A DNA stretch of 64,000 bases, from positions 51,391-115,390 of the IMG/VR virus record IMGVR_UViG_3300025789_000024; one strand, given 5' to 3'. The notes under the pieces were generated by a model. The model was not told the origin of the DNA, did not search any database, and was given only the letters and a program-made list of their open reading frames with translations. The stretch is from a virus. Positions 1 to 64,000 of the stretch are shown piece by piece. The stretch's first letter is position 1. Every line of letters begins with the position of its first letter. A program made the position numbers and the translations under genes.

Positions 1-3000
1 CACAAACTAATCTTTACACACGTAATGTTTATGGTGTAGAAAACAATGGTGCCGAACAAGGGTTTGTAACATTTACCGTGCCTGCTGCTGATGCACAAAA
101 TCAATATGTTTTCCCTAACAGCGGTGTAAGTCTAGATTTGGTTTGTACAACTCCTTTTGCAGACGTTAACGGTAAATTGTTATCAAGTCTTGGTTCGATT
201 GATGGCGTGACCTCATTGCAAGGGTTGCAAATCATGTTTTATAATACCGGTGTCACAAATGAAACTGGTTATGTACAAACATATTTTGACGAAAATTCAT
301 ATGACACTAATAACAATTCATTAGTTCAACCATTAACAGTTACCGTTAATCAAGTTGCTAGTAATGTGCTTACTCTTGCTTCTGGCTTAAATGCGCAGTT
401 ACAAGTAAACAGCACAATTACTTTTGATAATCCTACATTTGGTGGTGTAACAGCAGGCACTGTATACTTTGTTAACAGCTTAGTTGGCACTACAGGATTT
501 ACTATTTCTGCTACATTGGGCGGCACAACTTTGTCATTGACCAATGGTACTGGATTAATGACTGCAAATATAAATCAAGGTTTGTTAGAAGAAGGATTCT
601 ACACACCGGTAGCAAATAATTTTTACACGATTGAGTATATTGGCGATCCTGCTAACCCAGTTATCAGATTAGTACCAAGTGGAGTTATCCCTACTAATCA
701 AACTATTACGCCAAAGTTTGGCACACAGTATAACAACTTGCCTTTCTATCGTAACACCGTAGGTACTATTAGTGAAATACCTTATATTAGTGCACCATTA
801 GACACATTGTACTACCAAGATGGTACAAACTCTGATAGCGTAGGTGTTATTAAATTAATTGAAAGCAACCTATCAAATACACTAGATGTAGATACACAGA
901 TTTTAGGACAAAAGTCATTCACATCAACAAATGGTGTTGTGTTTACTAATGGATTAAAAGTATCTTTTAACGGTGACGTTATTCCAACAGGTTATTTGAA
1001 TGGCGAATATTATGTAGAGGGTGTTGGTACTGCAATTGAATTGGTATCGATAGACTCGTTAATTTGCCCTGAAAGTTTTACAGAAGCAATTTACAATCCA
1101 TATGATTTTACTAACTATGATGAAGGCAACTGGGATTTAACAGACTTTGTTCCTGTTCTTCCTGACTACATCACAATCGCTAGAAACAGTATTAGTAAAA
1201 ATGCATGGTCACGCAGTAATCGTTGGTTCCACATCGATGTAATTAATGCAACAGCATCTTACAACAATAACCCGGAAATCCCTTCAATATATGCAACTGC
1301 TAGTGCAAAAGCACAACGTCCTATTATTGAATTTTATCCAAACTTGCAATTGTTTAACTCAGGTACGATTGGTAAACAAGCGATTGACTTTTATGACACA
1401 CGAACAACTGATGCATTGACACAAGTTGTTGACCAACAAAATTACTACCCAGACATTGAAGTGTATAGTGCATATACTGCAACCATTGCGGGTGTAACAA
1501 ATGCAACAACTACTACGATTACAGTTCAAGCCAGTGATGTTACTGGCACATTACAACAATATCAATATATTACCGATTCTACTAACTTGTTACCACGTAA
1601 CACGCAAATTTTAAGTATTACCGGTACAACTACACTAACACTTACTGTAGCATGGACAAACGCAACTTCATTTAATACAACCGCTGTAGCAAGTATTGTT
1701 GCAAGTGAAACCACAGTAAACAATTATGCATTGTTTTCCGGGGCTAGAGTTATTTTCTCAGCGGATCCTGCAGTAAGTAATGTTGTTTTTGTTGCTAACT
1801 TGTCTACATTAACTACAGGTTCAACACCGGTTATTACATTGACTCCGGCAGAAGACAGTCCTTGTTTAACAAATGAACAAGTTGCAGTATTACGTGGATA
1901 TTATAATCACGGCACTACATATTATTATACTGGTGCAGGTTGGTTAGAAGCACAAGAAAAAACAAATGTAAACATGTCACCGTACTTTGATATCTTTGAT
2001 AGCAATGGTATTAGTTTAGGTGATACATCAGTATATCAGAGTACTACATTTAAGGGCACTACATTGTTCCAATATGGTATTGGAGCAGGCGCAATCGACT
2101 CAATATTGGGATTCCCATTAGCATATAGTTCTATTGAAAATCAAGGTGATATTCAATTCGATGTTACATTTAACTCAGATACATTTAATTATGTGACTGG
2201 TGCTACTCCTATAACTGAAAATGTTAATACTGGTTATGTGTATAATTACAACATCGACCAAACATATGTTCGTCAAATTGGTTGGCAAACAGCAGTAAGT
2301 CCTAGTGTACAATATCAAGTATTTGATTTTTCTGTACCTGCATTAAGTGGTACAACAGCATTTAATTGTGACATTGCACCAATGAGTTCTAGTGAAACAA
2401 ATTGGCCAACCGTTCAAGTATATGTGAATAACACTTATATTAATTCTGCAAATTATACAGTAACAACCACTGCCACAACAACTACAATCACTATAAACTC
2501 TGCTTATATTCCTGTTACTGATTGTGTAGTTCAAATCTTAATATTAAGTGACCAAGTAAGCAGTACGGCTTATTATCAGACTCCTATTAATTTGAATAAT
2601 AACCCATTGAATACTGATATTACTGTTGCTAACGTCGGTGATATTCGTAATCAATATCAAAGTATTTTCTATAACAATCCATACACAACTGGTGATGTAT
2701 TTGGTCCTAATAATTACAGAGACTTAGGTGATGTAGTTCCATATGGCAATGCTATTATTCAAAATAGTGCTAGTTTAGTTATACCCGGCGCATTATTGCG
2801 TGTACCGAATCATAATTTATTCAATGCATTGCTATATAATAGTAGAGAGTATGTCAACTATAAGCAATTAATTGTAAGTACAGTTTCAAACACTAGTTTT
2901 ACTCAAACATATAATCCAGCGCAAATCTTAGATATTGCATTGGCACAAATTACACAGGCTAAAAGTTCAGACCAATCATTCTTTTGGTCAGATATGATTC

Positions 3001-6000
3001 CGTCTAATGCACCATATAGAACTAATACATATACATTTAATAATGCATTAGACACATCAATTTATCCATTATCACAAGTTTATAATTTTGAAACTTCAAA
3101 CTATAATGGTGTGTTAGTGTATCGCACTACCGCATTAAATGGTTATCAAACTGTAACAGAACAATTAGTTAAGGGCCAAGATTATGTTGTTAGTACAACT
3201 GCCCCTTCACTAGAAGTTACTATTGCATTAAATGCAGGTGATACTATTACTATTAATGAGTATAATAAAACTTATGGTAGTTATGCTCCGAATACTCCAA
3301 CTAAGTTGGGACTATATCCTTCATTCATCCCTAGTGTTGTATTAGATAGTGATTATATCGTCCCTACATATTTCATCATGGGTCATGATGGTTCATATAC
3401 TAAGTTATACGGGGCATATACAGACGGAGTGTTGCAAGATTATCGTGACCAAGCATTATTGGAATTTGAAACACGTGTTTACAATAACTTGAAGTTAAGT
3501 AACACTATTCCAATTCAAGCATATGATTTGATTCCTGGTTATTTCAGACAGAGTTCACAACAATATTCTAATAGTGAATGGTTAGAAATGTATACTCCTA
3601 GTTTCCTTAACTGGATTGGTCAAAATCGTTTGAATTATAAAACACAATATTATAATGCCAATGATGAGTTTACATACAACTATAAAAATAGTGCTAACAA
3701 ATTAAATGGTACTGTTATTGAACAAGGTTACTGGAGAGGTGTGTATCAATATTTCTATGATACAACAACGCCAAATGAAACACCTTGGGAAATGTTGTAC
3801 TATCCAGATCAACCTAGCTGGTGGACGGAGCGTTATGGCCCTGCACCATACACAAGTGATAACTTAGTGTTGTGGGATGACATAGCAAATGGTGTTCGTT
3901 GGGACAACGGAGTTCCTGTAACAGTTCCTGAATTAGCACGTCCTAGTTTGCTAAACATATTACCTGTTGATAGTGCAGGTAATTTAGTGTCACCTTTTGT
4001 ATCAATTGTTGGTAATTATAGTCCTGGTACATTCCAGAAAGATTGGGTTGTTGGTGATGACGGGCCAACAGAATTAAGTTATAGAAGAAGTAGCACATGG
4101 CCCTTTGACTTGATGAGACTTCAAGCATTGATGAAGCCTGCCGAGTTCTTTAACTTAGGTGTATGGGTAGACAATTACAAATACAATGCAGAGTTTAATC
4201 AATACTTAGTTAACAACAGAAGTCACTTAGTGCCTAACGAGATTCCTATATATGGTTCAGGAACACCTGTAACTAGTTACTTAAACTGGATTGTTGATTT
4301 TGAGAAACAACAGGGCATTGATGCTACAACAAATCTAACAACATTGTTCAACAACTTAGATGTAAGATTAATTTATAGATTAGCCGGATTCAGCGATCAA
4401 AATCAACTAGCGTTCTATGTTGAAAAAGCAAGTCCAAACACAACAAGTTCTTCATTATTGATTCCAAATGAAAGTTATGGTATTTTGTTATACGATAATC
4501 AACCATTTGATAGAATTCCATATAGTTCAGTAATCATTCAACAAAATGATGGTTACTATACAGTGTTTGGTAATGCACAACAGTTTGCATATTTCACAGT
4601 CTTGAATCCTGTGTACGATAATCAATACGAAATTGTTGACATCAATTCAATACAAGTTAAAATCGCAAAAAATTATAGTACTAAAGAAACTATTGTACCA
4701 TATGGAACAGCTTTCTACAGCCAACAAGAATTAGCACAATTTTTGGTTAGCTATGGTAAATGGCTACAAAGTAAAGGCATGGTATTTGAAGACATTCAAA
4801 ACGGTCTTGCAGTTACCTGGAACCAAATGGTTGCAGAGTTCTTGTATTGGGCACAAACAGGATGGGGTGCAGGCTCTGTTATTACATTGAACCCTGCTGC
4901 AACACTATTGACTATCGATAAAGTTGATTGTGTTGTTCAACCATTAACTATCCAAGATCAAAACTTTGTATTGAATCAAAACTTATATCCAATTCAATTG
5001 AAGGATATGTGTATTGAACGTAACGATACACAGTTTACATTACATGCACTAAATCAAGGTGACACATTTAGTTATGCACAATTTGATTTAGGTAACTTTG
5101 AACATGGCATTGTGTTTGATAACACTACCTTGTTTAATGATACAATCTATAATCTAGTAACCGGCTTACGTCAAAACAGAATTAATGTACGTGGTACAAA
5201 AACTGCTGATTGGAATGGTACTGTAAATGCTTGGGGCTTTATCTTGAATCAAGATAACGTTCGTGAATGGAATAATACACTCAAGTATACCAAAGGTCAG
5301 ATTGTTCTTTACAAGAACAAGTATTGGGTTGCGCAACGTGTTATTGAACCAACTGCAACATTCAATCAACAAGATTGGAAAGAAACAAACTATAGTGCAG
5401 TTCAAACAGGATTACTTCCTAACCCATCTACACGTTCATTTGAAAGCGCATTATACTACGACACTAATACTAGAAACCTATCACAAGATGCTAACTTATT
5501 AAGTTATAGTTTGATTGGTTACAGACCAAGAGACTATTTGGCAACAGCAGATTTAACAGACGTTACACAAATCAATGTTTATAAAAACATGATTAAGAGT
5601 AAAGGTACAAATCTTGCTATCAATGCATTCAAGGGTGTAACACTACCTCAAGGTGGCATTGACTATACTGTTTATGAAAACTGGGCTATCAAACAAGGTG
5701 AGTTTGGTGGTGTAGCAAATAATAACTTTGTACAGTTCAAAGTGAACCAAGCAAATATGACTGGTGACCCATCAATCTTTAGTTTAACTAATGGTGTGTA
5801 CACTCAAGGATCAATGCAAGAAATTCCTATCTATAGTCTTTACAACTATGGACATAACATTACTGATCCAAATATCTTGTTAACAACGAATAGTGCAGAG
5901 CCTAACAGTACAAACATCTATCCAGATGCAGGTTATGTAAACTTCAATGACGTTAAGATGTCAAGTTATTTCTACTCTGGTTTACCTAGAGCAACTAACA

Positions 6001-9000
6001 TCGGTGGTCAAATTGTTCCTATTCAAAATTTCTATGTAAGAGATTATGTTTGGATGGCTAACTTCTTGAACACATGGAATGTTTACTCATTCAAACCAAT
6101 TGGTCAAGTCGTACAAGTTAGAAACAACTTAAACAACACAGCAACAGTTGTTTTTGCAGCGCCCCATGGATTGAAAAAATTACAACCATTGGCAATTGTA
6201 AACTTTGCAAGTAATGTTGACGGCTATTACATTGTCACACAAGTTGTAGACTTGACTACAGTTATCATTAACTTGAATGTACAGGCTACAAATCAAAATA
6301 CATTAACTGGTCAAGGTATTGGTTTAATCTTTGAAACACAACGTGCAGCCAAACCATCTGAAATTGGATTGTTAGACTTAACTGAAGCAGACTTTATTAC
6401 AAATACAGTTTGGGTTGACGAAAATACAGACGGTAACTGGGCAGTATATCAAAAGACAATTAACTATGATTATCAACAGCAAGTAACTAAAGAAGGTGCA
6501 ACTAACTTTGGTAGTGCAGTCGCATACTCACCACAAATGGGTTACTTAGTAAGTGATGCTAGTCAAGGTAATGTTTACAGATATGTATATGATGCTGTTG
6601 CCTCAACAGCAACAGGTTCACCTGTATACGACTTAAGTCAAACATTGTCAGGTGGTACAAGTTTTGGTACAACAATCATTCACAAAAACAACATTTTTGT
6701 TATTAGTGAACCAACAAGTGGCACACCAAAAGTATACATTTATGCATTGAATAGTAGCACAGTCTCAACTGCAATACTAACATACCAAACAGCAATTAGT
6801 GCACCCGGTGGTGTAACTAACTGGGGTAGTTCATTAGCAATGTCAGGAGATAACAATTGGTTGTATATCTCTGACATTGCAAATAACAATGTGTATGTCT
6901 ATCGTAGAGAACAGATTCTATTGAATGCCGGTTACTTTGTAACTGGTCAAACATATACAATTGAAACTGTTGGTACAACAGACTTTACAGCAATTGGCGC
7001 AATTGCAAATGCAGTTGGAATCACATTTGTTGCAACTGGCGCTGGTACTGGCACCGGCACTGCAATGCAAGTAACATATGCACAATCAACTGTTATCAGT
7101 GGCGCATCAACTGCAGGATCAGTGTCAGGTGATAACTTTGGTAGTTCATTGGCAACTGATTATTATGGTCAAACATTGTTTGTCGGCGCCCCTGACGTAA
7201 ATTACAGTTCAACAATTGAGAACTGGGGTAGTGTATATGCATATCAAAGAACAGTTCAAAATGTTGAAGCACAACAAACTAGTACAGTTGGACAAGTTCA
7301 ATCATTTACATTGGGTTGGACTCCAGCAGCAGGCGCAACAAGAACAGCAAGTGCAACTAATGGTAGCACAAACTACATTACATGTAATGCAGCCATGACT
7401 GGTTTTGCAGTAAATCAACCAGTTGTGTTTGGGGATATTTTGACTGCTACAGCGGCTGGTAGTTTTGTAATAGGCAAATCATATAAAATTACTACAGTCG
7501 GCACTACAGACTTCACAGCGATTGGTGCAAGTTCTAACTCAGTGGGGGTTATTTTTACAGCAACTGGTGTAGGATCAGGAACCGGTACTGCAACTCAAAC
7601 AACTAATCTTGCAAATAGCGGTATTAAACCAAATGTTGTTTACTATATTGCAAGTATCTCTGGCTCAACAATTTCTATTAAGACTTCACGATCATCAACA
7701 ACACCTGTACAACTAACTACTGCAAGTGGATTGTCATTTGGTGTGTATGTACAAGTTGACCCATTATATGTTACGGTCAATGGTACATTAGTACAAGACA
7801 ACAACTATGGTGTAATTGGTAGTCAATTTGTTTACAGTGGTGCATTGCAAGCAGGTGACATTATTAACATCAGCGATAATCAATACACACTGGTACAAAA
7901 CTTTAATTCGCAATTCAATGACAGAACCGGAACACATTACGGTTATGCAATGGACATGAACACGTTTGGTACAGAAACAATTATTGGTTCACCTTTTGAA
8001 ATAAATGACACCACTGGCGAAGAAGGTGCTGCATATAGATATACTAATGCAGGTGCTAAGTATGGTGTTGTAATTGGTACTAATGATTGTACATTGAATT
8101 CAGCAGGTGTGATATTTATTAATGGTTACTTAGTATTCTTAAGTGCAGGTAATGCAACAGGTATCGCTAACCAAATTAATGCAAGCAATGTTCCTAATGT
8201 GCAAGCAAGTGCGACAGCAAATAATACATTAATCATTCAATTGATTGATACTGCACTTGCACCAGTAAGTCAACAATTATTAATTTCAGTAGTTGACGAA
8301 ACTGTGTTAACACAATTGGGTATTGATGTATTTGTAAACACGCAAGTATTAGTATCTCCTTATGTTAACGGTCCTACTGAGTTTGGTACAGCAATTAAGT
8401 TCAACGAATCAGATAGCGTTGTAATTTCTGCCCCAGTTGGTACACGTTATGAGTTCACATCATTTGACTTTACAGACAATGGTACACCTGACTTAGATAC
8501 TATTTTCGATAACAATGCAACACGTTTTGTTGAAAGTTATCCAAACGCAGGTGCAGTATACATGTATGACTATCTTGGAAATTACAACGAAAACGTTGGT
8601 AATTCAGGACAGTTTGTATTTGCACAATCAACAAACTCACAAAACACAAGTTATGGATTCAATCCATTATATGGTGCAAGTCTAGACTTTAACAACAATA
8701 CAGTTATTGTTGGTTCACCTGACTTCTTGCCAGGAGTAGCAGACGGTCAAGTTGTTATCTATACAAATGCAACCGGTATGCAAGATTGGGGTATCTATAG
8801 ACAAAGTGCACCTGTTGTGGATATCAACAGTATCAGCAATACGCAATTGTTTAGTGCTACAACAAACAACACACTAGTTAACTTAGATTACATCGATCCA
8901 TTACAAGGTAAGATTCTTGGTGCAGTTAGAGAAAATCTAGACTTTGTAACAAACACAGATCCTGCAAGATACAATAGCAATCTAGCAAGTCAAACAGGTT

Positions 9001-12000
9001 ATGTTTGGGGTGCAAATGAAGTTGGTAAAACATGGTTCAACACTAACAACGTTCGTTTTGTTAACTATCACCAAAATGACGTGGTGTACAATAGCAAATA
9101 CTGGGGCTCCGTATTCCCAGGAAGCGATGTTGCAGTTTACACATGGGTAGCAAGTAACGTGCCACCTAACAACTATCAAGGTCCTGGAACTCCATTAGAT
9201 GTTACACTATATGCTATTAGTAGCACAATCAATGCAAGTAGTGTTGTTGTACCTATCTATTATTTCTGGGTACGCAATAGTAATTTGATTTTCAGCGAAA
9301 CAGGTAAAACATTAAGTGATACTATTCTTGCTCAATATATTGCGAATCCACGTGGGTCAGGTATCAGTTTCATGGCACCTTTGCTACCTAATACATTTGC
9401 AATTTACAATGGTTTGAGTTATTTTAACGGTACTGACACCGTGTTTAATATCGCATACAGCACAAATTCAGATTCTGGAAGTGATATCTATCACCAGCAG
9501 TTTGCTATTATCAAAGAAAACTCTGCTAGTGACTTCTTGCCTGGCTTCCCACAATATGCTTATGTAAGTAGTACATTAAGTGATCCTAGTGGATTGTATC
9601 TACGTTTTGTAAACAGTTTGGCTGGTTGTGATGATGCAGGTGGTGTAGTTCCTGATCCATATTTACCATTACGAGTTCAATCAGGTGTTCAAGTAAGACC
9701 AAGACAAAGTTTCTTCCTTGACAGATTCTTAGCACTTAAAAACTATTTGACATTTGCTAATGAAGTGTTAGTACAATATCCAATCGTTGAACTAAGAGAA
9801 AATTTAGACTTCTTGTACACAGTAGGAGATATTAATCCTGGTACAGGCTTACCATACTACGACACAACTAACTATTGGACGTTTGTCAACTGGTGGGCTC
9901 CTGGATACAGCGACAATACACGTTCAGTATTGCAAGTCCCTTTGTATGCAGATTTGGCAGCATTGAATGTAAGTTCAGGCACAATTGTAACTGTTGAACA
10001 AAACGGTGTAGGCAAATTTGAAGTATACACAACTGATGGATTGGGTACTTGGACACGTATTGGTTTGCAACAAGGTACTATTCAATTTAGCAGCGCATTG
10101 TGGGATTACTCAAGTGCAGGTTTAGGTTTTGGTGGCAACTTCTTTGACACTAATGTATTTGATTTATACCCAAGTGAAGAAACACGTTACATTATTCGTG
10201 CACTAAATGAACAAATTTATATCAATGATTTGTTAATTTATAGAAACAAGAGTTTGATATTGATGTTTGAATACATTCAAAGCGAAACAACATCATCACA
10301 AAATTTCTTGCCTTGGTTAAACAAAACATCATTGGTCGATGTGTCACATAAGATTCGTGAATTGTTACCACTTGAAGTATATCAAGGTGATAACGAAGTA
10401 TTTTTAGAAGGATACTTGAATGAAGTAAAACCATATCACGTAACTATCAAACAGTTTAGTTTCAACTATACAGGAACTGATGTATTCCAAGGTGATATCA
10501 CAGACTTTGATGTTCCTTCACAATGGAACAACATATACCAAGAATTCATTAGTCCAGAATTAGTATATACATTGCCTAACAATGAATATGAATATCTGCC
10601 TACTGATCCTATCTGGCAAACTGCACCTTACAGTCAATGGTATCAAAACTATGGTGTGTCATTGACAGGTCAAGATAACTACAACATTACAACTTTAGTA
10701 TCATATCTAACTCCAAGTTCTAGAAGTATTATTGTTGATAATGCAAATGGCTTCCCAATCAATGGTACTATTACTATTGACGGAGAACAAATTGGTTACT
10801 CTTATGTAGACCGTGCTAAAAATCAACTAAGTGGATTGGTGCGTGGATACAACAGTACTACAATCACTAATCACATACCTGGCGCTAAGATTTACATCGA
10901 TTTGCCTGCTGTGTTATTATTAAGCGGTGGTGCTGGATATACTAACCCACCTAGAGTAACTGCATACATTGATGAAACTCAATACCCTGCTCCAAGAACA
11001 CCTGCTGTGTTAGAAGCAGTAATGAATTTGGATTCTGTATTGTCAATTAATGTTATCAATCCTGGTTCAGGTTACGCTGTGTTACCTACTATCGTGATTG
11101 ACCCATCTGCAACTATTTACTTTGCAGATACACAAGTCAATTCAGTATTGCACACAATTACTGTATATGCCCCTGAATTGGTAACAGGTCTTGAAGTGCA
11201 ATATTTTGATGACACCGCAACAGGTAATGGAATTGGTGAGTTGTCAAATGGACAATGGTACTATATCAATGTATTAGAAGACAATCCTACTGCGGTTGTA
11301 GCATTATACACTACGTATAGTAATGCTGTAAACGACAAGAACAGAGTTCCACTATTCACAAATGGTTCTGGTAATAGTTTCTCTATTAATCTTGGCGCAA
11401 GAGCATCAGCAATTTCTACTGCTTATCCAGTGCGTGAAAACGCTATCAGAATTAAATTTGATAGAACCACTTATACTTCTCAAGTATTAGATTGGGAAAG
11501 TGGTGCATACTATGGTGCATTCTTTGCTGGTAGCTATCGTAATAACGAAGATTATTCAAGTTCAGATATATTGTTGCCTTTCAGTCAAGCAACTGCAACT
11601 CCTCCTGTAAGTTTTATGACAGCAGCTTCAGGCGGCGGTGTAGTATTTGAAATTAGCGAAGTTGACAATCAACAACAAGTTGAGTGGTCATCATTTGTTA
11701 GATATGTGGGTTCTACTGTTGCAGCTAATAACTCTATCAAATTGATTCCGCAAGATGGAAACAATGATCCTAACAACCCGCAACCAAATGCTTCTGGTAC
11801 AACAGTTGGTTTCTATGTTGGTATGCCTGTACAGTTTGCAGGCCCTGGCATTGGTGGTTTAGTTGGCACAACTACAAGTGATCCTATAATTTATTACGTA
11901 CACAGTATTATTGATGAATTGTACTTTACCGTATCAACTACAGTCGGTGGTGATGTAGTAACATTAACAAATGCAACAGTTGGTGCAGCGGGCTTACAAT

Positions 12001-15000
12001 GTTTAACTGCAAGCGTAGTGAATACTGCGGTGTTGACTGTTAATTACCCGGGTATATTAACTGTAACCAACACTAGTGCAGGTACTAACGTATTGACAGT
12101 TCCAACATCGGCAATTGGTACAGGTGGCACAAATGGATTCTATGTTGGTATTCCTTTAGTCTTCACTGGCGAAACATTTGGTGGCATTGTAGCAAATCAA
12201 GTTTACTATGTGTCAACTATTATTGATGAAGAGAACTTTACAGTTTCTTCAAATGATAAACCTTTGCAAGCTACCGTATACAGTGTTTCAAGTTCAAACA
12301 ATCATGTAACGGTGTCATCTACTACAGGTATGGATGTCAATGATCCAGTCATCTTTAACAATATGATAATCAGTGGCGTGAGTGGAATATTATTTGGTAA
12401 TATACATTCAGGTGTAACTTATTATATTAGCCAAATTGTTGATGGCACTACAATTACAATTAGCCAATATGTTAATGGATTAGTATTCAATCCAGGAACA
12501 GTTGCTGCTAGTGGTACTACAAGTGCATTAGTAACTGATCAGGCATCAAGTAGCCAATTGTCTACTGCTACTGGTAATATGACAATGAACGTTAATTTGC
12601 CAATTAGTCCCGGACAAGTTAACGGGCAAGCATTCAACTTGTATGAAACATCACAGCAATATCCAAATATTGCTACAGGTGTTATCAGCGAATTAATTGG
12701 AAATACAGTTAACGCTACAGTTGCGACAACAAATCTTGTTGCATTTAGTAATCAACAACCAACACAGTTTATGTATGTAAACATGCCTGTTAGATTTAAC
12801 ACAGCTATCGGTGGCTTGAGTACTAATACAACATATTGGATTAAATCTTTGGGTGTAATTTCTGTAAATTGTACAACTACAAGTTCTTCAACTAACCAAA
12901 TTACATGCAGTAGTACTACATCATTGTACACAGGTATGCCTATTGTATTTACGGGCGTGTCATTGGGTGGAATTACTATTGGACAAACATATTTTGTTAA
13001 AACAATTGTAGACAGTACCCATTTTACAATTAGCGCAACTTCAGGTGGTTCAGCATTAGTATTATATACCTCTAACGGTGAAATGGTTGGTACTGGTGAC
13101 CCATATATGACAGTTTCTACATCATTAGGAGGCAGTGTAGTATCATTATCAGCAAGTACAGCAGGATCAAGTTTTGTTCAATACCCAACTGCTACACCAA
13201 CGTTTGACATTTCTTATGCTGTGGGCGGTTACTTGGCAATCGTCAATAGTGCTGCAACCGGATTTGCAATTAATAACGTGATTACAATTGATGGTCAGTT
13301 TGTCGGTGGTACAACACCAGCTAACAATGTTACTTTAACTGTAAACACTATTGGAACCAATGGAGAAATTACTAGCGTAATTGCTAGTGGTACTGTACCT
13401 TCAGTATCAAATACATATTACTTAGAAGTAACTTCACCAAATACATTGGCTGTATACAGTAATCCTTTATTGACAGTTCCTGTAAGTGGTTTAGACTTTC
13501 CTTATGTTGGATTTACTGAAACTACTGTAGTTCAAACACAAAGTACAGGTAACATTGTGGTAGCAGATGCGTCAGGGTTTAATTTATATGATCCTATTGT
13601 ATTCACTGGAAATGTACAAGGCAATCTAAATGTAGGTACAGCATATTACATCAGTAATATTGTTGGAACAACAATCACATTGAGTGCAACACCAGGCGGT
13701 AGTGCCATAACAAGCGTAACAACCAATACTTCAACAAACTTTACAATGGCTAAAACAGGAAGTTTTGCAGTATTACCTCAGCCATTCTACTTCAATCAAA
13801 GTATTGTCAAGTACAACAATCAAGTATACCAATGTATCATTTCTAACAACGACAGCGAATTCATCTTTGGTAAATGGCAGTTGTTAGATAGCAATAGCAG
13901 TTTGTTAAATGCTATGGACAGAGTAATGGGTTACTATCAGCCTACTGCTGATATGCCTGGCGTAGATTTAACACAATTGTTTGAGGGTGTAACTTATCCT
14001 AACTCAACTTATTATGGTAATCAATTTGCTCCTGCAAATCAGTACCCTGTTGATACAATTCTGCAAGATCAACCATTCTATCCAACTGACGTAAACATAA
14101 CAGGTATCATTTGGAACGGTGTAAATTATTTTGCAACAAGTAATCTACCAACATACTCTGCTGTATTGATTAGTCATGACGGAGTAACATGGAGTATTGA
14201 CACACTAGCAAATATTGATGTAGACGCAACAAGCATTCTTTATGCTGGTGGTATGTATGTATTGACTACAACTAACAGTGCTACTCCTATCTATAGAAGT
14301 AATGACGGCTTTAGTTGGACAACAAATGGATATTATACTCCTTATAGTGATCAACCATACGACACTACGCAATATGATTCAACTGCAATCAATGTTGCAC
14401 AACTTGCATTGCAAGATATAACATATTCAAATGGCTATTACATTGCAGTAGGGGATAACATCGTTAGAAGCGCAGACACCTATAATTGGGTTGAAGTACC
14501 TTTATTCCCCAGCTCATTAAATAGTTATGAATTCTATGCAATAACTAAGGCTGTATTGCCATCATTCAATGGCTTAGTTGCTGTTGGCGGAGGCACACGC
14601 CCAGATGTGATTTCTGGCGTAACTGAATCAGTTAGTACAAATGTTATCTTCTATAGTACTAACGACGGACTATCATGGACACAAATAAATTCAATTACTC
14701 CAAATACATTCTATGGTGTAGCAAGTAATAGTTCATTGATTATTGCTGTTGGTAGTGCAGGTGTAATTTATTACAGTAATAACGGTGGTAGCTGGTTAGG
14801 CTTGAATGAAGTGCAAGTACTTTCAACAAACACAAACACAAATGTTATTAACGTAACCAATAGTGCAGGATTCGTATTGAACCAAGCTGTTAGATTTAGT
14901 CAAGCATTTGGTGGATTGAATACAACAACTACTTACTATCTTGTAAGTATCAATGGTACACAAGTTAAAGTTTCAACAACGCCTAGTGGTTCAGCAGTTA

Positions 15001-18000
15001 CATTGACAAACGTAAATCCAAGTGCAGACCAAACTATGATGTTTGCATATAGTGCTTCTAACCCAAATCCAGCTGCATTACGCAACATCATTTATGCAAA
15101 TGGTATTTGGATTACTGTTGGTGATACTGGTACTATCAAAACATCTAGCAACGGATTGACTTGGATTACTCAAACGTCAGGTACAACACAAAACTTGCAT
15201 TCAGTAGTTTGGAACAACACATTATCAACATTTACAGTAGTGGGTGATAACAACACAATTATTCAATCTACAAATAATGGTGTAACCTGGTCAAGTATAT
15301 CTGTATTCACCGTTCCCCCTACAGTATATGATGTTCAAGGTGCTGCATTCCCATATGGTTATGGTCCAGAAGAATTAGTTCCTGGGGTAGTAACTGACAC
15401 ACTAGCAATGACTGTTATTTCACGTCCTGGTACATTGTGGCCAGTAGTTGAGTATTCAAATGCAGGATATGCAACTTACTCATTGCAATTAACACCAACA
15501 TCGGCAAGTCAAAAATTGTATAGTTTTGCAAGTGCATCACATTATCCAGCGCAGATTCGTGTGCAAGTACTTGATGCAAACACACAATTGGGAACCACAT
15601 TAGATGCAAGCCAATATACGGTTGATTGGATAAACAAAACATTAACATTGAACAACGCATTGGTGTTTATTCCTACTCCACAACAACTAAGAATTGATGT
15701 GTATGAAGTTGGTAATGGTAACCAACTAGTTAAATCTAATACAGATAGCGATCCTATTAGAATTAATACTAATACAGGCTTTAACGAAATTTATCTAGAT
15801 TGCAACTATAGTCAAAATATCTATAACGGTAGCGGGGTAATTCAACCGGGCACATACCCGATCAACACATTAGCGACACAAACCTTTAGTGGAACTAATT
15901 ATATTGTTTGTACAAGTATTAACAACATCGTACTAAATTCACCAATCTCATTCTTGGGTGATGTGTTTGGTGGTGTTACTGAAGGTACGCAATACTATGT
16001 AAAATCTATTAGTACTGCTACAAATGAAATCACAATTTCAGCAACTTATAATAGTGTAACTGGTCAAGCAGGTCCTACACTTGCATTGACTGATGCTACA
16101 GGCAGCATGGATGTTGCAATTGAAATTGGTAATGGTTTAGTTTGGACTCCCCCAATTGTTTATTTAAACGGTACACAATTGGTAATGGGTGTTACAAATA
16201 ATGTTATTGCTACTAAATCAGGAACAAATGTCATCACTACTAACTCTACTAGTGGTTTGATTGTTGGTACTCCAATTATGTTCAGTAGTTCAATCTTTGG
16301 TGGAGTGATTCAACCATTGACAACTTACTATATCAAGAGTATCGTTGATGGGTTTGATTTAACAATTAGTGCAACATTGAACGGTCCGACATTAGTATTA
16401 ACTAATGCAAACGGCGGCGCAAGTTTTGTAACTAACGACTATGCATTTGATATTCAACCTAACGGTATACAAGCAAAAATGGTCTTTAGTAATGCAAATT
16501 ACAATGACGAATCTGATTACATTGTTTATTCTGTATTTGGACAAACAGAACCAACACAAGTTGGATATACACTGCCAACTGTGCAAGAAATTGTTGCTAA
16601 CGGTCAAACATCTTCATTCAACTTGATTAATTATTTAGGTGGTACCAACCCATACAATGCAATTGTTGAAATTAACGGGGTAAGACAAACTATTTCTCAA
16701 TACACGATTAGTCCATCTGCAAAAACAATTAACTTTGTTTCAGTTCCTGCAAATGGCGCTGTGATAACAGTTACGACATTTAATGATACACAACAACAGT
16801 ATCTAACTACTCAGTACGGTATTACTGGTACGCCTGGATCACAATTCATTGATTTGACAGTTGGAGCCACAACTAATACAATAGTTACATATGATCAAGG
16901 CGGCACCGCAGGCTGGGATAGTAATGGTTCTGTAAACGCCGGATCATTTGTGATTGGTACAGAATATGAAATCACCACAGTTGGTACAACTAACTGGGTA
17001 GCAATTGGTGCAAGTTCCAACAATGTTGGCATTGTATTCGTTGCTACTGGAGCAGGTTCGGGCACTGGTGTTGCATTGGCAGTTGGTCTGTTCCAAGAAA
17101 ATTACAACTACTTAACATTATCATCAGGTACAACTGCATCATTGCAAGTTAATAACAGTTTGGTGTTTAGTAATGGCATCGGTGGTATTGTTGCAGGTGT
17201 AACTTATTATGTAACTCAAATTATTAACAGTACTCAATTTGTAATTTCTACACAAGTAGGTGGACAACCATTAACATTAACAAATGCAACAGGGTCAATG
17301 CTTGCAACTGCTAATGGATTAACAGTGGCACCTATTATTAATGTGTCAAACCAAATTACTCCTCCTCTAGCAGTTACATTTGCAAGTAATACTACATCAG
17401 GCACAAATAGAATCACAGTTACAAGTACTGCAGGATTTGCAGTTGGTGCAACGGCTATGTTCCAAGGCACAAGTTTTGGTAATGTAGCAACAGACGGCAC
17501 AGTATACTTTGTTAGTACAATAGTAGATGGTACACATTTTACTATCATGGATCAACAAGGAAACACAATTACATTGACAACTGCTTCAGGAAATATGCAA
17601 GTTACAATTGGTGGACAACCGGCAATTCGTGTGACTACAAGTATTCCTAATTATTTCAACTTGAATCAATTGGTAAACATTAGCGGTACTACTGGTTCAG
17701 TGCAGTTAAATGATCAAGCATACTACGCTAGAGTTATTAATAACACTACTTTTGATTTATATTATCAACCATATAATTCAGGTATTGGTTATGTAAATTA
17801 TCCTGTAACAACATGCGCGGCGTACACAGGTGGTGGCTATACTTGGAGATCAGGTGTGTTTGTATTATCAACTGCAACTGCAACTGCAACAACAGCTACT
17901 AATGGTATTATTACGGTAGCTAACACTTCTAATTTAGTACAAGGTACTCCTGTGCTATTCAACCAAGTAGGTTCATTGCCCGGAGATGTTATTTTAGGCG

Positions 18001-19103
18001 GATTGATTCAAGGAACAACATATTATATTGGTACTATCTTTAATGGTACACAATTCAATGTAACAAGTTCATTATATGGAAGTACAGTTCCGTTGAGTAC
18101 CGCTAGTGGTAGCATGAATATGGTACAGTGGGTACAAGGTAATGTTGATCGCTTGTGGGTAACTGTGAACGGATTGCGTGTACCTTCAAGCGATCTGCGT
18201 GTAAATGAATACAATGAAGTAAGTATCTTGACACAGATCGTTCCGGGCGATGAAGTAATTATCAGTAACATGATCCCTCAAGCAACTCCTAACGAAATGG
18301 TCTACTTAAATCTAGTTGACGCTGTAGGTGATCAACAAGTATTCAGAGCAAATTCAAATACTAGAACATGGTTAACTCAACCAATCTATGATTTGAGTAC
18401 TACAATCTATGTTGATGACGTTACTAGAATTACCAACAACGTTGTGCAAAACACGATTGTTCCTGCTGAAACTAACGGTTACTATTATGTTGGATTGAAT
18501 GCTAATAAGAACAGTATTTCTAGCATTACGGTATTTGACGCAACTACAAATACGACAGTAAATTCTAGTGCATATGAACTTGTTATCATAGATGCTGCGC
18601 CGCAAATTAAGATTGCTGGTACCGCAGTCTCAGCAGGAAACCAATTGATCATTACAATCCTTGAAGGTAATGTAATCATGGTTAACGGTGAGCAAATTAC
18701 CTTCAGTACAATTAATCCAACAATTACTGCTCAAAGCATTGTTTCAGGACAACAATATAAGATTGTATCAGTTGGAAGCACCAATTTTATTAGCGTCGGG
18801 GCAAGTGCCAACACTGTCGGAATCACCTTTACTGCAACTAATGACGGAACAATGTTAACAGGCACCGGTACGGTCATCGCAGTCAACGGCATATCTGGGT
18901 TGCAACGTGGTGCAAATGGTACTGCAAGACAACCAGTAATATCAACTTATACTGAAGTATATGGTATGTTGCCAAGCGACATGCTGTCAGACATATACTA
19001 CAATGAAACTTGGAATTCATATGTTTATAATGCTACTTTGGGTGATCCATTACAAATTAGTAACACGGTTCCAGCAGAATTCTTAAATACGGATGTTTCC
19101 TAA
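1..19103 (+). CDS. Giant virion structural protein, 5' end outside the window
   Basis: The reading frame is open from base 3 with no stop and no credible start, so the gene begins upstream. The GTG at 78 is only the first start-like codon. At least 6,366 residues are encoded. The protein is rich in N, T, S, G, V and Y and poor in C and K, as phage fibre and tail proteins usually are. Visible parts, in nucleotides: an aromatic-rich region to about 6400; seven FG-GAP-like blades (6495-8780); a motif around ITIDGEQIGY near 10770, often seen in phage fibres; many small beta modules (11800-18125); and seven Asp-box blades (14100-15300). No signal peptide, membrane segment or catalytic motif was recognised. 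Fibre-type genes follow it, so a tail, baseplate or fibre role is likely. The exact role is unknown. Confidence 0.8.
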   Translation, partial: QTNLYTRNVYGVENNGAEQGFVTFTVPAADAQNQYVFPNSGVSLDLVCTTPFADVNGKLLSSLGSIDGVTSLQGLQIMFYNTGVTNETGYVQTYFDENSYDTNNNSLVQPLTVTVNQVASNVLTLASGLNAQLQVNSTITFDNPTFGGVTAGTVYFVNSLVGTTGFTISATLGGTTLSLTNGTGLMTANINQGLLEEGFYTPVANNFYTIEYIGDPANPVIRLVPSGVIPTNQTITPKFGTQYNNLPFYRNTVGTISEIPYISAPLDTLYYQDGTNSDSVGVIKLIESNLSNTLDVDTQILGQKSFTSTNGVVFTNGLKVSFNGDVIPTGYLNGEYYVEGVGTAIELVSIDSLICPESFTEAIYNPYDFTNYDEGNWDLTDFVPVLPDYITIARNSISKNAWSRSNRWFHIDVINATASYNNNPEIPSIYATASAKAQRPIIEFYPNLQLFNSGTIGKQAIDFYDTRTTDALTQVVDQQNYYPDIEVYSAYTATIAGVTNATTTTITVQASDVTGTLQQYQYITDSTNLLPRNTQILSITGTTTLTLTVAWTNATSFNTTAVASIVASETTVNNYALFSGARVIFSADPAVSNVVFVANLSTLTTGSTPVITLTPAEDSPCLTNEQVAVLRGYYNHGTTYYYTGAGWLEAQEKTNVNMSPYFDIFDSNGISLGDTSVYQSTTFKGTTLFQYGIGAGAIDSILGFPLAYSSIENQGDIQFDVTFNSDTFNYVTGATPITENVNTGYVYNYNIDQTYVRQIGWQTAVSPSVQYQVFDFSVPALSGTTAFNCDIAPMSSSETNWPTVQVYVNNTYINSANYTVTTTATTTTITINSAYIPVTDCVVQILILSDQVSSTAYYQTPINLNNNPLNTDITVANVGDIRNQYQSIFYNNPYTTGDVFGPNNYRDLGDVVPYGNAIIQNSASLVIPGALLRVPNHNLFNALLYNSREYVNYKQLIVSTVSNTSFTQTYNPAQILDIALAQITQAKSSDQSFFWSDMIPSNAPYRTNTYTFNNALDTSIYPLSQVYNFETSNYNGVLVYRTTALNGYQTVTEQLVKGQDYVVSTTAPSLEVTIALNAGDTITINEYNKTYGSYAPNTPTKLGLYPSFIPSVVLDSDYIVPTYFIMGHDGSYTKLYGAYTDGVLQDYRDQALLEFETRVYNNLKLSNTIPIQAYDLIPGYFRQSSQQYSNSEWLEMYTPSFLNWIGQNRLNYKTQYYNANDEFTYNYKNSANKLNGTVIEQGYWRGVYQYFYDTTTPNETPWEMLYYPDQPSWWTERYGPAPYTSDNLVLWDDIANGVRWDNGVPVTVPELARPSLLNILPVDSAGNLVSPFVSIVGNYSPGTFQKDWVVGDDGPTELSYRRSSTWPFDLMRLQALMKPAEFFNLGVWVDNYKYNAEFNQYLVNNRSHLVPNEIPIYGSGTPVTSYLNWIVDFEKQQGIDATTNLTTLFNNLDVRLIYRLAGFSDQNQLAFYVEKASPNTTSSSLLIPNESYGILLYDNQPFDRIPYSSVIIQQNDGYYTVFGNAQQFAYFTVLNPVYDNQYEIVDINSIQVKIAKNYSTKETIVPYGTAFYSQQELAQFLVSYGKWLQSKGMVFEDIQNGLAVTWNQMVAEFLYWAQTGWGAGSVITLNPAATLLTIDKVDCVVQPLTIQDQNFVLNQNLYPIQLKDMCIERNDTQFTLHALNQGDTFSYAQFDLGNFEHGIVFDNTTLFNDTIYNLVTGLRQNRINVRGTKTADWNGTVNAWGFILNQDNVREWNNTLKYTKGQIVLYKNKYWVAQRVIEPTATFNQQDWKETNYSAVQTGLLPNPSTRSFESALYYDTNTRNLSQDANLLSYSLIGYRPRDYLATADLTDVTQINVYKNMIKSKGTNLAINAFKGVTLPQGGIDYTVYENWAIKQGEFGGVANNNFVQFKVNQANMTGDPSIFSLTNGVYTQGSMQEIPIYSLYNYGHNITDPNILLTTNSAEPNSTNIYPDAGYVNFNDVKMSSYFYSGLPRATNIGGQIVPIQNFYVRDYVWMANFLNTWNVYSFKPIGQVVQVRNNLNNTATVVFAAPHGLKKLQPLAIVNFASNVDGYYIVTQVVDLTTVIINLNVQATNQNTLTGQGIGLIFETQRAAKPSEIGLLDLTEADFITNTVWVDENTDGNWAVYQKTINYDYQQQVTKEGATNFGSAVAYSPQMGYLVSDASQGNVYRYVYDAVASTATGSPVYDLSQTLSGGTSFGTTIIHKNNIFVISEPTSGTPKVYIYALNSSTVSTAILTYQTAISAPGGVTNWGSSLAMSGDNNWLYISDIANNNVYVYRREQILLNAGYFVTGQTYTIETVGTTDFTAIGAIANAVGITFVATGAGTGTGTAMQVTYAQSTVISGASTAGSVSGDNFGSSLATDYYGQTLFVGAPDVNYSSTIENWGSVYAYQRTVQNVEAQQTSTVGQVQSFTLGWTPAAGATRTASATNGSTNYITCNAAMTGFAVNQPVVFGDILTATAAGSFVIGKSYKITTVGTTDFTAIGASSNSVGVIFTATGVGSGTGTATQTTNLANSGIKPNVVYYIASISGSTISIKTSRSSTTPVQLTTASGLSFGVYVQVDPLYVTVNGTLVQDNNYGVIGSQFVYSGALQAGDIINISDNQYTLVQNFNSQFNDRTGTHYGYAMDMNTFGTETIIGSPFEINDTTGEEGAAYRYTNAGAKYGVVIGTNDCTLNSAGVIFINGYLVFLSAGNATGIANQINASNVPNVQASATANNTLIIQLIDTALAPVSQQLLISVVDETVLTQLGIDVFVNTQVLVSPYVNGPTEFGTAIKFNESDSVVISAPVGTRYEFTSFDFTDNGTPDLDTIFDNNATRFVESYPNAGAVYMYDYLGNYNENVGNSGQFVFAQSTNSQNTSYGFNPLYGASLDFNNNTVIVGSPDFLPGVADGQVVIYTNATGMQDWGIYRQSAPVVDINSISNTQLFSATTNNTLVNLDYIDPLQGKILGAVRENLDFVTNTDPARYNSNLASQTGYVWGANEVGKTWFNTNNVRFVNYHQNDVVYNSKYWGSVFPGSDVAVYTWVASNVPPNNYQGPGTPLDVTLYAISSTINASSVVVPIYYFWVRNSNLIFSETGKTLSDTILAQYIANPRGSGISFMAPLLPNTFAIYNGLSYFNGTDTVFNIAYSTNSDSGSDIYHQQFAIIKENSASDFLPGFPQYAYVSSTLSDPSGLYLRFVNSLAGCDDAGGVVPDPYLPLRVQSGVQVRPRQSFFLDRFLALKNYLTFANEVLVQYPIVELRENLDFLYTVGDINPGTGLPYYDTTNYWTFVNWWAPGYSDNTRSVLQVPLYADLAALNVSSGTIVTVEQNGVGKFEVYTTDGLGTWTRIGLQQGTIQFSSALWDYSSAGLGFGGNFFDTNVFDLYPSEETRYIIRALNEQIYINDLLIYRNKSLILMFEYIQSETTSSQNFLPWLNKTSLVDVSHKIRELLPLEVYQGDNEVFLEGYLNEVKPYHVTIKQFSFNYTGTDVFQGDITDFDVPSQWNNIYQEFISPELVYTLPNNEYEYLPTDPIWQTAPYSQWYQNYGVSLTGQDNYNITTLVSYLTPSSRSIIVDNANGFPINGTITIDGEQIGYSYVDRAKNQLSGLVRGYNSTTITNHIPGAKIYIDLPAVLLLSGGAGYTNPPRVTAYIDETQYPAPRTPAVLEAVMNLDSVLSINVINPGSGYAVLPTIVIDPSATIYFADTQVNSVLHTITVYAPELVTGLEVQYFDDTATGNGIGELSNGQWYYINVLEDNPTAVVALYTTYSNAVNDKNRVPLFTNGSGNSFSINLGARASAISTAYPVRENAIRIKFDRTTYTSQVLDWESGAYYGAFFAGSYRNNEDYSSSDILLPFSQATATPPVSFMTAASGGGVVFEISEVDNQQQVEWSSFVRYVGSTVAANNSIKLIPQDGNNDPNNPQPNASGTTVGFYVGMPVQFAGPGIGGLVGTTTSDPIIYYVHSIIDELYFTVSTTVGGDVVTLTNATVGAAGLQCLTASVVNTAVLTVNYPGILTVTNTSAGTNVLTVPTSAIGTGGTNGFYVGIPLVFTGETFGGIVANQVYYVSTIIDEENFTVSSNDKPLQATVYSVSSSNNHVTVSSTTGMDVNDPVIFNNMIISGVSGILFGNIHSGVTYYISQIVDGTTITISQYVNGLVFNPGTVAASGTTSALVTDQASSSQLSTATGNMTMNVNLPISPGQVNGQAFNLYETSQQYPNIATGVISELIGNTVNATVATTNLVAFSNQQPTQFMYVNMPVRFNTAIGGLSTNTTYWIKSLGVISVNCTTTSSSTNQITCSSTTSLYTGMPIVFTGVSLGGITIGQTYFVKTIVDSTHFTISATSGGSALVLYTSNGEMVGTGDPYMTVSTSLGGSVVSLSASTAGSSFVQYPTATPTFDISYAVGGYLAIVNSAATGFAINNVITIDGQFVGGTTPANNVTLTVNTIGTNGEITSVIASGTVPSVSNTYYLEVTSPNTLAVYSNPLLTVPVSGLDFPYVGFTETTVVQTQSTGNIVVADASGFNLYDPIVFTGNVQGNLNVGTAYYISNIVGTTITLSATPGGSAITSVTTNTSTNFTMAKTGSFAVLPQPFYFNQSIVKYNNQVYQCIISNNDSEFIFGKWQLLDSNSSLLNAMDRVMGYYQPTADMPGVDLTQLFEGVTYPNSTYYGNQFAPANQYPVDTILQDQPFYPTDVNITGIIWNGVNYFATSNLPTYSAVLISHDGVTWSIDTLANIDVDATSILYAGGMYVLTTTNSATPIYRSNDGFSWTTNGYYTPYSDQPYDTTQYDSTAINVAQLALQDITYSNGYYIAVGDNIVRSADTYNWVEVPLFPSSLNSYEFYAITKAVLPSFNGLVAVGGGTRPDVISGVTESVSTNVIFYSTNDGLSWTQINSITPNTFYGVASNSSLIIAVGSAGVIYYSNNGGSWLGLNEVQVLSTNTNTNVINVTNSAGFVLNQAVRFSQAFGGLNTTTTYYLVSINGTQVKVSTTPSGSAVTLTNVNPSADQTMMFAYSASNPNPAALRNIIYANGIWITVGDTGTIKTSSNGLTWITQTSGTTQNLHSVVWNNTLSTFTVVGDNNTIIQSTNNGVTWSSISVFTVPPTVYDVQGAAFPYGYGPEELVPGVVTDTLAMTVISRPGTLWPVVEYSNAGYATYSLQLTPTSASQKLYSFASASHYPAQIRVQVLDANTQLGTTLDASQYTVDWINKTLTLNNALVFIPTPQQLRIDVYEVGNGNQLVKSNTDSDPIRINTNTGFNEIYLDCNYSQNIYNGSGVIQPGTYPINTLATQTFSGTNYIVCTSINNIVLNSPISFLGDVFGGVTEGTQYYVKSISTATNEITISATYNSVTGQAGPTLALTDATGSMDVAIEIGNGLVWTPPIVYLNGTQLVMGVTNNVIATKSGTNVITTNSTSGLIVGTPIMFSSSIFGGVIQPLTTYYIKSIVDGFDLTISATLNGPTLVLTNANGGASFVTNDYAFDIQPNGIQAKMVFSNANYNDESDYIVYSVFGQTEPTQVGYTLPTVQEIVANGQTSSFNLINYLGGTNPYNAIVEINGVRQTISQYTISPSAKTINFVSVPANGAVITVTTFNDTQQQYLTTQYGITGTPGSQFIDLTVGATTNTIVTYDQGGTAGWDSNGSVNAGSFVIGTEYEITTVGTTNWVAIGASSNNVGIVFVATGAGSGTGVALAVGLFQENYNYLTLSSGTTASLQVNNSLVFSNGIGGIVAGVTYYVTQIINSTQFVISTQVGGQPLTLTNATGSMLATANGLTVAPIINVSNQITPPLAVTFASNTTSGTNRITVTSTAGFAVGATAMFQGTSFGNVATDGTVYFVSTIVDGTHFTIMDQQGNTITLTTASGNMQVTIGGQPAIRVTTSIPNYFNLNQLVNISGTTGSVQLNDQAYYARVINNTTFDLYYQPYNSGIGYVNYPVTTCAAYTGGGYTWRSGVFVLSTATATATTATNGIITVANTSNLVQGTPVLFNQVGSLPGDVILGGLIQGTTYYIGTIFNGTQFNVTSSLYGSTVPLSTASGSMNMVQWVQGNVDRLWVTVNGLRVPSSDLRVNEYNEVSILTQIVPGDEVIISNMIPQATPNEMVYLNLVDAVGDQQVFRANSNTRTWLTQPIYDLSTTIYVDDVTRITNNVVQNTIVPAETNGYYYVGLNANKNSISSITVFDATTNTTVNSSAYELVIIDAAPQIKIAGTAVSAGNQLIITILEGNVIMVNGEQITFSTINPTITAQSIVSGQQYKIVSVGSTNFISVGASANTVGITFTATNDGTMLTGTGTVIAVNGISGLQRGANGTARQPVISTYTEVYGMLPSDMLSDIYYNETWNSYVYNATLGDPLQISNTVPAEFLNTDVS
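6495..8780 (+). other. FG-GAP-like seven-bladed propeller inside the giant protein
   Basis: Seven segments share the pattern (F/W/Y)G-(S/T/A)-(S/A)-(L/M/I), then a hydrophobic strand, then (V/I)(G/S)xP or D, then a (V/A)Y(V/M/R)Y strand. They lie near 6503, 6658, 6820, 7135, 7938, 8388 and 8675. This resembles integrin-type FG-GAP beta-propellers. Copies of an unrelated VGTTDF module sit between blades 3 and 4 and between blades 4 and 5. The fold is inferred from the pattern only. Confidence 0.55.
6925..7600 (+). repeat. VGTTDF module, copies 1 and 2 (protein level)
   Basis: A module of about 45 residues has the core Y-x-I-x-T-V-G-T-T-D-F-T-A-I-G-A, then V-G-(I/V)-x-F-x-A-T-G and G-(S/T)-G-T-G. 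Copies 1 (about 6925-7080) and 2 (about 7440-7600) are close to each other. Two further copies in the same protein lie at about 16935-17080 and 18720-18890. The copies sit between unrelated domains, which looks like shuffled insert modules. Confidence 0.7.
11800..18125 (+). repeat. FGG/YYV beta-module repeats (protein level)
   Basis: Roughly a dozen divergent copies of a 50-60 residue module follow the pattern (V/M)-F-x-G-x-x-F-G-G-(I/V)-x-x-G-x-x-Y-Y-(V/I)-x-x-I-(V/I)-(D/N)-x-T-x-F-(T/V)-I-S, ending in L-T-x-A-(T/S)-G-x-M. Copies begin near 11800, 12080, 12300, 12750, 12930, 13530, 14830, 15890, 16220, 17110, 17400 and 17900. A further copy lies near 385-560. Copies differ strongly at DNA level, so the array is old or fast-diverging. 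Confidence 0.75.
14100..15300 (+). other. Asp-box (BNR-like) propeller inside the giant protein
   Basis: Seven Asp-box-like motifs (S-x-D/N-G-x-T/S-W or close variants) occur in order: SHDGVTWS, SNDGFSWT, SADTYNWV, STNDGLSWT, SNNGGSWL, SSNGLTWI and STNNGVTWS. Each is preceded by a hydrophobic strand such as YYIAVG or GIWITVG. This is the signature of sialidase-type or Ycf48-type beta-propellers. One copy of the FGG module (about 14817-15045) is inserted between blades 5 and 6. No sialidase catalytic residues could be assigned, so binding is as likely as hydrolysis. Confidence 0.65.
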
Positions 19104-19105
19104 AT

Positions 19106-19113
19106 GATAAATA
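19106..19113 (+). promoter_or_regulatory. T4-like late promoter candidate
   Basis: GATAAATA lies 3 nt after the stop of the giant gene and 5 nt before the ATG of the 51-residue gene. It is a close match to the T4 late consensus TATAAATA. At such a short distance the transcript would be almost leaderless for the first gene, but would carry a leader for the 206-residue gene downstream. Confidence 0.5.
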
Positions 19114-19118
19114 AAGAG

Positions 19119-19274
19119 ATGAATCATATTAAATCAAAAAGTCAAGGAAATCAAGGTAAAAAACAGCTTCCTACCAAGCCAAACGAGCATGGTGGGTTCT
19201 ACTTTTCCTCTAGTATAAAGATTTTTGATCCAAATAGTAAACAAGTTTTGGTACAGAAAAGAGGGGACGTTTAA
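19119..19274 (+). CDS. Small structural-locus protein, 51 residues
   Basis: This short frame starts at ATG 19119 and ends with a TAA that overlaps the next ATG (TAATG), which suggests translational coupling. The first half is basic and polar. The second half (residues 32-48, SIKIFDPNSKQVLVQK) closely resembles residues 14-29 of the next protein (FLKIYDPNSMEVFVDK), in the same spacing near a shared beta-strand motif. It looks like a small paralogue or a detached N-terminal module of the downstream protein. The short length and tight coupling make it a likely real gene that automatic callers may miss. Function unknown; a baseplate or fibre accessory role is a guess from context. Confidence 0.6.
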   Translation: MNHIKSKSQGNQGKKQLPTKPNEHGGFYFSSSIKIFDPNSKQVLVQKRGDV

Positions 19275-19894
19275 TGTCTGTTATTAATTTATCCTTAAAA
19301 GTTGAGGGATTCTTGAAAATCTACGACCCCAATTCAATGGAAGTGTTTGTAGATAAGAAGAATGCCATCAACTATGAGAACATGTCGGAAGCAATTGCCG
19401 ACACCTTAAGTGATCGTGGCTACGGAGAAATCTTTCAAATGGCGTTTGGTAACGGTGCTGCATCAGTATCTGATACGGGCGTTATTACATATTTGCCCCC
19501 TAATGTAACTGGTCAAAATGCTGCATTATACAATCAAACCTATGCAAAAGTAGTGGATGACACCAACGTTCTTAATTTGGATCCTACAAGAAACAATATG
19601 ACTGTATATCATACTTCAGGCAATGTTTATACTGATATTTTGGTTCAATGTTTATTAGATTATGGCGAACCTGCAGGGCAGGCTGCATTTGATAATAGCA
19701 CCCAAACTGACTCTAGCTATGTTTTTGACGAATTGGGGCTATTGGCCAACTATGGCACAGACGCAAACGGTAACGTAATTACCAGACTGCTAACACACGT
19801 AATCTTTCACCCGGTTCAAAAATCATTGAATAGACAGATTCAGATTGATTACACAGTTAGAATTCAGGCACTTACCAACTTGGTAACGATTTAA
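19274..19894 (+). CDS. Phage structural protein of unknown role, 206 residues
   Basis: The start is the ATG that overlaps the stop of the 51-residue gene. The N-terminus (residues 1-30) carries the FLKIYDPNSMEVFVDK motif shared with that gene. The rest is a mixed polar protein with no catalytic motif that I recognise. There is no signal peptide or membrane helix. It sits between the giant structural gene and two fibre-type genes, so it is probably a virion or tail-assembly protein. Its N-terminal motif followed by a conserved-looking helical stretch (NYENMSEAIADTLSDRGYGE, residues 35-54) may define a family with the small neighbour. Function otherwise unknown. Confidence 0.6.
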   Translation: MSVINLSLKVEGFLKIYDPNSMEVFVDKKNAINYENMSEAIADTLSDRGYGEIFQMAFGNGAASVSDTGVITYLPPNVTGQNAALYNQTYAKVVDDTNVLNLDPTRNNMTVYHTSGNVYTDILVQCLLDYGEPAGQAAFDNSTQTDSSYVFDELGLLANYGTDANGNVITRLLTHVIFHPVQKSLNRQIQIDYTVRIQALTNLVTI

Positions 19895-19902
19895 GATAAA
19901 TA
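19895..19902 (+). promoter_or_regulatory. T4-like late promoter candidate
   Basis: GATAAATA immediately follows the stop codon of the 206-residue gene. A GGAG ribosome-binding site (19911-19914) and the ATG of the fibre gene at 19924 follow. This gives the order promoter, leader, ribosome-binding site, start that is expected for a late structural gene. Confidence 0.55.
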
Positions 19903-19923
19903 AAGATAACGGAGTTATAGATT

Positions 19924-21153
19924 ATGGCATATACAATTGTTAAAAGCAATGGGACAGTACTTACAACCATTGCCGACGGTACTATCAATACGACTAGTAC
20001 CTCTCTTGGTTTACCGGGTAGAAATTATCCCGGATACGGTCAACCTGTAGATGAAAACTTTGTATGGTTAACTGAAAATTTTGCCAGTGCTACTCCCCCT
20101 CAAAACCCATTGACTGGACAGCTTTGGTATAACACAAATAATCAGACAATGTATATTTGTCCATCAGATGGGCAATCAAATGCAAATGCTTGGTTATCAT
20201 TGTCAGCTACACAATCAGGTGGTACTACAACATTTGGTGCTGTTAGCGTAACAGGTAATGTGTCTGCCGGCAATTTATCGGCAGTTGGTAATCTATCAGC
20301 AAACTCTACAACAACCGCATTTTTAACTGTATCAGCAAATGCTACGATTGCTAATGCTAACATCACAACTGCTAATATTGGTACATTGTATACTACAAAT
20401 ATTAGCACAGGTTCTGCAACAACAGGTGGTAATTTAACTGGTGTATGGAGCGTAACTGGCAGTGCTGGTGGTAATAATGCTGTGGCATTTAACTTCTTGC
20501 AAGGTGGTATTGCTATTAGCAATTCAGCAGGCGCAAATCTATATGGTATTGCTACTGACAAGTATATGTATGCTAATGGTACTCCTGTAAGTTTTGCTGG
20601 TACTTATAGCAACAGTAACGTTGCAGCTTATTTGCCAACATATAACGGTAATATCTTAGCAAGTAATGTACAGATGACTACATTAACAACAGGTGCAAAT
20701 ACAACAGCAGGAACTATTACAGGTAATTGGACATTAACTACCGGTTCAAGACTACAAGCAACATACGCTGACTTGGCAGAACGTTTTGAAGCAGACGATA
20801 TCTATGATCCAGGTACAGTTGTTGAATTGGGCGGCGCCGCAGAAATCACAGCAGTACAATATGATTTAAGTGAAGATGTATTTGGTGTTATTAGTGACAC
20901 AGCGGCTTATCTAATGAATGCAGGTGCAGGTAGTGATAATACTCACCCTCCAGTAGCAGTTTCAGGTCGTGTGAAGGTTAAAGTAACAGGACAAGTTAAA
21001 AAAGGTCAACGTTTAGTAAGTGCTGGTAACGGTATAGCACGTGCGGCTCAACCTACTGAAGCTACAGCATTTAACGTAATTGGCCGTGCATTAGAAAACA
21101 AAACAGACAATGGATTAGGCACAGTTGAAGCTATCGTGTCTATTACAAAATAA
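19924..21153 (+). CDS. Tail-fibre-type protein with C-terminal chaperone/peptidase-G2-like domain
   Basis: 409 residues. Residues 1-95 form an N-terminal domain common in phage fibres (PVDENFVWLTENFASATPP and GQLWYNTNNQTMY). Residues 96-265 are low-complexity and rich in N, T, A, S and G, as in a fibrous shaft. The C-terminal 135 residues start with ATYADLAERFEADDIYDPG and contain GRVKVKVTGQVKKGQRLVSA. This region resembles the C-terminal domains of many T4-like phage fibres that are related to the intramolecular chaperone/peptidase G2 family. Self-cleavage cannot be read from the sequence. A GGAG ribosome-binding site 9 nt before the ATG supports this start. Likely a virion adhesin or fibre. 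Confidence 0.75.
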   Translation: MAYTIVKSNGTVLTTIADGTINTTSTSLGLPGRNYPGYGQPVDENFVWLTENFASATPPQNPLTGQLWYNTNNQTMYICPSDGQSNANAWLSLSATQSGGTTTFGAVSVTGNVSAGNLSAVGNLSANSTTTAFLTVSANATIANANITTANIGTLYTTNISTGSATTGGNLTGVWSVTGSAGGNNAVAFNFLQGGIAISNSAGANLYGIATDKYMYANGTPVSFAGTYSNSNVAAYLPTYNGNILASNVQMTTLTTGANTTAGTITGNWTLTTGSRLQATYADLAERFEADDIYDPGTVVELGGAAEITAVQYDLSEDVFGVISDTAAYLMNAGAGSDNTHPPVAVSGRVKVKVTGQVKKGQRLVSAGNGIARAAQPTEATAFNVIGRALENKTDNGLGTVEAIVSITK

Positions 21154-21162
21154 GGATAAGAA

Positions 21163-22116
21163 ATGAGTTACGCACAATTTGGATTAATACAAGCAACTGA
21201 CTTTAACACGTTCGTAGGTGGTAATCCAACTACGACTTCTAACACATTAAATGCTGTTTGGGCAACAGGTGGTAGTAGTGCAGGTTACGGACAAACAGCC
21301 GTAGCAAACGTTGCAGTAGGTAACACAGTTGTTGCAACTGGTCAATGGAATGCATTGGTATCAAATACTGCTAATGCGGCTTCACATCAAGGTTCATCAA
21401 TTACTGCTGTTACAGCACCTACATCAGGTACTACAATTACATATGTTTCAGCTATTCCAACTAACTTAGCAACTATCTATACTAACAAGTTAAATGCCGC
21501 AAGTCAGGGTTCAACATCTACAAACACAGCAACATATGGTAGCACTTGGTCAAGTGGTTTAACATTTACGTTTACTGCTACATTCTCAAGTGGTGATGCC
21601 GCACGTTATTTCTTTAACGCAGGTGGTCAATTAAAATTAACTTGCTCACATCCAAGTGGCACAGGTATCAATTTATTGTTAAACAACTTAGCAAGTAACG
21701 TTGGTACAATCGTTATGAGTGCACCAAGCTCAGGTTCTGTGACTATTGCAAGTACATCATACAATGGTATCACTAAAGTAGGTGGCGGTGGTAACACTCC
21801 TACTATCGTAGCAACTAACGGATACTATGCATTGACTACATCAAATGCAACAGTATTCACACAAACTGCTAGTACAGGCCCTTCAGGTTACTTAGCAACA
21901 AACATCAAAGCAATTGTTAAATCAAATGGTACGCAAGGTACTAACGGTGATGCTGGATCAGTAGTTACAATTTATTGTACTTGGACAGAAATTCCAACTG
22001 GTTTAGTAGCAAGTTCTGGATCATCATGTACAATTACTGCTGTACCTCCAGAAACAACATATCTTCCAACAGCAATCTCAGCACCCACACTAGCTGGTTC
22101 AGTAACGGGCGCATAA
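21163..22116 (+). CDS. Phage fibre/adhesin-like structural protein
   Basis: 317 residues. The protein is rich in T, S, G, A, N and V with almost no charged residues, and has no signal peptide or enzymatic motif. The N-terminus (residues 1-20, SYAQFGLIQATDFNTFVGG) and a central FSSGDAARYFFNAGGQLKL segment look like a family found beside tail fibres in T4-like phages; this is from memory of family appearance, not a search. An AAGGATAAG ribosome-binding region precedes the ATG, only 9 nt after the upstream stop, so the two genes are probably co-transcribed. Likely displayed on the virion; receptor or binding role unproven. Confidence 0.6.
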   Translation: MSYAQFGLIQATDFNTFVGGNPTTTSNTLNAVWATGGSSAGYGQTAVANVAVGNTVVATGQWNALVSNTANAASHQGSSITAVTAPTSGTTITYVSAIPTNLATIYTNKLNAASQGSTSTNTATYGSTWSSGLTFTFTATFSSGDAARYFFNAGGQLKLTCSHPSGTGINLLLNNLASNVGTIVMSAPSSGSVTIASTSYNGITKVGGGGNTPTIVATNGYYALTTSNATVFTQTASTGPSGYLATNIKAIVKSNGTQGTNGDAGSVVTIYCTWTEIPTGLVASSGSSCTITAVPPETTYLPTAISAPTLAGSVTGA

Positions 22117-22142
22117 CATTTTTAGGCAACACCCTGTATCCA

Positions 22143-22150
22143 TCTAAATA
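22143..22150 (+). promoter_or_regulatory. T4-like late promoter candidate
   Basis: TCTAAATA lies between the last fibre-type gene and the 101-residue gene at 22167. It is followed by TAGGAG (ribosome-binding site) and the ATG. It would mark the start of the long sugar and radical-SAM transcription unit. Confidence 0.45.
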
Positions 22151-22166
22151 CTCATAGGAGTGTACG

Positions 22167-22472
22167 ATGGATACAAAACAATTAATTGCCGACGCCAAAG
22201 CCCGTTTTAGTCATAATTCTGCTAAAGCATATCTTGCAGAAAAATACAATAACAAACTACTTGTCGCAGAACAGGGCGGCTTGTGGAAAGCCGATGGTCA
22301 AACAATCACCTTACTAACTTCAATCACATCCAAACGAGCAGTATTAGTAGATACTTTTGATAATCCGGTTGAAGTAGATCGTAACGCATTATTAACTAAG
22401 TTGAAAGAAGTCTATAATGAAGTTATGGATCAATGGTTACGTGAATGGAAAGAACTAGAGGCTAAACGATGA
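22167..22472 (+). CDS. Small helical protein of unknown function, 101 residues
   Basis: I do not recognise a named domain. Residues 1-25 and 68-101 are predicted helical and strongly charged. The middle contains a short beta-like stretch (KLLVAEQGGLWKADGQTITLLT). There is no signal peptide and no cysteine. An AGGAG ribosome-binding site precedes the ATG. The stop overlaps the next start (ATGA), so it is coupled to the glycosyltransferase-like gene that follows. It lies exactly at the border between structural genes and the sugar cluster. It could be an assembly factor for the fibre genes upstream or an accessory of the downstream enzymes; the sequence does not decide. Confidence 0.5.
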   Translation: MDTKQLIADAKARFSHNSAKAYLAEKYNNKLLVAEQGGLWKADGQTITLLTSITSKRAVLVDTFDNPVEVDRNALLTKLKEVYNEVMDQWLREWKELEAKR

Positions 22473-23275
22473 GTAGAGGGGCAATACTATTTGCTTTCAA
22501 CTCACCTAAATATGATTACTATGCAATGGCTAAATACACAGCCAAACGCATCAATCATTTTTTAGACTTGCCGGTTACAATTGTAACTGACGAACAGTCA
22601 TTGCCCGAAACGGAAGACTATGTTTGGGACAATGTTGTTACTACGATTCCTGACAAAAACAATATCAGAGACTATGGTGTTTGGATTAATAAAGGCAGAT
22701 TTCAAGCATATGAATTTAGTCCCTATGATGAAACACTATTATTAGATGCCGACTATGTTGTTAATTCTGACAAATTGTTAAAGACTTTTGATTTTTATGA
22801 GGACTTTAGTTGCCATAATAAAACTAGTTTTTTGATGCATCCGGGCGTACCACAAGAAGTGTTAAGCGTGTACAGTTATGAAACTCTTTGGGCAACTGCT
22901 GTTGCTTTTAAGAAAAGTAAACGCACTGAGCAAATCTTTAACTGTTTAGAAATGGTTCAAAATAACTATGATCACTATGCCAACATTCATAATTTTATTG
23001 CTGGGGTTTATCGTAATGATTACGCACTTACTTTGGCTTTGCGCATTGTTAATGGGCATAGTGTTAATCCTACAGACTATATACCTTGGGATTTGTTGCA
23101 CGTGGGTAAGAATACCTCTGTTTACGCTAATACTAGTGATGAGTACAATACAGAATACACAGTGATGTTTGATAATTGGCAACGTGGTAAGATTCGTAAA
23201 GAATATATTACAATTAAAGACATGGACTTTCATGTGATGAATAAAGATAACTTTGTGGAGTTGATTAATGAATAA
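22469..23275 (+). CDS. GT-A-like glycosyltransferase, 268 residues
   Basis: The N-terminus (residues 1-45) has the beta-alpha-beta pattern of a nucleotide-diphospho-sugar transferase: a first strand AILFAF, a helix AMAKYTAKRINHF, then strand VTIVTD. Residues 90-98 (LLLDADYVV) hold a DxD motif (D93, D95) after a hydrophobic strand, the usual metal and nucleotide-sugar site of GT-A enzymes. Length fits a single GT-A domain. The start overlaps the upstream stop, and the 3' end overlaps the next gene by 8 nt. Donor and acceptor cannot be read. It is probably cytoplasmic, as there is no signal peptide or membrane segment. Confidence 0.65.
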   Translation: MSRGAILFAFNSPKYDYYAMAKYTAKRINHFLDLPVTIVTDEQSLPETEDYVWDNVVTTIPDKNNIRDYGVWINKGRFQAYEFSPYDETLLLDADYVVNSDKLLKTFDFYEDFSCHNKTSFLMHPGVPQEVLSVYSYETLWATAVAFKKSKRTEQIFNCLEMVQNNYDHYANIHNFIAGVYRNDYALTLALRIVNGHSVNPTDYIPWDLLHVGKNTSVYANTSDEYNTEYTVMFDNWQRGKIRKEYITIKDMDFHVMNKDNFVELINE

Positions 23276-24014
23276 AGGTTTCGTAATCATGGCACAAGGT
23301 GACGATTATGTTAAATGTGCTGAAGTATTAAAGAAAAGCATTAAGCGTACTATGCCTAAAGCCAAAGTAACTATCATTACAACTGATATGTTACCATATG
23401 GTGATCAAGCACCTGATACTAATTGGAAATTACAAAACGATTGGCAAGTATATGAAGCCAGCCCATATGAATATACAATCAAACTAGAAGCAGATATGTA
23501 TTTGCCAAAGTCAATAGATTATTGGTGGGATGTTTTAGAGCATAGAGATATTGTTGTAAGCACTACAATTAGAAACTTCAAACAAGAAATTAGTGATATC
23601 AAAGCATATCGCAGATTTATTTACGATAACAAATTACCTGATACCTATAACAGTATTACTTACTTTAAGAAATCAGATACAGCACAGAAATTTTTTGAAA
23701 TTGTTCGTGATGTTTTTGAAAATTGGTCTTTCTATCGTAACTCACTACAATGTAACAAAGACGAACTTGCCACAACAGATTGGGCATATGCAATTGCCAG
23801 TCATATTATTGGCATAGAAAAAACCACAATGCCACAGTTCAAAGACATGAGTATGATTCACATGAAACAATTTGTTAATGGAACTCCTACGCAAAATTGG
23901 ACTGATGTATTGATTCATGAGGTGTCCAAAGATTATTTAAGGGTAAATACTATTCCCCAAATGTATCCTTTCCACTATCATATCAAAGACTTCTGTGATA
24001 AACTCAAGGTGTAA
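23268..24014 (+). CDS. GT-A-like glycosyltransferase, 248 residues
   Basis: It shares its architecture with the preceding gene: first strand GFVIMAQGDDYVKCAEVL, second strand KVTIITTD, and a metal-site-like segment IKLEADMYLP with E74 and D76 after a hydrophobic strand. The motif is ExD rather than DxD, so activity is less certain. The start overlaps the upstream gene by 8 nt and no other good start is nearby. The pair probably arose by duplication followed by strong divergence. The sugar and the acceptor are unknown. Confidence 0.55.
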   Translation: MNKGFVIMAQGDDYVKCAEVLKKSIKRTMPKAKVTIITTDMLPYGDQAPDTNWKLQNDWQVYEASPYEYTIKLEADMYLPKSIDYWWDVLEHRDIVVSTTIRNFKQEISDIKAYRRFIYDNKLPDTYNSITYFKKSDTAQKFFEIVRDVFENWSFYRNSLQCNKDELATTDWAYAIASHIIGIEKTTMPQFKDMSMIHMKQFVNGTPTQNWTDVLIHEVSKDYLRVNTIPQMYPFHYHIKDFCDKLKV

Positions 24015-24016
24015 TA

Positions 24017-24370
24017 ATGACAGAACCAACACAAGAAGATTATATTTTATTTTGGGAAGCCCCCAAGATTGAAAAGCCTGAATTCAGACTCTACTATGAT
24101 GCAAAGGGCAATGTCATTTGCTATACTTGCGAAAAGTTAGAAGGTGATTACATTATAATTGATGCAATGACATTTGCAGAAGGTAGACCTGATGTTCGTG
24201 TGGCCAATGGTAAACTTGTAAAAGTCAATACAAATGCGGTTGTTTCTAAATTAGTACAGCATGATAGTGAAGGTCAACTTTGTCATAAAGATGATGTTAG
24301 TGTTGTGTTAACAAAAAAAGACAATGTAAAAAAACAATTATGGAAATTAACAACATATGAGCTTGGATAA
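24017..24370 (+). CDS. Unknown small protein, 117 residues
   Basis: No domain recognised. The first half is beta-rich (PEFRLYYDAKGNVICYTCEK, then DYIIIDAMTFAEGRPDVRVANG). The second half is charged and ends in a lysine-rich stretch. Three cysteines (two as C-Y-T-C near residue 35) could bind metal but no full site is visible. It begins 2 nt after the previous stop and overlaps the next gene by 14 nt, so it is firmly inside the operon. It may be an accessory or binding subunit for the glycosyltransferases around it; this is inference from position only. Confidence 0.5.
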   Translation: MTEPTQEDYILFWEAPKIEKPEFRLYYDAKGNVICYTCEKLEGDYIIIDAMTFAEGRPDVRVANGKLVKVNTNAVVSKLVQHDSEGQLCHKDDVSVVLTKKDNVKKQLWKLTTYELG

Positions 24371-25313
24371 TATCATTGATGTAGCAGACTTAGATTGCAT
24401 TTATCTAAGTTATGATGAGCCTCAAAAAGAAGAATTTTGGTTAAAGATTAAGAACATGGTGCCTTGGGCAAAACGTGTTGATGGTGTCAAGGGTAGTGAT
24501 GCCGCACACAAAGCCGCAGGTGAAGCAAGTGATACAGAACGTTTTATTCTTATTGATGGCGATAACATGCCTGATGAAGAATTCTTTAACATTCAGTTAG
24601 ACTTTACCGACAAAGACCCGTCATTCAAGAAAGCACAGTTTCGCTGGAAAGCAGTTAATAGTATCAATGGGCTACGTTATGGTAATGGTGGCATGAGTAG
24701 TTGGACAAAAACTTATGTGCGTGAAATGAAAACACATGAGCATCAAACTGAAGGTGATGTGTCACGTATTGCTGACTTTTGTTTAGACAGCAAAGACAAC
24801 TTATACTGGGCAATGTATGATTGCTACTCAACTACATATCCTAACTATACACCATTTCAAGCATGGCGTGCTGGATTTCGTGAAGGTGTTAAAATGTGTT
24901 TGAATCGCGGTGCTGTTCCTAGCATTGAAGAATTCAAAGAAACAGTTGCAAGTCGTAATCTAAATAACTTAACTATCTGGCATAATGTTGGTAGTGATGT
25001 TGAAAATGGCATTTGGGCAATCTATGGTGCAAGACTTGGTACTTATAAAACATTGCTTACTGATTGGAATGCACAGAATGTTCAGTGGTTTGACAACTAT
25101 GTTGATATGTGGGAATCAGAATACAAAGATAAAGATCCTTTAGTTGAGTCGGGAGAAATTGGTAAAGCACTTAGTAGTAAACTAGGTTTACCTATGTGTA
25201 TGCTTAATGCAGAACAAAGTAAATTCTTCAAACGTCATTATTCTGCAAACTTTCATAACAAAGGTCCATTGATTACAGAAATGGAAGTAATTCGTCAGAT
25301 CGAAGGCTGGTAA
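24357..25313 (+). CDS. GT-A-like glycosyltransferase of the RVDGVxG family
   Basis: 318 residues. After a first strand (DCIYLSYDEP, residues 13-22) comes the motif RVDGVKGSDAAHKAA (residues 40-54) and then ERFILIDGDN (residues 61-70) with D67 and D69 as a DxD. A later motif, NSINGLRYGNGG, follows. The same order (RVDGVNG, AAxHAA, then NPVNGLVYGH) appears in the C-terminal domain of the 2,171-residue protein at 47546, so the two are homologous. Here the DxD is intact; there it is lost. The start overlaps the previous gene by 14 nt. This is probably an active cytoplasmic transferase; substrate unknown. Confidence 0.65.
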   Translation: MSLDNIIDVADLDCIYLSYDEPQKEEFWLKIKNMVPWAKRVDGVKGSDAAHKAAGEASDTERFILIDGDNMPDEEFFNIQLDFTDKDPSFKKAQFRWKAVNSINGLRYGNGGMSSWTKTYVREMKTHEHQTEGDVSRIADFCLDSKDNLYWAMYDCYSTTYPNYTPFQAWRAGFREGVKMCLNRGAVPSIEEFKETVASRNLNNLTIWHNVGSDVENGIWAIYGARLGTYKTLLTDWNAQNVQWFDNYVDMWESEYKDKDPLVESGEIGKALSSKLGLPMCMLNAEQSKFFKRHYSANFHNKGPLITEMEVIRQIEGW

Positions 25314-26716
25314 TGTCAAACGAAACAGATAGAATTAAAACAATCAAAATTCGAGTAGAGAACGAATCTACTCCTACATTCTGTTTGGCTAAGTGGCATC
25401 ATGTTACTATGTACTTACAAAGTGGTGAGACACATAGTTGTTATCACCCACAACCACATAAGATTCCTTTAGAAGAACTGCGTGATAATCCCAGCGCATT
25501 GCATAATACGCAAGAGAAAAAGATGGAACGCAAGTTGATGCTTGAAGGTGGTAAGCCTACAGGTTGTCAATATTGCTGGAACATTGAAGCAATGGGACCT
25601 GACTATATCAGCGACCGTCATATTCGCAACAGTAGTATCTTTACAGAAGAACGTTTTGAGCAAACAGCAAAAGGTCCTTGGGACCAAAACATCAATCCAG
25701 AATACTTAGAAATTAACTTTGGTAACGAATGTAATTTCAAGTGCGGTTACTGTCATCCAAAGTATAGCACAAGTTTTTATAAAGAGATTGAAAAGTTTGG
25801 TCCCGTTACTAATGTAAAGAATCATCGTTGCGACATTGACTGGATGAAACTATATCAACGTGAAGAAGAAAATCCCTACGTTGATGCGTTTTGGAAATGG
25901 TGGCCTGAACTACGCAAGACATTAAACATCATGCGTGTAACAGGTGGCGAACCCACACTTCACAAATCTACATGGCAACTGTTAGATAAGATTGAAGAAG
26001 AACCCATGCCTTGGCTTGAACTAAACATTAACAGCAATCTTGGAACAAAGCCAGTTCTCATAGAACGTTTAGCAGACAAGGTCAAAAAGTTAGTAGACGA
26101 AAATAAAATTCAAAGTTTTAAATTGTTTACTAGCATGGATACATGGGGAGAACGTGCTGAGTATATTCGTACTGGGTTAGACTTAAAGTTGTGGGAACAA
26201 AACTTTCACACTTATGTACAACGCAGTAACAGCCCAATTACATTCATGATTACATTCAATATCTTTAGTGTGACTTCATTTAAGTCATTGCTTGAGAAGT
26301 TTTTAGAATGGCGTGAACAATATGGTTGGTTTGAAGAAAAGTCACACGACAAACATAGAATTCGTTTTGATACTCCATACCTTCGTGACCCTATTCAATA
26401 TGACATGAACATTCTTCCCAAAGAAGAGTTTATGCCCTATATGTATGAATCACTACAGTTTATGAAGGACAATGTAGACGATACTGCTAGTAACAAGTTT
26501 ACAACAATAGAATATGAAAAGTTCAAACGTGTAGTTGACTACATGGCTGAAACTAATTATGAAGAAAAGAAGTTGATTGAAGGTCGTAGAGACTTTTACA
26601 ACTGGTTCAATGAGTTAGATGATCGCAGAGAAAATGACTTATTAACCGTGTACCCAGAAATGTTGGAGTTTTATAGATTATGCCAGGAAACCAGCCTAAC
26701 GAATCCTCTTTCGTAA
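25313..26716 (+). CDS. Radical SAM enzyme with N-terminal cysteine cluster (first of the series)
   Basis: 467 residues. The radical SAM 4Fe-4S site is C140-NFK-C144-GY-C147. The TGGEPTLH segment near residue 220 matches the GGE SAM-binding motif. Before the core, C24, C43, C85 and C88 form a twitch/SPASM-like cluster that could bind an auxiliary iron-sulphur centre. In most SPASM enzymes this part is C-terminal, so here it is at the opposite end. Start codon overlaps the previous stop (TAATG). This family is known to act on peptides, proteins or small molecules, and the substrate here cannot be read. It is the most divergent of the four N-twitch paralogues and begins a run of them. Confidence 0.8.
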   Translation: MSNETDRIKTIKIRVENESTPTFCLAKWHHVTMYLQSGETHSCYHPQPHKIPLEELRDNPSALHNTQEKKMERKLMLEGGKPTGCQYCWNIEAMGPDYISDRHIRNSSIFTEERFEQTAKGPWDQNINPEYLEINFGNECNFKCGYCHPKYSTSFYKEIEKFGPVTNVKNHRCDIDWMKLYQREEENPYVDAFWKWWPELRKTLNIMRVTGGEPTLHKSTWQLLDKIEEEPMPWLELNINSNLGTKPVLIERLADKVKKLVDENKIQSFKLFTSMDTWGERAEYIRTGLDLKLWEQNFHTYVQRSNSPITFMITFNIFSVTSFKSLLEKFLEWREQYGWFEEKSHDKHRIRFDTPYLRDPIQYDMNILPKEEFMPYMYESLQFMKDNVDDTASNKFTTIEYEKFKRVVDYMAETNYEEKKLIEGRRDFYNWFNELDDRRENDLLTVYPEMLEFYRLCQETSLTNPLS

Positions 26717-27981
26717 AAAAGTTATTGCTTGGTAAGAGCAAGACTTTTTGTATGATACCTTGGGTTCACCTACATACCACCCCTGAGGGAGTGGCAGCAC
26801 CTTGTTGTATTGCAGAATCTTGTGCAACAAAAGAAGGTGTGGGTGATTCTAAAACACAAGGACTAATGGAACTAGTCAACAGCGAAAAGATGAACCAACT
26901 ACGACTAGATATGTTGACTGGTAAAGAAAACATTGAATGCAGCAAGTGTTATAACCATGATGCACAGGGTATTGATAGTTTTAGAACCACATCTAATAAA
27001 CAATGGAAAAATTCATTTGACGATGTATTAGAAAACACAAATCTTGAAGACGGATCATTAAAAGAATTCAAAATGCGATATTTTGATATTCGCTTTAGCA
27101 ATATCTGTAATTTCAAATGTCGCACATGCGGATCAGCGTTTAGTACTCAGTGGGAACAAGAAGATTTAAAGAACGGAGTATTCTATGCAAAGATTATTCC
27201 AAAAAATAATAATAAAAAGTTTTTGCAAGACGTATTAGATCAAATTCCAAATATGGAAATTGCATACTTTGCAGGTGGCGAACCATTAATCACTGAAGAA
27301 CATTATATCCTACTTGAAGAAATGATTCGTAGCAGTCACACAGATATCTTATTAAGATACAATACTAACCTAAGTAACTTAAAGTTTAAAGATAAAGATT
27401 TACTTGGTTTATGGAAACACTTTAGTCAAAAAATTCAAGTATATGCAAGTATTGATCATTGCAAAGAACGTGCAGAATATATTAGACATGGAACTGATTG
27501 GGGACAAGTTGAAACAAACTTTATGCTTGCCAAACAAACTCCCTATGTTAACATTCAAATTAACACAGTACTAAGTGTGTTCAACTATTTGACTATTGAT
27601 GAGTTTTACCAATATTTAATTGATAAGGGTATGTATACTAATAAGGATGCAGTGTTTACATTATATAACATGACGACCCCTGATCATTTGACATGTCATA
27701 TTCTACCACCTGAGTACAAAGTAAAAGGTGAAGAAAGTATCAACAGAGCAATACAGTATATGAGAAACAATGATTTTCTTGATCTACATACACAACAACT
27801 TGAAGTTGCTCCGGGTTGGGTAAATCACAAAGATAATTGGGACGAACAAAAAGTTAAATTTAAAGAAGAAGTAAAACGTCTTGATGCTATAAGAGGAGAA
27901 TCATTCATGGAAACATTCCCTGAAATTGCAAATCTTTATAAACCAGAGCAAAGAGTAAGAGCAAGAATGGCACCAGTATGA
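26680..27981 (+). CDS. Radical SAM enzyme with N-terminal twitch/SPASM-like cluster
   Basis: 433 residues. N-terminal C24, C42, C43, C87 and C90 surround the motif CMIPWVHLH, typical of twitch-type radical SAM proteins. The core is C143-NFK-C147-RT-C150, followed by AGGEPLITEEHY. The start at 26680 overlaps the upstream gene by 37 nt; a GGAG lies 10-14 nt ahead, but a later start cannot be excluded. A 48-nt stretch around the radical SAM motif (27063-27110) is identical to one in the next gene, although the flanks differ. Length and domain order match the next gene, so the two are close paralogues. Substrate unknown. Confidence 0.8.
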   Translation: MPGNQPNESSFVKKLLLGKSKTFCMIPWVHLHTTPEGVAAPCCIAESCATKEGVGDSKTQGLMELVNSEKMNQLRLDMLTGKENIECSKCYNHDAQGIDSFRTTSNKQWKNSFDDVLENTNLEDGSLKEFKMRYFDIRFSNICNFKCRTCGSAFSTQWEQEDLKNGVFYAKIIPKNNNKKFLQDVLDQIPNMEIAYFAGGEPLITEEHYILLEEMIRSSHTDILLRYNTNLSNLKFKDKDLLGLWKHFSQKIQVYASIDHCKERAEYIRHGTDWGQVETNFMLAKQTPYVNIQINTVLSVFNYLTIDEFYQYLIDKGMYTNKDAVFTLYNMTTPDHLTCHILPPEYKVKGEESINRAIQYMRNNDFLDLHTQQLEVAPGWVNHKDNWDEQKVKFKEEVKRLDAIRGESFMETFPEIANLYKPEQRVRARMAPV

Positions 27982-29213
27982 ACATAGACAAAGAATTTTT
28001 ATTAAACGAAAGCAAAACATTTTGCATGTTCCCTTGGGTCCATCTTAATGTAACACCCAAGGGTGATATCTATCCTTGCTGTAGTAACGACTACACTAAG
28101 CCCTATGGTAACACTAAGAAGTCTTCACTTAAAGAAGCATTCAACAGTGAACCAATGAAAAAGTTGCGATTAGATATGCTAAATGAAAAACAGAACGAAC
28201 TATGTACGTTTTGTTACAAGCATGAAGAAGCCGGTCCGCACAGTTTTAGAAACTACAGCAAAGAACAATTTGGTAAACGCTTTGACGAAATTGTTCCAAC
28301 TACACAGGAAGATGGAACAGTAGAAGAATTCAAAATGCGATATTTTGATATTCGCTTTAGCAATATCTGTAACTTCAAGTGTAGAACTTGCGGTAGTGAA
28401 TTCAGCAGCCAATGGGGTGCAGAAATGCAAAAGCACTTTGATGACAAACATCCAATTGTTATTCATGCTGACGATGGTAAGGGTAATGTGTTGGCAGAAG
28501 TACTTGAACATATTGAACATATTGATTTGGCATACTTTGCAGGTGGTGAACCACTGATCACAGACGAGCATTATGTGATGTTGGAAGAAATGATTCGTTT
28601 GGGTAAAACTGATATCACATTACGATACAACACAAATGCAAGTAATATCAAGTATAAGAAACATGATATCCTAGACTTATGGAAACATTTTAAAAAGATT
28701 GAATTAAGTTGTAGCGTAGATCATTATGGTGAACGAGCAGAATGGTTACGCAAGGGAACTGATTGGGGCAAAGTTGAAACCAATCTATTAACATTCCGTG
28801 ACTTAGATTACATTAGTTTCCAAATGAACACTGTGTTTAGTATTTTTAACTATAGCACCATTGGTGAGTTCTATCAGTATTTAAAAGACAAAAACATTGT
28901 TAGACGAGATGATTGGTATCATAGTTTATATTTGGCTGTGCATCCAGATTACTATTGTGCTAAGAGTTTACCCAAAGAATTAAAAGTTGATGCAGCTAGT
29001 AAAGCACTTGCATGGGCAGATGCTAATAAAGATGACAACACCTCATTATCAAGATTAGTTACAGACGCAGTTAATTTTGCTAGTGATAAAGATCAATGGA
29101 GCGAAGTTAAAGGTAAGTTTTTGCAACATACCCGAAGTATTGATAGAATCAGAGAAGAAAACTTCTGGGAAGTATTCCCCGAATTAAATAAATTACAGGA
29201 CTTAGAGGAATAA
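27978..29213 (+). CDS. Radical SAM enzyme with N-terminal twitch/SPASM-like cluster
   Basis: 411 residues. The auxiliary cysteines are C16, C34, C35, C76 and C79, around FCMFPWVHLNVTP. The radical SAM core is C131-NFK-C135-RT-C138, followed by AGGEPLITDEHY. The ATG overlaps the stop of the preceding paralogue (ATGA). It shares the 48-nt identical block with that gene (28325-28372 here). The C-terminal half is charged and helical without further cysteine motifs. A small 86-residue gene follows directly, which is worth noting because many radical SAM maturases work on, or with, a small partner encoded beside them. Reaction and substrate unknown. Confidence 0.8.
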   Translation: MNIDKEFLLNESKTFCMFPWVHLNVTPKGDIYPCCSNDYTKPYGNTKKSSLKEAFNSEPMKKLRLDMLNEKQNELCTFCYKHEEAGPHSFRNYSKEQFGKRFDEIVPTTQEDGTVEEFKMRYFDIRFSNICNFKCRTCGSEFSSQWGAEMQKHFDDKHPIVIHADDGKGNVLAEVLEHIEHIDLAYFAGGEPLITDEHYVMLEEMIRLGKTDITLRYNTNASNIKYKKHDILDLWKHFKKIELSCSVDHYGERAEWLRKGTDWGKVETNLLTFRDLDYISFQMNTVFSIFNYSTIGEFYQYLKDKNIVRRDDWYHSLYLAVHPDYYCAKSLPKELKVDAASKALAWADANKDDNTSLSRLVTDAVNFASDKDQWSEVKGKFLQHTRSIDRIREENFWEVFPELNKLQDLEE

Positions 29214-29215
29214 AC

Positions 29216-29476
29216 ATGGCAACATTTGAAGCTGGAAACCGAGACGTAAAACTTGAAGGTATGGTAAAAGACATTATGGCAAAGTATGTCGATAAGACAC
29301 CTTTTACTGAAGAAATTTGTGATCAAATCATGACAGATGTACTAGAGACATTTGGTAAAGAAGCCGATGCAAAGGTTATGATTGACACAGATACCAATGA
29401 AATTGAAATCACAGTTCGTGATTTGATTAAGCAACCAATGACATTCTCATCACTTAAATTATTCAAGGCAAAATAA
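29216..29476 (+). CDS. Small acidic protein between radical SAM genes, 86 residues
   Basis: I recognise no domain. The protein is acidic, with two likely helices (residues 11-48) and a short strand pair (KVMIDTDTNEIEITVRD, residues 55-71). There is no cysteine in the C-terminal half and no leader-like double-glycine site, so it does not look like a classic modified peptide precursor. It begins 2 nt after one radical SAM gene and its TAA overlaps the ATG of the next, so expression is tightly coupled to both. It may be a carrier, recognition or accessory protein for them. This is inference from position; a plain structural role is also possible. Confidence 0.5.
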   Translation: MATFEAGNRDVKLEGMVKDIMAKYVDKTPFTEEICDQIMTDVLETFGKEADAKVMIDTDTNEIEITVRDLIKQPMTFSSLKLFKAK

Positions 29477-30747
29477 TGGACAACGCAGTAGTCAAAAATC
29501 TAGTAGAAAACGGTAAACACTTTTGTGTACTACCTTGGGTACATTTTCATGCATGGCCTGATAGTCGTGTAATGCCTTGCTGTATTGCAGATAGCAACAT
29601 GCCCGTGGCAAAAATTGAAAGTGACGTATCCATCATTGAAATGATGAATAGTGAAGACTACAAGAAAATGCGTACAGCAATGATGAATGATGAGCCTGTT
29701 GAGGCTTGCAAACGTTGCTATGACTTGGAACTAATGGGCACATGGACTATGCGTCAAAGTCATAATAAACGCAGAGGTCTAGATTATGTTGACTATATTG
29801 TTGATGTTACAAATGATGATGGTTCATTAAAAGAATTTGAAATGAAGTACATGGATATTCGTTTTAGTAATTTATGTAATATGAAATGTCGTAGTTGCGG
29901 GCCTGCATGTTCAAGTCAATGGGCACAAGAGTTCATGGATCAACGCGGGGAAGAAATGTTTAAAAAGTATTTCCCTAACCAAAAAATTGTTGTTAACAAC
30001 AATGAAGACCAAACACTTATGCTTAAACTAAAGCCATATCTTGCTGATGTGACTGAAGTATACTTTGCTGGTGGCGAAATTATTATTACTCCTGAACACT
30101 ATGAGTGCTTAGACTATTGGATTGAAAATGGATTAACCGATCAAGTTGAATTAAACTACACAACAAACTTCTCATCATTGAAGTATAAAAAGAATGTAGA
30201 CTTGATTGATTATTGGAGTAAGTTCCCTAACTTGCAAGTATGGGCATCACTTGATGCACATGGTGAATTAGGTGAGTGTATTCGTAAGGGTACTGATTGG
30301 GAAAAGATTGAAGCAAACATTCGTGAGATTAAAGAAAAAGTTCCGCATGTTAAGTTTCAGATTACTCCCACAATCAGTATTTGGAATGTGTTTGACTTCC
30401 CAGACTTCTTTGACTATATGATTGAAAAAGGCTTTATTGATACAATGTCAAGCCCACGCTTTAACTTAGCGACTAATCCATGGTACGCAAACATTATGAT
30501 TCTACCTAAGCACGTTAAACGTAGGCTAACAGAATTGTATAGAGTATATCAAGAAAAGTACAAAGATAACATTGATATCTATAATGGATTTAAAATGATT
30601 ATCTATAACTTAAATGTCGGTGATGAAAACAAAGGTGGTATCTTAGAGTTTAAGCAGTTCAATGATGAACTTGACACATTCCGTGACGAAAAACTTGAAG
30701 ATATCGTACCAGAATTAAAAGAGGTCTATGAGTGGGCCGCAAGTTAA
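29476..30747 (+). CDS. Radical SAM enzyme with N-terminal twitch/SPASM-like cluster
   Basis: 423 residues. N-terminal C17, C35, C36, C78 and C81 with the motif FCVLPWVHFH; the core is C134-NMK-C138-RS-C141. The downstream GGE motif is AGGEIIITPEHY, with isoleucine in place of the usual proline. It is the third of three closely similar paralogues but lacks the 48-nt identical block. The start overlaps the stop of the 86-residue gene (TAATG) and the 3' end overlaps the next gene by 16 nt. The shared architecture suggests a related but not identical substrate. Cytoplasmic; no signal or membrane segment. Confidence 0.8.
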   Translation: MDNAVVKNLVENGKHFCVLPWVHFHAWPDSRVMPCCIADSNMPVAKIESDVSIIEMMNSEDYKKMRTAMMNDEPVEACKRCYDLELMGTWTMRQSHNKRRGLDYVDYIVDVTNDDGSLKEFEMKYMDIRFSNLCNMKCRSCGPACSSQWAQEFMDQRGEEMFKKYFPNQKIVVNNNEDQTLMLKLKPYLADVTEVYFAGGEIIITPEHYECLDYWIENGLTDQVELNYTTNFSSLKYKKNVDLIDYWSKFPNLQVWASLDAHGELGECIRKGTDWEKIEANIREIKEKVPHVKFQITPTISIWNVFDFPDFFDYMIEKGFIDTMSSPRFNLATNPWYANIMILPKHVKRRLTELYRVYQEKYKDNIDIYNGFKMIIYNLNVGDENKGGILEFKQFNDELDTFRDEKLEDIVPELKEVYEWAAS

Positions 30748-31703
30748 TCGCAATTGAAGCACCTCAACCATATGTTGCAGTAACATGGCAAGTTAACAAT
30801 TTCTGTAACTTTCGCTGTAGTTACTGTAACCCCGGCAACTGGGCGGGCGCAAATCCCAACAATGGCAATTTAGATATTTACCTAGCTAACTTAAAAGTTA
30901 TCGCACAGCGTTATAAACAATCAGGTTACAAGAACTTCAAGTTCTTTTTCAGTGGCGGCGAACCAACGGCATGGCGCAATTTTATTCCTATCTGTGAATG
31001 GATTCGTGAAGAACTACCTAATTCAACTATTGCAGTTAACACTAACTTAAGTCGTCCATTGGCATGGTGGGAAAAACATCATCATTTATTTGATGACATC
31101 GTTGCTAGTTTCCATGTAGAGTTTAGTGACAAGAAACGTTACGAAGAAAACAGCATTTATCTATGTGATAAAGTCAATTATCTTTCTAGTAAGATGTTGA
31201 TGCATGAGGAAAGATTCTGGGAAGTTGTTGAGTTTGCTGAATATCTTAAAACAGTAATGCCAAACTATTTCATTGAATGGACTCCTTTATATGATGAACT
31301 AAGTCATGTTACGGGTCCTTGGAATTATAAAGATCCTGCAAAAACAGAATTCTTTAAAACTCATAACATTGAAATGCAACAAACTAAAGATAAGCCTGCT
31401 AAAAGCACAGAGTTTGCAGTAAGTTACAATCGGTATGATGACAACACTACACAAGTATGTAATGCCAATGATGTGATTGTTAATGGGCAAAACTTCTTTA
31501 GTGGTTGGAACTGCAATGTGGGTGATTGTATCTTTATCAATCCTGTGGGTGATGTTAGTCTAGCAAGTTGCGGACAAACTGAAAAAATAGGACATATATT
31601 AGAAGATATCAGTAAAGTGGGTCCAAAACAAATTACATGTTATAAAGAAATGTGTATGTGCGGTACAGATATTATCATACCGAAAATTCTAGTCGATAAA
31701 TAA
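30732..31703 (+). CDS. Radical SAM enzyme with C-terminal cysteine cluster
   Basis: 323 residues. The core motif lies close to the start: C25-NFR-C29-SY-C32, then FFFSGGEPTAW around residue 78. Unlike the previous four genes, the extra cysteines are at the C-terminus (near WNCNVGDC, LASCG, TCYKEMCMCG), which is the usual place of a SPASM/twitch domain. It therefore resembles canonical SPASM-type maturases in order but is shorter. The start overlaps the upstream gene by 16 nt. Function is not assignable beyond a SAM-radical reaction on an unknown substrate. Confidence 0.8.
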   Translation: MGRKLIAIEAPQPYVAVTWQVNNFCNFRCSYCNPGNWAGANPNNGNLDIYLANLKVIAQRYKQSGYKNFKFFFSGGEPTAWRNFIPICEWIREELPNSTIAVNTNLSRPLAWWEKHHHLFDDIVASFHVEFSDKKRYEENSIYLCDKVNYLSSKMLMHEERFWEVVEFAEYLKTVMPNYFIEWTPLYDELSHVTGPWNYKDPAKTEFFKTHNIEMQQTKDKPAKSTEFAVSYNRYDDNTTQVCNANDVIVNGQNFFSGWNCNVGDCIFINPVGDVSLASCGQTEKIGHILEDISKVGPKQITCYKEMCMCGTDIIIPKILVDK

Positions 31704-31707
31704 CAAT

Positions 31708-33051
31708 ATGGAAAAAATTAAAGTTTGTTATAGTTGGATTGGCCCCAAAGGTCCGATTTGGAATACAGAAATTCCTAATGTGTTAAGTTTTGCAAGTGTG
31801 GCCGAAGGTAGTGGCACCACCTCTCATAACTTTTGGGCTGATGATCTCTGGAATCGAGTGTTTAGTCAACGCAAAGATATATTTGAAATGTATCCTGCAA
31901 TTAGTGTTGATGTAGATTCTAATGATCCTTTTATATTCCCCTACTCATTAACATGGCGAGTTAGTTTTGAGAACTACTTTTGCGGTAGAACAGGAATACT
32001 TGAATTCTCGCATATCCCATGGCATTTAATCAGACTGATTAGAATGAATAGGGGCTATATATTAATTGATCATAGCGTAGAAGCATTTATGAATTCAGGT
32101 CATATGAATTCACTACATGGATATTTTAGGGGTATTCATGGATTACCTCTTAACAAAATCATATATCTAACTGGTTGCATGAATGCTAAAGAAATGTATG
32201 ACGAGTATTGTAACACACATAATATTCCAAACACTCCTGACGAAAGATTAACAATTGTTTCATATCCTTCATCACATAATATTTTTTCAATTCAACTAAC
32301 ACGACCTGATATTGTAGAAAAGAACGGGGTTCCAGAATATGATACTGAAACAGTACCTGAAAAATTGTTTTTAATGTGGAATCGTAGATACAGAAGACAC
32401 CGTATTGAACTAGCATTGGGTCTAGAAAAGAATAATCTAGTAGACAGAAGTCATATTAGTTTTAGCAAGTTTGATTTGGAACACCCAACTACTACATTAG
32501 AAAAATGGATAGATAGTTATTTGCTTAATAATAATTATTTAGAAATTACACCTGAAGTTACCAATAGATTCAAGAACAAGCTACCATTGGTGTTAGACGC
32601 TGAAACTGATGTAAACAAAATGTGTGCTGATGAAGAAAACTCCACAAAAGATTATTATAAAACAAGTTTAGTAAGTATAGTAACAGAAACAAATTTTGAT
32701 TTACCAGAATTAACGCTGACCGAGAAATCATTTAAACCAATGAAGCACAAACAACCTTTCATTGTTGTAGGTGTACCCGGCGCGCTAAAAGCAATGCGTG
32801 ACATGGGCTTCAAAACGTTTAGTGATTTTTGGGATGAATCGTATGATACTATTCAAGATCCAAATATGCGTATGAGGAAACTTGTGCAATTAACTGCAAC
32901 AATAGGTAGTTGGACACCTGATCAAATACTTGATTTTAAACGTAGAGTCAAACCTATAGTAGATCACAACTATGAACAATTAAAAGTTCCTAGTTCAACA
33001 ATAGTAGTTAACAAACTTATTTCAACAGTTATGGGAAGTAATCCAGTATGA
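31708..33051 (+). CDS. GT-B-like protein of the EK...PF family (copy 1)
   Basis: 447 residues. The C-terminal 110 residues contain LTEKSFKPM...QPFIVVG and GFKTFSDFWDESYD, a block shared with three other proteins in this window (34019, 42794, 54450). The glutamate-lysine followed by a proline-phenylalanine strand resembles the donor-binding half of exostosin and GT10-type GT-B transferases; this is family inference, not proven. The N-terminal half is not recognisable. It starts 4 nt after the previous stop and ends in an ATGA overlap with the epimerase gene, so it belongs to the same transcript. Possible glycosyltransferase; donor and acceptor unknown. Confidence 0.5.
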   Translation: MEKIKVCYSWIGPKGPIWNTEIPNVLSFASVAEGSGTTSHNFWADDLWNRVFSQRKDIFEMYPAISVDVDSNDPFIFPYSLTWRVSFENYFCGRTGILEFSHIPWHLIRLIRMNRGYILIDHSVEAFMNSGHMNSLHGYFRGIHGLPLNKIIYLTGCMNAKEMYDEYCNTHNIPNTPDERLTIVSYPSSHNIFSIQLTRPDIVEKNGVPEYDTETVPEKLFLMWNRRYRRHRIELALGLEKNNLVDRSHISFSKFDLEHPTTTLEKWIDSYLLNNNYLEITPEVTNRFKNKLPLVLDAETDVNKMCADEENSTKDYYKTSLVSIVTETNFDLPELTLTEKSFKPMKHKQPFIVVGVPGALKAMRDMGFKTFSDFWDESYDTIQDPNMRMRKLVQLTATIGSWTPDQILDFKRRVKPIVDHNYEQLKVPSSTIVVNKLISTVMGSNPV

Positions 33052-34022
33052 AGAAAATTTTAGTTTGCGGTGCAGGTGGATTTATCGGCACATACCTAGT
33101 TGAAAAGCTAAAAGAACAAGGTAACTATGTTGTAGGGGCTGACTTGCATTATCCATTATACAGCGAAACACTAGCAGATGCATTTTATATCATGGACTTG
33201 CGTGAACAAGAAAATGTTCGTAAGTTGGTTACTAGTGATATTGATGAGATTTATCAATTGGCTGCTGACATGGGCGGCGCCGGATATATCTTTACAGGTG
33301 AACATGATGCTGATATTATGCATAACAGTTGCCAAATCAACTTGAACATCTTAGACGAGATGGTTAAGAAAAATGTAAAGAACGTATTCTATAGTAGTAG
33401 CGCATGTATGTATCCAAGTCACAATCAGGAAGATCCTGATAACCCCTTGTTAGCAGAAGATAGTGCATATCCTGCTAACCCAGACAGTGAGTATGGTTGG
33501 GAGAAACTATTCAGCGAACGCTTGTATCTTACATATGCAAAGAACTATGGATTGAAAGTTCGTATTGCACGTTTTCATAACATCTTTGGCCCACGTGGTA
33601 GTTGGAACAATGGCAAAGAAAAAGCTCCTGCTGCACTATGCCGTAAAGTAGCAATGTGCGAAGACAATGGCATTGTTGACGTATGGGGCCCAGGCAATCA
33701 AACACGTAGTTTCTTATTCATTGATGAGTGTGTTGAGGGTATCCAACGCATTATGGAAAGTAATTATACTGAGCCATTGAACTTGGGTAGCACACGTATG
33801 ATATCTATCAATGATTTGGTATTTTTGATTGCTAAAGTAAATAACAAAACAGTAAGCATTCGTAACATTGATGGCCCTAGGGGTGTTATGGGTCGTACTA
33901 GTGATAACAACTTAATCAAAGAAAAAATTAATTGGCAACCTGACGAAGATTTAGAATCAGGGTTAATTAAAACATATCAATGGATTAGTGAACAAATTCA
34001 AAATGGTAAAGGTGATGTATGA
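33048..34022 (+). CDS. GDP-mannose 3,5-epimerase
   Basis: 324 residues, the length expected for an extended short-chain dehydrogenase/epimerase. NAD-binding GxxGxxG is G8-AGGFI-G14. Then come SSAC120MYP, Y149-GWE-K153, and K192 in EKAPAALCRK, the positions that correspond to the catalytic Cys, Tyr, Lys and second Lys of plant GDP-mannose 3,5-epimerase. The whole C-terminal half (RFHNIFGPRGSWNNGKEKAP, then QTRSFLFIDECVEG and SDNNLIKEK) matches that family as I know it. The reaction is GDP-D-mannose to GDP-L-galactose (and GDP-L-gulose). This gives the cluster a specific nucleotide sugar. Starts by ATGA overlap with the upstream gene. Confidence 0.88.
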   Translation: MKKILVCGAGGFIGTYLVEKLKEQGNYVVGADLHYPLYSETLADAFYIMDLREQENVRKLVTSDIDEIYQLAADMGGAGYIFTGEHDADIMHNSCQINLNILDEMVKKNVKNVFYSSSACMYPSHNQEDPDNPLLAEDSAYPANPDSEYGWEKLFSERLYLTYAKNYGLKVRIARFHNIFGPRGSWNNGKEKAPAALCRKVAMCEDNGIVDVWGPGNQTRSFLFIDECVEGIQRIMESNYTEPLNLGSTRMISINDLVFLIAKVNNKTVSIRNIDGPRGVMGRTSDNNLIKEKINWQPDEDLESGLIKTYQWISEQIQNGKGDV

Positions 34023-35095
34023 TCACTGCCTACTTTGTAACATGTGCTAATATACCAATGCCGGCTCATCTATATGATTGGCAAAAAGAAATAAACGAAA
34101 TTAAAGAATTAAATCCAGACTATTTGTTTGTAAATTGCACAACTGAGTATGAGCCTGCATATATTTTTAGAACATATATTAGTGGGTTGAATGACTGGTT
34201 AGTTGAAAATAATAAAAAATTAATTATATTTTGTTCAGGACCTGATGGCTTAGAAATAACACCCAATGTTATACTCGAAAAGACATATGGGTATTATATA
34301 ATCAATTATCAAAGTTGTAAAAAAGAACTTTTTGAATACGAAAATAGTCAAGCTGTGAGAATTGAACCTTATCAAGAAACACGTGCAGTTAAATGGTTTA
34401 CTTGCTATAACAACAATCCTAAGTACGAGCGTGGATTATTAGTAGATCAACTTGCAAAAAACAATTTATTACAACATGGTATAGTTACATTTCAATTCCC
34501 TGAAAGAGTTCAGGCACCGCATAATGTCACATTTTCTTGGAATCATCATGACGGGTCTAGGTTAATAGACGAAGAAGATTTTGTACTTAATAAAACTCCT
34601 GAATTCATCCCTAATAATTTTGCTAAAAGTTATTTTAATGGATTTATAGACGTAGTAAGCGAAAGTTCATTTAATACTGGTAATTTTTTTGTCACAGAAA
34701 AAACTTGTAAACCGATTGTTGGATTAAAACCTTTTATGGTACTAGCAAGTGAAAACTATCACAAAAATCTAGTTGAAGATTACGGCATTGAATTGTATGA
34801 TGAACTTTTTGATTACAGTTTTGATAGTATGCCAAACATTAATGATAGAATACAAGGAATCATTGATAATTTAAATAGGATTGTTCAATGGGACTTAAGC
34901 AAGATACAAGAAATACATAATATTTTATTACCTAAAATGTTATATAATCGACAAAAATTTTTAGATTATGGTAGTAATAAAGAAAAAATGGTACCTAAAT
35001 CACTACAATTTTTAACAGAGACGGCTGATTATAAATTATATGGTAGGGGGTACGAGGTTATGTTAACATTGATGGAGCCTTGGTTAGTAAAATGA
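34019..35095 (+). CDS. GT-B-like protein of the EK...PF family (copy 2)
   Basis: 358 residues. The C-terminal part contains FFVTEKTCKPIVGLKPFMVLAS followed by YGIELYDELFDYSFD, the block also present in copies at 31708, 42794 and 54450. This copy is closest to the one at 54450 (both end ELFDYSFD). The N-terminus begins with a hydrophobic strand (MITAYFVTCANIPMP), which could be a Rossmann-type first strand. There is no signal peptide. Start overlaps the epimerase stop (ATGA). Probably a glycosyltransferase-like enzyme that uses a nucleotide sugar such as the epimerase product, but this is inference from neighbourhood. Confidence 0.5.
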   Translation: MITAYFVTCANIPMPAHLYDWQKEINEIKELNPDYLFVNCTTEYEPAYIFRTYISGLNDWLVENNKKLIIFCSGPDGLEITPNVILEKTYGYYIINYQSCKKELFEYENSQAVRIEPYQETRAVKWFTCYNNNPKYERGLLVDQLAKNNLLQHGIVTFQFPERVQAPHNVTFSWNHHDGSRLIDEEDFVLNKTPEFIPNNFAKSYFNGFIDVVSESSFNTGNFFVTEKTCKPIVGLKPFMVLASENYHKNLVEDYGIELYDELFDYSFDSMPNINDRIQGIIDNLNRIVQWDLSKIQEIHNILLPKMLYNRQKFLDYGSNKEKMVPKSLQFLTETADYKLYGRGYEVMLTLMEPWLVK

Positions 35096-35988
35096 AAAAA
35101 TATATTATTGGACTGGGATGTAGCTGGACACAAGGTGAAGGCGGATACCCTGATGAAATCGTTAAAGAATATAATGGTAGAGTGCAAATTAGCAATAGGG
35201 GTAAAAACGATTATCACTTACGCAAATATGAACTTGAGAACAGCTGGGTAAATCAATTAGTACGTGATCACTTTCCTGATCACACTCCATTGAATTTAGG
35301 TATCAAAGGTATTGGTAACAGAGCCGCAGTACACCAATTGCACTTTGTAGACAACGTTGACTGGGATAATAGCACAGGCATTATTGTGTTTATGATGTCA
35401 GGTATTGAACGTTTTGATTTCTTTAGAGAACATCCAAAGAACATTAGTGACCATCAAACTACGCAACCAGATGGCTATAGTGATGGCACTTTTGCACACA
35501 ACAAGTGGAGAACAATGTGGCCAGCACCCGGTGTCACTGGAGGTGAAGCACCATTGTGGGAATGTTATGCTAAAATGTTATGGAGTGAACAATTTGCGGC
35601 ATGTGAACAGATGATGGCATTACTTGATTTGCAAACATTTGCAAAAGCATATGGATTCAAAGTCGTAATAGCAAATGCGTTTAATAGTTATAACCCGCAA
35701 GGTATTAAACAGTATCTAACCGAGAATGCATATTCATTAGTAAACAAGTTTGATTGGGATGGATACGTACATGACCAAACCCCTTACATTGCATTTATGC
35801 AAAAATTAGTATGGGAAGATGGTTTAATGGATCCTCCTAGTTGGGGAGGATTTCATGCATTCTATAAACAAAGAGAATGGCCCGCTAAATATTTGACTAA
35901 CTGTGATGGTGCACACCCCACTATTGAAGGCTATAAAGTAATAGCAGACGAGTTAGCAAATTTTATAAAGTTAAAAAGTTATGCCTAA
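35092..35988 (+). CDS. SGNH/GDSL-type hydrolase (1 of 4)
   Basis: About 298 residues from the ATG at 35092, which overlaps the previous stop (ATGA). An in-frame TTG at 35080 would add four residues and is less likely. The motifs, in order, fit SGNH hydrolases: GCSWTQGEG (block I, nucleophile Ser), GIKGIGN (glycine and asparagine block), and a C-terminal DGAHPTIEGY (Asp and His of block V). This fold covers acyl- and acetyl-esterases, deacetylases and some acyltransferases. No signal peptide, so it acts in the cytoplasm or on soluble intermediates. Adding or removing acyl groups on sugars is plausible here, not shown. Confidence 0.7.
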   Translation: MKKYIIGLGCSWTQGEGGYPDEIVKEYNGRVQISNRGKNDYHLRKYELENSWVNQLVRDHFPDHTPLNLGIKGIGNRAAVHQLHFVDNVDWDNSTGIIVFMMSGIERFDFFREHPKNISDHQTTQPDGYSDGTFAHNKWRTMWPAPGVTGGEAPLWECYAKMLWSEQFAACEQMMALLDLQTFAKAYGFKVVIANAFNSYNPQGIKQYLTENAYSLVNKFDWDGYVHDQTPYIAFMQKLVWEDGLMDPPSWGGFHAFYKQREWPAKYLTNCDGAHPTIEGYKVIADELANFIKLKSYA

Positions 35989-37906
35989 AAAAGTAATAAG
36001 TTTTGTAAGTCCGAATTTTCAACAAGGTCCAAAAGAATACAATGCTTTTTACTTGCCTTATAGCCCTGCGGTTTTGTGGAGCTATGTTAGTTATTTTCCG
36101 CATATAAACGAGAACTATGAGTTAGGTGATTTTATATGGCGCAGGGATTATATTGAAGACGCTGTAGAATTATTACGTCATAGTGATATCGTTGGTTTCA
36201 GTACATACATATGGAATCGTAGTTATAGTGCAGTTCTTGGCAGAGAGTTAAAGAAGGCTAATCCCGATATCTTTATCATTGCCGGCGGACCCGAGTATCC
36301 TATTGAAAAAGAAGGCTTCTTTGAGAAATACCCATTCATTGATGTATGTGTTAAACTTGAAGGTGAAATAGCATTTAGACGCATACTAGAAAACTTGCAT
36401 GAAGGTAAGCCTTTTACCGAGATTCCAGGCTTGCTTATCAATGACAATGGCAAAACTATTGACACAGGTAGTAGTCCACGTATTGATGAACTAGATACAA
36501 TTCCTAGTCCTTATCTTTCAGGCATCTTTGACAAATTAATGGCAAAGCATCCTGAGATTCGTTGGAACGCAACACTAGAAACAAATCGTGGATGCCCCTA
36601 TGCATGTACGTTCTGTGACTGGGGAAGTCTTACCTACAACAAAGTTAAGAAGTTTAACTTGGAACGTGTATATGCAGAATTAGAATGGATTGGTCAAAAG
36701 GGATTAGACTTTGTTAGTTTTACTGATGCTAACTTTGGTATCTTTCCTGAGCGTGATGGTCTTATTGCTGACAAACTAATTGAAGTTCAACAGAAATACG
36801 GCAACCCAAAAGCATATACAATTGCTTGGGCTAAAAATCAAAAGCAAGAAGTTGTTGACATTGTGCGTAAGTTAATCTATGAAGGTGGCGCAAAGATTGG
36901 ATTGAACTTAAGTGTGCAAACAATGGATGACAATGTGTTAGACATTATTAAACGCAAAAATCTTGAAATGAACAAGATTGAAGAAGTGTTTAAGATGTGC
37001 GAAGAACATAACATTCCTTTATACACAGAATTGATTTTGGGACTGCCCGGGGAAACGTTAGACAGTTGGAAAGAAAACTTTTATAAACTATATAAGAGTG
37101 GTAACCACACTGGAATTACAATCTATCAAGCACAACTTTTAGAAAACGCTGAGATGAATTTAACACAGCGCAAACTATACAAATTAGAAGGTCGTGTAGT
37201 GTATGATTATCTAGTTGGTACATATAACGAACATGAGCTACAAGAGGGTGTTGAAGTTGTTATTTCTACACGTGACTTGCCTATAGAAAAAATGACTAAA
37301 GCACAAGTGCATAGTTGGTTTCAAAACACATTCCATATCAATGGTATTACAAACTACATTAGTAGAGTTTTGTATAAACTTAATGGGATAGAGTATCGTG
37401 AGTTTTACGAAAAGTTATATGCACATATCGAAAAAGATCCATGGTTAGCAAGTGAAATTCATCGTATTGCTGACCACTATCAAAATTGGGGTAAGCATGG
37501 TCGTATTGACCACACGCCTATTCAAGGTATGGAGATTCACGGTTGGAACTTAGTACACAGCACAACAATTAATATTCACAGTGAAGGAATGCACAAACAC
37601 GTATTTGATGTTGTTGAAGATTTTTTACGTACTGAATTTGACATCGAAGAAAGTTTGTTACAAGAACTAATGATTTTCCAAAGAAATTATTTGGTTGATC
37701 ACAAAGACATTGCAAACTATCCCAAACTATTGTCTTTCAAACATGACATTCCTAGCTATGTTCAAAACGCAAGTGAATTAGTCAGTCCATGTGAGTATGA
37801 ATTTGATTTCCCAGAAGATAAAACTCAATCGTTACAAAGATTCTGTGAACAAATTTTCTTTGCAAGACGCAGAAACTTTGGTAAATCATGGATCACTAAA
37901 AAATGA
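35981..37906 (+). CDS. B12-binding-type radical SAM enzyme, 641 residues
   Basis: The N-terminal 180 residues have the strand and glycine pattern of a cobalamin-binding domain (FIIAGGPEYP near residue 98, then VKLEGEIAF). The radical SAM motif is C205-PYA-C209-TF-C212, followed by a long TIM-barrel-like region with LILGLPGE near residue 355. The usual DxHxxG cobalamin-ligand motif is not evident, so a base-off or histidine-free binding mode is likely. Enzymes of this class carry out methylations, ring contractions and other radical reactions. The start overlaps the SGNH gene by 8 nt, and the 3' end overlaps the next SGNH gene. Confidence 0.78.
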   Translation: MPKKVISFVSPNFQQGPKEYNAFYLPYSPAVLWSYVSYFPHINENYELGDFIWRRDYIEDAVELLRHSDIVGFSTYIWNRSYSAVLGRELKKANPDIFIIAGGPEYPIEKEGFFEKYPFIDVCVKLEGEIAFRRILENLHEGKPFTEIPGLLINDNGKTIDTGSSPRIDELDTIPSPYLSGIFDKLMAKHPEIRWNATLETNRGCPYACTFCDWGSLTYNKVKKFNLERVYAELEWIGQKGLDFVSFTDANFGIFPERDGLIADKLIEVQQKYGNPKAYTIAWAKNQKQEVVDIVRKLIYEGGAKIGLNLSVQTMDDNVLDIIKRKNLEMNKIEEVFKMCEEHNIPLYTELILGLPGETLDSWKENFYKLYKSGNHTGITIYQAQLLENAEMNLTQRKLYKLEGRVVYDYLVGTYNEHELQEGVEVVISTRDLPIEKMTKAQVHSWFQNTFHINGITNYISRVLYKLNGIEYREFYEKLYAHIEKDPWLASEIHRIADHYQNWGKHGRIDHTPIQGMEIHGWNLVHSTTINIHSEGMHKHVFDVVEDFLRTEFDIEESLLQELMIFQRNYLVDHKDIANYPKLLSFKHDIPSYVQNASELVSPCEYEFDFPEDKTQSLQRFCEQIFFARRRNFGKSWITKK

Positions 37907-38613
37907 AAACATTGTTTACAAATGGTTGTAGCTGGACATATGGCGGTGGCTTAGATAATACATATGACGAAGAGACACTACGTAATCAAATCGCATGGCC
38001 AGCACAATTAAAAACACTAATGAACTTTGATACGCATGTTAACCTTGCAGAAGGGTGCGGTAGTAACCAGCGTATAGTTAGAACTACATTAGAATGGATA
38101 TGGCAACAGACACCCGAAACATTAGAGAACACTACAGCAGTAATACAATGGACTGAACCATCACGTTATGAATATTACTATCCTAAAGATATAAATGATA
38201 GTTATGAAAGTTTGCCTGATCGTTGGGCAAGAGTTAAAATTGGCACAGTAATTGGTAAAACAGAATTAAAAGACAGAAGTTCATATGAAGATATGTTAAA
38301 GGATTCTCAAAAACGATATGAAAATTACACAGACATTGAAGGATTGTATCAGCACATTACTCATTGCGAAACACTAGCCAGCATTTTTAAATCTTATGGA
38401 ATAAAATATTACTATTGGAGTTATTGTGCAATATATGGAAACATGGAACAACCTTATAAAAAATTTATTATGGATAGATATAATTGGTTAGAACCATCTG
38501 GTAGGCACCTTTGGGATTATGATAGGCTTTATAATGACCCCCACCCTAGTGTTTTGGGACAACAACAACTAGCACAGCATATAAAAAATTCCATAGAAAA
38601 TATTAACCTATAA
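37903..38613 (+). CDS. SGNH/GDSL-type hydrolase (2 of 4)
   Basis: 236 residues. Block I is NGCSWTYGGG (residues 7-16), the glycine-asparagine block is EGCGSNQRI, and the C-terminal catalytic pair lies in NDPHPSVLGQQ. Sequence outside the motifs differs strongly from the copy at 35092, so these are not recent duplicates. The ATG overlaps the stop of the B12 radical SAM gene (AAATGA). No signal peptide. An esterase or acyltransferase acting on a cluster product is the simplest reading. Confidence 0.68.
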   Translation: MKTLFTNGCSWTYGGGLDNTYDEETLRNQIAWPAQLKTLMNFDTHVNLAEGCGSNQRIVRTTLEWIWQQTPETLENTTAVIQWTEPSRYEYYYPKDINDSYESLPDRWARVKIGTVIGKTELKDRSSYEDMLKDSQKRYENYTDIEGLYQHITHCETLASIFKSYGIKYYYWSYCAIYGNMEQPYKKFIMDRYNWLEPSGRHLWDYDRLYNDPHPSVLGQQQLAQHIKNSIENINL

Positions 38614-38616
38614 ATA
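38609..38616 (+). promoter_or_regulatory. T4-like late promoter candidate (perfect TATAAATA)
   Basis: TATAAATA matches the T4 late consensus exactly. It overlaps the stop codon of the SGNH gene and lies 5 nt before the ATG of the dehydrogenase-family gene. If used, the dehydrogenase mRNA would be leaderless or nearly so, since no ribosome-binding site fits in between. Confidence 0.55.
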
Positions 38617-38621
38617 TCTAC

Positions 38622-39806
38622 ATGAAAAAAGTAGCAATGATTGGTCTTGGTAAACTAGGTTTACCATGTGCAGAAGTAATGGCATCATGTTATGATGTGT
38701 GTGGGTATGACATAACCATTGTAGACCCTACAATGACAGTTGCAATTAAAGGTTCTATACAAGAAGCTGTAACAGATAGGGACATTATCTTTATTGCAGT
38801 ACCCACACCACATGATCCTAAATATGGTGGCGAGACACCAACTAGTCATTTGTCTAATACTGACTTTGATTACACAATTGTTATTAACACATTAAAAGAA
38901 GTCAATAGATATGTTAATAAAAATCAATTGGTTGTACTAATCAGTACCGTATTGCCAGGAACAGTGCGTAATCAATTAATCAATCATATTTCAAATGCAC
39001 GTTTTGTTTATAATCCCTACTTGATTGCTATGGGCACAGTAGCCGAAGACTTTGCTAACCCTGAAATGATCATCATTGGTACAAAAAATGGTTCAATTAC
39101 AGGTGATGCTAGTGAGTTGATTGATTTTTACGCACCATTAATGAAAAATAACCCACGCATCGAAGTTGGTACTTGGGACGAAGCAGAATCAATTAAGATT
39201 TTTTACAATACTTTTATTAGTGCAAAGATTGCATTAGTAAACATGATACAAGACGTAGCAGAAACTAATGGTAATATCAACGTTGATGTTGTTACCAATG
39301 CATTAGCAAAGTCATCGTATCGTATCATGGGACCTGCATATATGAAAGCAGGTATGGGTGATGGTGGGGCTTGTCATCCACGTGATAACATCGCATTACG
39401 TTATCTAGCAGACAGATTAGATTTAGGTTATGATTTGTTTGATAGTATCATGACTGCTAGAGAAGTACAAGCCAAAAGATTAGCGCAAACATGTTTGAAA
39501 TATGGTAACAACGTTACTATCATTGGTAAAGCATATAAGCCCGGAGTTCATTATACTAATGGCAGTAGTAGTTTGTTAGTTGGATATTATATCACTGAAT
39601 TGGGTGGCAATGTAAATTACTACGATGTACATACAGGTGATACTGACCTTAAAACAGAAACAACTGAAGTATACATGATTGGTTATTGGGACAAATATGT
39701 AGAAGAATTAGATTTGCCTAATACAGCAGTAGTTATTGACCCCTGGCGCAGATATAACAAAACATCTAAACAAACTATCCATTACGGAAACACTAGAATG
39801 GGTTAA
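38622..39806 (+). CDS. UDP-glucose/GDP-mannose dehydrogenase family protein
   Basis: 394 residues. N-terminal NAD site G8-L-G10-KL-G13 with strand KVAMIGLG. The central helix has K192 and N196 (AESIKIFYNTF), and the catalytic cysteine is C251 in GMGDGGAC-HPRDN, matching the GGxCxxxD motif of this family. The C-terminal third has the substrate-binding fold (IIGKAYKPGVHY). The reaction would be oxidation of a nucleotide-sugar C6 alcohol to a uronic acid; the exact sugar is not readable. Length is slightly short of the usual 420-440 residues. It is preceded by a perfect late-type promoter motif. Confidence 0.82.
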   Translation: MKKVAMIGLGKLGLPCAEVMASCYDVCGYDITIVDPTMTVAIKGSIQEAVTDRDIIFIAVPTPHDPKYGGETPTSHLSNTDFDYTIVINTLKEVNRYVNKNQLVVLISTVLPGTVRNQLINHISNARFVYNPYLIAMGTVAEDFANPEMIIIGTKNGSITGDASELIDFYAPLMKNNPRIEVGTWDEAESIKIFYNTFISAKIALVNMIQDVAETNGNINVDVVTNALAKSSYRIMGPAYMKAGMGDGGACHPRDNIALRYLADRLDLGYDLFDSIMTAREVQAKRLAQTCLKYGNNVTIIGKAYKPGVHYTNGSSSLLVGYYITELGGNVNYYDVHTGDTDLKTETTEVYMIGYWDKYVEELDLPNTAVVIDPWRRYNKTSKQTIHYGNTRMG

Positions 39807-39854
39807 TGCGCCAATTCATGTGCATGAGTTAATTTATACGTAATAGTATAATGC

Positions 39855-39862
39855 TCTAAATA
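39855..39862 (+). promoter_or_regulatory. T4-like late promoter candidate
   Basis: TCTAAATA in the 76-nt gap before the 770-residue radical SAM gene. An AGGAG site (39872-39876) then sits 6 nt before the TTG start. A TATAAT also occurs at 39847-39852 but has no acceptable -35 box, so the late-type motif is preferred. Confidence 0.45.
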
Positions 39863-39882
39863 GATTATACTAGGAGCAATCA

Positions 39883-42195
39883 TTGGATTTCAATTTACGT
39901 AGTTTGGCTGTAGACGAATTAAAGCCAAAAGAAAAACCAACCGAAGACATAGCAGACGCACGCCATCGTAGCATGATGGAAGCTATTGCTCCCTATGCCA
40001 AAACTGTAGTAGTAAATCAAAAGAATCTTACTCCTGTTTATGTAGATTACAAAACACGTAATACAAAACTAGTATTAGTATTGTGTCCCGAATGGAGTCC
40101 TTATATGCCTCCGTTTAGTCTTGCTAGATTGTCAGGAGTCGCTAAGTCATCAGGTTATGAAACACATATCATGGACTTGAATGTCAAAGCATATAATACA
40201 TATCGTGATGATTGGCAACCTAACAAGAAGTTACCATTTAGACTTTGGGATCCTGCAAGTTCATGGCACTGGTTAGGTGACACATACATGAATGACATTC
40301 ATCCTGTACTAGAACCTATTCTTAGTGAAGCAGTAGATAAGATTATTGAAATGAACCCAAGTGTTGTTGGATTCAGTATCTATTACATTAGTGAAGAGCC
40401 TAGCAAATGGATGTGCCAAGAAATTAAACGTAGAGCACCTCATATTAAGATTGCAGTTGGTGGGCCTAATGTACACAAGAGTTGGTTCAAGATTGAAGAC
40501 TATTATGACTATGTTATTGTTGGCGAAGGAGAACAAAATCTATTAGTCATGCTAGATGAAATTGAAGCAGGTGAAGATCATAGTGGTGCGGCACGTATAT
40601 TAACACAGCCAGAAGATCAACGTATCAATATCAATGGCTTGCCTATGCCAGACTATGAGAGTATTGACTTTAGTTTGTATGAAGTGCCTAACGGCGTCAA
40701 CAGCGAAATCAGTCGTGGCTGTACTGCTAAGTGCACATTCTGTGAGGAAACACATTTTTGGAAGTATCGTCAACGCCAAAGTGTTGACTTGATTGATGAA
40801 GTAGAATGGTTATACTACAACAAGGGCACTGATATCATTTGGTTTATTGATAGTCTTATCAATGGTAATATTAAAGAACTACGTGCGTTTGCATTGGGAC
40901 TTAAAGCCAAAGACTTGAAAGTACGTTGGACTGGTTATGCACGTTGTGATGGTCGCATGACATTAGAATACTTGCAAGACTTAGCAGACGGTGGTTGCAT
41001 TATGTTTAACTTTGGTTGTGAATCAGGATCACAAAAGGTGTTAGACGATATGCACAAGGGTGTGACCATTCAAGAAATGGAACAAAACTTTATTGACTGC
41101 AAGAAAGTAGGCATTTGGGCTGCAACTAATTGGATCGTTGGATTCCCCACTGAAGAGTACCAAGACTATAGCGATACAATGACATTCATGTGGCGTATGC
41201 GTAACAACAATATCAATAACATGGGTCTTGGTGTAGGATATGGCTTAGGTCCCGAAACTATTGTAGGACAGAATCCACATGCATACAATGTGTCTTGGCA
41301 CAAATATCAAGGTCATTGGATCAGTAATGATTTGCGTATGGGTGGCACACATGTTATGACACGTGTTAAGTGTATTCACATTTGGCTAGATATGTTTAAT
41401 GGGGTCACTGAAGTTCCTGTGACATATCCTGTACGTCATGCACTTGCTCAACGTCATTATACAATCAAATTAAACAATCCTGCAAAACAAAAAGAAATGC
41501 ACTATGAAGAATTTGATTATAACATCATTCCAGAAGTAGATCCTAACAATCCTTTTGCTAATTCACTAGTAAATGAAATGTGGCCTTTCTTTAGAAATCT
41601 ATGGCGCGCCCGTGGTGGTTATGAAGCAGAGATATTGTTTCACCCTGAACTAGATATCAAAGAGTTTGGTCAACAGTTTGGTCCCGAAATGTATTATGCA
41701 AAATACAAGTTCAAAATTAGTGATGAAGGAGTTTGGGAAGCAGACTTTGACATTAAGTTTGAACAAATTGATAATCCTTGGGATGATCGTGAACCTCCAC
41801 CGAAGGGTCGTAAGGGTCCTTTCTACGCACAAGATTATTCACGCTTGCAAAGTAATACAGTTAAACGAGCAAGAAAGTTAGCGAAAGCAACTTGGAGTGA
41901 AGAAGAAGGCCGCAGTGGACAAGACTTTACTGACTTGTTAAATGAAGAAGAAGTTCTTAACAAAACAATTGATTTTAGTTTTGAATTGAAATGGCAAGGC
42001 ACAGGTGATTGGAGTAATTACCTAGACTATGTAGTCACACTAGAAGAAAAAGAAAAGAAACGTGATAACAGCAAAGACTTGTCTATGCCTGAAAAAGAAA
42101 CTGATGAAGGACAAACAATTAAATCAGTTGTTCCGGCTGCTACAAACATTTCTTTAGATAGTATTAAACGAAGACCTAAACACTTGCTGCCATGA
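39883..42195 (+). CDS. B12-binding-type radical SAM enzyme, 770 residues (TTG start)
   Basis: TTG at 39883 is chosen because AGGAG lies 6 nt before it and no in-frame ATG occurs until residue 31. The cobalamin-like domain covers about residues 60-230 (VGFSIYYIS, then VGGPNVHKSW and VIVGEGEQ). The radical SAM site is C280-TAK-C284-TF-C287, followed by WFIDSLINGN and NWIVGFPTEEY. The C-terminal 250 residues are an extra region without a recognised domain. It is much longer than typical members, so the tail may bind the substrate. The stop overlaps the next ATG. Confidence 0.78.
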   Translation: MDFNLRSLAVDELKPKEKPTEDIADARHRSMMEAIAPYAKTVVVNQKNLTPVYVDYKTRNTKLVLVLCPEWSPYMPPFSLARLSGVAKSSGYETHIMDLNVKAYNTYRDDWQPNKKLPFRLWDPASSWHWLGDTYMNDIHPVLEPILSEAVDKIIEMNPSVVGFSIYYISEEPSKWMCQEIKRRAPHIKIAVGGPNVHKSWFKIEDYYDYVIVGEGEQNLLVMLDEIEAGEDHSGAARILTQPEDQRININGLPMPDYESIDFSLYEVPNGVNSEISRGCTAKCTFCEETHFWKYRQRQSVDLIDEVEWLYYNKGTDIIWFIDSLINGNIKELRAFALGLKAKDLKVRWTGYARCDGRMTLEYLQDLADGGCIMFNFGCESGSQKVLDDMHKGVTIQEMEQNFIDCKKVGIWAATNWIVGFPTEEYQDYSDTMTFMWRMRNNNINNMGLGVGYGLGPETIVGQNPHAYNVSWHKYQGHWISNDLRMGGTHVMTRVKCIHIWLDMFNGVTEVPVTYPVRHALAQRHYTIKLNNPAKQKEMHYEEFDYNIIPEVDPNNPFANSLVNEMWPFFRNLWRARGGYEAEILFHPELDIKEFGQQFGPEMYYAKYKFKISDEGVWEADFDIKFEQIDNPWDDREPPPKGRKGPFYAQDYSRLQSNTVKRARKLAKATWSEEEGRSGQDFTDLLNEEEVLNKTIDFSFELKWQGTGDWSNYLDYVVTLEEKEKKRDNSKDLSMPEKETDEGQTIKSVVPAATNISLDSIKRRPKHLLP

Positions 42196-42770
42196 TAGAA
42201 CAATTTGAAAAACAAATTGCTCAATTTTACAATGCACCCTATGCTATAGCAGTTGATTGCTGTACACATGCAATTGAATTGTGTTTGCGTTTAACAAAGC
42301 CGTTATCTGTTACTTGCCCTAATCATACTTATCCTAGTATTCCTATGACTTTTGAAAAGCTAGGGCTTGCATGGACGTTCCTTGACACATATTGGAAAGA
42401 TTATTATTATATAGGTAACACTAATATCATTGACGCCGCAGTCTATTGGAAACAAGACAGTTATATTCCAAATACAAAGATGTGTTTGAGTTTTCAACAT
42501 AAAAAGCATTTGAATGTTGGTCGAGGTGGTATGATATTACTTGATAACCATGAAGACTATCAAATATTAAAGAAAATGCGATATGATGGTAGACTAGACA
42601 ATGTGCCTTGGAAAGAACAAAACATAGACATATTTGGATATCATTACTACATGACTATAGAAACAGCAGAATTGGGACTACAACGATTTGAAACTGCTAA
42701 AATTACACAACCTAAACAATGGTCTTGGAAAGATTATCCAAACTTAGCTAACATGAAAGTTTTCCAATAG
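42192..42770 (+). CDS. Compact DegT/DnrJ/EryC1-type PLP aminotransferase homologue
   Basis: 192 residues, about half the usual 370. Still present are an N-terminal FEKQIAQFYNAPYAIAVDCCTHAIEL segment, an aspartate in the IIDAA motif (D81), and the PLP-lysine segment SFQHKKHLNVGRGG (K105 by alignment to the SFxxxK pattern). The large C-terminal domain is missing. There is no frameshift signature: the gene starts by ATGA overlap and ends before a late-type motif. It may be a naturally shortened enzyme, a regulator, or an inactive remnant. In the full family it makes amino sugars. Confidence 0.65.
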   Translation: MIEQFEKQIAQFYNAPYAIAVDCCTHAIELCLRLTKPLSVTCPNHTYPSIPMTFEKLGLAWTFLDTYWKDYYYIGNTNIIDAAVYWKQDSYIPNTKMCLSFQHKKHLNVGRGGMILLDNHEDYQILKKMRYDGRLDNVPWKEQNIDIFGYHYYMTIETAELGLQRFETAKITQPKQWSWKDYPNLANMKVFQ

Positions 42771-42780
42771 TTCCCTTATA

Positions 42781-42788
42781 GTTAAATA
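42781..42788 (+). promoter_or_regulatory. T4-like late promoter candidate
   Basis: GTTAAATA, followed by only 5 nt (ATACT) before the ATG at 42794. Same short spacing as at 38609, 55779 and 56322. Confidence 0.4.
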
Positions 42789-42793
42789 ATACT

Positions 42794-44518
42794 ATGAGTA
42801 ATAGTGACATACAATTTGGTCATTTGGATATCTGTTGGAACGATGATTACAAAAGATTCCCTTATGTTCGCCAAAACCTTGCTGAAGAAGAAGTCAATAA
42901 GTGGAAAGCCAATGGGTATGACCATGTAAAAAGTTTTACTGGGATGCTATATGACAGCACCAATACTATGCCAGATTGGGTCAATCATATACGAGATGCA
43001 TTTGGCTTGTATAAACAAACTCACACTATCTATAAAATGCAAACGTTGGAAATTATGCCAACTCATGTAGATTATTTTAAACGATATGCAGAATTAAAAA
43101 AGGTAGATGTTAAAGATGTTTGGCGTGTGGTTATGATGCTAGAAGATTGGAAGCCAGGTCATTATTTTGAATTGAATGGTGTGGGCTATACTAATTGGAA
43201 GGCAGGAGATTGGTTTAAATGGCGTTATGATGTTCCTCACGCAGCAGCAAACATTGGTATAGAAGATAGATATACACTACAAGTAACAGGCGTGTCTATG
43301 CACGTAGGACAATTAAACAAGTTGCTTTGTTTTAATGTACCTGGTGTAGAAGATGCAGACAATTCACATCCTAATGTAAGACATTTAATATTACCAAACA
43401 TTGACGAGAATAAACCGTCAATGGTTTACACTAACAATAGTTTTATACGTGAATTAGATAGTATCAATCATACTAATCAATCTGAGATTGAGTTACTAAA
43501 CGAAAAAGGATTAGACATTTATTTGTACGAACCTATTTGTAGTTATGATTGTACCAATCCAGTACACACTCAAGAATTTTATTCAGAGTTTAGTAACATT
43601 GATCCAATGAGTTTACGAGCAGAAGAGTTAGACAGTATCAATGACTATGCAAAACGTAATGGGATAACTAACATTACTGTACATTCGTGTGACTATAACA
43701 TTGATAAGTTTTATCCTGCATATAATTTTAAACTAACATGCAATGATATCTTTTTAAAAAGTCAAACAAACATTCTTAATTTAGACGAGACAATTAACTT
43801 TGACTTCACCAAGAAATTCATTTGTTTGAATTGGAGATTTACTAAGCATCGTCAATTGGTGTCAACCTTCTTAGCAGGCAAAGATGGTTATTTAAGTTGC
43901 TATTTCAAAACTGATTTTGAAACATTGAAAAAAGGATTGTTCTTTAATTTAGATGATTGGAAAAATTCTGGGTTGTATGATAAAATGCAAATAGGTGCAG
44001 AGATACTTAATACTCAAGGCCCCTTTTATGTTGATAAGAAGCCTACTGATATAGTAACTATTACTGATACTAGCAAACCTGATCTTACATGGCCTTTAGT
44101 TAGTGAAATTAAACCTAGTGAAACCCCATCACTACATAATTTCTCAAACAATCCATTGCAAGAATTTTACAGAGATATCTTTTTTGACATTGTTAATGAA
44201 ACAAGATTTGCACAACCTACAGGAAATTTCAGTGAGAAAGTATTTCAAAACTTTCAATATAAAAAGCCTTTTGTGTTAGTCGCACCACCTAAGACATTAG
44301 AATATATTAAGTCATTTGGTTACAAGTCATTTAATGATTTTTGGGATGAGAGTTATGACGATGAATGGGACCATGGTGTCCGCTTAGAAAAAATATTAAA
44401 TGTGATAGACAGTATACTAATGAAACCAATTGAAGAATTACGTGAGATTTATAAAGACATGCTTCCTATACTAGAACATAACTTTCAAATCTACAACCAA
44501 CGAGCAGGAATAAAATAA
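42794..44518 (+). CDS. Fusion: 2-oxoglutarate/Fe(II) oxygenase-like domain plus EK...PF GT-B-like domain
   Basis: 574 residues. Residues 80-165 carry an HxD-H-R arrangement: H91-V-D93 in MPTHVDYF, H149 in DVPHAAANIG, and R159 in DRYTLQ. This matches the iron and 2-oxoglutarate ligands of cupin-fold dioxygenases, with a buried strand (WRVVMMLEDWKPGHYFELNG) between. The C-terminal 130 residues contain FSEKVFQNFQYKKPFVLVAP and SFNDFWDESYD, the same block as at 31708. The oxygenase may hydroxylate a sugar or a protein residue that the other half then glycosylates. This pairing is inferred, not shown. The stop overlaps the next start (TAATG). Confidence 0.65.
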   Translation: MSNSDIQFGHLDICWNDDYKRFPYVRQNLAEEEVNKWKANGYDHVKSFTGMLYDSTNTMPDWVNHIRDAFGLYKQTHTIYKMQTLEIMPTHVDYFKRYAELKKVDVKDVWRVVMMLEDWKPGHYFELNGVGYTNWKAGDWFKWRYDVPHAAANIGIEDRYTLQVTGVSMHVGQLNKLLCFNVPGVEDADNSHPNVRHLILPNIDENKPSMVYTNNSFIRELDSINHTNQSEIELLNEKGLDIYLYEPICSYDCTNPVHTQEFYSEFSNIDPMSLRAEELDSINDYAKRNGITNITVHSCDYNIDKFYPAYNFKLTCNDIFLKSQTNILNLDETINFDFTKKFICLNWRFTKHRQLVSTFLAGKDGYLSCYFKTDFETLKKGLFFNLDDWKNSGLYDKMQIGAEILNTQGPFYVDKKPTDIVTITDTSKPDLTWPLVSEIKPSETPSLHNFSNNPLQEFYRDIFFDIVNETRFAQPTGNFSEKVFQNFQYKKPFVLVAPPKTLEYIKSFGYKSFNDFWDESYDDEWDHGVRLEKILNVIDSILMKPIEELREIYKDMLPILEHNFQIYNQRAGIK

Positions 44519-45267
44519 TGGAAAAGATAATGTTAATTGCCGGGTGTAGTCATGCTGCCGGATCAGAAATAGACGGACAAGAAGACAGTGTTTACAACCG
44601 ACAACATAGTTTTGGTGCAATACTGGCTGACAGACTAGGATACAAGCCTGTTAATATCGCTACCAATGGCGCACCAAACAGTTGTATTGCTAGAAGTATA
44701 CTTAATTGGTTTGAACAATTCTATGATGAAGATACTATGGAAGTATTTGTACTAACATCATGGACAGAAAGTACTAGATTGGAAGTTCCTTCTAATAGAA
44801 ATTTCATTTACAATCAAAGTAGTAAAATTGCTGATTGGTTTGACAACACAGTCAATACATATTTCAGAATTACGTTTGGTTGGGATGGGGGTGATGCTGA
44901 AGAAAAAGAATTGTTCCCTAAATATCATCGTTTCATGGCTGAAAATGAACCACTAGTGGAAATGTGGAGTGTGAATTATGTATTGCAAATACAATACTTT
45001 TTACAATCTAAGAATGTAAAATACTTAATGTGCAATGCCATGTACATGTTTAACAAATATGCAAAGCACGTTAATCAATTATCTAAATTAATTGATAAGA
45101 AAAACTTTTATAAACTAGGTGCAACTAAAGATGAAGCATTCTTTTGGAAGTACAAGAATTTAGGTTACACTAATCCTAAGGCTAAATACTGGCATCACGA
45201 TGAAATCCCTCATCAACTCTATGCAGAAGAGTTATATAATTTTTTAAAGGAAAATAACAATGTTTAA
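44518..45267 (+). CDS. SGNH/GDSL-type hydrolase (3 of 4)
   Basis: 249 residues. Block I is AGCSHAAGSE, with serine following the GC pair; the glycine-asparagine block is TNGAPNSCI. The C-terminal catalytic pair is less canonical (HHDEIPHQLY), with no clear D-x-x-H-P. It is therefore the weakest SGNH call of the four, though the N-terminal motifs are good. Starts by TAATG overlap with the oxygenase fusion and ends 8 nt inside the next small gene. Confidence 0.58.
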   Translation: MEKIMLIAGCSHAAGSEIDGQEDSVYNRQHSFGAILADRLGYKPVNIATNGAPNSCIARSILNWFEQFYDEDTMEVFVLTSWTESTRLEVPSNRNFIYNQSSKIADWFDNTVNTYFRITFGWDGGDAEEKELFPKYHRFMAENEPLVEMWSVNYVLQIQYFLQSKNVKYLMCNAMYMFNKYAKHVNQLSKLIDKKNFYKLGATKDEAFFWKYKNLGYTNPKAKYWHHDEIPHQLYAEELYNFLKENNNV

Positions 45268-45364
45268 TTGGGTAAAAAGAATTTACAATAAAATCAAACG
45301 TGAGATACAATATAGAAAACGTATCAAAGAATTACGCAAGCGTGATCCATTCATTTACAAGTGA
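45260..45364 (+). CDS. Very small basic protein before the carbamoyltransferase, 34 residues
   Basis: ATG 45260 to TGA 45364, preceded by AAAGGAAA. The protein is strongly basic (K and R rich), with a likely amphipathic helix and the C-terminal sequence KRDPFIYK. It overlaps the upstream stop by 8 nt and ends 6 nt before the carbamoyltransferase ATG. The tight spacing and the basic, helical composition support a real gene. The role is unknown; a small partner of the carbamoyltransferase, or an RNA- or membrane-surface-binding peptide, are options. Only the position supports the first. Confidence 0.5.
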   Translation: MFNWVKRIYNKIKREIQYRKRIKELRKRDPFIYK

Positions 45365-45370
45365 GATACA

Positions 45371-46855
45371 ATGCAATATTTAGGAATTAGTTGCGGCTTC
45401 CATGACGCAGCCGTAACTGTTATCGATTCTAGAGGTAACATACAATTTGCTGGGCACAGTGAAAGATATAGCAAAAATAAACATGATGCTAATCTTTGTC
45501 ACGGCTTATTAAACGATGCACAGCAATATATTGATGGTGCATATGAAGTTCATTACTATGAAAAGCCATGGAAGAAAGCTATTCGTCAATTGAAGGCTGG
45601 ACAAAGTTTGGGCCCCTTTAGTATGAAGTCACTATTAGGTAAAGAAATACTTGATAAGTTATCAGATCGCAAAGGTAGTATCAAAACACATACCCATCAT
45701 TTGACACATGCGGCGGCAGGGTTTCAAACAAGTCCGTTCAATCACGCAACTGTTGTAGTTATTGACGCTATTGGTGAACTTGATACTATTAGCATCTGGG
45801 ATGCTACGTATGACAAAAACGGTATAGCAAAGTATTCAAAACTATGGGGTAAACAATATCCTAACAGTATTGGCTTGATGTACTCAGCAATGACAAAACG
45901 TGTAGGGTTGCGTCCATTAGATGAAGAATACATTCTCATGGGTATGGTTGCTTATGGTAAAGCATTGCATAGCGAAGAAATTAGTAGTGAGTTTTTAGCA
46001 GACAAAGATAACTTAGAGTTTGCACAAAACTTGCACACCGGAGTAAGAGAGAAATTTTTAGAGAATGCCAACGATATGGATATCGCCGCATCAACTCAAC
46101 TTCTTACTGAAGAACTAATTGATATTGTTATGCGTAAGGCTAGAACATTGGGATTTAGTAGTAATCTAGTCTATGGTGGAGGTGTAGCACTTAATTGCCT
46201 AGCAAACAGATTGTTAGGTAATCATTTCAATAAATTTTGGATTATGCCTAATCCAGGTGATGCTGGCAACAGTTTAGGCGCTGCCGCATTGGGTTATGGT
46301 AAAAAACTAAGATGGAAAAATGCATTTTTAGGGTATAATATTCCTAAATCATACCCCGTAACAGGCTTGTATAGAGAACTAAAACGTAGTAAAATAGCAG
46401 GTGTCGCTAGTGGTCGCGCAGAGTTTGGGCCACGTGCATTGGGTAATCGCAGTTTGTTAGCAGACCCAAGAGGCGATGAAATTAAGGATAAAGTTAATGA
46501 AATCAAACGTAGACAAAAATTCAGACCATTTGCCCCACTTATTTTGGAGGAGTTGGTTCATGATTACTTTGTTATGCCTAGTGGCTGGTGTGACAGTAGG
46601 TATATGCAAGTCATCGCTACTTGTAGGCATCCTGACTTATTTCCTGCTATCGTTCACGCTGACGGCACTAGTCGTGTCCAGACTGTACCCAAAGATGGTT
46701 CAGGAATTAGACAATTACTAGAATACTGGTACAAGCACACAGGTTGTCCTATGTTGCTTAACACAAGTTTGAACATTCGAGGTGAGCCTATGGTCAATGA
46801 TCGTAGTGATGCAGATAGATTTGAAAAATTATATGGAGTAAAAGTCATCTCATGA
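45371..46855 (+). CDS. Carbamoyltransferase (NodU/CmcH-like)
   Basis: 494 residues, a little shorter than the usual 540-600. The N-terminal ASKHA-type domain begins with YLGISCGFHDAAVTVID and has the HHLTH metal motif (H109, H113) and GELDTISIWD. The middle has GGGVALNCLANR and MPNPGDAGNSLGAA. The C-terminal carbamoyl-binding part has EFGPRALGNRSLLADP, KFRPFAP and NTSLNIRGEP. The family transfers carbamoyl from carbamoyl-phosphate, through carbamoyl-AMP, to a hydroxyl of a sugar or small molecule. A glycan hydroxyl is the natural target in this context. The stop overlaps the next start (ATGA). Confidence 0.88.
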   Translation: MQYLGISCGFHDAAVTVIDSRGNIQFAGHSERYSKNKHDANLCHGLLNDAQQYIDGAYEVHYYEKPWKKAIRQLKAGQSLGPFSMKSLLGKEILDKLSDRKGSIKTHTHHLTHAAAGFQTSPFNHATVVVIDAIGELDTISIWDATYDKNGIAKYSKLWGKQYPNSIGLMYSAMTKRVGLRPLDEEYILMGMVAYGKALHSEEISSEFLADKDNLEFAQNLHTGVREKFLENANDMDIAASTQLLTEELIDIVMRKARTLGFSSNLVYGGGVALNCLANRLLGNHFNKFWIMPNPGDAGNSLGAAALGYGKKLRWKNAFLGYNIPKSYPVTGLYRELKRSKIAGVASGRAEFGPRALGNRSLLADPRGDEIKDKVNEIKRRQKFRPFAPLILEELVHDYFVMPSGWCDSRYMQVIATCRHPDLFPAIVHADGTSRVQTVPKDGSGIRQLLEYWYKHTGCPMLLNTSLNIRGEPMVNDRSDADRFEKLYGVKVIS

Positions 46856-47541
46856 TTAAACCCGGGGATAATGTAGTAATAGTAGGGGACAGTTGGGCAT
46901 GTGGTGAATGGGCTGCAATTTCAAAAACTGCCCCGCCCGACAAATATAATATGCTATTCCCTAATTATAGAATGATACATTCTGGTTTAACTTTATTTCT
47001 ACAAAATTTTGGATGTTCGGTAAATAACTTAGGCATACCTGGAGGTTCTAATATAGAATCACTAGATGCATTAACTAATTATTTGTCAGAAAAACGCCCT
47101 GATATAATATACTGGTTTCAAACTGATCCTGCAAGAGACTTTGACATTGATACATGGAAAAGTTTCAATTCACTATCAGAGTTTTCAGAACAAAAATTAA
47201 TTCGGTTAGCACATGCATATAAAGAATTTAATTCATTGGGTGTACCAATACAATGCATTGGTGGTCTTTATAAATTAAATACAGACTTGATGACACCTTA
47301 TACAAATTTAAAACCATTTATTGTAAGTGTAATCGAAATGTTTGAAGGCACACAACCTGAACATATAAACCCTGCATCGTTGGTTGAATTAGAATTATTA
47401 TCATATGAATTTATCGAAGAGTTATCAACTATTCCTCATATGCGAACTTTATTACCTAAACAATGGTTCTATCCTGACGGAGGTCACCCAAACAGATATG
47501 CACATAAAAAGATTTTTGAATACATTTTGAACTATAAGTAA
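46852..47541 (+). CDS. SGNH/GDSL-type hydrolase (4 of 4)
   Basis: 229 residues. Block I is VGDSWACGEW, a good GDSW match; the glycine-asparagine block is GIPGGSNIE; the C-terminal pair is YPDGGHPNRYAH, a clear D-x-x-H. Together these give the most canonical SGNH set in the window. Start overlaps the carbamoyltransferase stop (ATGA), so the two are coupled. Likely adds or removes an acyl group near the carbamoylated site; inference only. Confidence 0.7.
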   Translation: MIKPGDNVVIVGDSWACGEWAAISKTAPPDKYNMLFPNYRMIHSGLTLFLQNFGCSVNNLGIPGGSNIESLDALTNYLSEKRPDIIYWFQTDPARDFDIDTWKSFNSLSEFSEQKLIRLAHAYKEFNSLGVPIQCIGGLYKLNTDLMTPYTNLKPFIVSVIEMFEGTQPEHINPASLVELELLSYEFIEELSTIPHMRTLLPKQWFYPDGGHPNRYAHKKIFEYILNYK

Positions 47542-47545
47542 TTGT

Positions 47546-50500
47546 ATGCTTAGAGATGTATTTTACTACGGAAATAAACCCAACGTTCACCCCAGAGAAA
47601 GATTTGCAGAATCATTAGAAGATGCTAGAGAAAAGTGTACAACCGAACACTTTTGGATCATCAATGAATTCTGTGACTACCGCGGCTTTGATTGGGATTT
47701 TGATTTTGAATTCTTGCCTGATGAAGATGTGTGGGCAGAATCTCACAATAACATTTGGCCCAGCCAACATCAGAAAGATAGCGGCACTTGGTTATGTTCT
47801 AAAGAATTTAGCGAAGTGTTAATCTATCGCGGTGATGTAGAACCTATTATTAGAAAAAATGAAAAGAACGATAATTGGGTACTATTAGATAGTATAGATG
47901 AGTTTAAGTTTGACTTTAGTTGGCATCCTGATCCAACCGATCCTGCTTATATCTATCGTTGGGGTTCAAAGTTTGCACCGGTACAACTAAAACCCGTGTT
48001 AGAGTATCATACTCACGGTGCAACAGAAGTCAGGTATATGAACACTACTGTTGAACTCAATGTTGATAAAGACAACTGGGTGTTTTATCAACAACCTGAT
48101 ACAGACAAGTTTGACTTTACTTGGAGACCTAGTCCATTAGACACCCCTTACATATATGTATGGGGAAATAAACACATCGATGGTATACTAAAACCAACTG
48201 CTGAATACCATGTACCCGGTGCAACTGATAAAAAGTACATGCCAGAAAAATTAGCAGTACTGCCTGAATGGGACAAGTGGGCGCTTTTAAAAGAAGTAGA
48301 TAAAACAAAATTTGATTTTACTTGGAGACCTGATCCACGTGAGCCGGCTTACATTTATACATGGGGTAATAAGTACGAACCTGCTGAAATAACACCTACA
48401 TTGCAGTATGTATGTGAAGGTGCTACAGAAATCAAATACATGGAGGATACAATAGATGTGTTACCACAATGGGATCGTTGGGTAGAAGTACAACAAGTAG
48501 ATAAAACAAAGTTTGATTTTACTTGGAGACCCGATCCACTCGAACCCCCTTACATTTATACTTGGGGTAATAAGTGGATCGAAGCTGAACTAAAGCCTAC
48601 ACTTGAATATCATTGCCCTGGCGCAACCGAACGCAAGTACATGACTAATGATGTGCCTGTAATGCCGGAAATGAATCGATGGAATATCATCGAGAACATT
48701 AGAAAAGATGGATTCGATTTTACTTGGAGACCTGATCCACGTGAACCTGATTTGATTTATGTATTTGGTAATGAATTATATGATGGTATAAAAATGCCTA
48801 CAGTTGAGTATCATTGTGATAACGCAACTGAACGCAAGTACATGGATAATTTAAAAGCAAAACTTGCTTCAAATGAAAAACTCTACGAACATTTAGAAGA
48901 TTCCGTATTAGATGATTATTCATGGTTGCCCGATCCTGATAGCCCACCTTACATTTATGTATGGGGCAATCAATGGAACAAACCCGAAGATAAAATTAGC
49001 GTACAATTAGTTGTACCCGGTGCGTCAGAATATAAATTCATGGATGCCCGTGCAATACGCAAGCCATGCATGGACAATTGGGTAATACCTAGTGATATAG
49101 ATACCACTGGCTTTGACTTTAGTTGGGAACCTAGTCCTGCTGACCCTGCATTTATCTATGAATTTGCAACACAATGGCAAAAGACAGGTGGACCTCGCTA
49201 TGTTGTAGAACATGCAACAGAAACAAAGTACATGGACTTCCAAAAGGCTAAAAAGTTAGTTGATATGACTAACTGGACTATTCCTAAGAACGTTGATGTT
49301 AGTGGCTTTGATTTTAGTTGGCATCCAGATGCAACAAGTCCTCCATACATTTATAACTTTGCAACTCAATGGGCATTAAGTGGTGGACCAACATATACTG
49401 TACCTGGTGCAACAGAACTAAAATATGTAGATGATCAAAAAGCAATAGCAACAGTTGATATGACCAACTGGGAGTTTGATAGTGTATTGATTGATGTTAA
49501 TTCATTTGACTTTAGTTGGCATCCATATGCAGAAGACGAACCCTACATATATCAGTTTGGTACTCAATGGCAAAAAACAGGCGGACCGAGATACATTACT
49601 CCTGGGGTACACAAGAACAGTCCTATAAGTTATGTAGACACACGTGTGTTAAAAGCAAAGCGTTTACCTAATCAAAAGAACTGGGACATACTTGATGATC
49701 TAGTTGTTATTGATTTTGATTATAGTTGGCATCCTGACGAAACTGAACAACCATTTGAATATCACTTTGGTAATAATTTGTATCCAGCAGAGATTATGCC
49801 TACTATGGTCTATCGTGTACCTAGCGCAAAACAAGTAAAGTATGTAAGCGATATTATTGCTACACTGGGTCCAGATAGAAGTAATTGGAATATACCTTCT
49901 GACATTGATGATACTGGGTTTGATTATAGTTGGAAGCCTAATCCAAAAGATCCGCCATATATCTATGAGTTTGCTACCCAATGGCAAAAGACAGGTGGAC
50001 CAAAGTATATTGTAGAAGATGCAACAGAAACAAAATACATTGACACACACAAAGTCAAACACTTATCCAATAAAGAAAATTGGACTGTTCCTACTAACAT
50101 CGATGTTTCAGGGTTTGACTTTAGTTGGCATCCAGATGCAACAAGTCCTCCTTATATCTATAACTTTGCAACTCAGTGGGCGTTGAGTGGTGGACCTGTA
50201 TATACTGTAGCAGGTGCAACAGAAGTCAAGTATATGGAAGATCAAACAGCTAAAGCATTACCTGATATGACCAACTGGGTTATACCTGATGATGTTGATA
50301 AAAACGCATTTGATTATTCATGGCATCCTTATGTAGAAGATCAACCTTACATTTATGTATTTGGTACACAATGGCAAAAGACCGGTGGACCTAAATATAT
50401 GACGCCGGGCGTGCATAAAAACAGTCCCGTAAAATATATTGACACACGTATTTTAAAATCAACTAAATTGCCTTCAAAAAAGAATTGGGATATACCTGAT

Positions 50501-53500
50501 GATATTGATGAAAGTAGTTTTGATTTTAGCTGGCATCCAGACGATACTGAAGAACCATTTATCTATGAATTTGCAACGCAGTGGCAAAAGACCGGCGGAC
50601 CTAAATACATTGTAAAAAATGCAAAATCATTTAAGTACATTGATAGTTTAAAATCTAAAAAATTACCTAATCTAACTAATTGGGATGTTCCTGCTAATAT
50701 TGATATGGATAGCTTTGACTTTAGTTGGCATCCTGATAGCACAGAAGAACCATACAACTATTATTTCCCAACTGAATGGCAAAGTGAAGGTGGTCCTGTG
50801 TATAGAACTCCTTCAGCAAAAAATGATGCATACCCTAATATATTAGTTGCAAAAACATTGCCTACAACAGACAACTGGATAATACCTGAAGGTCTAGACA
50901 CTAGTGAGTTTAAGTTCAATTGGCATCCGCACCCCAAAGATCCTGCATTCATTTATGAATTTGGTACACAATGGCAAAAGACAGGTGGACCAAAGTATGT
51001 GGTCACAGGTGCAGAAGAAACAAAATATATTGATGTTAGCGTAGCAAAAAGATTGCCTAATGCAAATAATTTTGTAACACTCAATAATTATGTGATTGAA
51101 GAATTTGACTATAGTTGGCATCCAGACAGCACAGAAGAGCCATTCATTTATCAGTTTGGTAACAAGTACTACCCTGCTGAACAAATGCCTACAATTGAAT
51201 ATCGTGTTGAAGGTGCTACTCAAGTTAGTTATGTGCATGATGTTGTTGCAACACTAGCAAGTGATAAATCTAATTGGAAAATTCCAAAAGACATTGATAC
51301 AAAGAGTTTTGACTTTGGTTGGAAGCCAAGCCCATTAGAGCCTCCCTATATCTATGAATTCGCCACTCAGTGGCAAAAAACAGGTGGACCTATCTATAGA
51401 GTAGCAGGTGCTACTGAAAAAAAATATGTTGACATCATTAAAGCAACACACTTGTCCTCAAGAAAAGGTTGGGAAGTTCCTGATGTTGACTTAACTGATT
51501 TTGATTTTAGTTGGCATCCTGATGCAACAAGTCCACCTTATATCTATCAGTTTGGTACTCAATGGGCATTGACTGGTGGTCCAAGATATATTGTCAAGGG
51601 TGGCACAGAAGTAAAATACGTTGAAGGCATTATTGCTAAAGCGTTACCTAGTAGAACCAATTGGGAAATTCCTGATGATATTGCTATTAATGAGTTTGAC
51701 TTTAGTTGGCACCCATACGCAGAAGATGATCCATTCATTTATCAGTTTGGTACACAACACCAACGTACAGGTGGCCCTCGCTATGTAGTACCCGGTGCTA
51801 GTAAAATCAAATACATTGACACACGTATTATCAAAGCACGTAAGTTAGTTAACATGACTAACTGGATCGTATCAAAAGATATTGATGTATCTAAATTTGA
51901 TTTTAGTTGGCATCCAGATGACACAGCACCTCCTTATGTCTATCAGTTTGGTACTATTGAAAATGACACAGACGGCCCAAGATATGTTGTGCCTGGCGAT
52001 ACACTTGATACTGTTTACTTAGAACGTGTTGAACTAGAAGAGTCACAATTTGTTGACTATCCTAAATATGCGATTGAAACTACACTAGATGATTTAGTTA
52101 GTAAACATCCAAATGAAATCTTTTGGGCTATTAATTCAGAACTAGATTATAGTGAATTTAACTTTGATTGGAGACCCTCAATCGAGCAAGTCAAGTATGT
52201 TCATGCGTTTGGTTCTAGTGAAAGCACAACAACACAAACATATTTTGTTAATGCAAATATGTGGAATCAAGGCTTTAGAGATTTGAACTGGGTAGAAGAT
52301 AAAAAACTCGATGACAAAACATTGGCTAAACTATTTAAGAAGCCAGATATGTTCTATGTGGACAAGGGTAACAAAGAATCAGTTATACGTTTTGAATTAC
52401 TTAAAGCCAAATTCCCACACATTCAAAAGACACGTTATCTAAACAGTTGGGTAGATACAATCAACCGCTGTACTAATCGTGCAACAAGTCCTTTGCTATG
52501 GATATTGAATAGTGAGTTGGATTACAGTAACTTTGACTTTGAATACTATCCTAATCCTTGGCAGATGAAAATGGTTCATGTATTTGGTACTCAATGGAGT
52601 CATTGGGGAACCACATTCATGGTCAATCGTGAAACGTTTAGCAATGATACCAAATACATTAAGATCATTGAACACTTGAGTAACTTAAACTTTGTTAAGA
52701 CTAACAGAGCAGTAGCCACACAATGTTTATATGACATTGTATTGATTGATCATGGCAATATCAATAATGTTATTGAATTGTTACAACAAAAGGCAGGTGA
52801 CAAATCTGTTAGTGTTGTTAAGTATGATACAAGTTACTTGAACACAATTAGAACTGTATTGAGTAAACAGCCAGACAAACGTGAAAACTATATTTGGTTG
52901 TGCAGTAGTATTTGCGATTACACAAACTTTGACTTTAGTTATGTTTGCGATCCATTTGCACGTGAACAGTTGCATGTGTTCCCTAGTGGTAAACAAAAGT
53001 TTGGTGACACATTCTTCTTAGATGTTAACAAAGCAAAAGAATTAATAAAAGAGATTGATTCACTGGAAGAATACAACAAGGTTAACTACAATGCGTCATT
53101 GCGTGTACCTAGAATGCCTGAGCCAATCATTGTAACAAGTGATGATACACTTGTTGATGCGGCAAAACGTATTGAAGGATACCCATATGCTGTATTGATG
53201 ACAGAAGATAACAAGAATATTGATGTCATTGATACTGAACCAATGAACTTGTGGAGCCCTGAAACTAAGACAATCATGGTTACAAGCACAGGTGCATCAC
53301 GTATCATTGTGCCACGTGACGTAAAAGACCACGTAAAAACCGAATTATACGATTATCCGTATATTAAGAAATCAACTAAACTTGCTATGAGCAAGCCACT
53401 GGATATAGTCTTCCTAAGCAATGGTGAAACCGGCGCTGACGAGAACTACGAACATTTACTGAAGGTGACTAAGGGTATTAAAAACCGTGTAGTAAGAGTT

Positions 53501-54061
53501 GATGGTGTTAATGGTCGTGCTGCCGCATATCATGCCGCAGTTGAAGCCAGTGAAACACCTTGGGCATTCACAGTCTTTGCTAAATTAAAAGTATCAGCAA
53601 AGTTTGATTGGAACTGGCAACCAGATAGAATGCAAATTCCAAAGCATTATATTTTCCAAGCAAAGAATCCTGTGAATGGTCTAGTTTATGGTCACCAGGC
53701 CATGATCGCATACAACAAGAAACTTACACTTGCTAATACGGGTAAGGGTCTTGACTTTACATTAGATGACGAACATGAAGTTGTGCAATTATTGTCCGGT
53801 ACTGCAATGTACAACACAGATGCATTTAGTACATGGCGTACTGCGTTCCGTGAAGTACTCAAACTACGTGCAGAAGATAGTGATATCGCCCGTGAACGAT
53901 TACATGCATGGTTAAACAAAGCAGAAGGCAATTATTCTCAATACAGCATCAAGGGCGCAGTAGACGCTGACGAATTCTATGATGAAGTCAGTGGAGACTT
54001 TAACCAAATCAAACTAAGTTATGAGTGGGCTTGGTTGCGTGATAGATTTGCCCAGTCATAA
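47546..54061 (+). CDS. 2,171-residue tandem-repeat protein with C-terminal glycosyltransferase-like domain
   Basis: About 24 units of 60-70 residues, each centred on FDFSWHPD...PPYIY-x-FGTQW, run from about residue 118 to 1800. An N-terminal unit and the last three units carry the fuller form W(I/A)-x-N-S-E-L-D-Y-x-x-F-D-F. The C-terminal domain (about residues 1950-2130) contains RVDGVNGRAAAYHAA and NPVNGLVYGHQ, homologous to the transferase at 24357, but where that enzyme has DGDN this one has FAKL, so the metal site is lost. It is probably a scaffold or binding protein derived from a transferase fold, not an active one. No signal peptide or membrane segment. Confidence 0.7.
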   Translation: MLRDVFYYGNKPNVHPRERFAESLEDAREKCTTEHFWIINEFCDYRGFDWDFDFEFLPDEDVWAESHNNIWPSQHQKDSGTWLCSKEFSEVLIYRGDVEPIIRKNEKNDNWVLLDSIDEFKFDFSWHPDPTDPAYIYRWGSKFAPVQLKPVLEYHTHGATEVRYMNTTVELNVDKDNWVFYQQPDTDKFDFTWRPSPLDTPYIYVWGNKHIDGILKPTAEYHVPGATDKKYMPEKLAVLPEWDKWALLKEVDKTKFDFTWRPDPREPAYIYTWGNKYEPAEITPTLQYVCEGATEIKYMEDTIDVLPQWDRWVEVQQVDKTKFDFTWRPDPLEPPYIYTWGNKWIEAELKPTLEYHCPGATERKYMTNDVPVMPEMNRWNIIENIRKDGFDFTWRPDPREPDLIYVFGNELYDGIKMPTVEYHCDNATERKYMDNLKAKLASNEKLYEHLEDSVLDDYSWLPDPDSPPYIYVWGNQWNKPEDKISVQLVVPGASEYKFMDARAIRKPCMDNWVIPSDIDTTGFDFSWEPSPADPAFIYEFATQWQKTGGPRYVVEHATETKYMDFQKAKKLVDMTNWTIPKNVDVSGFDFSWHPDATSPPYIYNFATQWALSGGPTYTVPGATELKYVDDQKAIATVDMTNWEFDSVLIDVNSFDFSWHPYAEDEPYIYQFGTQWQKTGGPRYITPGVHKNSPISYVDTRVLKAKRLPNQKNWDILDDLVVIDFDYSWHPDETEQPFEYHFGNNLYPAEIMPTMVYRVPSAKQVKYVSDIIATLGPDRSNWNIPSDIDDTGFDYSWKPNPKDPPYIYEFATQWQKTGGPKYIVEDATETKYIDTHKVKHLSNKENWTVPTNIDVSGFDFSWHPDATSPPYIYNFATQWALSGGPVYTVAGATEVKYMEDQTAKALPDMTNWVIPDDVDKNAFDYSWHPYVEDQPYIYVFGTQWQKTGGPKYMTPGVHKNSPVKYIDTRILKSTKLPSKKNWDIPDDIDESSFDFSWHPDDTEEPFIYEFATQWQKTGGPKYIVKNAKSFKYIDSLKSKKLPNLTNWDVPANIDMDSFDFSWHPDSTEEPYNYYFPTEWQSEGGPVYRTPSAKNDAYPNILVAKTLPTTDNWIIPEGLDTSEFKFNWHPHPKDPAFIYEFGTQWQKTGGPKYVVTGAEETKYIDVSVAKRLPNANNFVTLNNYVIEEFDYSWHPDSTEEPFIYQFGNKYYPAEQMPTIEYRVEGATQVSYVHDVVATLASDKSNWKIPKDIDTKSFDFGWKPSPLEPPYIYEFATQWQKTGGPIYRVAGATEKKYVDIIKATHLSSRKGWEVPDVDLTDFDFSWHPDATSPPYIYQFGTQWALTGGPRYIVKGGTEVKYVEGIIAKALPSRTNWEIPDDIAINEFDFSWHPYAEDDPFIYQFGTQHQRTGGPRYVVPGASKIKYIDTRIIKARKLVNMTNWIVSKDIDVSKFDFSWHPDDTAPPYVYQFGTIENDTDGPRYVVPGDTLDTVYLERVELEESQFVDYPKYAIETTLDDLVSKHPNEIFWAINSELDYSEFNFDWRPSIEQVKYVHAFGSSESTTTQTYFVNANMWNQGFRDLNWVEDKKLDDKTLAKLFKKPDMFYVDKGNKESVIRFELLKAKFPHIQKTRYLNSWVDTINRCTNRATSPLLWILNSELDYSNFDFEYYPNPWQMKMVHVFGTQWSHWGTTFMVNRETFSNDTKYIKIIEHLSNLNFVKTNRAVATQCLYDIVLIDHGNINNVIELLQQKAGDKSVSVVKYDTSYLNTIRTVLSKQPDKRENYIWLCSSICDYTNFDFSYVCDPFAREQLHVFPSGKQKFGDTFFLDVNKAKELIKEIDSLEEYNKVNYNASLRVPRMPEPIIVTSDDTLVDAAKRIEGYPYAVLMTEDNKNIDVIDTEPMNLWSPETKTIMVTSTGASRIIVPRDVKDHVKTELYDYPYIKKSTKLAMSKPLDIVFLSNGETGADENYEHLLKVTKGIKNRVVRVDGVNGRAAAYHAAVEASETPWAFTVFAKLKVSAKFDWNWQPDRMQIPKHYIFQAKNPVNGLVYGHQAMIAYNKKLTLANTGKGLDFTLDDEHEVVQLLSGTAMYNTDAFSTWRTAFREVLKLRAEDSDIARERLHAWLNKAEGNYSQYSIKGAVDADEFYDEVSGDFNQIKLSYEWAWLRDRFAQS
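47890..52020 (+). repeat. W/Y-rich tandem repeat array, about 21 regular units
   Basis: Regular units with the core F-D-(F/Y)-(S/T)-W-(H/R/K)-P-(D/S/N) then (P/A)-(Y/F)-I-Y-x-(F/W)-(G/A)-(T/N)-(Q/K), a G-G-P-x-Y strand, and an A-T-E-x-K-Y-(M/I/V)-(D/E) end. Unit length is about 190-210 nt. A subset (the DATSPPYIYNFATQWALSGG type) is nearly identical at DNA level, pointing to recent unit duplication or exchange. Divergent units continue to about 53000. Confidence 0.8.
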
Positions 54062-54082
54062 AATGCCCATGTCAACGAAAAC

Positions 54083-54111
54083 TTGCGGAAAAACGTTAAA
54101 TAGTATATAAT
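54083..54111 (+). promoter_or_regulatory. Sigma70-type promoter (TTGCGG, 17 nt, TATAAT)
   Basis: -35 TTGCGG at 54083-54088, a 17-nt spacer, and a perfect -10 TATAAT at 54106-54111, followed by AAAGGAG (54123-54129) and the ATG at 54136. A late-type GTTAAATA (54095-54102) lies inside the spacer, so the gene could be read early and late. Confidence 0.65.
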
Positions 54112-54135
54112 AGACACATCACAAAGGAGTTTCTT

Positions 54136-54450
54136 ATGAAAAAGGTTCTTTTAACTTTATCATTACTATTGCTTGCAGGAACAGCCAGCGCACAATGGCA
54201 TCACGACCGTTGTTGCTATCGAGGTGGTTACTACGGTGGAGGTAATTGGGTAGCCCCTGCAATTATCGGTGGCGTAATCGGGTATGAATTGTCTCAACCC
54301 AAAACGGTTATTGTCGAACAACCTAGTGTTGTTTACACACAACCGCAAATTGTGCTTGGACCTAATGATGTAGTAGTCAATGGAATTATTTATACTAAAC
54401 AATTAACCGTTGTAAATGGAATTACTCAGGAAGTATTAGTTAGGAAATAA
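54136..54450 (+). CDS. Small secreted protein with Sec signal peptide
   Basis: 104 residues. Basic start MKK, a hydrophobic core, and a signal peptidase site after ASA at residue 19, so the mature protein is periplasmic or exported. The mature part begins with a WHHDRCCYRGGYYGGG stretch (histidine, cysteine and glycine rich), then a short hydrophobic GGVIGYEL segment, and contains VIVEQPSVVYTQPQ. A similar V-x-YTQPQ segment occurs in the secreted protein at 62047. It is expressed from its own sigma70-type promoter, unlike the genes before it. Function unknown; a host-envelope role is likely from the signal peptide. Confidence 0.6.
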   Translation: MKKVLLTLSLLLLAGTASAQWHHDRCCYRGGYYGGGNWVAPAIIGGVIGYELSQPKTVIVEQPSVVYTQPQIVLGPNDVVVNGIIYTKQLTVVNGITQEVLVRK

Positions 54451-55505
54451 TGAAAATATTAGGTTTGGAAGTGTGGAGTCAATCTCCAGAAAATGTCTCC
54501 ACTTTTTTCAACAGATTAGAAACTGAAGAATTTGATTACATTGTTTTGTTTGGACAAAATGAATGGCAATACTATCAAGCCTTTGCCCATGTATTAGACA
54601 GAGCAATACAAGAAGTTTGTATTAAACGCAATCAAACACTTTATATATTTAACGGATCGGCTATCGTCAATGAAGTTGACGAACCTACGTTGCACCCTTT
54701 AGTAAAAGTTATTGCATGGCCTGAATGGTATTTCATTAAAACCTATGCACAAATGTGTTCTCATAGCAAACATTATAAAATTAATTATAATTTAAATGTA
54801 GATGTTGACACATACAAATATCATTACATTACCATGAACAATCGTGCGCATCCGCATAGATGTTATATGATGGATATATTGGCAAAATATAATTTGATTG
54901 AACGTGGTGCCATTTCTTGGGCAGAAGAATACTATACAGAAGATCCTTATCCTTGGCAATACTGGATACCCAAGTTATTAAAATTAGGATCATATCTCGA
55001 AAGTGAAAAAATTTGGCTCAATATACCAGATGAATTCTACGATTCATTTGTTTCATTAATAAATGAGTCTACAATTGATTCTGTGATCTTTAGTGAAAAA
55101 ACTGTATTTGCATTGGTATGCGGGCAACCTTTTATTTGTGTTTCGGGACCAGGACATCATAAGTTACTAGAAAATATGGGATTTGAGTTGTATACAGAAT
55201 TGTTTGACTATTCATTTGATAGTGAGAAAGATAATAATAAACGAACAGAATTGGTAGTACAAAACATAGAACGTATTTGTAAATTATCACTAGACGAACT
55301 AGCAGTACTTAAACAACAAATCAAGCCTAAAATTATAAGAAACAAGCAAAGGGTAAGAGATATCGCAATGTCGCCCAATTCATATTGTGACATAATTGCA
55401 AGCGTGAGACAATTAGATCAGATTGAAAGCGCCACTGCATGTAGTTGGATTTGGCACATGTATTTTTTGCTTGACGACTGTCATAAAAATAATACGCTTT
55501 TATAA
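54450..55505 (+). CDS. GT-B-like protein of the EK...PF family (copy 4)
   Basis: 351 residues. The conserved C-terminal block is FSEKTVFALVCGQPFICVSGPG, then MGFELYTELFDYSFD, closest to copy 2 at 34019. A first strand (YIVLFGQNEWQYYQ) occurs near residue 30. The ATG directly follows the TAA of the signal-peptide gene (TAATG), so it is translated with it although it has a different type of product. It ends the sugar-related part of the window. Glycosyltransferase role inferred from the shared block only. Confidence 0.5.
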   Translation: MKILGLEVWSQSPENVSTFFNRLETEEFDYIVLFGQNEWQYYQAFAHVLDRAIQEVCIKRNQTLYIFNGSAIVNEVDEPTLHPLVKVIAWPEWYFIKTYAQMCSHSKHYKINYNLNVDVDTYKYHYITMNNRAHPHRCYMMDILAKYNLIERGAISWAEEYYTEDPYPWQYWIPKLLKLGSYLESEKIWLNIPDEFYDSFVSLINESTIDSVIFSEKTVFALVCGQPFICVSGPGHHKLLENMGFELYTELFDYSFDSEKDNNKRTELVVQNIERICKLSLDELAVLKQQIKPKIIRNKQRVRDIAMSPNSYCDIIASVRQLDQIESATACSWIWHMYFLLDDCHKNNTLL

Positions 55506-55511
55506 TAAATA
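55504..55511 (+). promoter_or_regulatory. T4-like late promoter candidate
   Basis: AATAAATA, directly at the end of the GT-B-like gene, 27 nt before the ATG of the 51-residue gene. It is followed by AAAGGGTG, a fair ribosome-binding site. Confidence 0.4.
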
Positions 55512-55538
55512 ATATTACTGTTTTAGAAAGGGTGTTTT

Positions 55539-55694
55539 ATGAAACAACATAAATTAATCACCAAATTATATAAGGCATGTTTCGATCATGACCAAGAAAA
55601 GCAACAAGAGTTGCGAGTAAAAGAATTTGCGAAAATTTTTAAACGCAAATCTGAGGGCAAAAAGTTTACTGCCAAGTGGACGGTAGTTCACTAA
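55539..55694 (+). CDS. Small basic protein, 51 residues
   Basis: ATG 55539 to TAA 55694, with AGAAAGGG 7-14 nt upstream. The sequence is basic and helical ([13 protein letters not shown] near residues 25-37), with a C-terminal [10 protein letters not shown] strand. It resembles small proteins that I remember from T4-like marine phages; no search was run. It lies immediately before the tmRNA acceptor piece, whose promoter may overlap its stop. Function unknown. Confidence 0.6.
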
Positions 55695-55697
55695 ATA
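55690..55697 (+). promoter_or_regulatory. T4-like late promoter candidate before the tmRNA
   Basis: ACTAAATA overlaps the stop of the 51-residue gene and lies about 10-15 nt before the pairing region of the acceptor piece. A good position for a promoter of the tmRNA acceptor. Confidence 0.4.
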
Positions 55698-55703
55698 AAA
55701 AGA

Positions 55704-55767
55704 ACAGCGTAAACTGTTATTAAGAAAAGTATTCTGGACGGGGGTGCGAATCCCCCCAGGTCCACCA
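55704..55767 (+). ncRNA. ssrA: Two-piece tmRNA, acceptor piece (permuted ssrA, 3' part)
   Basis: The 5' end is set only roughly. In order: ACTGTTATT (55713-55721), which pairs with the 3' end of the coding piece (56282-56290); TATTCTG (55730-55736), which pairs with CAGGGTA at 56129-56135 as a P2-like helix with two G-U pairs; GAC; then a T-arm GGGGG-TGCGAAT-CCCCC (55740-55756), with a seven-base loop; then the acceptor strand CAGGTCC (55757-55763) and ACCA (55764-55767). CAGGTCC pairs with GGGCCTG at 56110-56116, giving a seven-pair acceptor stem with G3-U70, the alanine identity element. CCA is encoded. This piece lies before the coding piece, so the gene is circularly permuted. Confidence 0.9.
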
Positions 55768-55778
55768 TAAGGAGATTT

Positions 55779-55786
55779 GATAAATA
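55779..55786 (+). promoter_or_regulatory. T4-like late promoter candidate
   Basis: GATAAATA inside the segment between the two tmRNA pieces, followed by CTAG and the ATG of the 101-residue gene at 55791. The same motif and spacing occur before the gene at 56334, so it may be a shared leaderless-start arrangement. Confidence 0.45.
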
Positions 55787-55790
55787 CTAG

Positions 55791-56096
55791 ATGCGAATAA
55801 AAGAACTCACTGAATCATTTAACAAGTGCTATAACATGGCCTGTAAGGTATATGATTTAGCAAGTTCTAAAAATTTGCAACCTAAACTAATACAAGTAGC
55901 AGATTACAAAGGCGATGGTTCTGGCGCTGATAAACGCTGGCAAAAACTACCGCAAAGAGTATGGCAACATTATGTCACAGTAATCGGCAATAAAGTTTAT
56001 GACCCAACTGCTAAACAGTTTGGACCTGACAAAGATACTGAGTATAGTTTAGAAAAATTAGATACTGAATGGGGAAAACAGTATCATATCAAATAA
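55791..56096 (+). CDS. 101-residue protein encoded between the two tmRNA pieces; papain-like candidate
   Basis: Preceded by TAAGGAG at 55768-55774, directly after the CCA of the acceptor piece. Starts MRIKEL, like the MDIKEL start of the large gene after the tmRNA. C13 or C18 lie in an N-terminal helix, H60 in WQHYVTVIG, and D71 in VYDPTAKQF. A helix Cys followed by an H-[YV] strand and a YDPTA segment resembles papain-fold and transglutaminase-like thiol enzymes. This is a pattern match only, and neither the fold nor activity is shown. The gene ends 13 nt before the coding piece of the tmRNA. Confidence 0.55.
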   Translation: MRIKELTESFNKCYNMACKVYDLASSKNLQPKLIQVADYKGDGSGADKRWQKLPQRVWQHYVTVIGNKVYDPTAKQFGPDKDTEYSLEKLDTEWGKQYHIK

Positions 56097-56109
56097 GTCT
56101 TTTTGTGAT

Positions 56110-56290
56110 GGGCCTGATATAGATTCGACAGGGTAACAAGTAAGAGTAACGGCGCTCGGCAAAGCAGAAGCCGTAGGATTGGGGTTTCCCGATTATAGAC
56201 GCAAAACCTATAACTGCAAACGACAGTTTATACGCCATTGCCGCTTGAGCATAGCCGAGGTAGTTATACCTTGTAACCAAAAATAACAGT
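56110..56290 (+). ncRNA. ssrA: Two-piece tmRNA, coding piece (permuted ssrA, 5' part)
   Basis: Starts with the acceptor strand GGGCCTG, then ATATAGATTCGAC, matching the conserved GAUUCGAC of the tmRNA D-loop region. The resume codon GCA at 56216 begins the frame A-N-D-S-L-Y-A-I-A-A with stop TGA at 56246-56248. After it come a small hairpin (GAGGTA...TACCTT, near 56259) and AATAACAGT (56282-56290), which pairs over nine bases with the 5' part of the acceptor piece. A terminator hairpin follows at once. The tag ends in IAA rather than the common LAA or VAA. The two ends sit in an ordinary tmRNA hairpin that is broken in its loop. Confidence 0.92.
56216..56248 (+). other. tmRNA proteolysis-tag reading frame ANDSLYAIAA
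   Basis: Ten codons starting GCA AAC GAC and ending GCC GCT TGA. The AND start and A-A end are typical of proteolysis tags. Read on a stalled ribosome it would mark the nascent protein for ClpXP-type proteases. The penultimate residues IA differ from the usual LA or VA. Confidence 0.88.
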
Positions 56291-56317
56291 AAGGGACATT
56301 CGTGTCCCTTCCTTTTT
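56291..56317 (+). terminator. Rho-independent terminator after the tmRNA
   Basis: AAGGGACA-TTCG-TGTCCCTT (56291-56310): an eight-pair perfect stem with a TTCG tetraloop, then CC and a run of five T (56313-56317). It directly follows the tmRNA coding piece. Confidence 0.9.
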
Positions 56318-56321
56318 GTTC

Positions 56322-56329
56322 GATAAATA
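56322..56329 (+). promoter_or_regulatory. T4-like late promoter candidate
   Basis: GATAAATA between the terminator and the ATG at 56334, with only four bases (CACT) in between. There is no ribosome-binding site, so a leaderless start is likely if this promoter is used. Confidence 0.45.
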
Positions 56330-56333
56330 CACT

Positions 56334-58424
56334 ATGGACATCAAAGAACTTCACTCATTCAAATTATCTGATGCGGTTAAATTTCACGACAAACTTAATC
56401 CTAAATTATGGTTTGGTGAAAGACTAGACCCTGCTGTTAGAAAACAATTATTAGTCATTGCCAAGGACTTTATGAGCGAACTTGGCATACATGATTTAGC
56501 AGTTGATGATATCACGGTATCAGGTAGCAATGCCGCATATACATATACTCCTCATAGTGACTTAGACCTACATATCCTAGTAGACATGAGCAAACTAATG
56601 AATAATGATGTATACCAAGAATTGTTTAATGCAAAGAAAACACTATACAATGACAGCCATGATATCAAAATCAAGGGTGTACCCGTAGAATTATATGTAC
56701 AAGATAGCAATGAACCTGTTGTTAGCTTGGGTGAATACAGCGTATTAAACAATCAGTGGATCAAGCGTCCAACTAAACGCAGAGCCAATCTAGATCAAAA
56801 TGCCACACGTGCAAAGTTTGACAAACTAGCAGAAATGGTAAGTCTGGCATTAAAGACACAAGATTTAGAAAAACTTAACAAAGTTATTAAAAATATTAAA
56901 CGTTATCGTCAAGCAGGACTAGACAAAGGTGGTGAGTTTAGCCCCGAAAATCTAGCATATAAAGCATTGCGCAGTCAAGGTCAGATAGACAAACTGTACA
57001 ACTTACGTGACAAATTACATAGTGAGTTATTGAGCATTGATGAAATGTATCGTAATCCTGTTACTATACAAAAAGAAGAACAAGAAAAAACATTTAAGGC
57101 TAGTCAAGTTTGGAACTATGTTAAAAAGATACACCCTGCTGATCAACAAGGTGATGGCTTTTTAAAAAGTTTAGTTATCAATCATCCTAAATGGGAACTT
57201 AAACACGTTCCATTAAATCAAATTCGTATACCTGATCCATATGCAGAAGATGATTTTGAAGATGCATACAATCGTGTGTTGGATATTGACATGTACCATG
57301 TTAATGACATTACATCACATGATATTAACAAAAGGCCTATCGTTATTGATACTGATGGATTTGTCATTGATGGTAATCATAGAGCATTGTCAGCAAGATT
57401 GCGTGGTATGAAAACGATTCCTGCATATGTTCCTGTAGGTAAATTAGAAGAAAAAGTTAACTATGATTTACTAAATGATCCTGAACCAGTTGATCAAACA
57501 GTTGATTGGAACGGTTATAAATTTAGAATTCAAAACACATTGAATGGTGTAGAGGATACCCCCGGTGTAGTTATCAAAGCATATGATCCTAAGAATCTAA
57601 ATCACAGTATAGGTAAAGCAGATTTTGTATTACACAAAGATAAAAAAGGTGCATGGATCGAAAGTAACGACACAGAAGTAGATGATGAATATCAAGGTAA
57701 GGGTATTGCTACTATGATGTATGCAGTTGCTAAAAGCATGGGTTTTGATGTTAGACCTAGTCCTTATCAAAGCAATGCTGGTAGACAAATGTGGAAGAAG
57801 TGGGGTAGTGATGCTAAGAACTTGATGAAAGAAACATTTGATAAACCCTATCCACTAAAATGGGAAAAGAGTGAGTATGGTGATGTTGATGCATTGGCGA
57901 CATTACCAGATGGTGCACCATTGAGTATCATGTTTGAACATACTACTCCATATGAAGTTCATGTGTCTTTCTATAGAAACAATAGTTTAGAAGTCACCGG
58001 GGAAGGTGATTCACAAAGAGTATTTGCAACAGTGCTACATGCTATTCAAGAATTTCTTAAAATGGAACAACCAGCAAATATATCATTTTCAGCAAGTAAA
58101 GAAGTTGAGCCTGGACAAAACAGTGAAAGCCGCGCTAAACTTTACAATAGATTAGTTCAGCGATATGCAAATGCATGGGGATATAAATTCCATAGCTTTG
58201 ATCACGGTGATGAAGTTGTATATGAATTGTCTAGGATCAAGCAAGATGTTAGCGAAGCCTCAGGGTACATCCCAACCTATGCTCAACGAAATGACCCAAG
58301 ATTCGAAAAAGCATTGACAGTAGACGTACATCCTGATACAATGAAAAAGGGTGCTAAAAAGTTCGGCTGGAACATCAGTCGTGCAGGCATTCCACCAACA
58401 GCAAAACCAAACGGTAAAATTTAA
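56334..58424 (+). CDS. Multidomain nucleotidyltransferase / ParB-like / GNAT protein
   Basis: The ATG at 56334 is preferred. A TTG at 56316 in the same frame would start inside the terminator T-run. Residues 60-85 hold a nucleotidyltransferase motif (GSNAAYTYTPHSDLDLH, with G64-S65 and D76-x-D78). About residues 285-370 resemble a ParB/sulfiredoxin-type domain (PIVIDTDGFVIDGNHRALSARLRG). About residues 440-500 resemble a GNAT acetyltransferase (DDEYQGKGIATMMYAVA). The C-terminus (SGYIPTYAQRNDPRFEKALTVDVHP) is of a kind common at the ends of T4-like phage proteins. Such domain stacks fit the injected or multi-effector polyvalent proteins of phages. Targets are unknown. Confidence 0.65.
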   Translation: MDIKELHSFKLSDAVKFHDKLNPKLWFGERLDPAVRKQLLVIAKDFMSELGIHDLAVDDITVSGSNAAYTYTPHSDLDLHILVDMSKLMNNDVYQELFNAKKTLYNDSHDIKIKGVPVELYVQDSNEPVVSLGEYSVLNNQWIKRPTKRRANLDQNATRAKFDKLAEMVSLALKTQDLEKLNKVIKNIKRYRQAGLDKGGEFSPENLAYKALRSQGQIDKLYNLRDKLHSELLSIDEMYRNPVTIQKEEQEKTFKASQVWNYVKKIHPADQQGDGFLKSLVINHPKWELKHVPLNQIRIPDPYAEDDFEDAYNRVLDIDMYHVNDITSHDINKRPIVIDTDGFVIDGNHRALSARLRGMKTIPAYVPVGKLEEKVNYDLLNDPEPVDQTVDWNGYKFRIQNTLNGVEDTPGVVIKAYDPKNLNHSIGKADFVLHKDKKGAWIESNDTEVDDEYQGKGIATMMYAVAKSMGFDVRPSPYQSNAGRQMWKKWGSDAKNLMKETFDKPYPLKWEKSEYGDVDALATLPDGAPLSIMFEHTTPYEVHVSFYRNNSLEVTGEGDSQRVFATVLHAIQEFLKMEQPANISFSASKEVEPGQNSESRAKLYNRLVQRYANAWGYKFHSFDHGDEVVYELSRIKQDVSEASGYIPTYAQRNDPRFEKALTVDVHPDTMKKGAKKFGWNISRAGIPPTAKPNGKI

Positions 58425-58425
58425 T

Positions 58426-58465
58426 AAATTTACTTTGGTATTACCCTAAAATTTACTTTGGTATT
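58426..58465 (+). repeat. 17-nt direct repeat before the methyltransferase gene
   Basis: AAATTTACTTTGGTATT occurs at 58426-58442 and again, without change, at 58449-58465, at a spacing of 23 nt. It lies between the stop of the multidomain gene and the methyltransferase ATG at 58493. It could be an operator or a remnant of duplication. Confidence 0.7.
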
Positions 58466-58492
58466 TTAGATTTATTATTCATTGGAAAATTA

Positions 58493-59119
58493 ATGAAGCA
58501 CGTGCTAGAAACAGTATATGGACACATCTATAAATGTGTAAATTCTTTACCTAAAGATTTTACGGTATCTGACATTGCATGCCAGTCAGGATGGTTAGGT
58601 ACACATTGTCTAACACAAGGATTTAAATTTGTCAATTTTATTGATGCGCGTCCTGAATCATTCAAACAACCTCCGTCTAATTTTAAGAATTGGGACTTTG
58701 TTCAAATGGATATAAGTCAGTATGACTTATTTCGTAACCAAATCAATGATTTTGACGTATTGCTCTATTGCGGGCATCTATACCACTCAGAAGATCCTTA
58801 TCAAATGCTAAAGACTATTTCTGAAACAAAATGCAAACATTTGATTATAGAATCAAAAACACTGGATATGAATGGCATACATTTAATGGCTCCGCCAAAG
58901 ATAGACTATGAAATAGAGCCTACTCATTTGTCGGGACTTGCATATCATCCAACTAAGTCTGAACTTTTAATTGGTCGTCCAAATTTAAATTGGACAACAA
59001 AGACCTTACAAGAATTAGGATTTAAGATCGAATCGTATGCAACAGGTGTACTAGATAACGTATCATACAGTCAACCAAACAAAGCATTCCCTCATTATTT
59101 TATTCATGCGGTTAGGTAG
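58493..59119 (+). CDS. Class I SAM-dependent methyltransferase
   Basis: 208 residues. The N-terminal segment VSDIACQSGWLGTHCLTQGFK (residues 25-45) is a Rossmann motif I variant with an acidic residue at the end of the next strand (FVNFIDAR). Motif IV-like LLYCGHLYHSEDPYQML (about residue 88) is similar to the LYHxxDP segment of CmoB- and DUF1698-like enzymes. No target-recognition domain is seen, so the substrate is unknown: tRNA, protein or small molecule. There is no sigma70-type promoter, so it may be read through from upstream or from the repeat region. Confidence 0.7.
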   Translation: MKHVLETVYGHIYKCVNSLPKDFTVSDIACQSGWLGTHCLTQGFKFVNFIDARPESFKQPPSNFKNWDFVQMDISQYDLFRNQINDFDVLLYCGHLYHSEDPYQMLKTISETKCKHLIIESKTLDMNGIHLMAPPKIDYEIEPTHLSGLAYHPTKSELLIGRPNLNWTTKTLQELGFKIESYATGVLDNVSYSQPNKAFPHYFIHAVR

Positions 59120-59131
59120 TTAAAAAAAGGC

Positions 59132-59160
59132 TTGACAATAAATCGGTTTGGGCATACAAT
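59132..59160 (+). promoter_or_regulatory. Sigma70-type early promoter, copy 1
   Basis: TTGACA (59132-59137), a 17-nt spacer, and TACAAT (59155-59160). The spacer ATAAATCGGTTTGGGCA is identical to copy 2. A gene start follows at 59192 with AAGGA (59181-59185). Confidence 0.85.
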
Positions 59161-59191
59161 ACTTGTATTGAAACTGATTAAAGGACTCAAG

Positions 59192-59464
59192 ATGACTCTC
59201 TCCGATATCACTAGCGCCGTTATCTCTGGTAACTTCACCAATGAGGAACTCAACAAAGTAGCCGATGCTATCAAGTTTGCCCGTGCACAATTGGCTAAGC
59301 AAACCAAGCGTAGCATTAGCATTGGGTCTAGTGTGAAATTTTTCAATTCACGTGACGGTGTCGAAGTTCTAGGTACCGTTTCCAAAATCAATACCAAATA
59401 TGTGATTGTAAAGTCTGGTTTTACGAACTGGCGTGTCCCTGCTAACATGTTGGAAAAGGCTTGA
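59192..59464 (+). CDS. Small early protein with SH3-like region, 90 residues
   Basis: The ATG at 59192 is chosen. A TTG at 59132 in the same frame is part of the -35 box and would translate the promoter. Residues 1-40 are helical (SDITSAVISGNFTNEELNKVADAIKFARAQL). Residues 43-90 form strands like a small barrel (GSSVKFFNSRDGVEVLGTVSKI, then VIVKSGFTNWRVPANML), as in Tudor/KOW-type folds. Basic residues could bind nucleic acid. The stop TGA lies inside the -35 box of the next promoter (TTGACA). Function unknown. Confidence 0.6.
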   Translation: MTLSDITSAVISGNFTNEELNKVADAIKFARAQLAKQTKRSISIGSSVKFFNSRDGVEVLGTVSKINTKYVIVKSGFTNWRVPANMLEKA

Positions 59465-59489
59465 CAATAAATCGGTTTGGGCATATAAT
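59461..59489 (+). promoter_or_regulatory. Sigma70-type early promoter, copy 2 (perfect consensus)
   Basis: TTGACA (59461-59466), 17 nt, TATAAT (59484-59489), with the stop codon of the previous gene inside the -35 box. The leader after it (ACTTGTATTGATTGATTAAAGGAG) is near-identical to copies 1 and 3. Confidence 0.9.
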
Positions 59490-59519
59490 ACTTGTATTGA
59501 TTGATTAAAGGAGTAAACA

Positions 59520-59720
59520 ATGGTTAAGCAAGAAATCCAAACTGAATTTGTTCAAGCATTGAAACAGTTTTCCCGTAAAAACTATACCATCTACAAAAGC
59601 GACAGTTATTCCGCAGGCTACTATGAAAGCCTTGTAGCAACCATGTTTAGTAGCCTTAGCAAAAAATCTCAAAAAGAATTGCTCAAGGACATCAAAATTG
59701 CATCAGTTAGAGAAGCCTAA
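59520..59720 (+). CDS. Small early protein of unknown function, 66 residues
   Basis: ATG at 59520 with AAAGGAG six bases upstream. A mostly helical, basic protein rich in K, S and Y (QALKQFSRKNYTIYKSDSYSAGYYESLV). No motif or membrane segment was recognised. It has its own consensus promoter, so strong early expression is likely; phage proteins of this kind often target host processes, but nothing in the sequence shows that here. Confidence 0.55.
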   Translation: MVKQEIQTEFVQALKQFSRKNYTIYKSDSYSAGYYESLVATMFSSLSKKSQKELLKDIKIASVREA

Positions 59721-59722
59721 AT

Positions 59723-59751
59723 TTGACAATAAATGGATTTGGGTATATAAT
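59723..59751 (+). promoter_or_regulatory. Sigma70-type early promoter, copy 3
   Basis: TTGACA (59723-59728), a 17-nt spacer, TATAAT (59746-59751), directly after the stop of the previous gene. The spacer differs from copies 1 and 2 by a few bases, but the leader ATTGATTGATTAAAGGAACA is the same type. Confidence 0.9.
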
Positions 59752-59782
59752 ACACTTATTGATTGATTAAAGGAACATACAA

Positions 59783-60088
59783 ATGGCACTGACTCCCCTG
59801 ACCGAACGTCAAAAAACATTGATTGTTAACAATGTCGTTAAGGCATGTAAAAACATTGACAGCCTCAACAAGACTGGTTACAACTTTATCAATTTGTGTT
59901 CTGGGTTCATTGCTCACTATGACCTTTATGGTTTCATTAGTCACTACTCGGACTATAGTTTGAAACAAGATATCTTGTCGTTTGCAGGTCAAAATCAATG
60001 GAAGAATTTTCGTCCCGGCGAACGTGACTATGACTACATGATGGCTAAGAAAGACGTTTACAATCGTATTCTTGCCCAAATTGCATAA
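59783..60088 (+). CDS. Small early protein of unknown function, 101 residues
   Basis: ATG at 59783, with AAAGGAACA seven bases before it. Polar, helical, with several tyrosines and a conserved-looking stretch SDYSLKQDILSFAGQNQWKNF. No signal peptide, membrane helix or metal motif. It has its own near-consensus promoter. Function unknown; likely an early host-takeover protein, by position only. Confidence 0.5.
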   Translation: MALTPLTERQKTLIVNNVVKACKNIDSLNKTGYNFINLCSGFIAHYDLYGFISHYSDYSLKQDILSFAGQNQWKNFRPGERDYDYMMAKKDVYNRILAQIA

Positions 60089-60095
60089 AATAAAT

Positions 60096-60124
60096 TTGAC
60101 AATAAATCCAACCACTGTTATAGT
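60096..60124 (+). promoter_or_regulatory. Sigma70-type early promoter, copy 4
   Basis: TTGACA (60096-60101), 17 nt, TATAGT (60119-60124), then TAAGGAAG before the ATPase ATG at 60156. The spacer starts ATAAATCCAACC; only the first part matches the other copies. Confidence 0.75.
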
Positions 60125-60155
60125 ATCAACATCTTAATTTTTCTAAGGAAGTAAA

Positions 60156-61256
60156 ATGGCAGCATCGATCAGCGATAATCTCACAGTCACTAGCGTACAG
60201 GCACGCAAGGCTATTCTTAAGGCGTTCAAAGTCAAACGCCCTGTTTTTCTCTGGGGCCCACCCGGTATTGGTAAGTCTGAGGTTGTCTCAGAAATTACTG
60301 ATGAATTGAATGGTCTTATGATTGACTTGCGCATGGCGCAAATGGAACCTACTGACATTCGAGGTATCCCTTATTTCAACAAAGACAATGGTAAGATGGA
60401 CTGGGCTCCCCCAGTTGACTTGCCAGATGAGGAACTTGCTAGTCAATATCCCATCATTGTTCTTTTCCTTGATGAAATGAATAGTGCGCCCCCAGCTGTT
60501 CAGGCAGCAGGCTATCAATTGATTTTGAATCGCCGTGTTGGTAAGTACAAGTTGCCCGATAACGTTGTTATCGTTGCGGCAGGTAATCGTGAAAGTGACA
60601 AAGGTGTTACTTATCGCATGCCAATGCCCCTCGCTAATCGTTTTGTTCACATTGAAATGCGCCCTGACTTTAGTTCATGGCAAAACTGGGCCGTTAACAA
60701 GAACATCCATCAAGACGTGGTTGGTTACTTGTCGTTTGCTAAACAAGATTTGTATGATTTTGATAGCAAGAGTTCAAGCAAGGCATTTGCTACTCCCCGT
60801 AGCTGGTGTTTTGTTAGTGACTTGTTGGACGATGATGATACCGATACTGACACACTTTACAACTTGGTTGCAGGTGCTGTTGGTGAAGGCTTGGCAGTTA
60901 AGTTCATGGCTCATCGCAAGATTGCAGGTAAGATGCCCGCTCCAGCTGATATCTTGAGTGGCAAGATAACTGACTTGGCAGTTAAAGAAATTAGTGCAAT
61001 GTATTCGTTGACTGTTTCAATGTGCTATGAATTGAAAGATGCCGTTGAAAACAAGAAAGTTGACAAGAAGAAGTTCCACGAAATGGCAAACAACTTTGTC
61101 ACTTACATGATGAACAACTTTGAAACTGAATTGGTTGTTATGGGTGCTAAGATTGCTCTCAAGACTTATGGTCTGCCAATCGAACCTAGTCAACTGAAAA
61201 ACTTTGACGAGTTCCACAAAAAGTATGGCAAGTATATTGTTGATGCAGGTAACTAA
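60156..61256 (+). CDS. MoxR-type AAA+ ATPase
   Basis: 366 residues, normal for the family. Walker A is G34-PPGIGK-S41; Walker B is IVLFLDE (101-107); the sensor-1 region is VVIVAAGNR (137-145). The sequence between (MEPTDIRGIPYF) matches the substrate-proximal part of MoxR ATPases. MoxR proteins act as chaperone-like ATPases, often with a VWA-domain protein, to activate or load metal on a partner. The partner here is the metallopeptidase/VWA gene at 62838, two genes later, although a separate promoter precedes it. Cytoplasmic. Start codon follows TAAGGAAG. Confidence 0.85.
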   Translation: MAASISDNLTVTSVQARKAILKAFKVKRPVFLWGPPGIGKSEVVSEITDELNGLMIDLRMAQMEPTDIRGIPYFNKDNGKMDWAPPVDLPDEELASQYPIIVLFLDEMNSAPPAVQAAGYQLILNRRVGKYKLPDNVVIVAAGNRESDKGVTYRMPMPLANRFVHIEMRPDFSSWQNWAVNKNIHQDVVGYLSFAKQDLYDFDSKSSSKAFATPRSWCFVSDLLDDDDTDTDTLYNLVAGAVGEGLAVKFMAHRKIAGKMPAPADILSGKITDLAVKEISAMYSLTVSMCYELKDAVENKKVDKKKFHEMANNFVTYMMNNFETELVVMGAKIALKTYGLPIEPSQLKNFDEFHKKYGKYIVDAGN

Positions 61257-61271
61257 ACTTAAAGGAAGTAT

Positions 61272-62033
61272 ATGAAATTCGCTACTACATCATTGGCGAC
61301 AGCATTGGCAAGTGCATTGTTGTTATCGGCATGTGCTACTAAGCCCCCGGAAGTTAAGGTTGAGGCCCCGGCCCCGATCAAACTTTCGACACTTGGTAAG
61401 GATGAACAGGTTGCTGAAGAAAAACGGCAACGTGCTATTGAAACACGTAAGGCAGTTATTGTTAATTTGCCTGAATGGTTCTTGAGTCCTCCTAAGTCTG
61501 ATGAAGGCACCTTGTATTCTGTCGGCACTGATAGTAGCGACCGTTTGGGTACTGCACTAGAGAAGGCTATGTTAGCGGCTAAGTTGCAACTAGCAGACCA
61601 AATCAATGGTAAAATCTCTAGCAACACACGACAAATTTTGCGTGATGGTGATGGTAAGAGTAAGTCAGTTACACAATATGACCGTGCTACTACCAACACT
61701 ATTTTGCAAACTGCGGTCAAGCATTATGTTGTACAAGAAAAGAGTGTCCATGTAACTGACAAGGGTTATACTGCATTCATTTTGTTGAAGTATGATATTG
61801 AAGATGGCACTGACAAAGGAACTTCAATTGAAAATTTCACTGCTATGAAAGAGTTGGATCAAAAGGTCAAGTCTAATGCTGAGACTAAATCTCAACCAGT
61901 TAGTTCTATTGAACCTGAAAGCAAAGTATCTACTGTGCAACTTTTGGATGTAGACAATATTGAATACAAACAAAGGCGTGATGCGGCATTACAAAAACCC
62001 GGAGCAGTAGTCGGTCAAGTTACTGTTCGTTAA
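61272..62033 (+). CDS. LPP20-like lipoprotein
   Basis: 253 residues. A lipobox LLLSA-C21 ends a clear signal peptide, so the protein is probably anchored in the outer membrane. A central region (about residues 75-170) with GTDSSDRLGTALEKAMLAAK and TDKGYTAFILLKYD fits the LPP20 family as I recall it. The start ATG is 7 nt after AAGGAA. It begins 15 nt after the ATPase gene, so it shares that transcript. Phage lipoproteins can block receptors or lysis, but nothing here shows which. Confidence 0.7.
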   Translation: MKFATTSLATALASALLLSACATKPPEVKVEAPAPIKLSTLGKDEQVAEEKRQRAIETRKAVIVNLPEWFLSPPKSDEGTLYSVGTDSSDRLGTALEKAMLAAKLQLADQINGKISSNTRQILRDGDGKSKSVTQYDRATTNTILQTAVKHYVVQEKSVHVTDKGYTAFILLKYDIEDGTDKGTSIENFTAMKELDQKVKSNAETKSQPVSSIEPESKVSTVQLLDVDNIEYKQRRDAALQKPGAVVGQVTVR

Positions 62034-62046
62034 TTAGGAGCGCAAC

Positions 62047-62778
62047 ATGCGCAGTCTGACAATTTGTTTATTAATAGGTATGGCTAACATTAGCCATGCT
62101 GAAATGTTTTCAATGGACATTGCGGCCCATTATAAAATGGGCGACAATGAATCTGTGGCTACTGCACGTAAGTTATGTGTGGCAGATGCAAAACGTCAGG
62201 CTGCGGATTACAGCGAATCCTTCGTAGAATCACAACTAACAGTGCAAACTACTGAAGACAATGACGGGCAAGAAGTGTCACGTGCCAGCAAGGAAAGTCG
62301 CACTATCAGTGCCCAACTAGTGTCTGCTAAGTTATTGGAAGAACGATTAGAGACTATGAACAATCGCATGGTATTTTCATGTGTAGTTCAAACTAAATTT
62401 GACCCTGACCAAATCAATAACAAATTGCAAGGTATCATGGATGCGCAACGATTGCAAAAACAAATTGATGCGCAAAATGCACAAATTGCTGAACTTAAAA
62501 AGCAAGTTGCTAAACCAGTTGTTCAACCCCAAACTCCTGTAGTTGCAACAGCTCTGGTCACATATACCCCACCCGTGACATATGCACAACCGGTAACCTA
62601 TAACCCTCCAGTAACCTATGTACAACCTGTTACATATTACACACCTCCCCAACCAGTGAGGTACTATACACAGCCTCAAGTGATATATACTCAACCACAA
62701 ACAGTATATTACAATCAACCAATTTACCAACGTGGTAGGGCTAGTCCACTTAGTAGGGTAATGTCATTCCTTCAATGA
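62047..62778 (+). CDS. Secreted proline/tyrosine-repeat protein with coiled coil
   Basis: 243 residues. A signal peptide cleaves after SHA (residue 18). The middle is helical (QRLQKQIDAQNAQIAELKKQ, likely coiled coil). The C-terminal 85 residues are repeats of the P-V-T-Y and Y-T-Q-P-Q type (TYTPPVTYAQPVTYN, then VIYTQPQTVYYNQP), expected to be extended and exported. The YTQPQ motif is shared with the secreted protein at 54136. The N-terminal domain (ADAKRQAADYSESFVES) resembles periplasmic proteins found beside LPP20-type lipoproteins. Starts 13 nt after the lipoprotein stop. Confidence 0.6.
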   Translation: MRSLTICLLIGMANISHAEMFSMDIAAHYKMGDNESVATARKLCVADAKRQAADYSESFVESQLTVQTTEDNDGQEVSRASKESRTISAQLVSAKLLEERLETMNNRMVFSCVVQTKFDPDQINNKLQGIMDAQRLQKQIDAQNAQIAELKKQVAKPVVQPQTPVVATALVTYTPPVTYAQPVTYNPPVTYVQPVTYYTPPQPVRYYTQPQVIYTQPQTVYYNQPIYQRGRASPLSRVMSFLQ

Positions 62779-62781
62779 AAT

Positions 62782-62810
62782 TTGACATTAATTCCGTTTG
62801 GTGATATAAT
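62782..62810 (+). promoter_or_regulatory. Sigma70-type early promoter, copy 5
   Basis: TTGACA (62782-62787), 17 nt, TATAAT (62805-62810), then AGAAAAAGGA and the ATG at 62838. It overlaps the end of the secreted-protein gene region. Confidence 0.85.
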
Positions 62811-62837
62811 ATACAAATACTAGAAAAAGGATGTTTC

Positions 62838-64000
62838 ATGTCAGAAGTTCTGAACCCAACTAAAAAGCGTAAGCGTAGCGAAAAATTTGAAAATCTTGTG
62901 GGTCCTACTGACCCTAAAATTGATGCTGCCGCACGTGAACGATTGATTACGGCACGTATTGGTTTGCTATTGCGTCATTCATTCTTCGGTAATCTTGCAA
63001 CACGTTTGCAATTGATTAATGCTGATGAATGGTGCTCTACTGCGGCAACTGATGGCTTGAAGTTTTATTACAATTCACGCTTCATTATGATGCTAAAGCC
63101 TAAGGAAGTTGAATTCCTAGTAGGTCATGAAGTATTGCACGTAGTATACGATCACATTGGTCGCCGAGGCAATCGTGACCCTCAAATCTGGAACATTGCC
63201 GATGACTATGCAGTTAACGCAGATTTGAAACGACACAAAGTAGGTGACTTTATCACTACAGTGCCTTGCTTGTATGAAACAAAGTATGATGGCAAGCCTG
63301 CTGAGGAAATCTATGATGACCTCATGAAAAATGTTCAATATATTGATATTGATTCACTAGTTGACAAAATGCTTGACGATCACCTTGATGGTGAAGATGG
63401 CGAAGGTGACGGTGATGGCGAAGACGGTGACGGTGACAAAAAAGGTAAAGGTCGTCCCAAGATGAGTTCTGAGGAACGTGAACGTGTTCGTCAGGAAGTC
63501 AAACAAGCTATTATCAATGCCGCGCAAGGCTCAGAGCCCGGCAGTGTGCCTAAGGGTGTTGAGCGTTTGATTAAACAACAAACTAACCCTATCATGCCCT
63601 GGCGTGAATTGATTCAAACTAACTTGACTAGTGCAATCAAAAGTGACTTTAGCTGGATGCGCCCTAGCCGTCGTAGTTGGCACATGGATGCTATCATGCC
63701 CGGCATGAACCCCGGCGAAGAAATCGATGTGACTGTTTTTATTGACTTGTCAGGTAGTATTTCAAGTGAGCAAGGTAAGGCATTCATTAGTGAAGTGTCA
63801 GGTATGATGCAATCGTTCGATGGTTACAAAATCAATATCGCATGTTTCGATACTGAAGTTTATAACTACCAAACATACACTAGCGAAACACTAGAAGATA
63901 TTGGTGAATATCAATTGGTAGGTGGCGGTGGTACTGACTTTGATAGTATCTTTCGTTATTTGAAAGATAATGCATTGAACCCAAATCGATTGATTGTGTT
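62838..64000 (+). CDS. Metallopeptidase/VWA-domain protein, 3' end outside the window
   Basis: At least 387 residues; the stop lies beyond the window. The zinc motif H97-E-V-L-H101 sits in an N-terminal domain of the DUF2201 metallopeptidase type, followed by WNIADDYAVN. After an acidic, low-complexity linker (EDGEGDGDGEDGDGDKK) and a helical region, the VWA domain begins with VTVFID303-L-S305-G-S307, a MIDAS motif. This is the known partner of MoxR ATPases. The start is the ATG after AAAAAGGA, from promoter copy 5. The role in infection is unknown. Confidence 0.85.
   Translation, partial: MSEVLNPTKKRKRSEKFENLVGPTDPKIDAAARERLITARIGLLLRHSFFGNLATRLQLINADEWCSTAATDGLKFYYNSRFIMMLKPKEVEFLVGHEVLHVVYDHIGRRGNRDPQIWNIADDYAVNADLKRHKVGDFITTVPCLYETKYDGKPAEEIYDDLMKNVQYIDIDSLVDKMLDDHLDGEDGEGDGDGEDGDGDKKGKGRPKMSSEERERVRQEVKQAIINAAQGSEPGSVPKGVERLIKQQTNPIMPWRELIQTNLTSAIKSDFSWMRPSRRSWHMDAIMPGMNPGEEIDVTVFIDLSGSISSEQGKAFISEVSGMMQSFDGYKINIACFDTEVYNYQTYTSETLEDIGEYQLVGGGGTDFDSIFRYLKDNALNPNRLIV

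Follow-up and report, generated by a model that had tools for sequence, protein, structure and literature searches.

The window, i.e. the whole stretch of 64,000 nucleotides analysed here (positions 51,391 to 115,390 of the IMG/VR record IMGVR_UViG_3300025789_000024), contains a circularly permuted, two-piece tmRNA gene with a protein gene between its pieces. The locus is best explained, with a probability of about 0.7, as a permuted ssrA belonging to a large phage of the T4 superfamily; its intervening segment (IVS) would have turned into a protein-coding cargo slot, and its single precursor would be processed. Judged from sequence, this slot is shared by dozens of related large phages and holds many different proteins. 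The original prediction had pointed out the long, gene-bearing spacer as the odd part of the locus, which is right but understated, since the spacer is a recurrent cargo slot of large phages. Two-piece tmRNAs are already known from phages; the protein-coding segment between the pieces is new, and no report of protein genes within a tmRNA IVS was found in the open-licence literature. The phages are placed in the T4 superfamily on the gp21-type prohead protease (PF03420) alone among the hallmark genes, which is present in the 115 kb window record (G000; E 1.1e-28) and in 13 of 18 other records. Contigs reach up to 525 kb, and G000 may be a fragment.

All features described below lie on the + strand. 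The region 55705-56248 is a circularly permuted tmRNA according to the Rfam covariance model RF04321 (tmRNA_permuted), the kind of search that had been named as a check: the match covers both pieces and the entire model (positions 1-213) with 101 bits (E 1e-19; gathering score 47). ARAGORN calls a permuted tmRNA independently of Rfam. The acceptor piece (55705-55767, true 5' end unknown) is supported by RF04321, ARAGORN and the conserved helix P2, and consists of the P2 3' strand (55730-55736), the T-arm (55740-55756), the acceptor strand (55757-55763) and ACCA (55764-55767). The coding piece (56110-56290), supported by RF04321 and RF01850 matches, ARAGORN and P2, starts with the acceptor 5' strand (56110-56116), followed by GATTCGAC (56122-56129) and the P2 5' strand (56129-56135). 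Its tag reading frame (56216-56248 including the TGA stop) is recognised by ARAGORN, Rfam and homology; the tag is by homology ANDSLYAIAA (56216-56245), and the prefix AKPIT reported by ARAGORN stems from an in-frame GCA upstream. An intrinsic terminator (56291-56310) comes next, with a T-rich tail behind it. All elements listed in the original prediction, namely GATTCGAC, T-arm, CCA, tag frame and terminator, are located in the window.

Three pairings between the pieces had been proposed, two of which hold. The acceptor stem GGGCCTG/CAGGTCC with its G3-U70 pair is formed by 56110-56116 and 55757-55763. P2, CAGGGTA/TATTCTG, is formed by 56129-56135 and 55730-55736, possesses all seven pairs in 50 of 60 unique loci, and shows compensatory changes among relatives (TTGGGTC/GATTCAA in L003, CAGGGCT/AGTCTTG in L059). 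The third, AATAACAGT/ACTGTTATT, is a perfect 9 bp match in the window, yet not a conserved helix: the counterpart regions of 65 loci score 5.71 with their real partners and on average 5.62 with shuffled ones, and one of the strands can form an alternative local hairpin, AACAG/CTGTT. Processing of the window tmRNA to two mature RNAs, its charging with alanine and its use with SmpB are inferred; no SmpB was detected in 19 phage records, which implies that of the host. Many phage permuted tmRNAs possess long tags of 23-34 aa, e.g. ANADTFDFSAMSFTGNTVRGAANESRFALAA and AKTSTGEVTVSGKNVKFSARTVKATSFAV, which recur across contigs (L061, L060, L036, L006, L062, L096, L109, L160 and others), some without the usual ALAA ending. 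L003 (3941-3979) and L108 possess a T-loop GGCAGTT resembling the alphaproteobacterial GGCGGTA/GGCAGTA, with ordinary tags (ANDEQFALAA or ANDSQFALAA).

The gap of about 340 nt with a 101-residue gene is confirmed: the IVS measures 342 nt (55768-56109) and contains ORF101 (55791-56096; protein sequence starting MRIKELTESFNKCYN), whose stop codon lies 13 nt upstream of the predicted cut site before the coding piece. Homologues occur in two more viral contigs, L003 (331 kb, 88% amino acid identity) and L004 (72 kb, 76%), again between acceptor and coding piece. ORF101 is, as far as substitution patterns can tell, a genuine protein gene under purifying selection, because it has these two homologues, pN/pS across the three aligned sequences is 0.24, and third positions carry an excess of the nucleotide differences (21 of 30, 39 of 67 and 45 of 74 in the pairwise sets). 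Together with ARAGORN, RF04321 and the conservation of P2, this pN/pS value upholds the central claim of a two-piece permuted tmRNA enclosing a protein gene. No named homologue was found in Pfam (above cut-off), PHROGs, NCBIfam, PADLOC, PDB sequences or isolate phages. C13, H60 and D71 are invariant in all three sequences. The structural model built from the three-sequence alignment is weak (pLDDT 72), and a fold search with it gave no match below E 0.001; the list of weak matches is rich in papain-like enzymes, and a cysteine enzyme is no more than a guess from this model.

Scans of IMG/VR combined with a search for acceptor/coding pairs yielded 113 unique records, whose IVS comprise 103 different sequences. 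In the majority, a single frame fills the IVS. Two classes of IVS can be told apart. The first is bacteria-like, short or structured and often with complementary ends. The second possesses TAAGGA(G), a Shine-Dalgarno (SD) sequence, straight after CCA and a start codon about 8-23 nt into the segment, from which the frame runs on to a stop close to the coding piece, a typical end being CTTTATGAT followed directly by GGGCCTG. Spanning ORFs are observed in 59 of 70 SD-bearing IVS; after shuffling of the interiors the mean is 6.8, and 15 is never exceeded. The slot is optional, since some relatives keep a structured IVS without ORF. Short IVS (34 unique) encode micro-proteins of 22-26 aa, mostly hydrophobic and labelled here as membrane micro-proteins; the largest group has a pN/pS of 0.20. 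Longer cargos include a thioredoxin (L150/L167; PF00085, E 4e-21), an IscU scaffold protein (L121; TIGR01999, 224.8 bits against a curated cut-off of 192.4) and a 151-aa protein with invariant C/H/D (L059/L060). The model of this second cargo family (pLDDT 88) found no significant fold match, and the identity of the remaining cargos is unknown. Cargo N-termini of the type MRI.E(L/I)..E look like the capsid targeting sequences of T4, and the phage also encodes gp21; but of the 356 ORFs sampled from G000 and G301, the two IVS cargos are the only ones with such a start, and a capsid-targeting peptide is not claimed.

The SD-like sequence of the IVS is at the same time one strand of a helix. AAGGAGA (55769-55775), immediately behind the acceptor piece, pairs in folds with TCTTTTT (56098-56104), in front of the coding piece, and the pairing is supported by covariation. 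Over nine pairs and 55 unique end pairs, 92% of the cells are paired, against 49-72% when the partner is slid; the observed count of 455 exceeds the maximum of 443 in 1000 partner shuffles. Pair 6 occurs as G-C in 26, A-T in 19 and T-A in 4 cases. Folds of the window stack this closing helix on the acceptor stem via CCA/TGAT with one mismatch, and a matching fold is found in nine loci. The helix is probably older than the SD, its 5' strand having turned into one; this is an inference from three isolate phages (SM1, QDWS595 and QDWS359) whose ORF-less IVS have complementary ends. The covariation of this helix, by which the IVS is closed onto the acceptor stem, speaks for a single precursor that is transcribed and folds at least some of the time.

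Permuted tmRNAs are matured from one precursor by RNase P and tRNA 3' processing, and it is on this established pathway and the layout of the locus that three RNAs from one transcript are proposed. One precursor would be transcribed from an upstream promoter, its acceptor stem GGGCCTG/CAGGTCC extending across CCA/TGAT into the closing helix, which would keep the SD AAGGAGA covered during folding. Host RNase P would cleave before GGG and the tRNA 3' nuclease after CCA, releasing acceptor piece, coding piece and a short cargo mRNA; the two tmRNA pieces would then re-pair and be used with host SmpB. Between otherwise similar tmRNA genes, the cargo genes are exchanged. The sequences themselves show the tmRNA with its paired pieces, the coding character of ORF101 and of further IVS ORFs, the closing helix, and how varied and scattered the cargo is. 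Cleavage, translation, promoter use and cargo function are inferred throughout, without transcript, cleavage or protein data. Of the ribosome-binding site attributed to ORF101, the sequence is present (AAGGAG, 55769-55774), but its distance of 16 nt from the ATG is poor spacing, so that translation of the cargo from the processed window RNA may be poor.

Cargo mRNAs cut in this way would raise the question of feedback. RNase P would leave a cargo mRNA ending at or just past its stop codon, and ribosomes finishing it could be caught by the tmRNA of the same transcript, which would decide between intact release and tagging of the product; acting on top of the single-precursor processing preferred here, such a self-regulating cassette would let cargo accumulate only under overload of trans-translation, much like ArfA in E. 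coli. That a cargo is tagged by the tmRNA of its own gene is a serious possibility because cut mRNAs would end 1 nt after, or before, the stop: in 40 of the 59 spanning ORFs exactly 1 nt separates the stop codon from the coding piece (TGA is the stop in 42), and the ORFs of five loci (L134, L192, L194, L200 and L075) run into the predicted RNase P site without meeting a stop, so that the processed mRNA would be nonstop. Messages that extend only a little way beyond the P-site codon are readily used by tmRNA, the kcat for peptidyl transfer to it not being lowered with 3 or 6 nt (PMC4151336), and ArfA, whose nonstop mRNA is repressed by tmRNA, provides a precedent (PMC10107115). The latter is an analogy only: RNA cleavage likewise yields a nonstop or near-nonstop mRNA, but arfA lies outside ssrA, is cut by RNase III and is not homologous to the window system. 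Against feedback, the stop of ORF101 lies 13 nt upstream of the cut, where weak tagging is expected, a stop codon in the A-site is normally terminated fast, and expression data are absent. The idea remains tentative, and the evidence at hand leaves it rather improbable.

The late-type promoter motif ascribed to ORF101, GATAAATA (55779-55786), is real and recurs before genes, but it lies merely 4 nt from the ATG. Of the nine late-type motifs in the window, seven have an ORF start no more than 40 nt downstream. The motif survey places NATAAATAN (55504-55512), overlapped by a sigma-70-like match (55478-55506), upstream of the operon; the next motif, GATAAATAC (56322-56330), precedes the following gene (56334-58424). 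In the window phage and G301, the ATAAATA-type motifs cluster at two distances from the ATG of a gene, 4-5 nt and 17-31 nt; they may be T4-type late promoters, which are defined by a TATAAATA-like element at a fixed distance from the transcript start, a kind of data that is lacking. It is on such motifs that a reading as two transcription units relies: the acceptor piece would be transcribed from the upstream promoter, ORF101 and the coding piece from the late promoter inside the IVS, and the halves would meet in trans. The ATAAATA core is common to all six IVS with MRI.. cargo, but absent from most other gene-bearing IVS, no terminator-like site was found between acceptor piece and ORF101, and the closing helix, kept by covariation across the set, needs both ends on one RNA. 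Two separate units are therefore unlikely as an account of the locus. Under the preferred single-precursor reading, two transcripts are nevertheless possible owing to the motif inside the IVS: with this motif at 4 nt and the SD at 16 nt from the ATG, the precursor is probably made from upstream and a second late transcript may start at ORF101 in the window variant, where ORF101 and the coding piece would probably also be transcribed without the acceptor piece. ATAAATA stands 4-5 nt ahead of an ATG at window positions 19106, 31695, 38609, 55779 and 56322, a distance that would, with T4-like spacing, result in nearly leaderless late transcripts.

Cargo contents are observed to be scattered almost randomly on a tree computed by a quick method from only the tmRNA pieces (110 rows, 163 columns), from which swapping of the cargo is deduced. 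The three IVS classes require 43 label changes on this tree, where shuffled labels need 51.7, and for each class the well-supported branches alone demand no fewer than 10-12. These counts are approximate, as the alignment is short, and the simple labelling rule takes L028 and L146 for ORF-bearing and L166 for empty. The closest tmRNA to that of the window (L032) carries a micro-protein instead of ORF101, and the other ORF101 carriers are placed elsewhere on the tree. The slot seems both to gain and to lose genes, as sequence comparisons suggest: homologues of the L059 cargo are ordinary genes without tmRNA (L257-L272); in L255 (2940-3460) and L256 the cargo gene stands behind a decayed acceptor piece with truncated T-arm and no coding piece follows; and the 51-aa ORF immediately upstream of the acceptor piece in the window (55539-55694) has a relative in the cargo of the L148/L154 IVS (39% identical in blastp over 41 aa, E 3e-7). 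L255 and L256 document that loss does occur, yet a decaying relic, i.e. a tmRNA interrupted by an unrelated gene and left with non-functional pieces, is very improbable for the window, where both helices are intact, as are the G-U pair, T-arm, CCA, tag and terminator, and P2 is maintained by compensatory change in relatives. The window, its relatives and all gene-bearing IVS derive from metagenomes or other uncultivated contigs, but an assembly or binning artefact is practically ruled out by the order acceptor piece, ORF101, coding piece in three contigs of differing context and by a layout common to dozens.

Bacterial two-piece tmRNAs (RF04321, RF01849-RF01851) share with the window the order acceptor - IVS - coding, an acceptor stem with G-U, T-arm, P2 and tag, but the IVS of the bacterial loci examined is short, hairpin-rich and devoid of an SD-led ORF, whereas that of the window comprises 342 nt with a selected gene. 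Bacterial permuted loci examined directly have short hairpin spacers and no SD-led ORF, and in 299 Pseudomonadota genomes no permuted tmRNA match scoring above 90 bits extends over more than 332 nt, against 544 nt in the window. The window departs from the short, gene-free IVS typical of bacteria; IVS length and content are not family-defining. Patterns of the phage-type IVS gave 0 and 4 matches in 85,462 bacterial and archaeal genomes, none of them in tmRNA genes (one tRNA-Arg, three without any RNA). Seven isolate phages (SM1, XacN1, S-CAM1, S-SSM7, BUCT628, QDWS595 and QDWS359) possess a permuted tmRNA like the window, but their IVS are short or structured, without a spanning ORF. The permuted tmRNA of Pseudomonas phage SM1 (L205, 1175-1595) lies where no feature is annotated. 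The accessible part of a survey of 402 phages gives 133 unique tmRNA structures, 53 of them called two-piece; Melnitz and other marine phages have, as in the window, a permuted ssrA in a T4-like phage, and that part describes a glutamine riboswitch and notes that the gene is present, without mention of a protein gene between the pieces (PMC9004378). As far as its description is accessible, the tmRNA database lists a long IVS in a gene of 1152 bp with a repetitive element and another IVS holding a tRNA-Ala gene, but, unlike the window, mentions no protein-coding IVS (PMC11915505).

If the preferred reading is true, the excised spacer of a structural RNA gene would serve as mRNA for interchangeable proteins, an unusual coupling of rescue-RNA maturation to expression and a possible reason for phages to keep a permuted tmRNA. 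Membrane micro-proteins, thioredoxin, IscU and possible cysteine enzymes would be test cases for delivery by phages beside the control of trans-translation. Annotation can overlook both the RNA and its cargo when the IVS is long.

Some further genes of the window were noted. The gene after the tmRNA (56334-58424) encodes a protein of 696 aa, in which weak matches alone point to a nucleotidyltransferase-like N-terminus, to a ParB-like stretch and possibly to an acetyltransferase stretch. A protein of 2171 aa (47546-54061) is built of numerous repeats, each about 60-70 aa long and of the type FDFSWHPDPxxPPYIYxFGTQWQKTGGPxY. Five successive radical-SAM-like genes with CxxxCxxC-type motifs (25313-31703), recognised by eye in the ORF list, are located among glycosyltransferase-like and nucleotide-sugar-enzyme-like genes.
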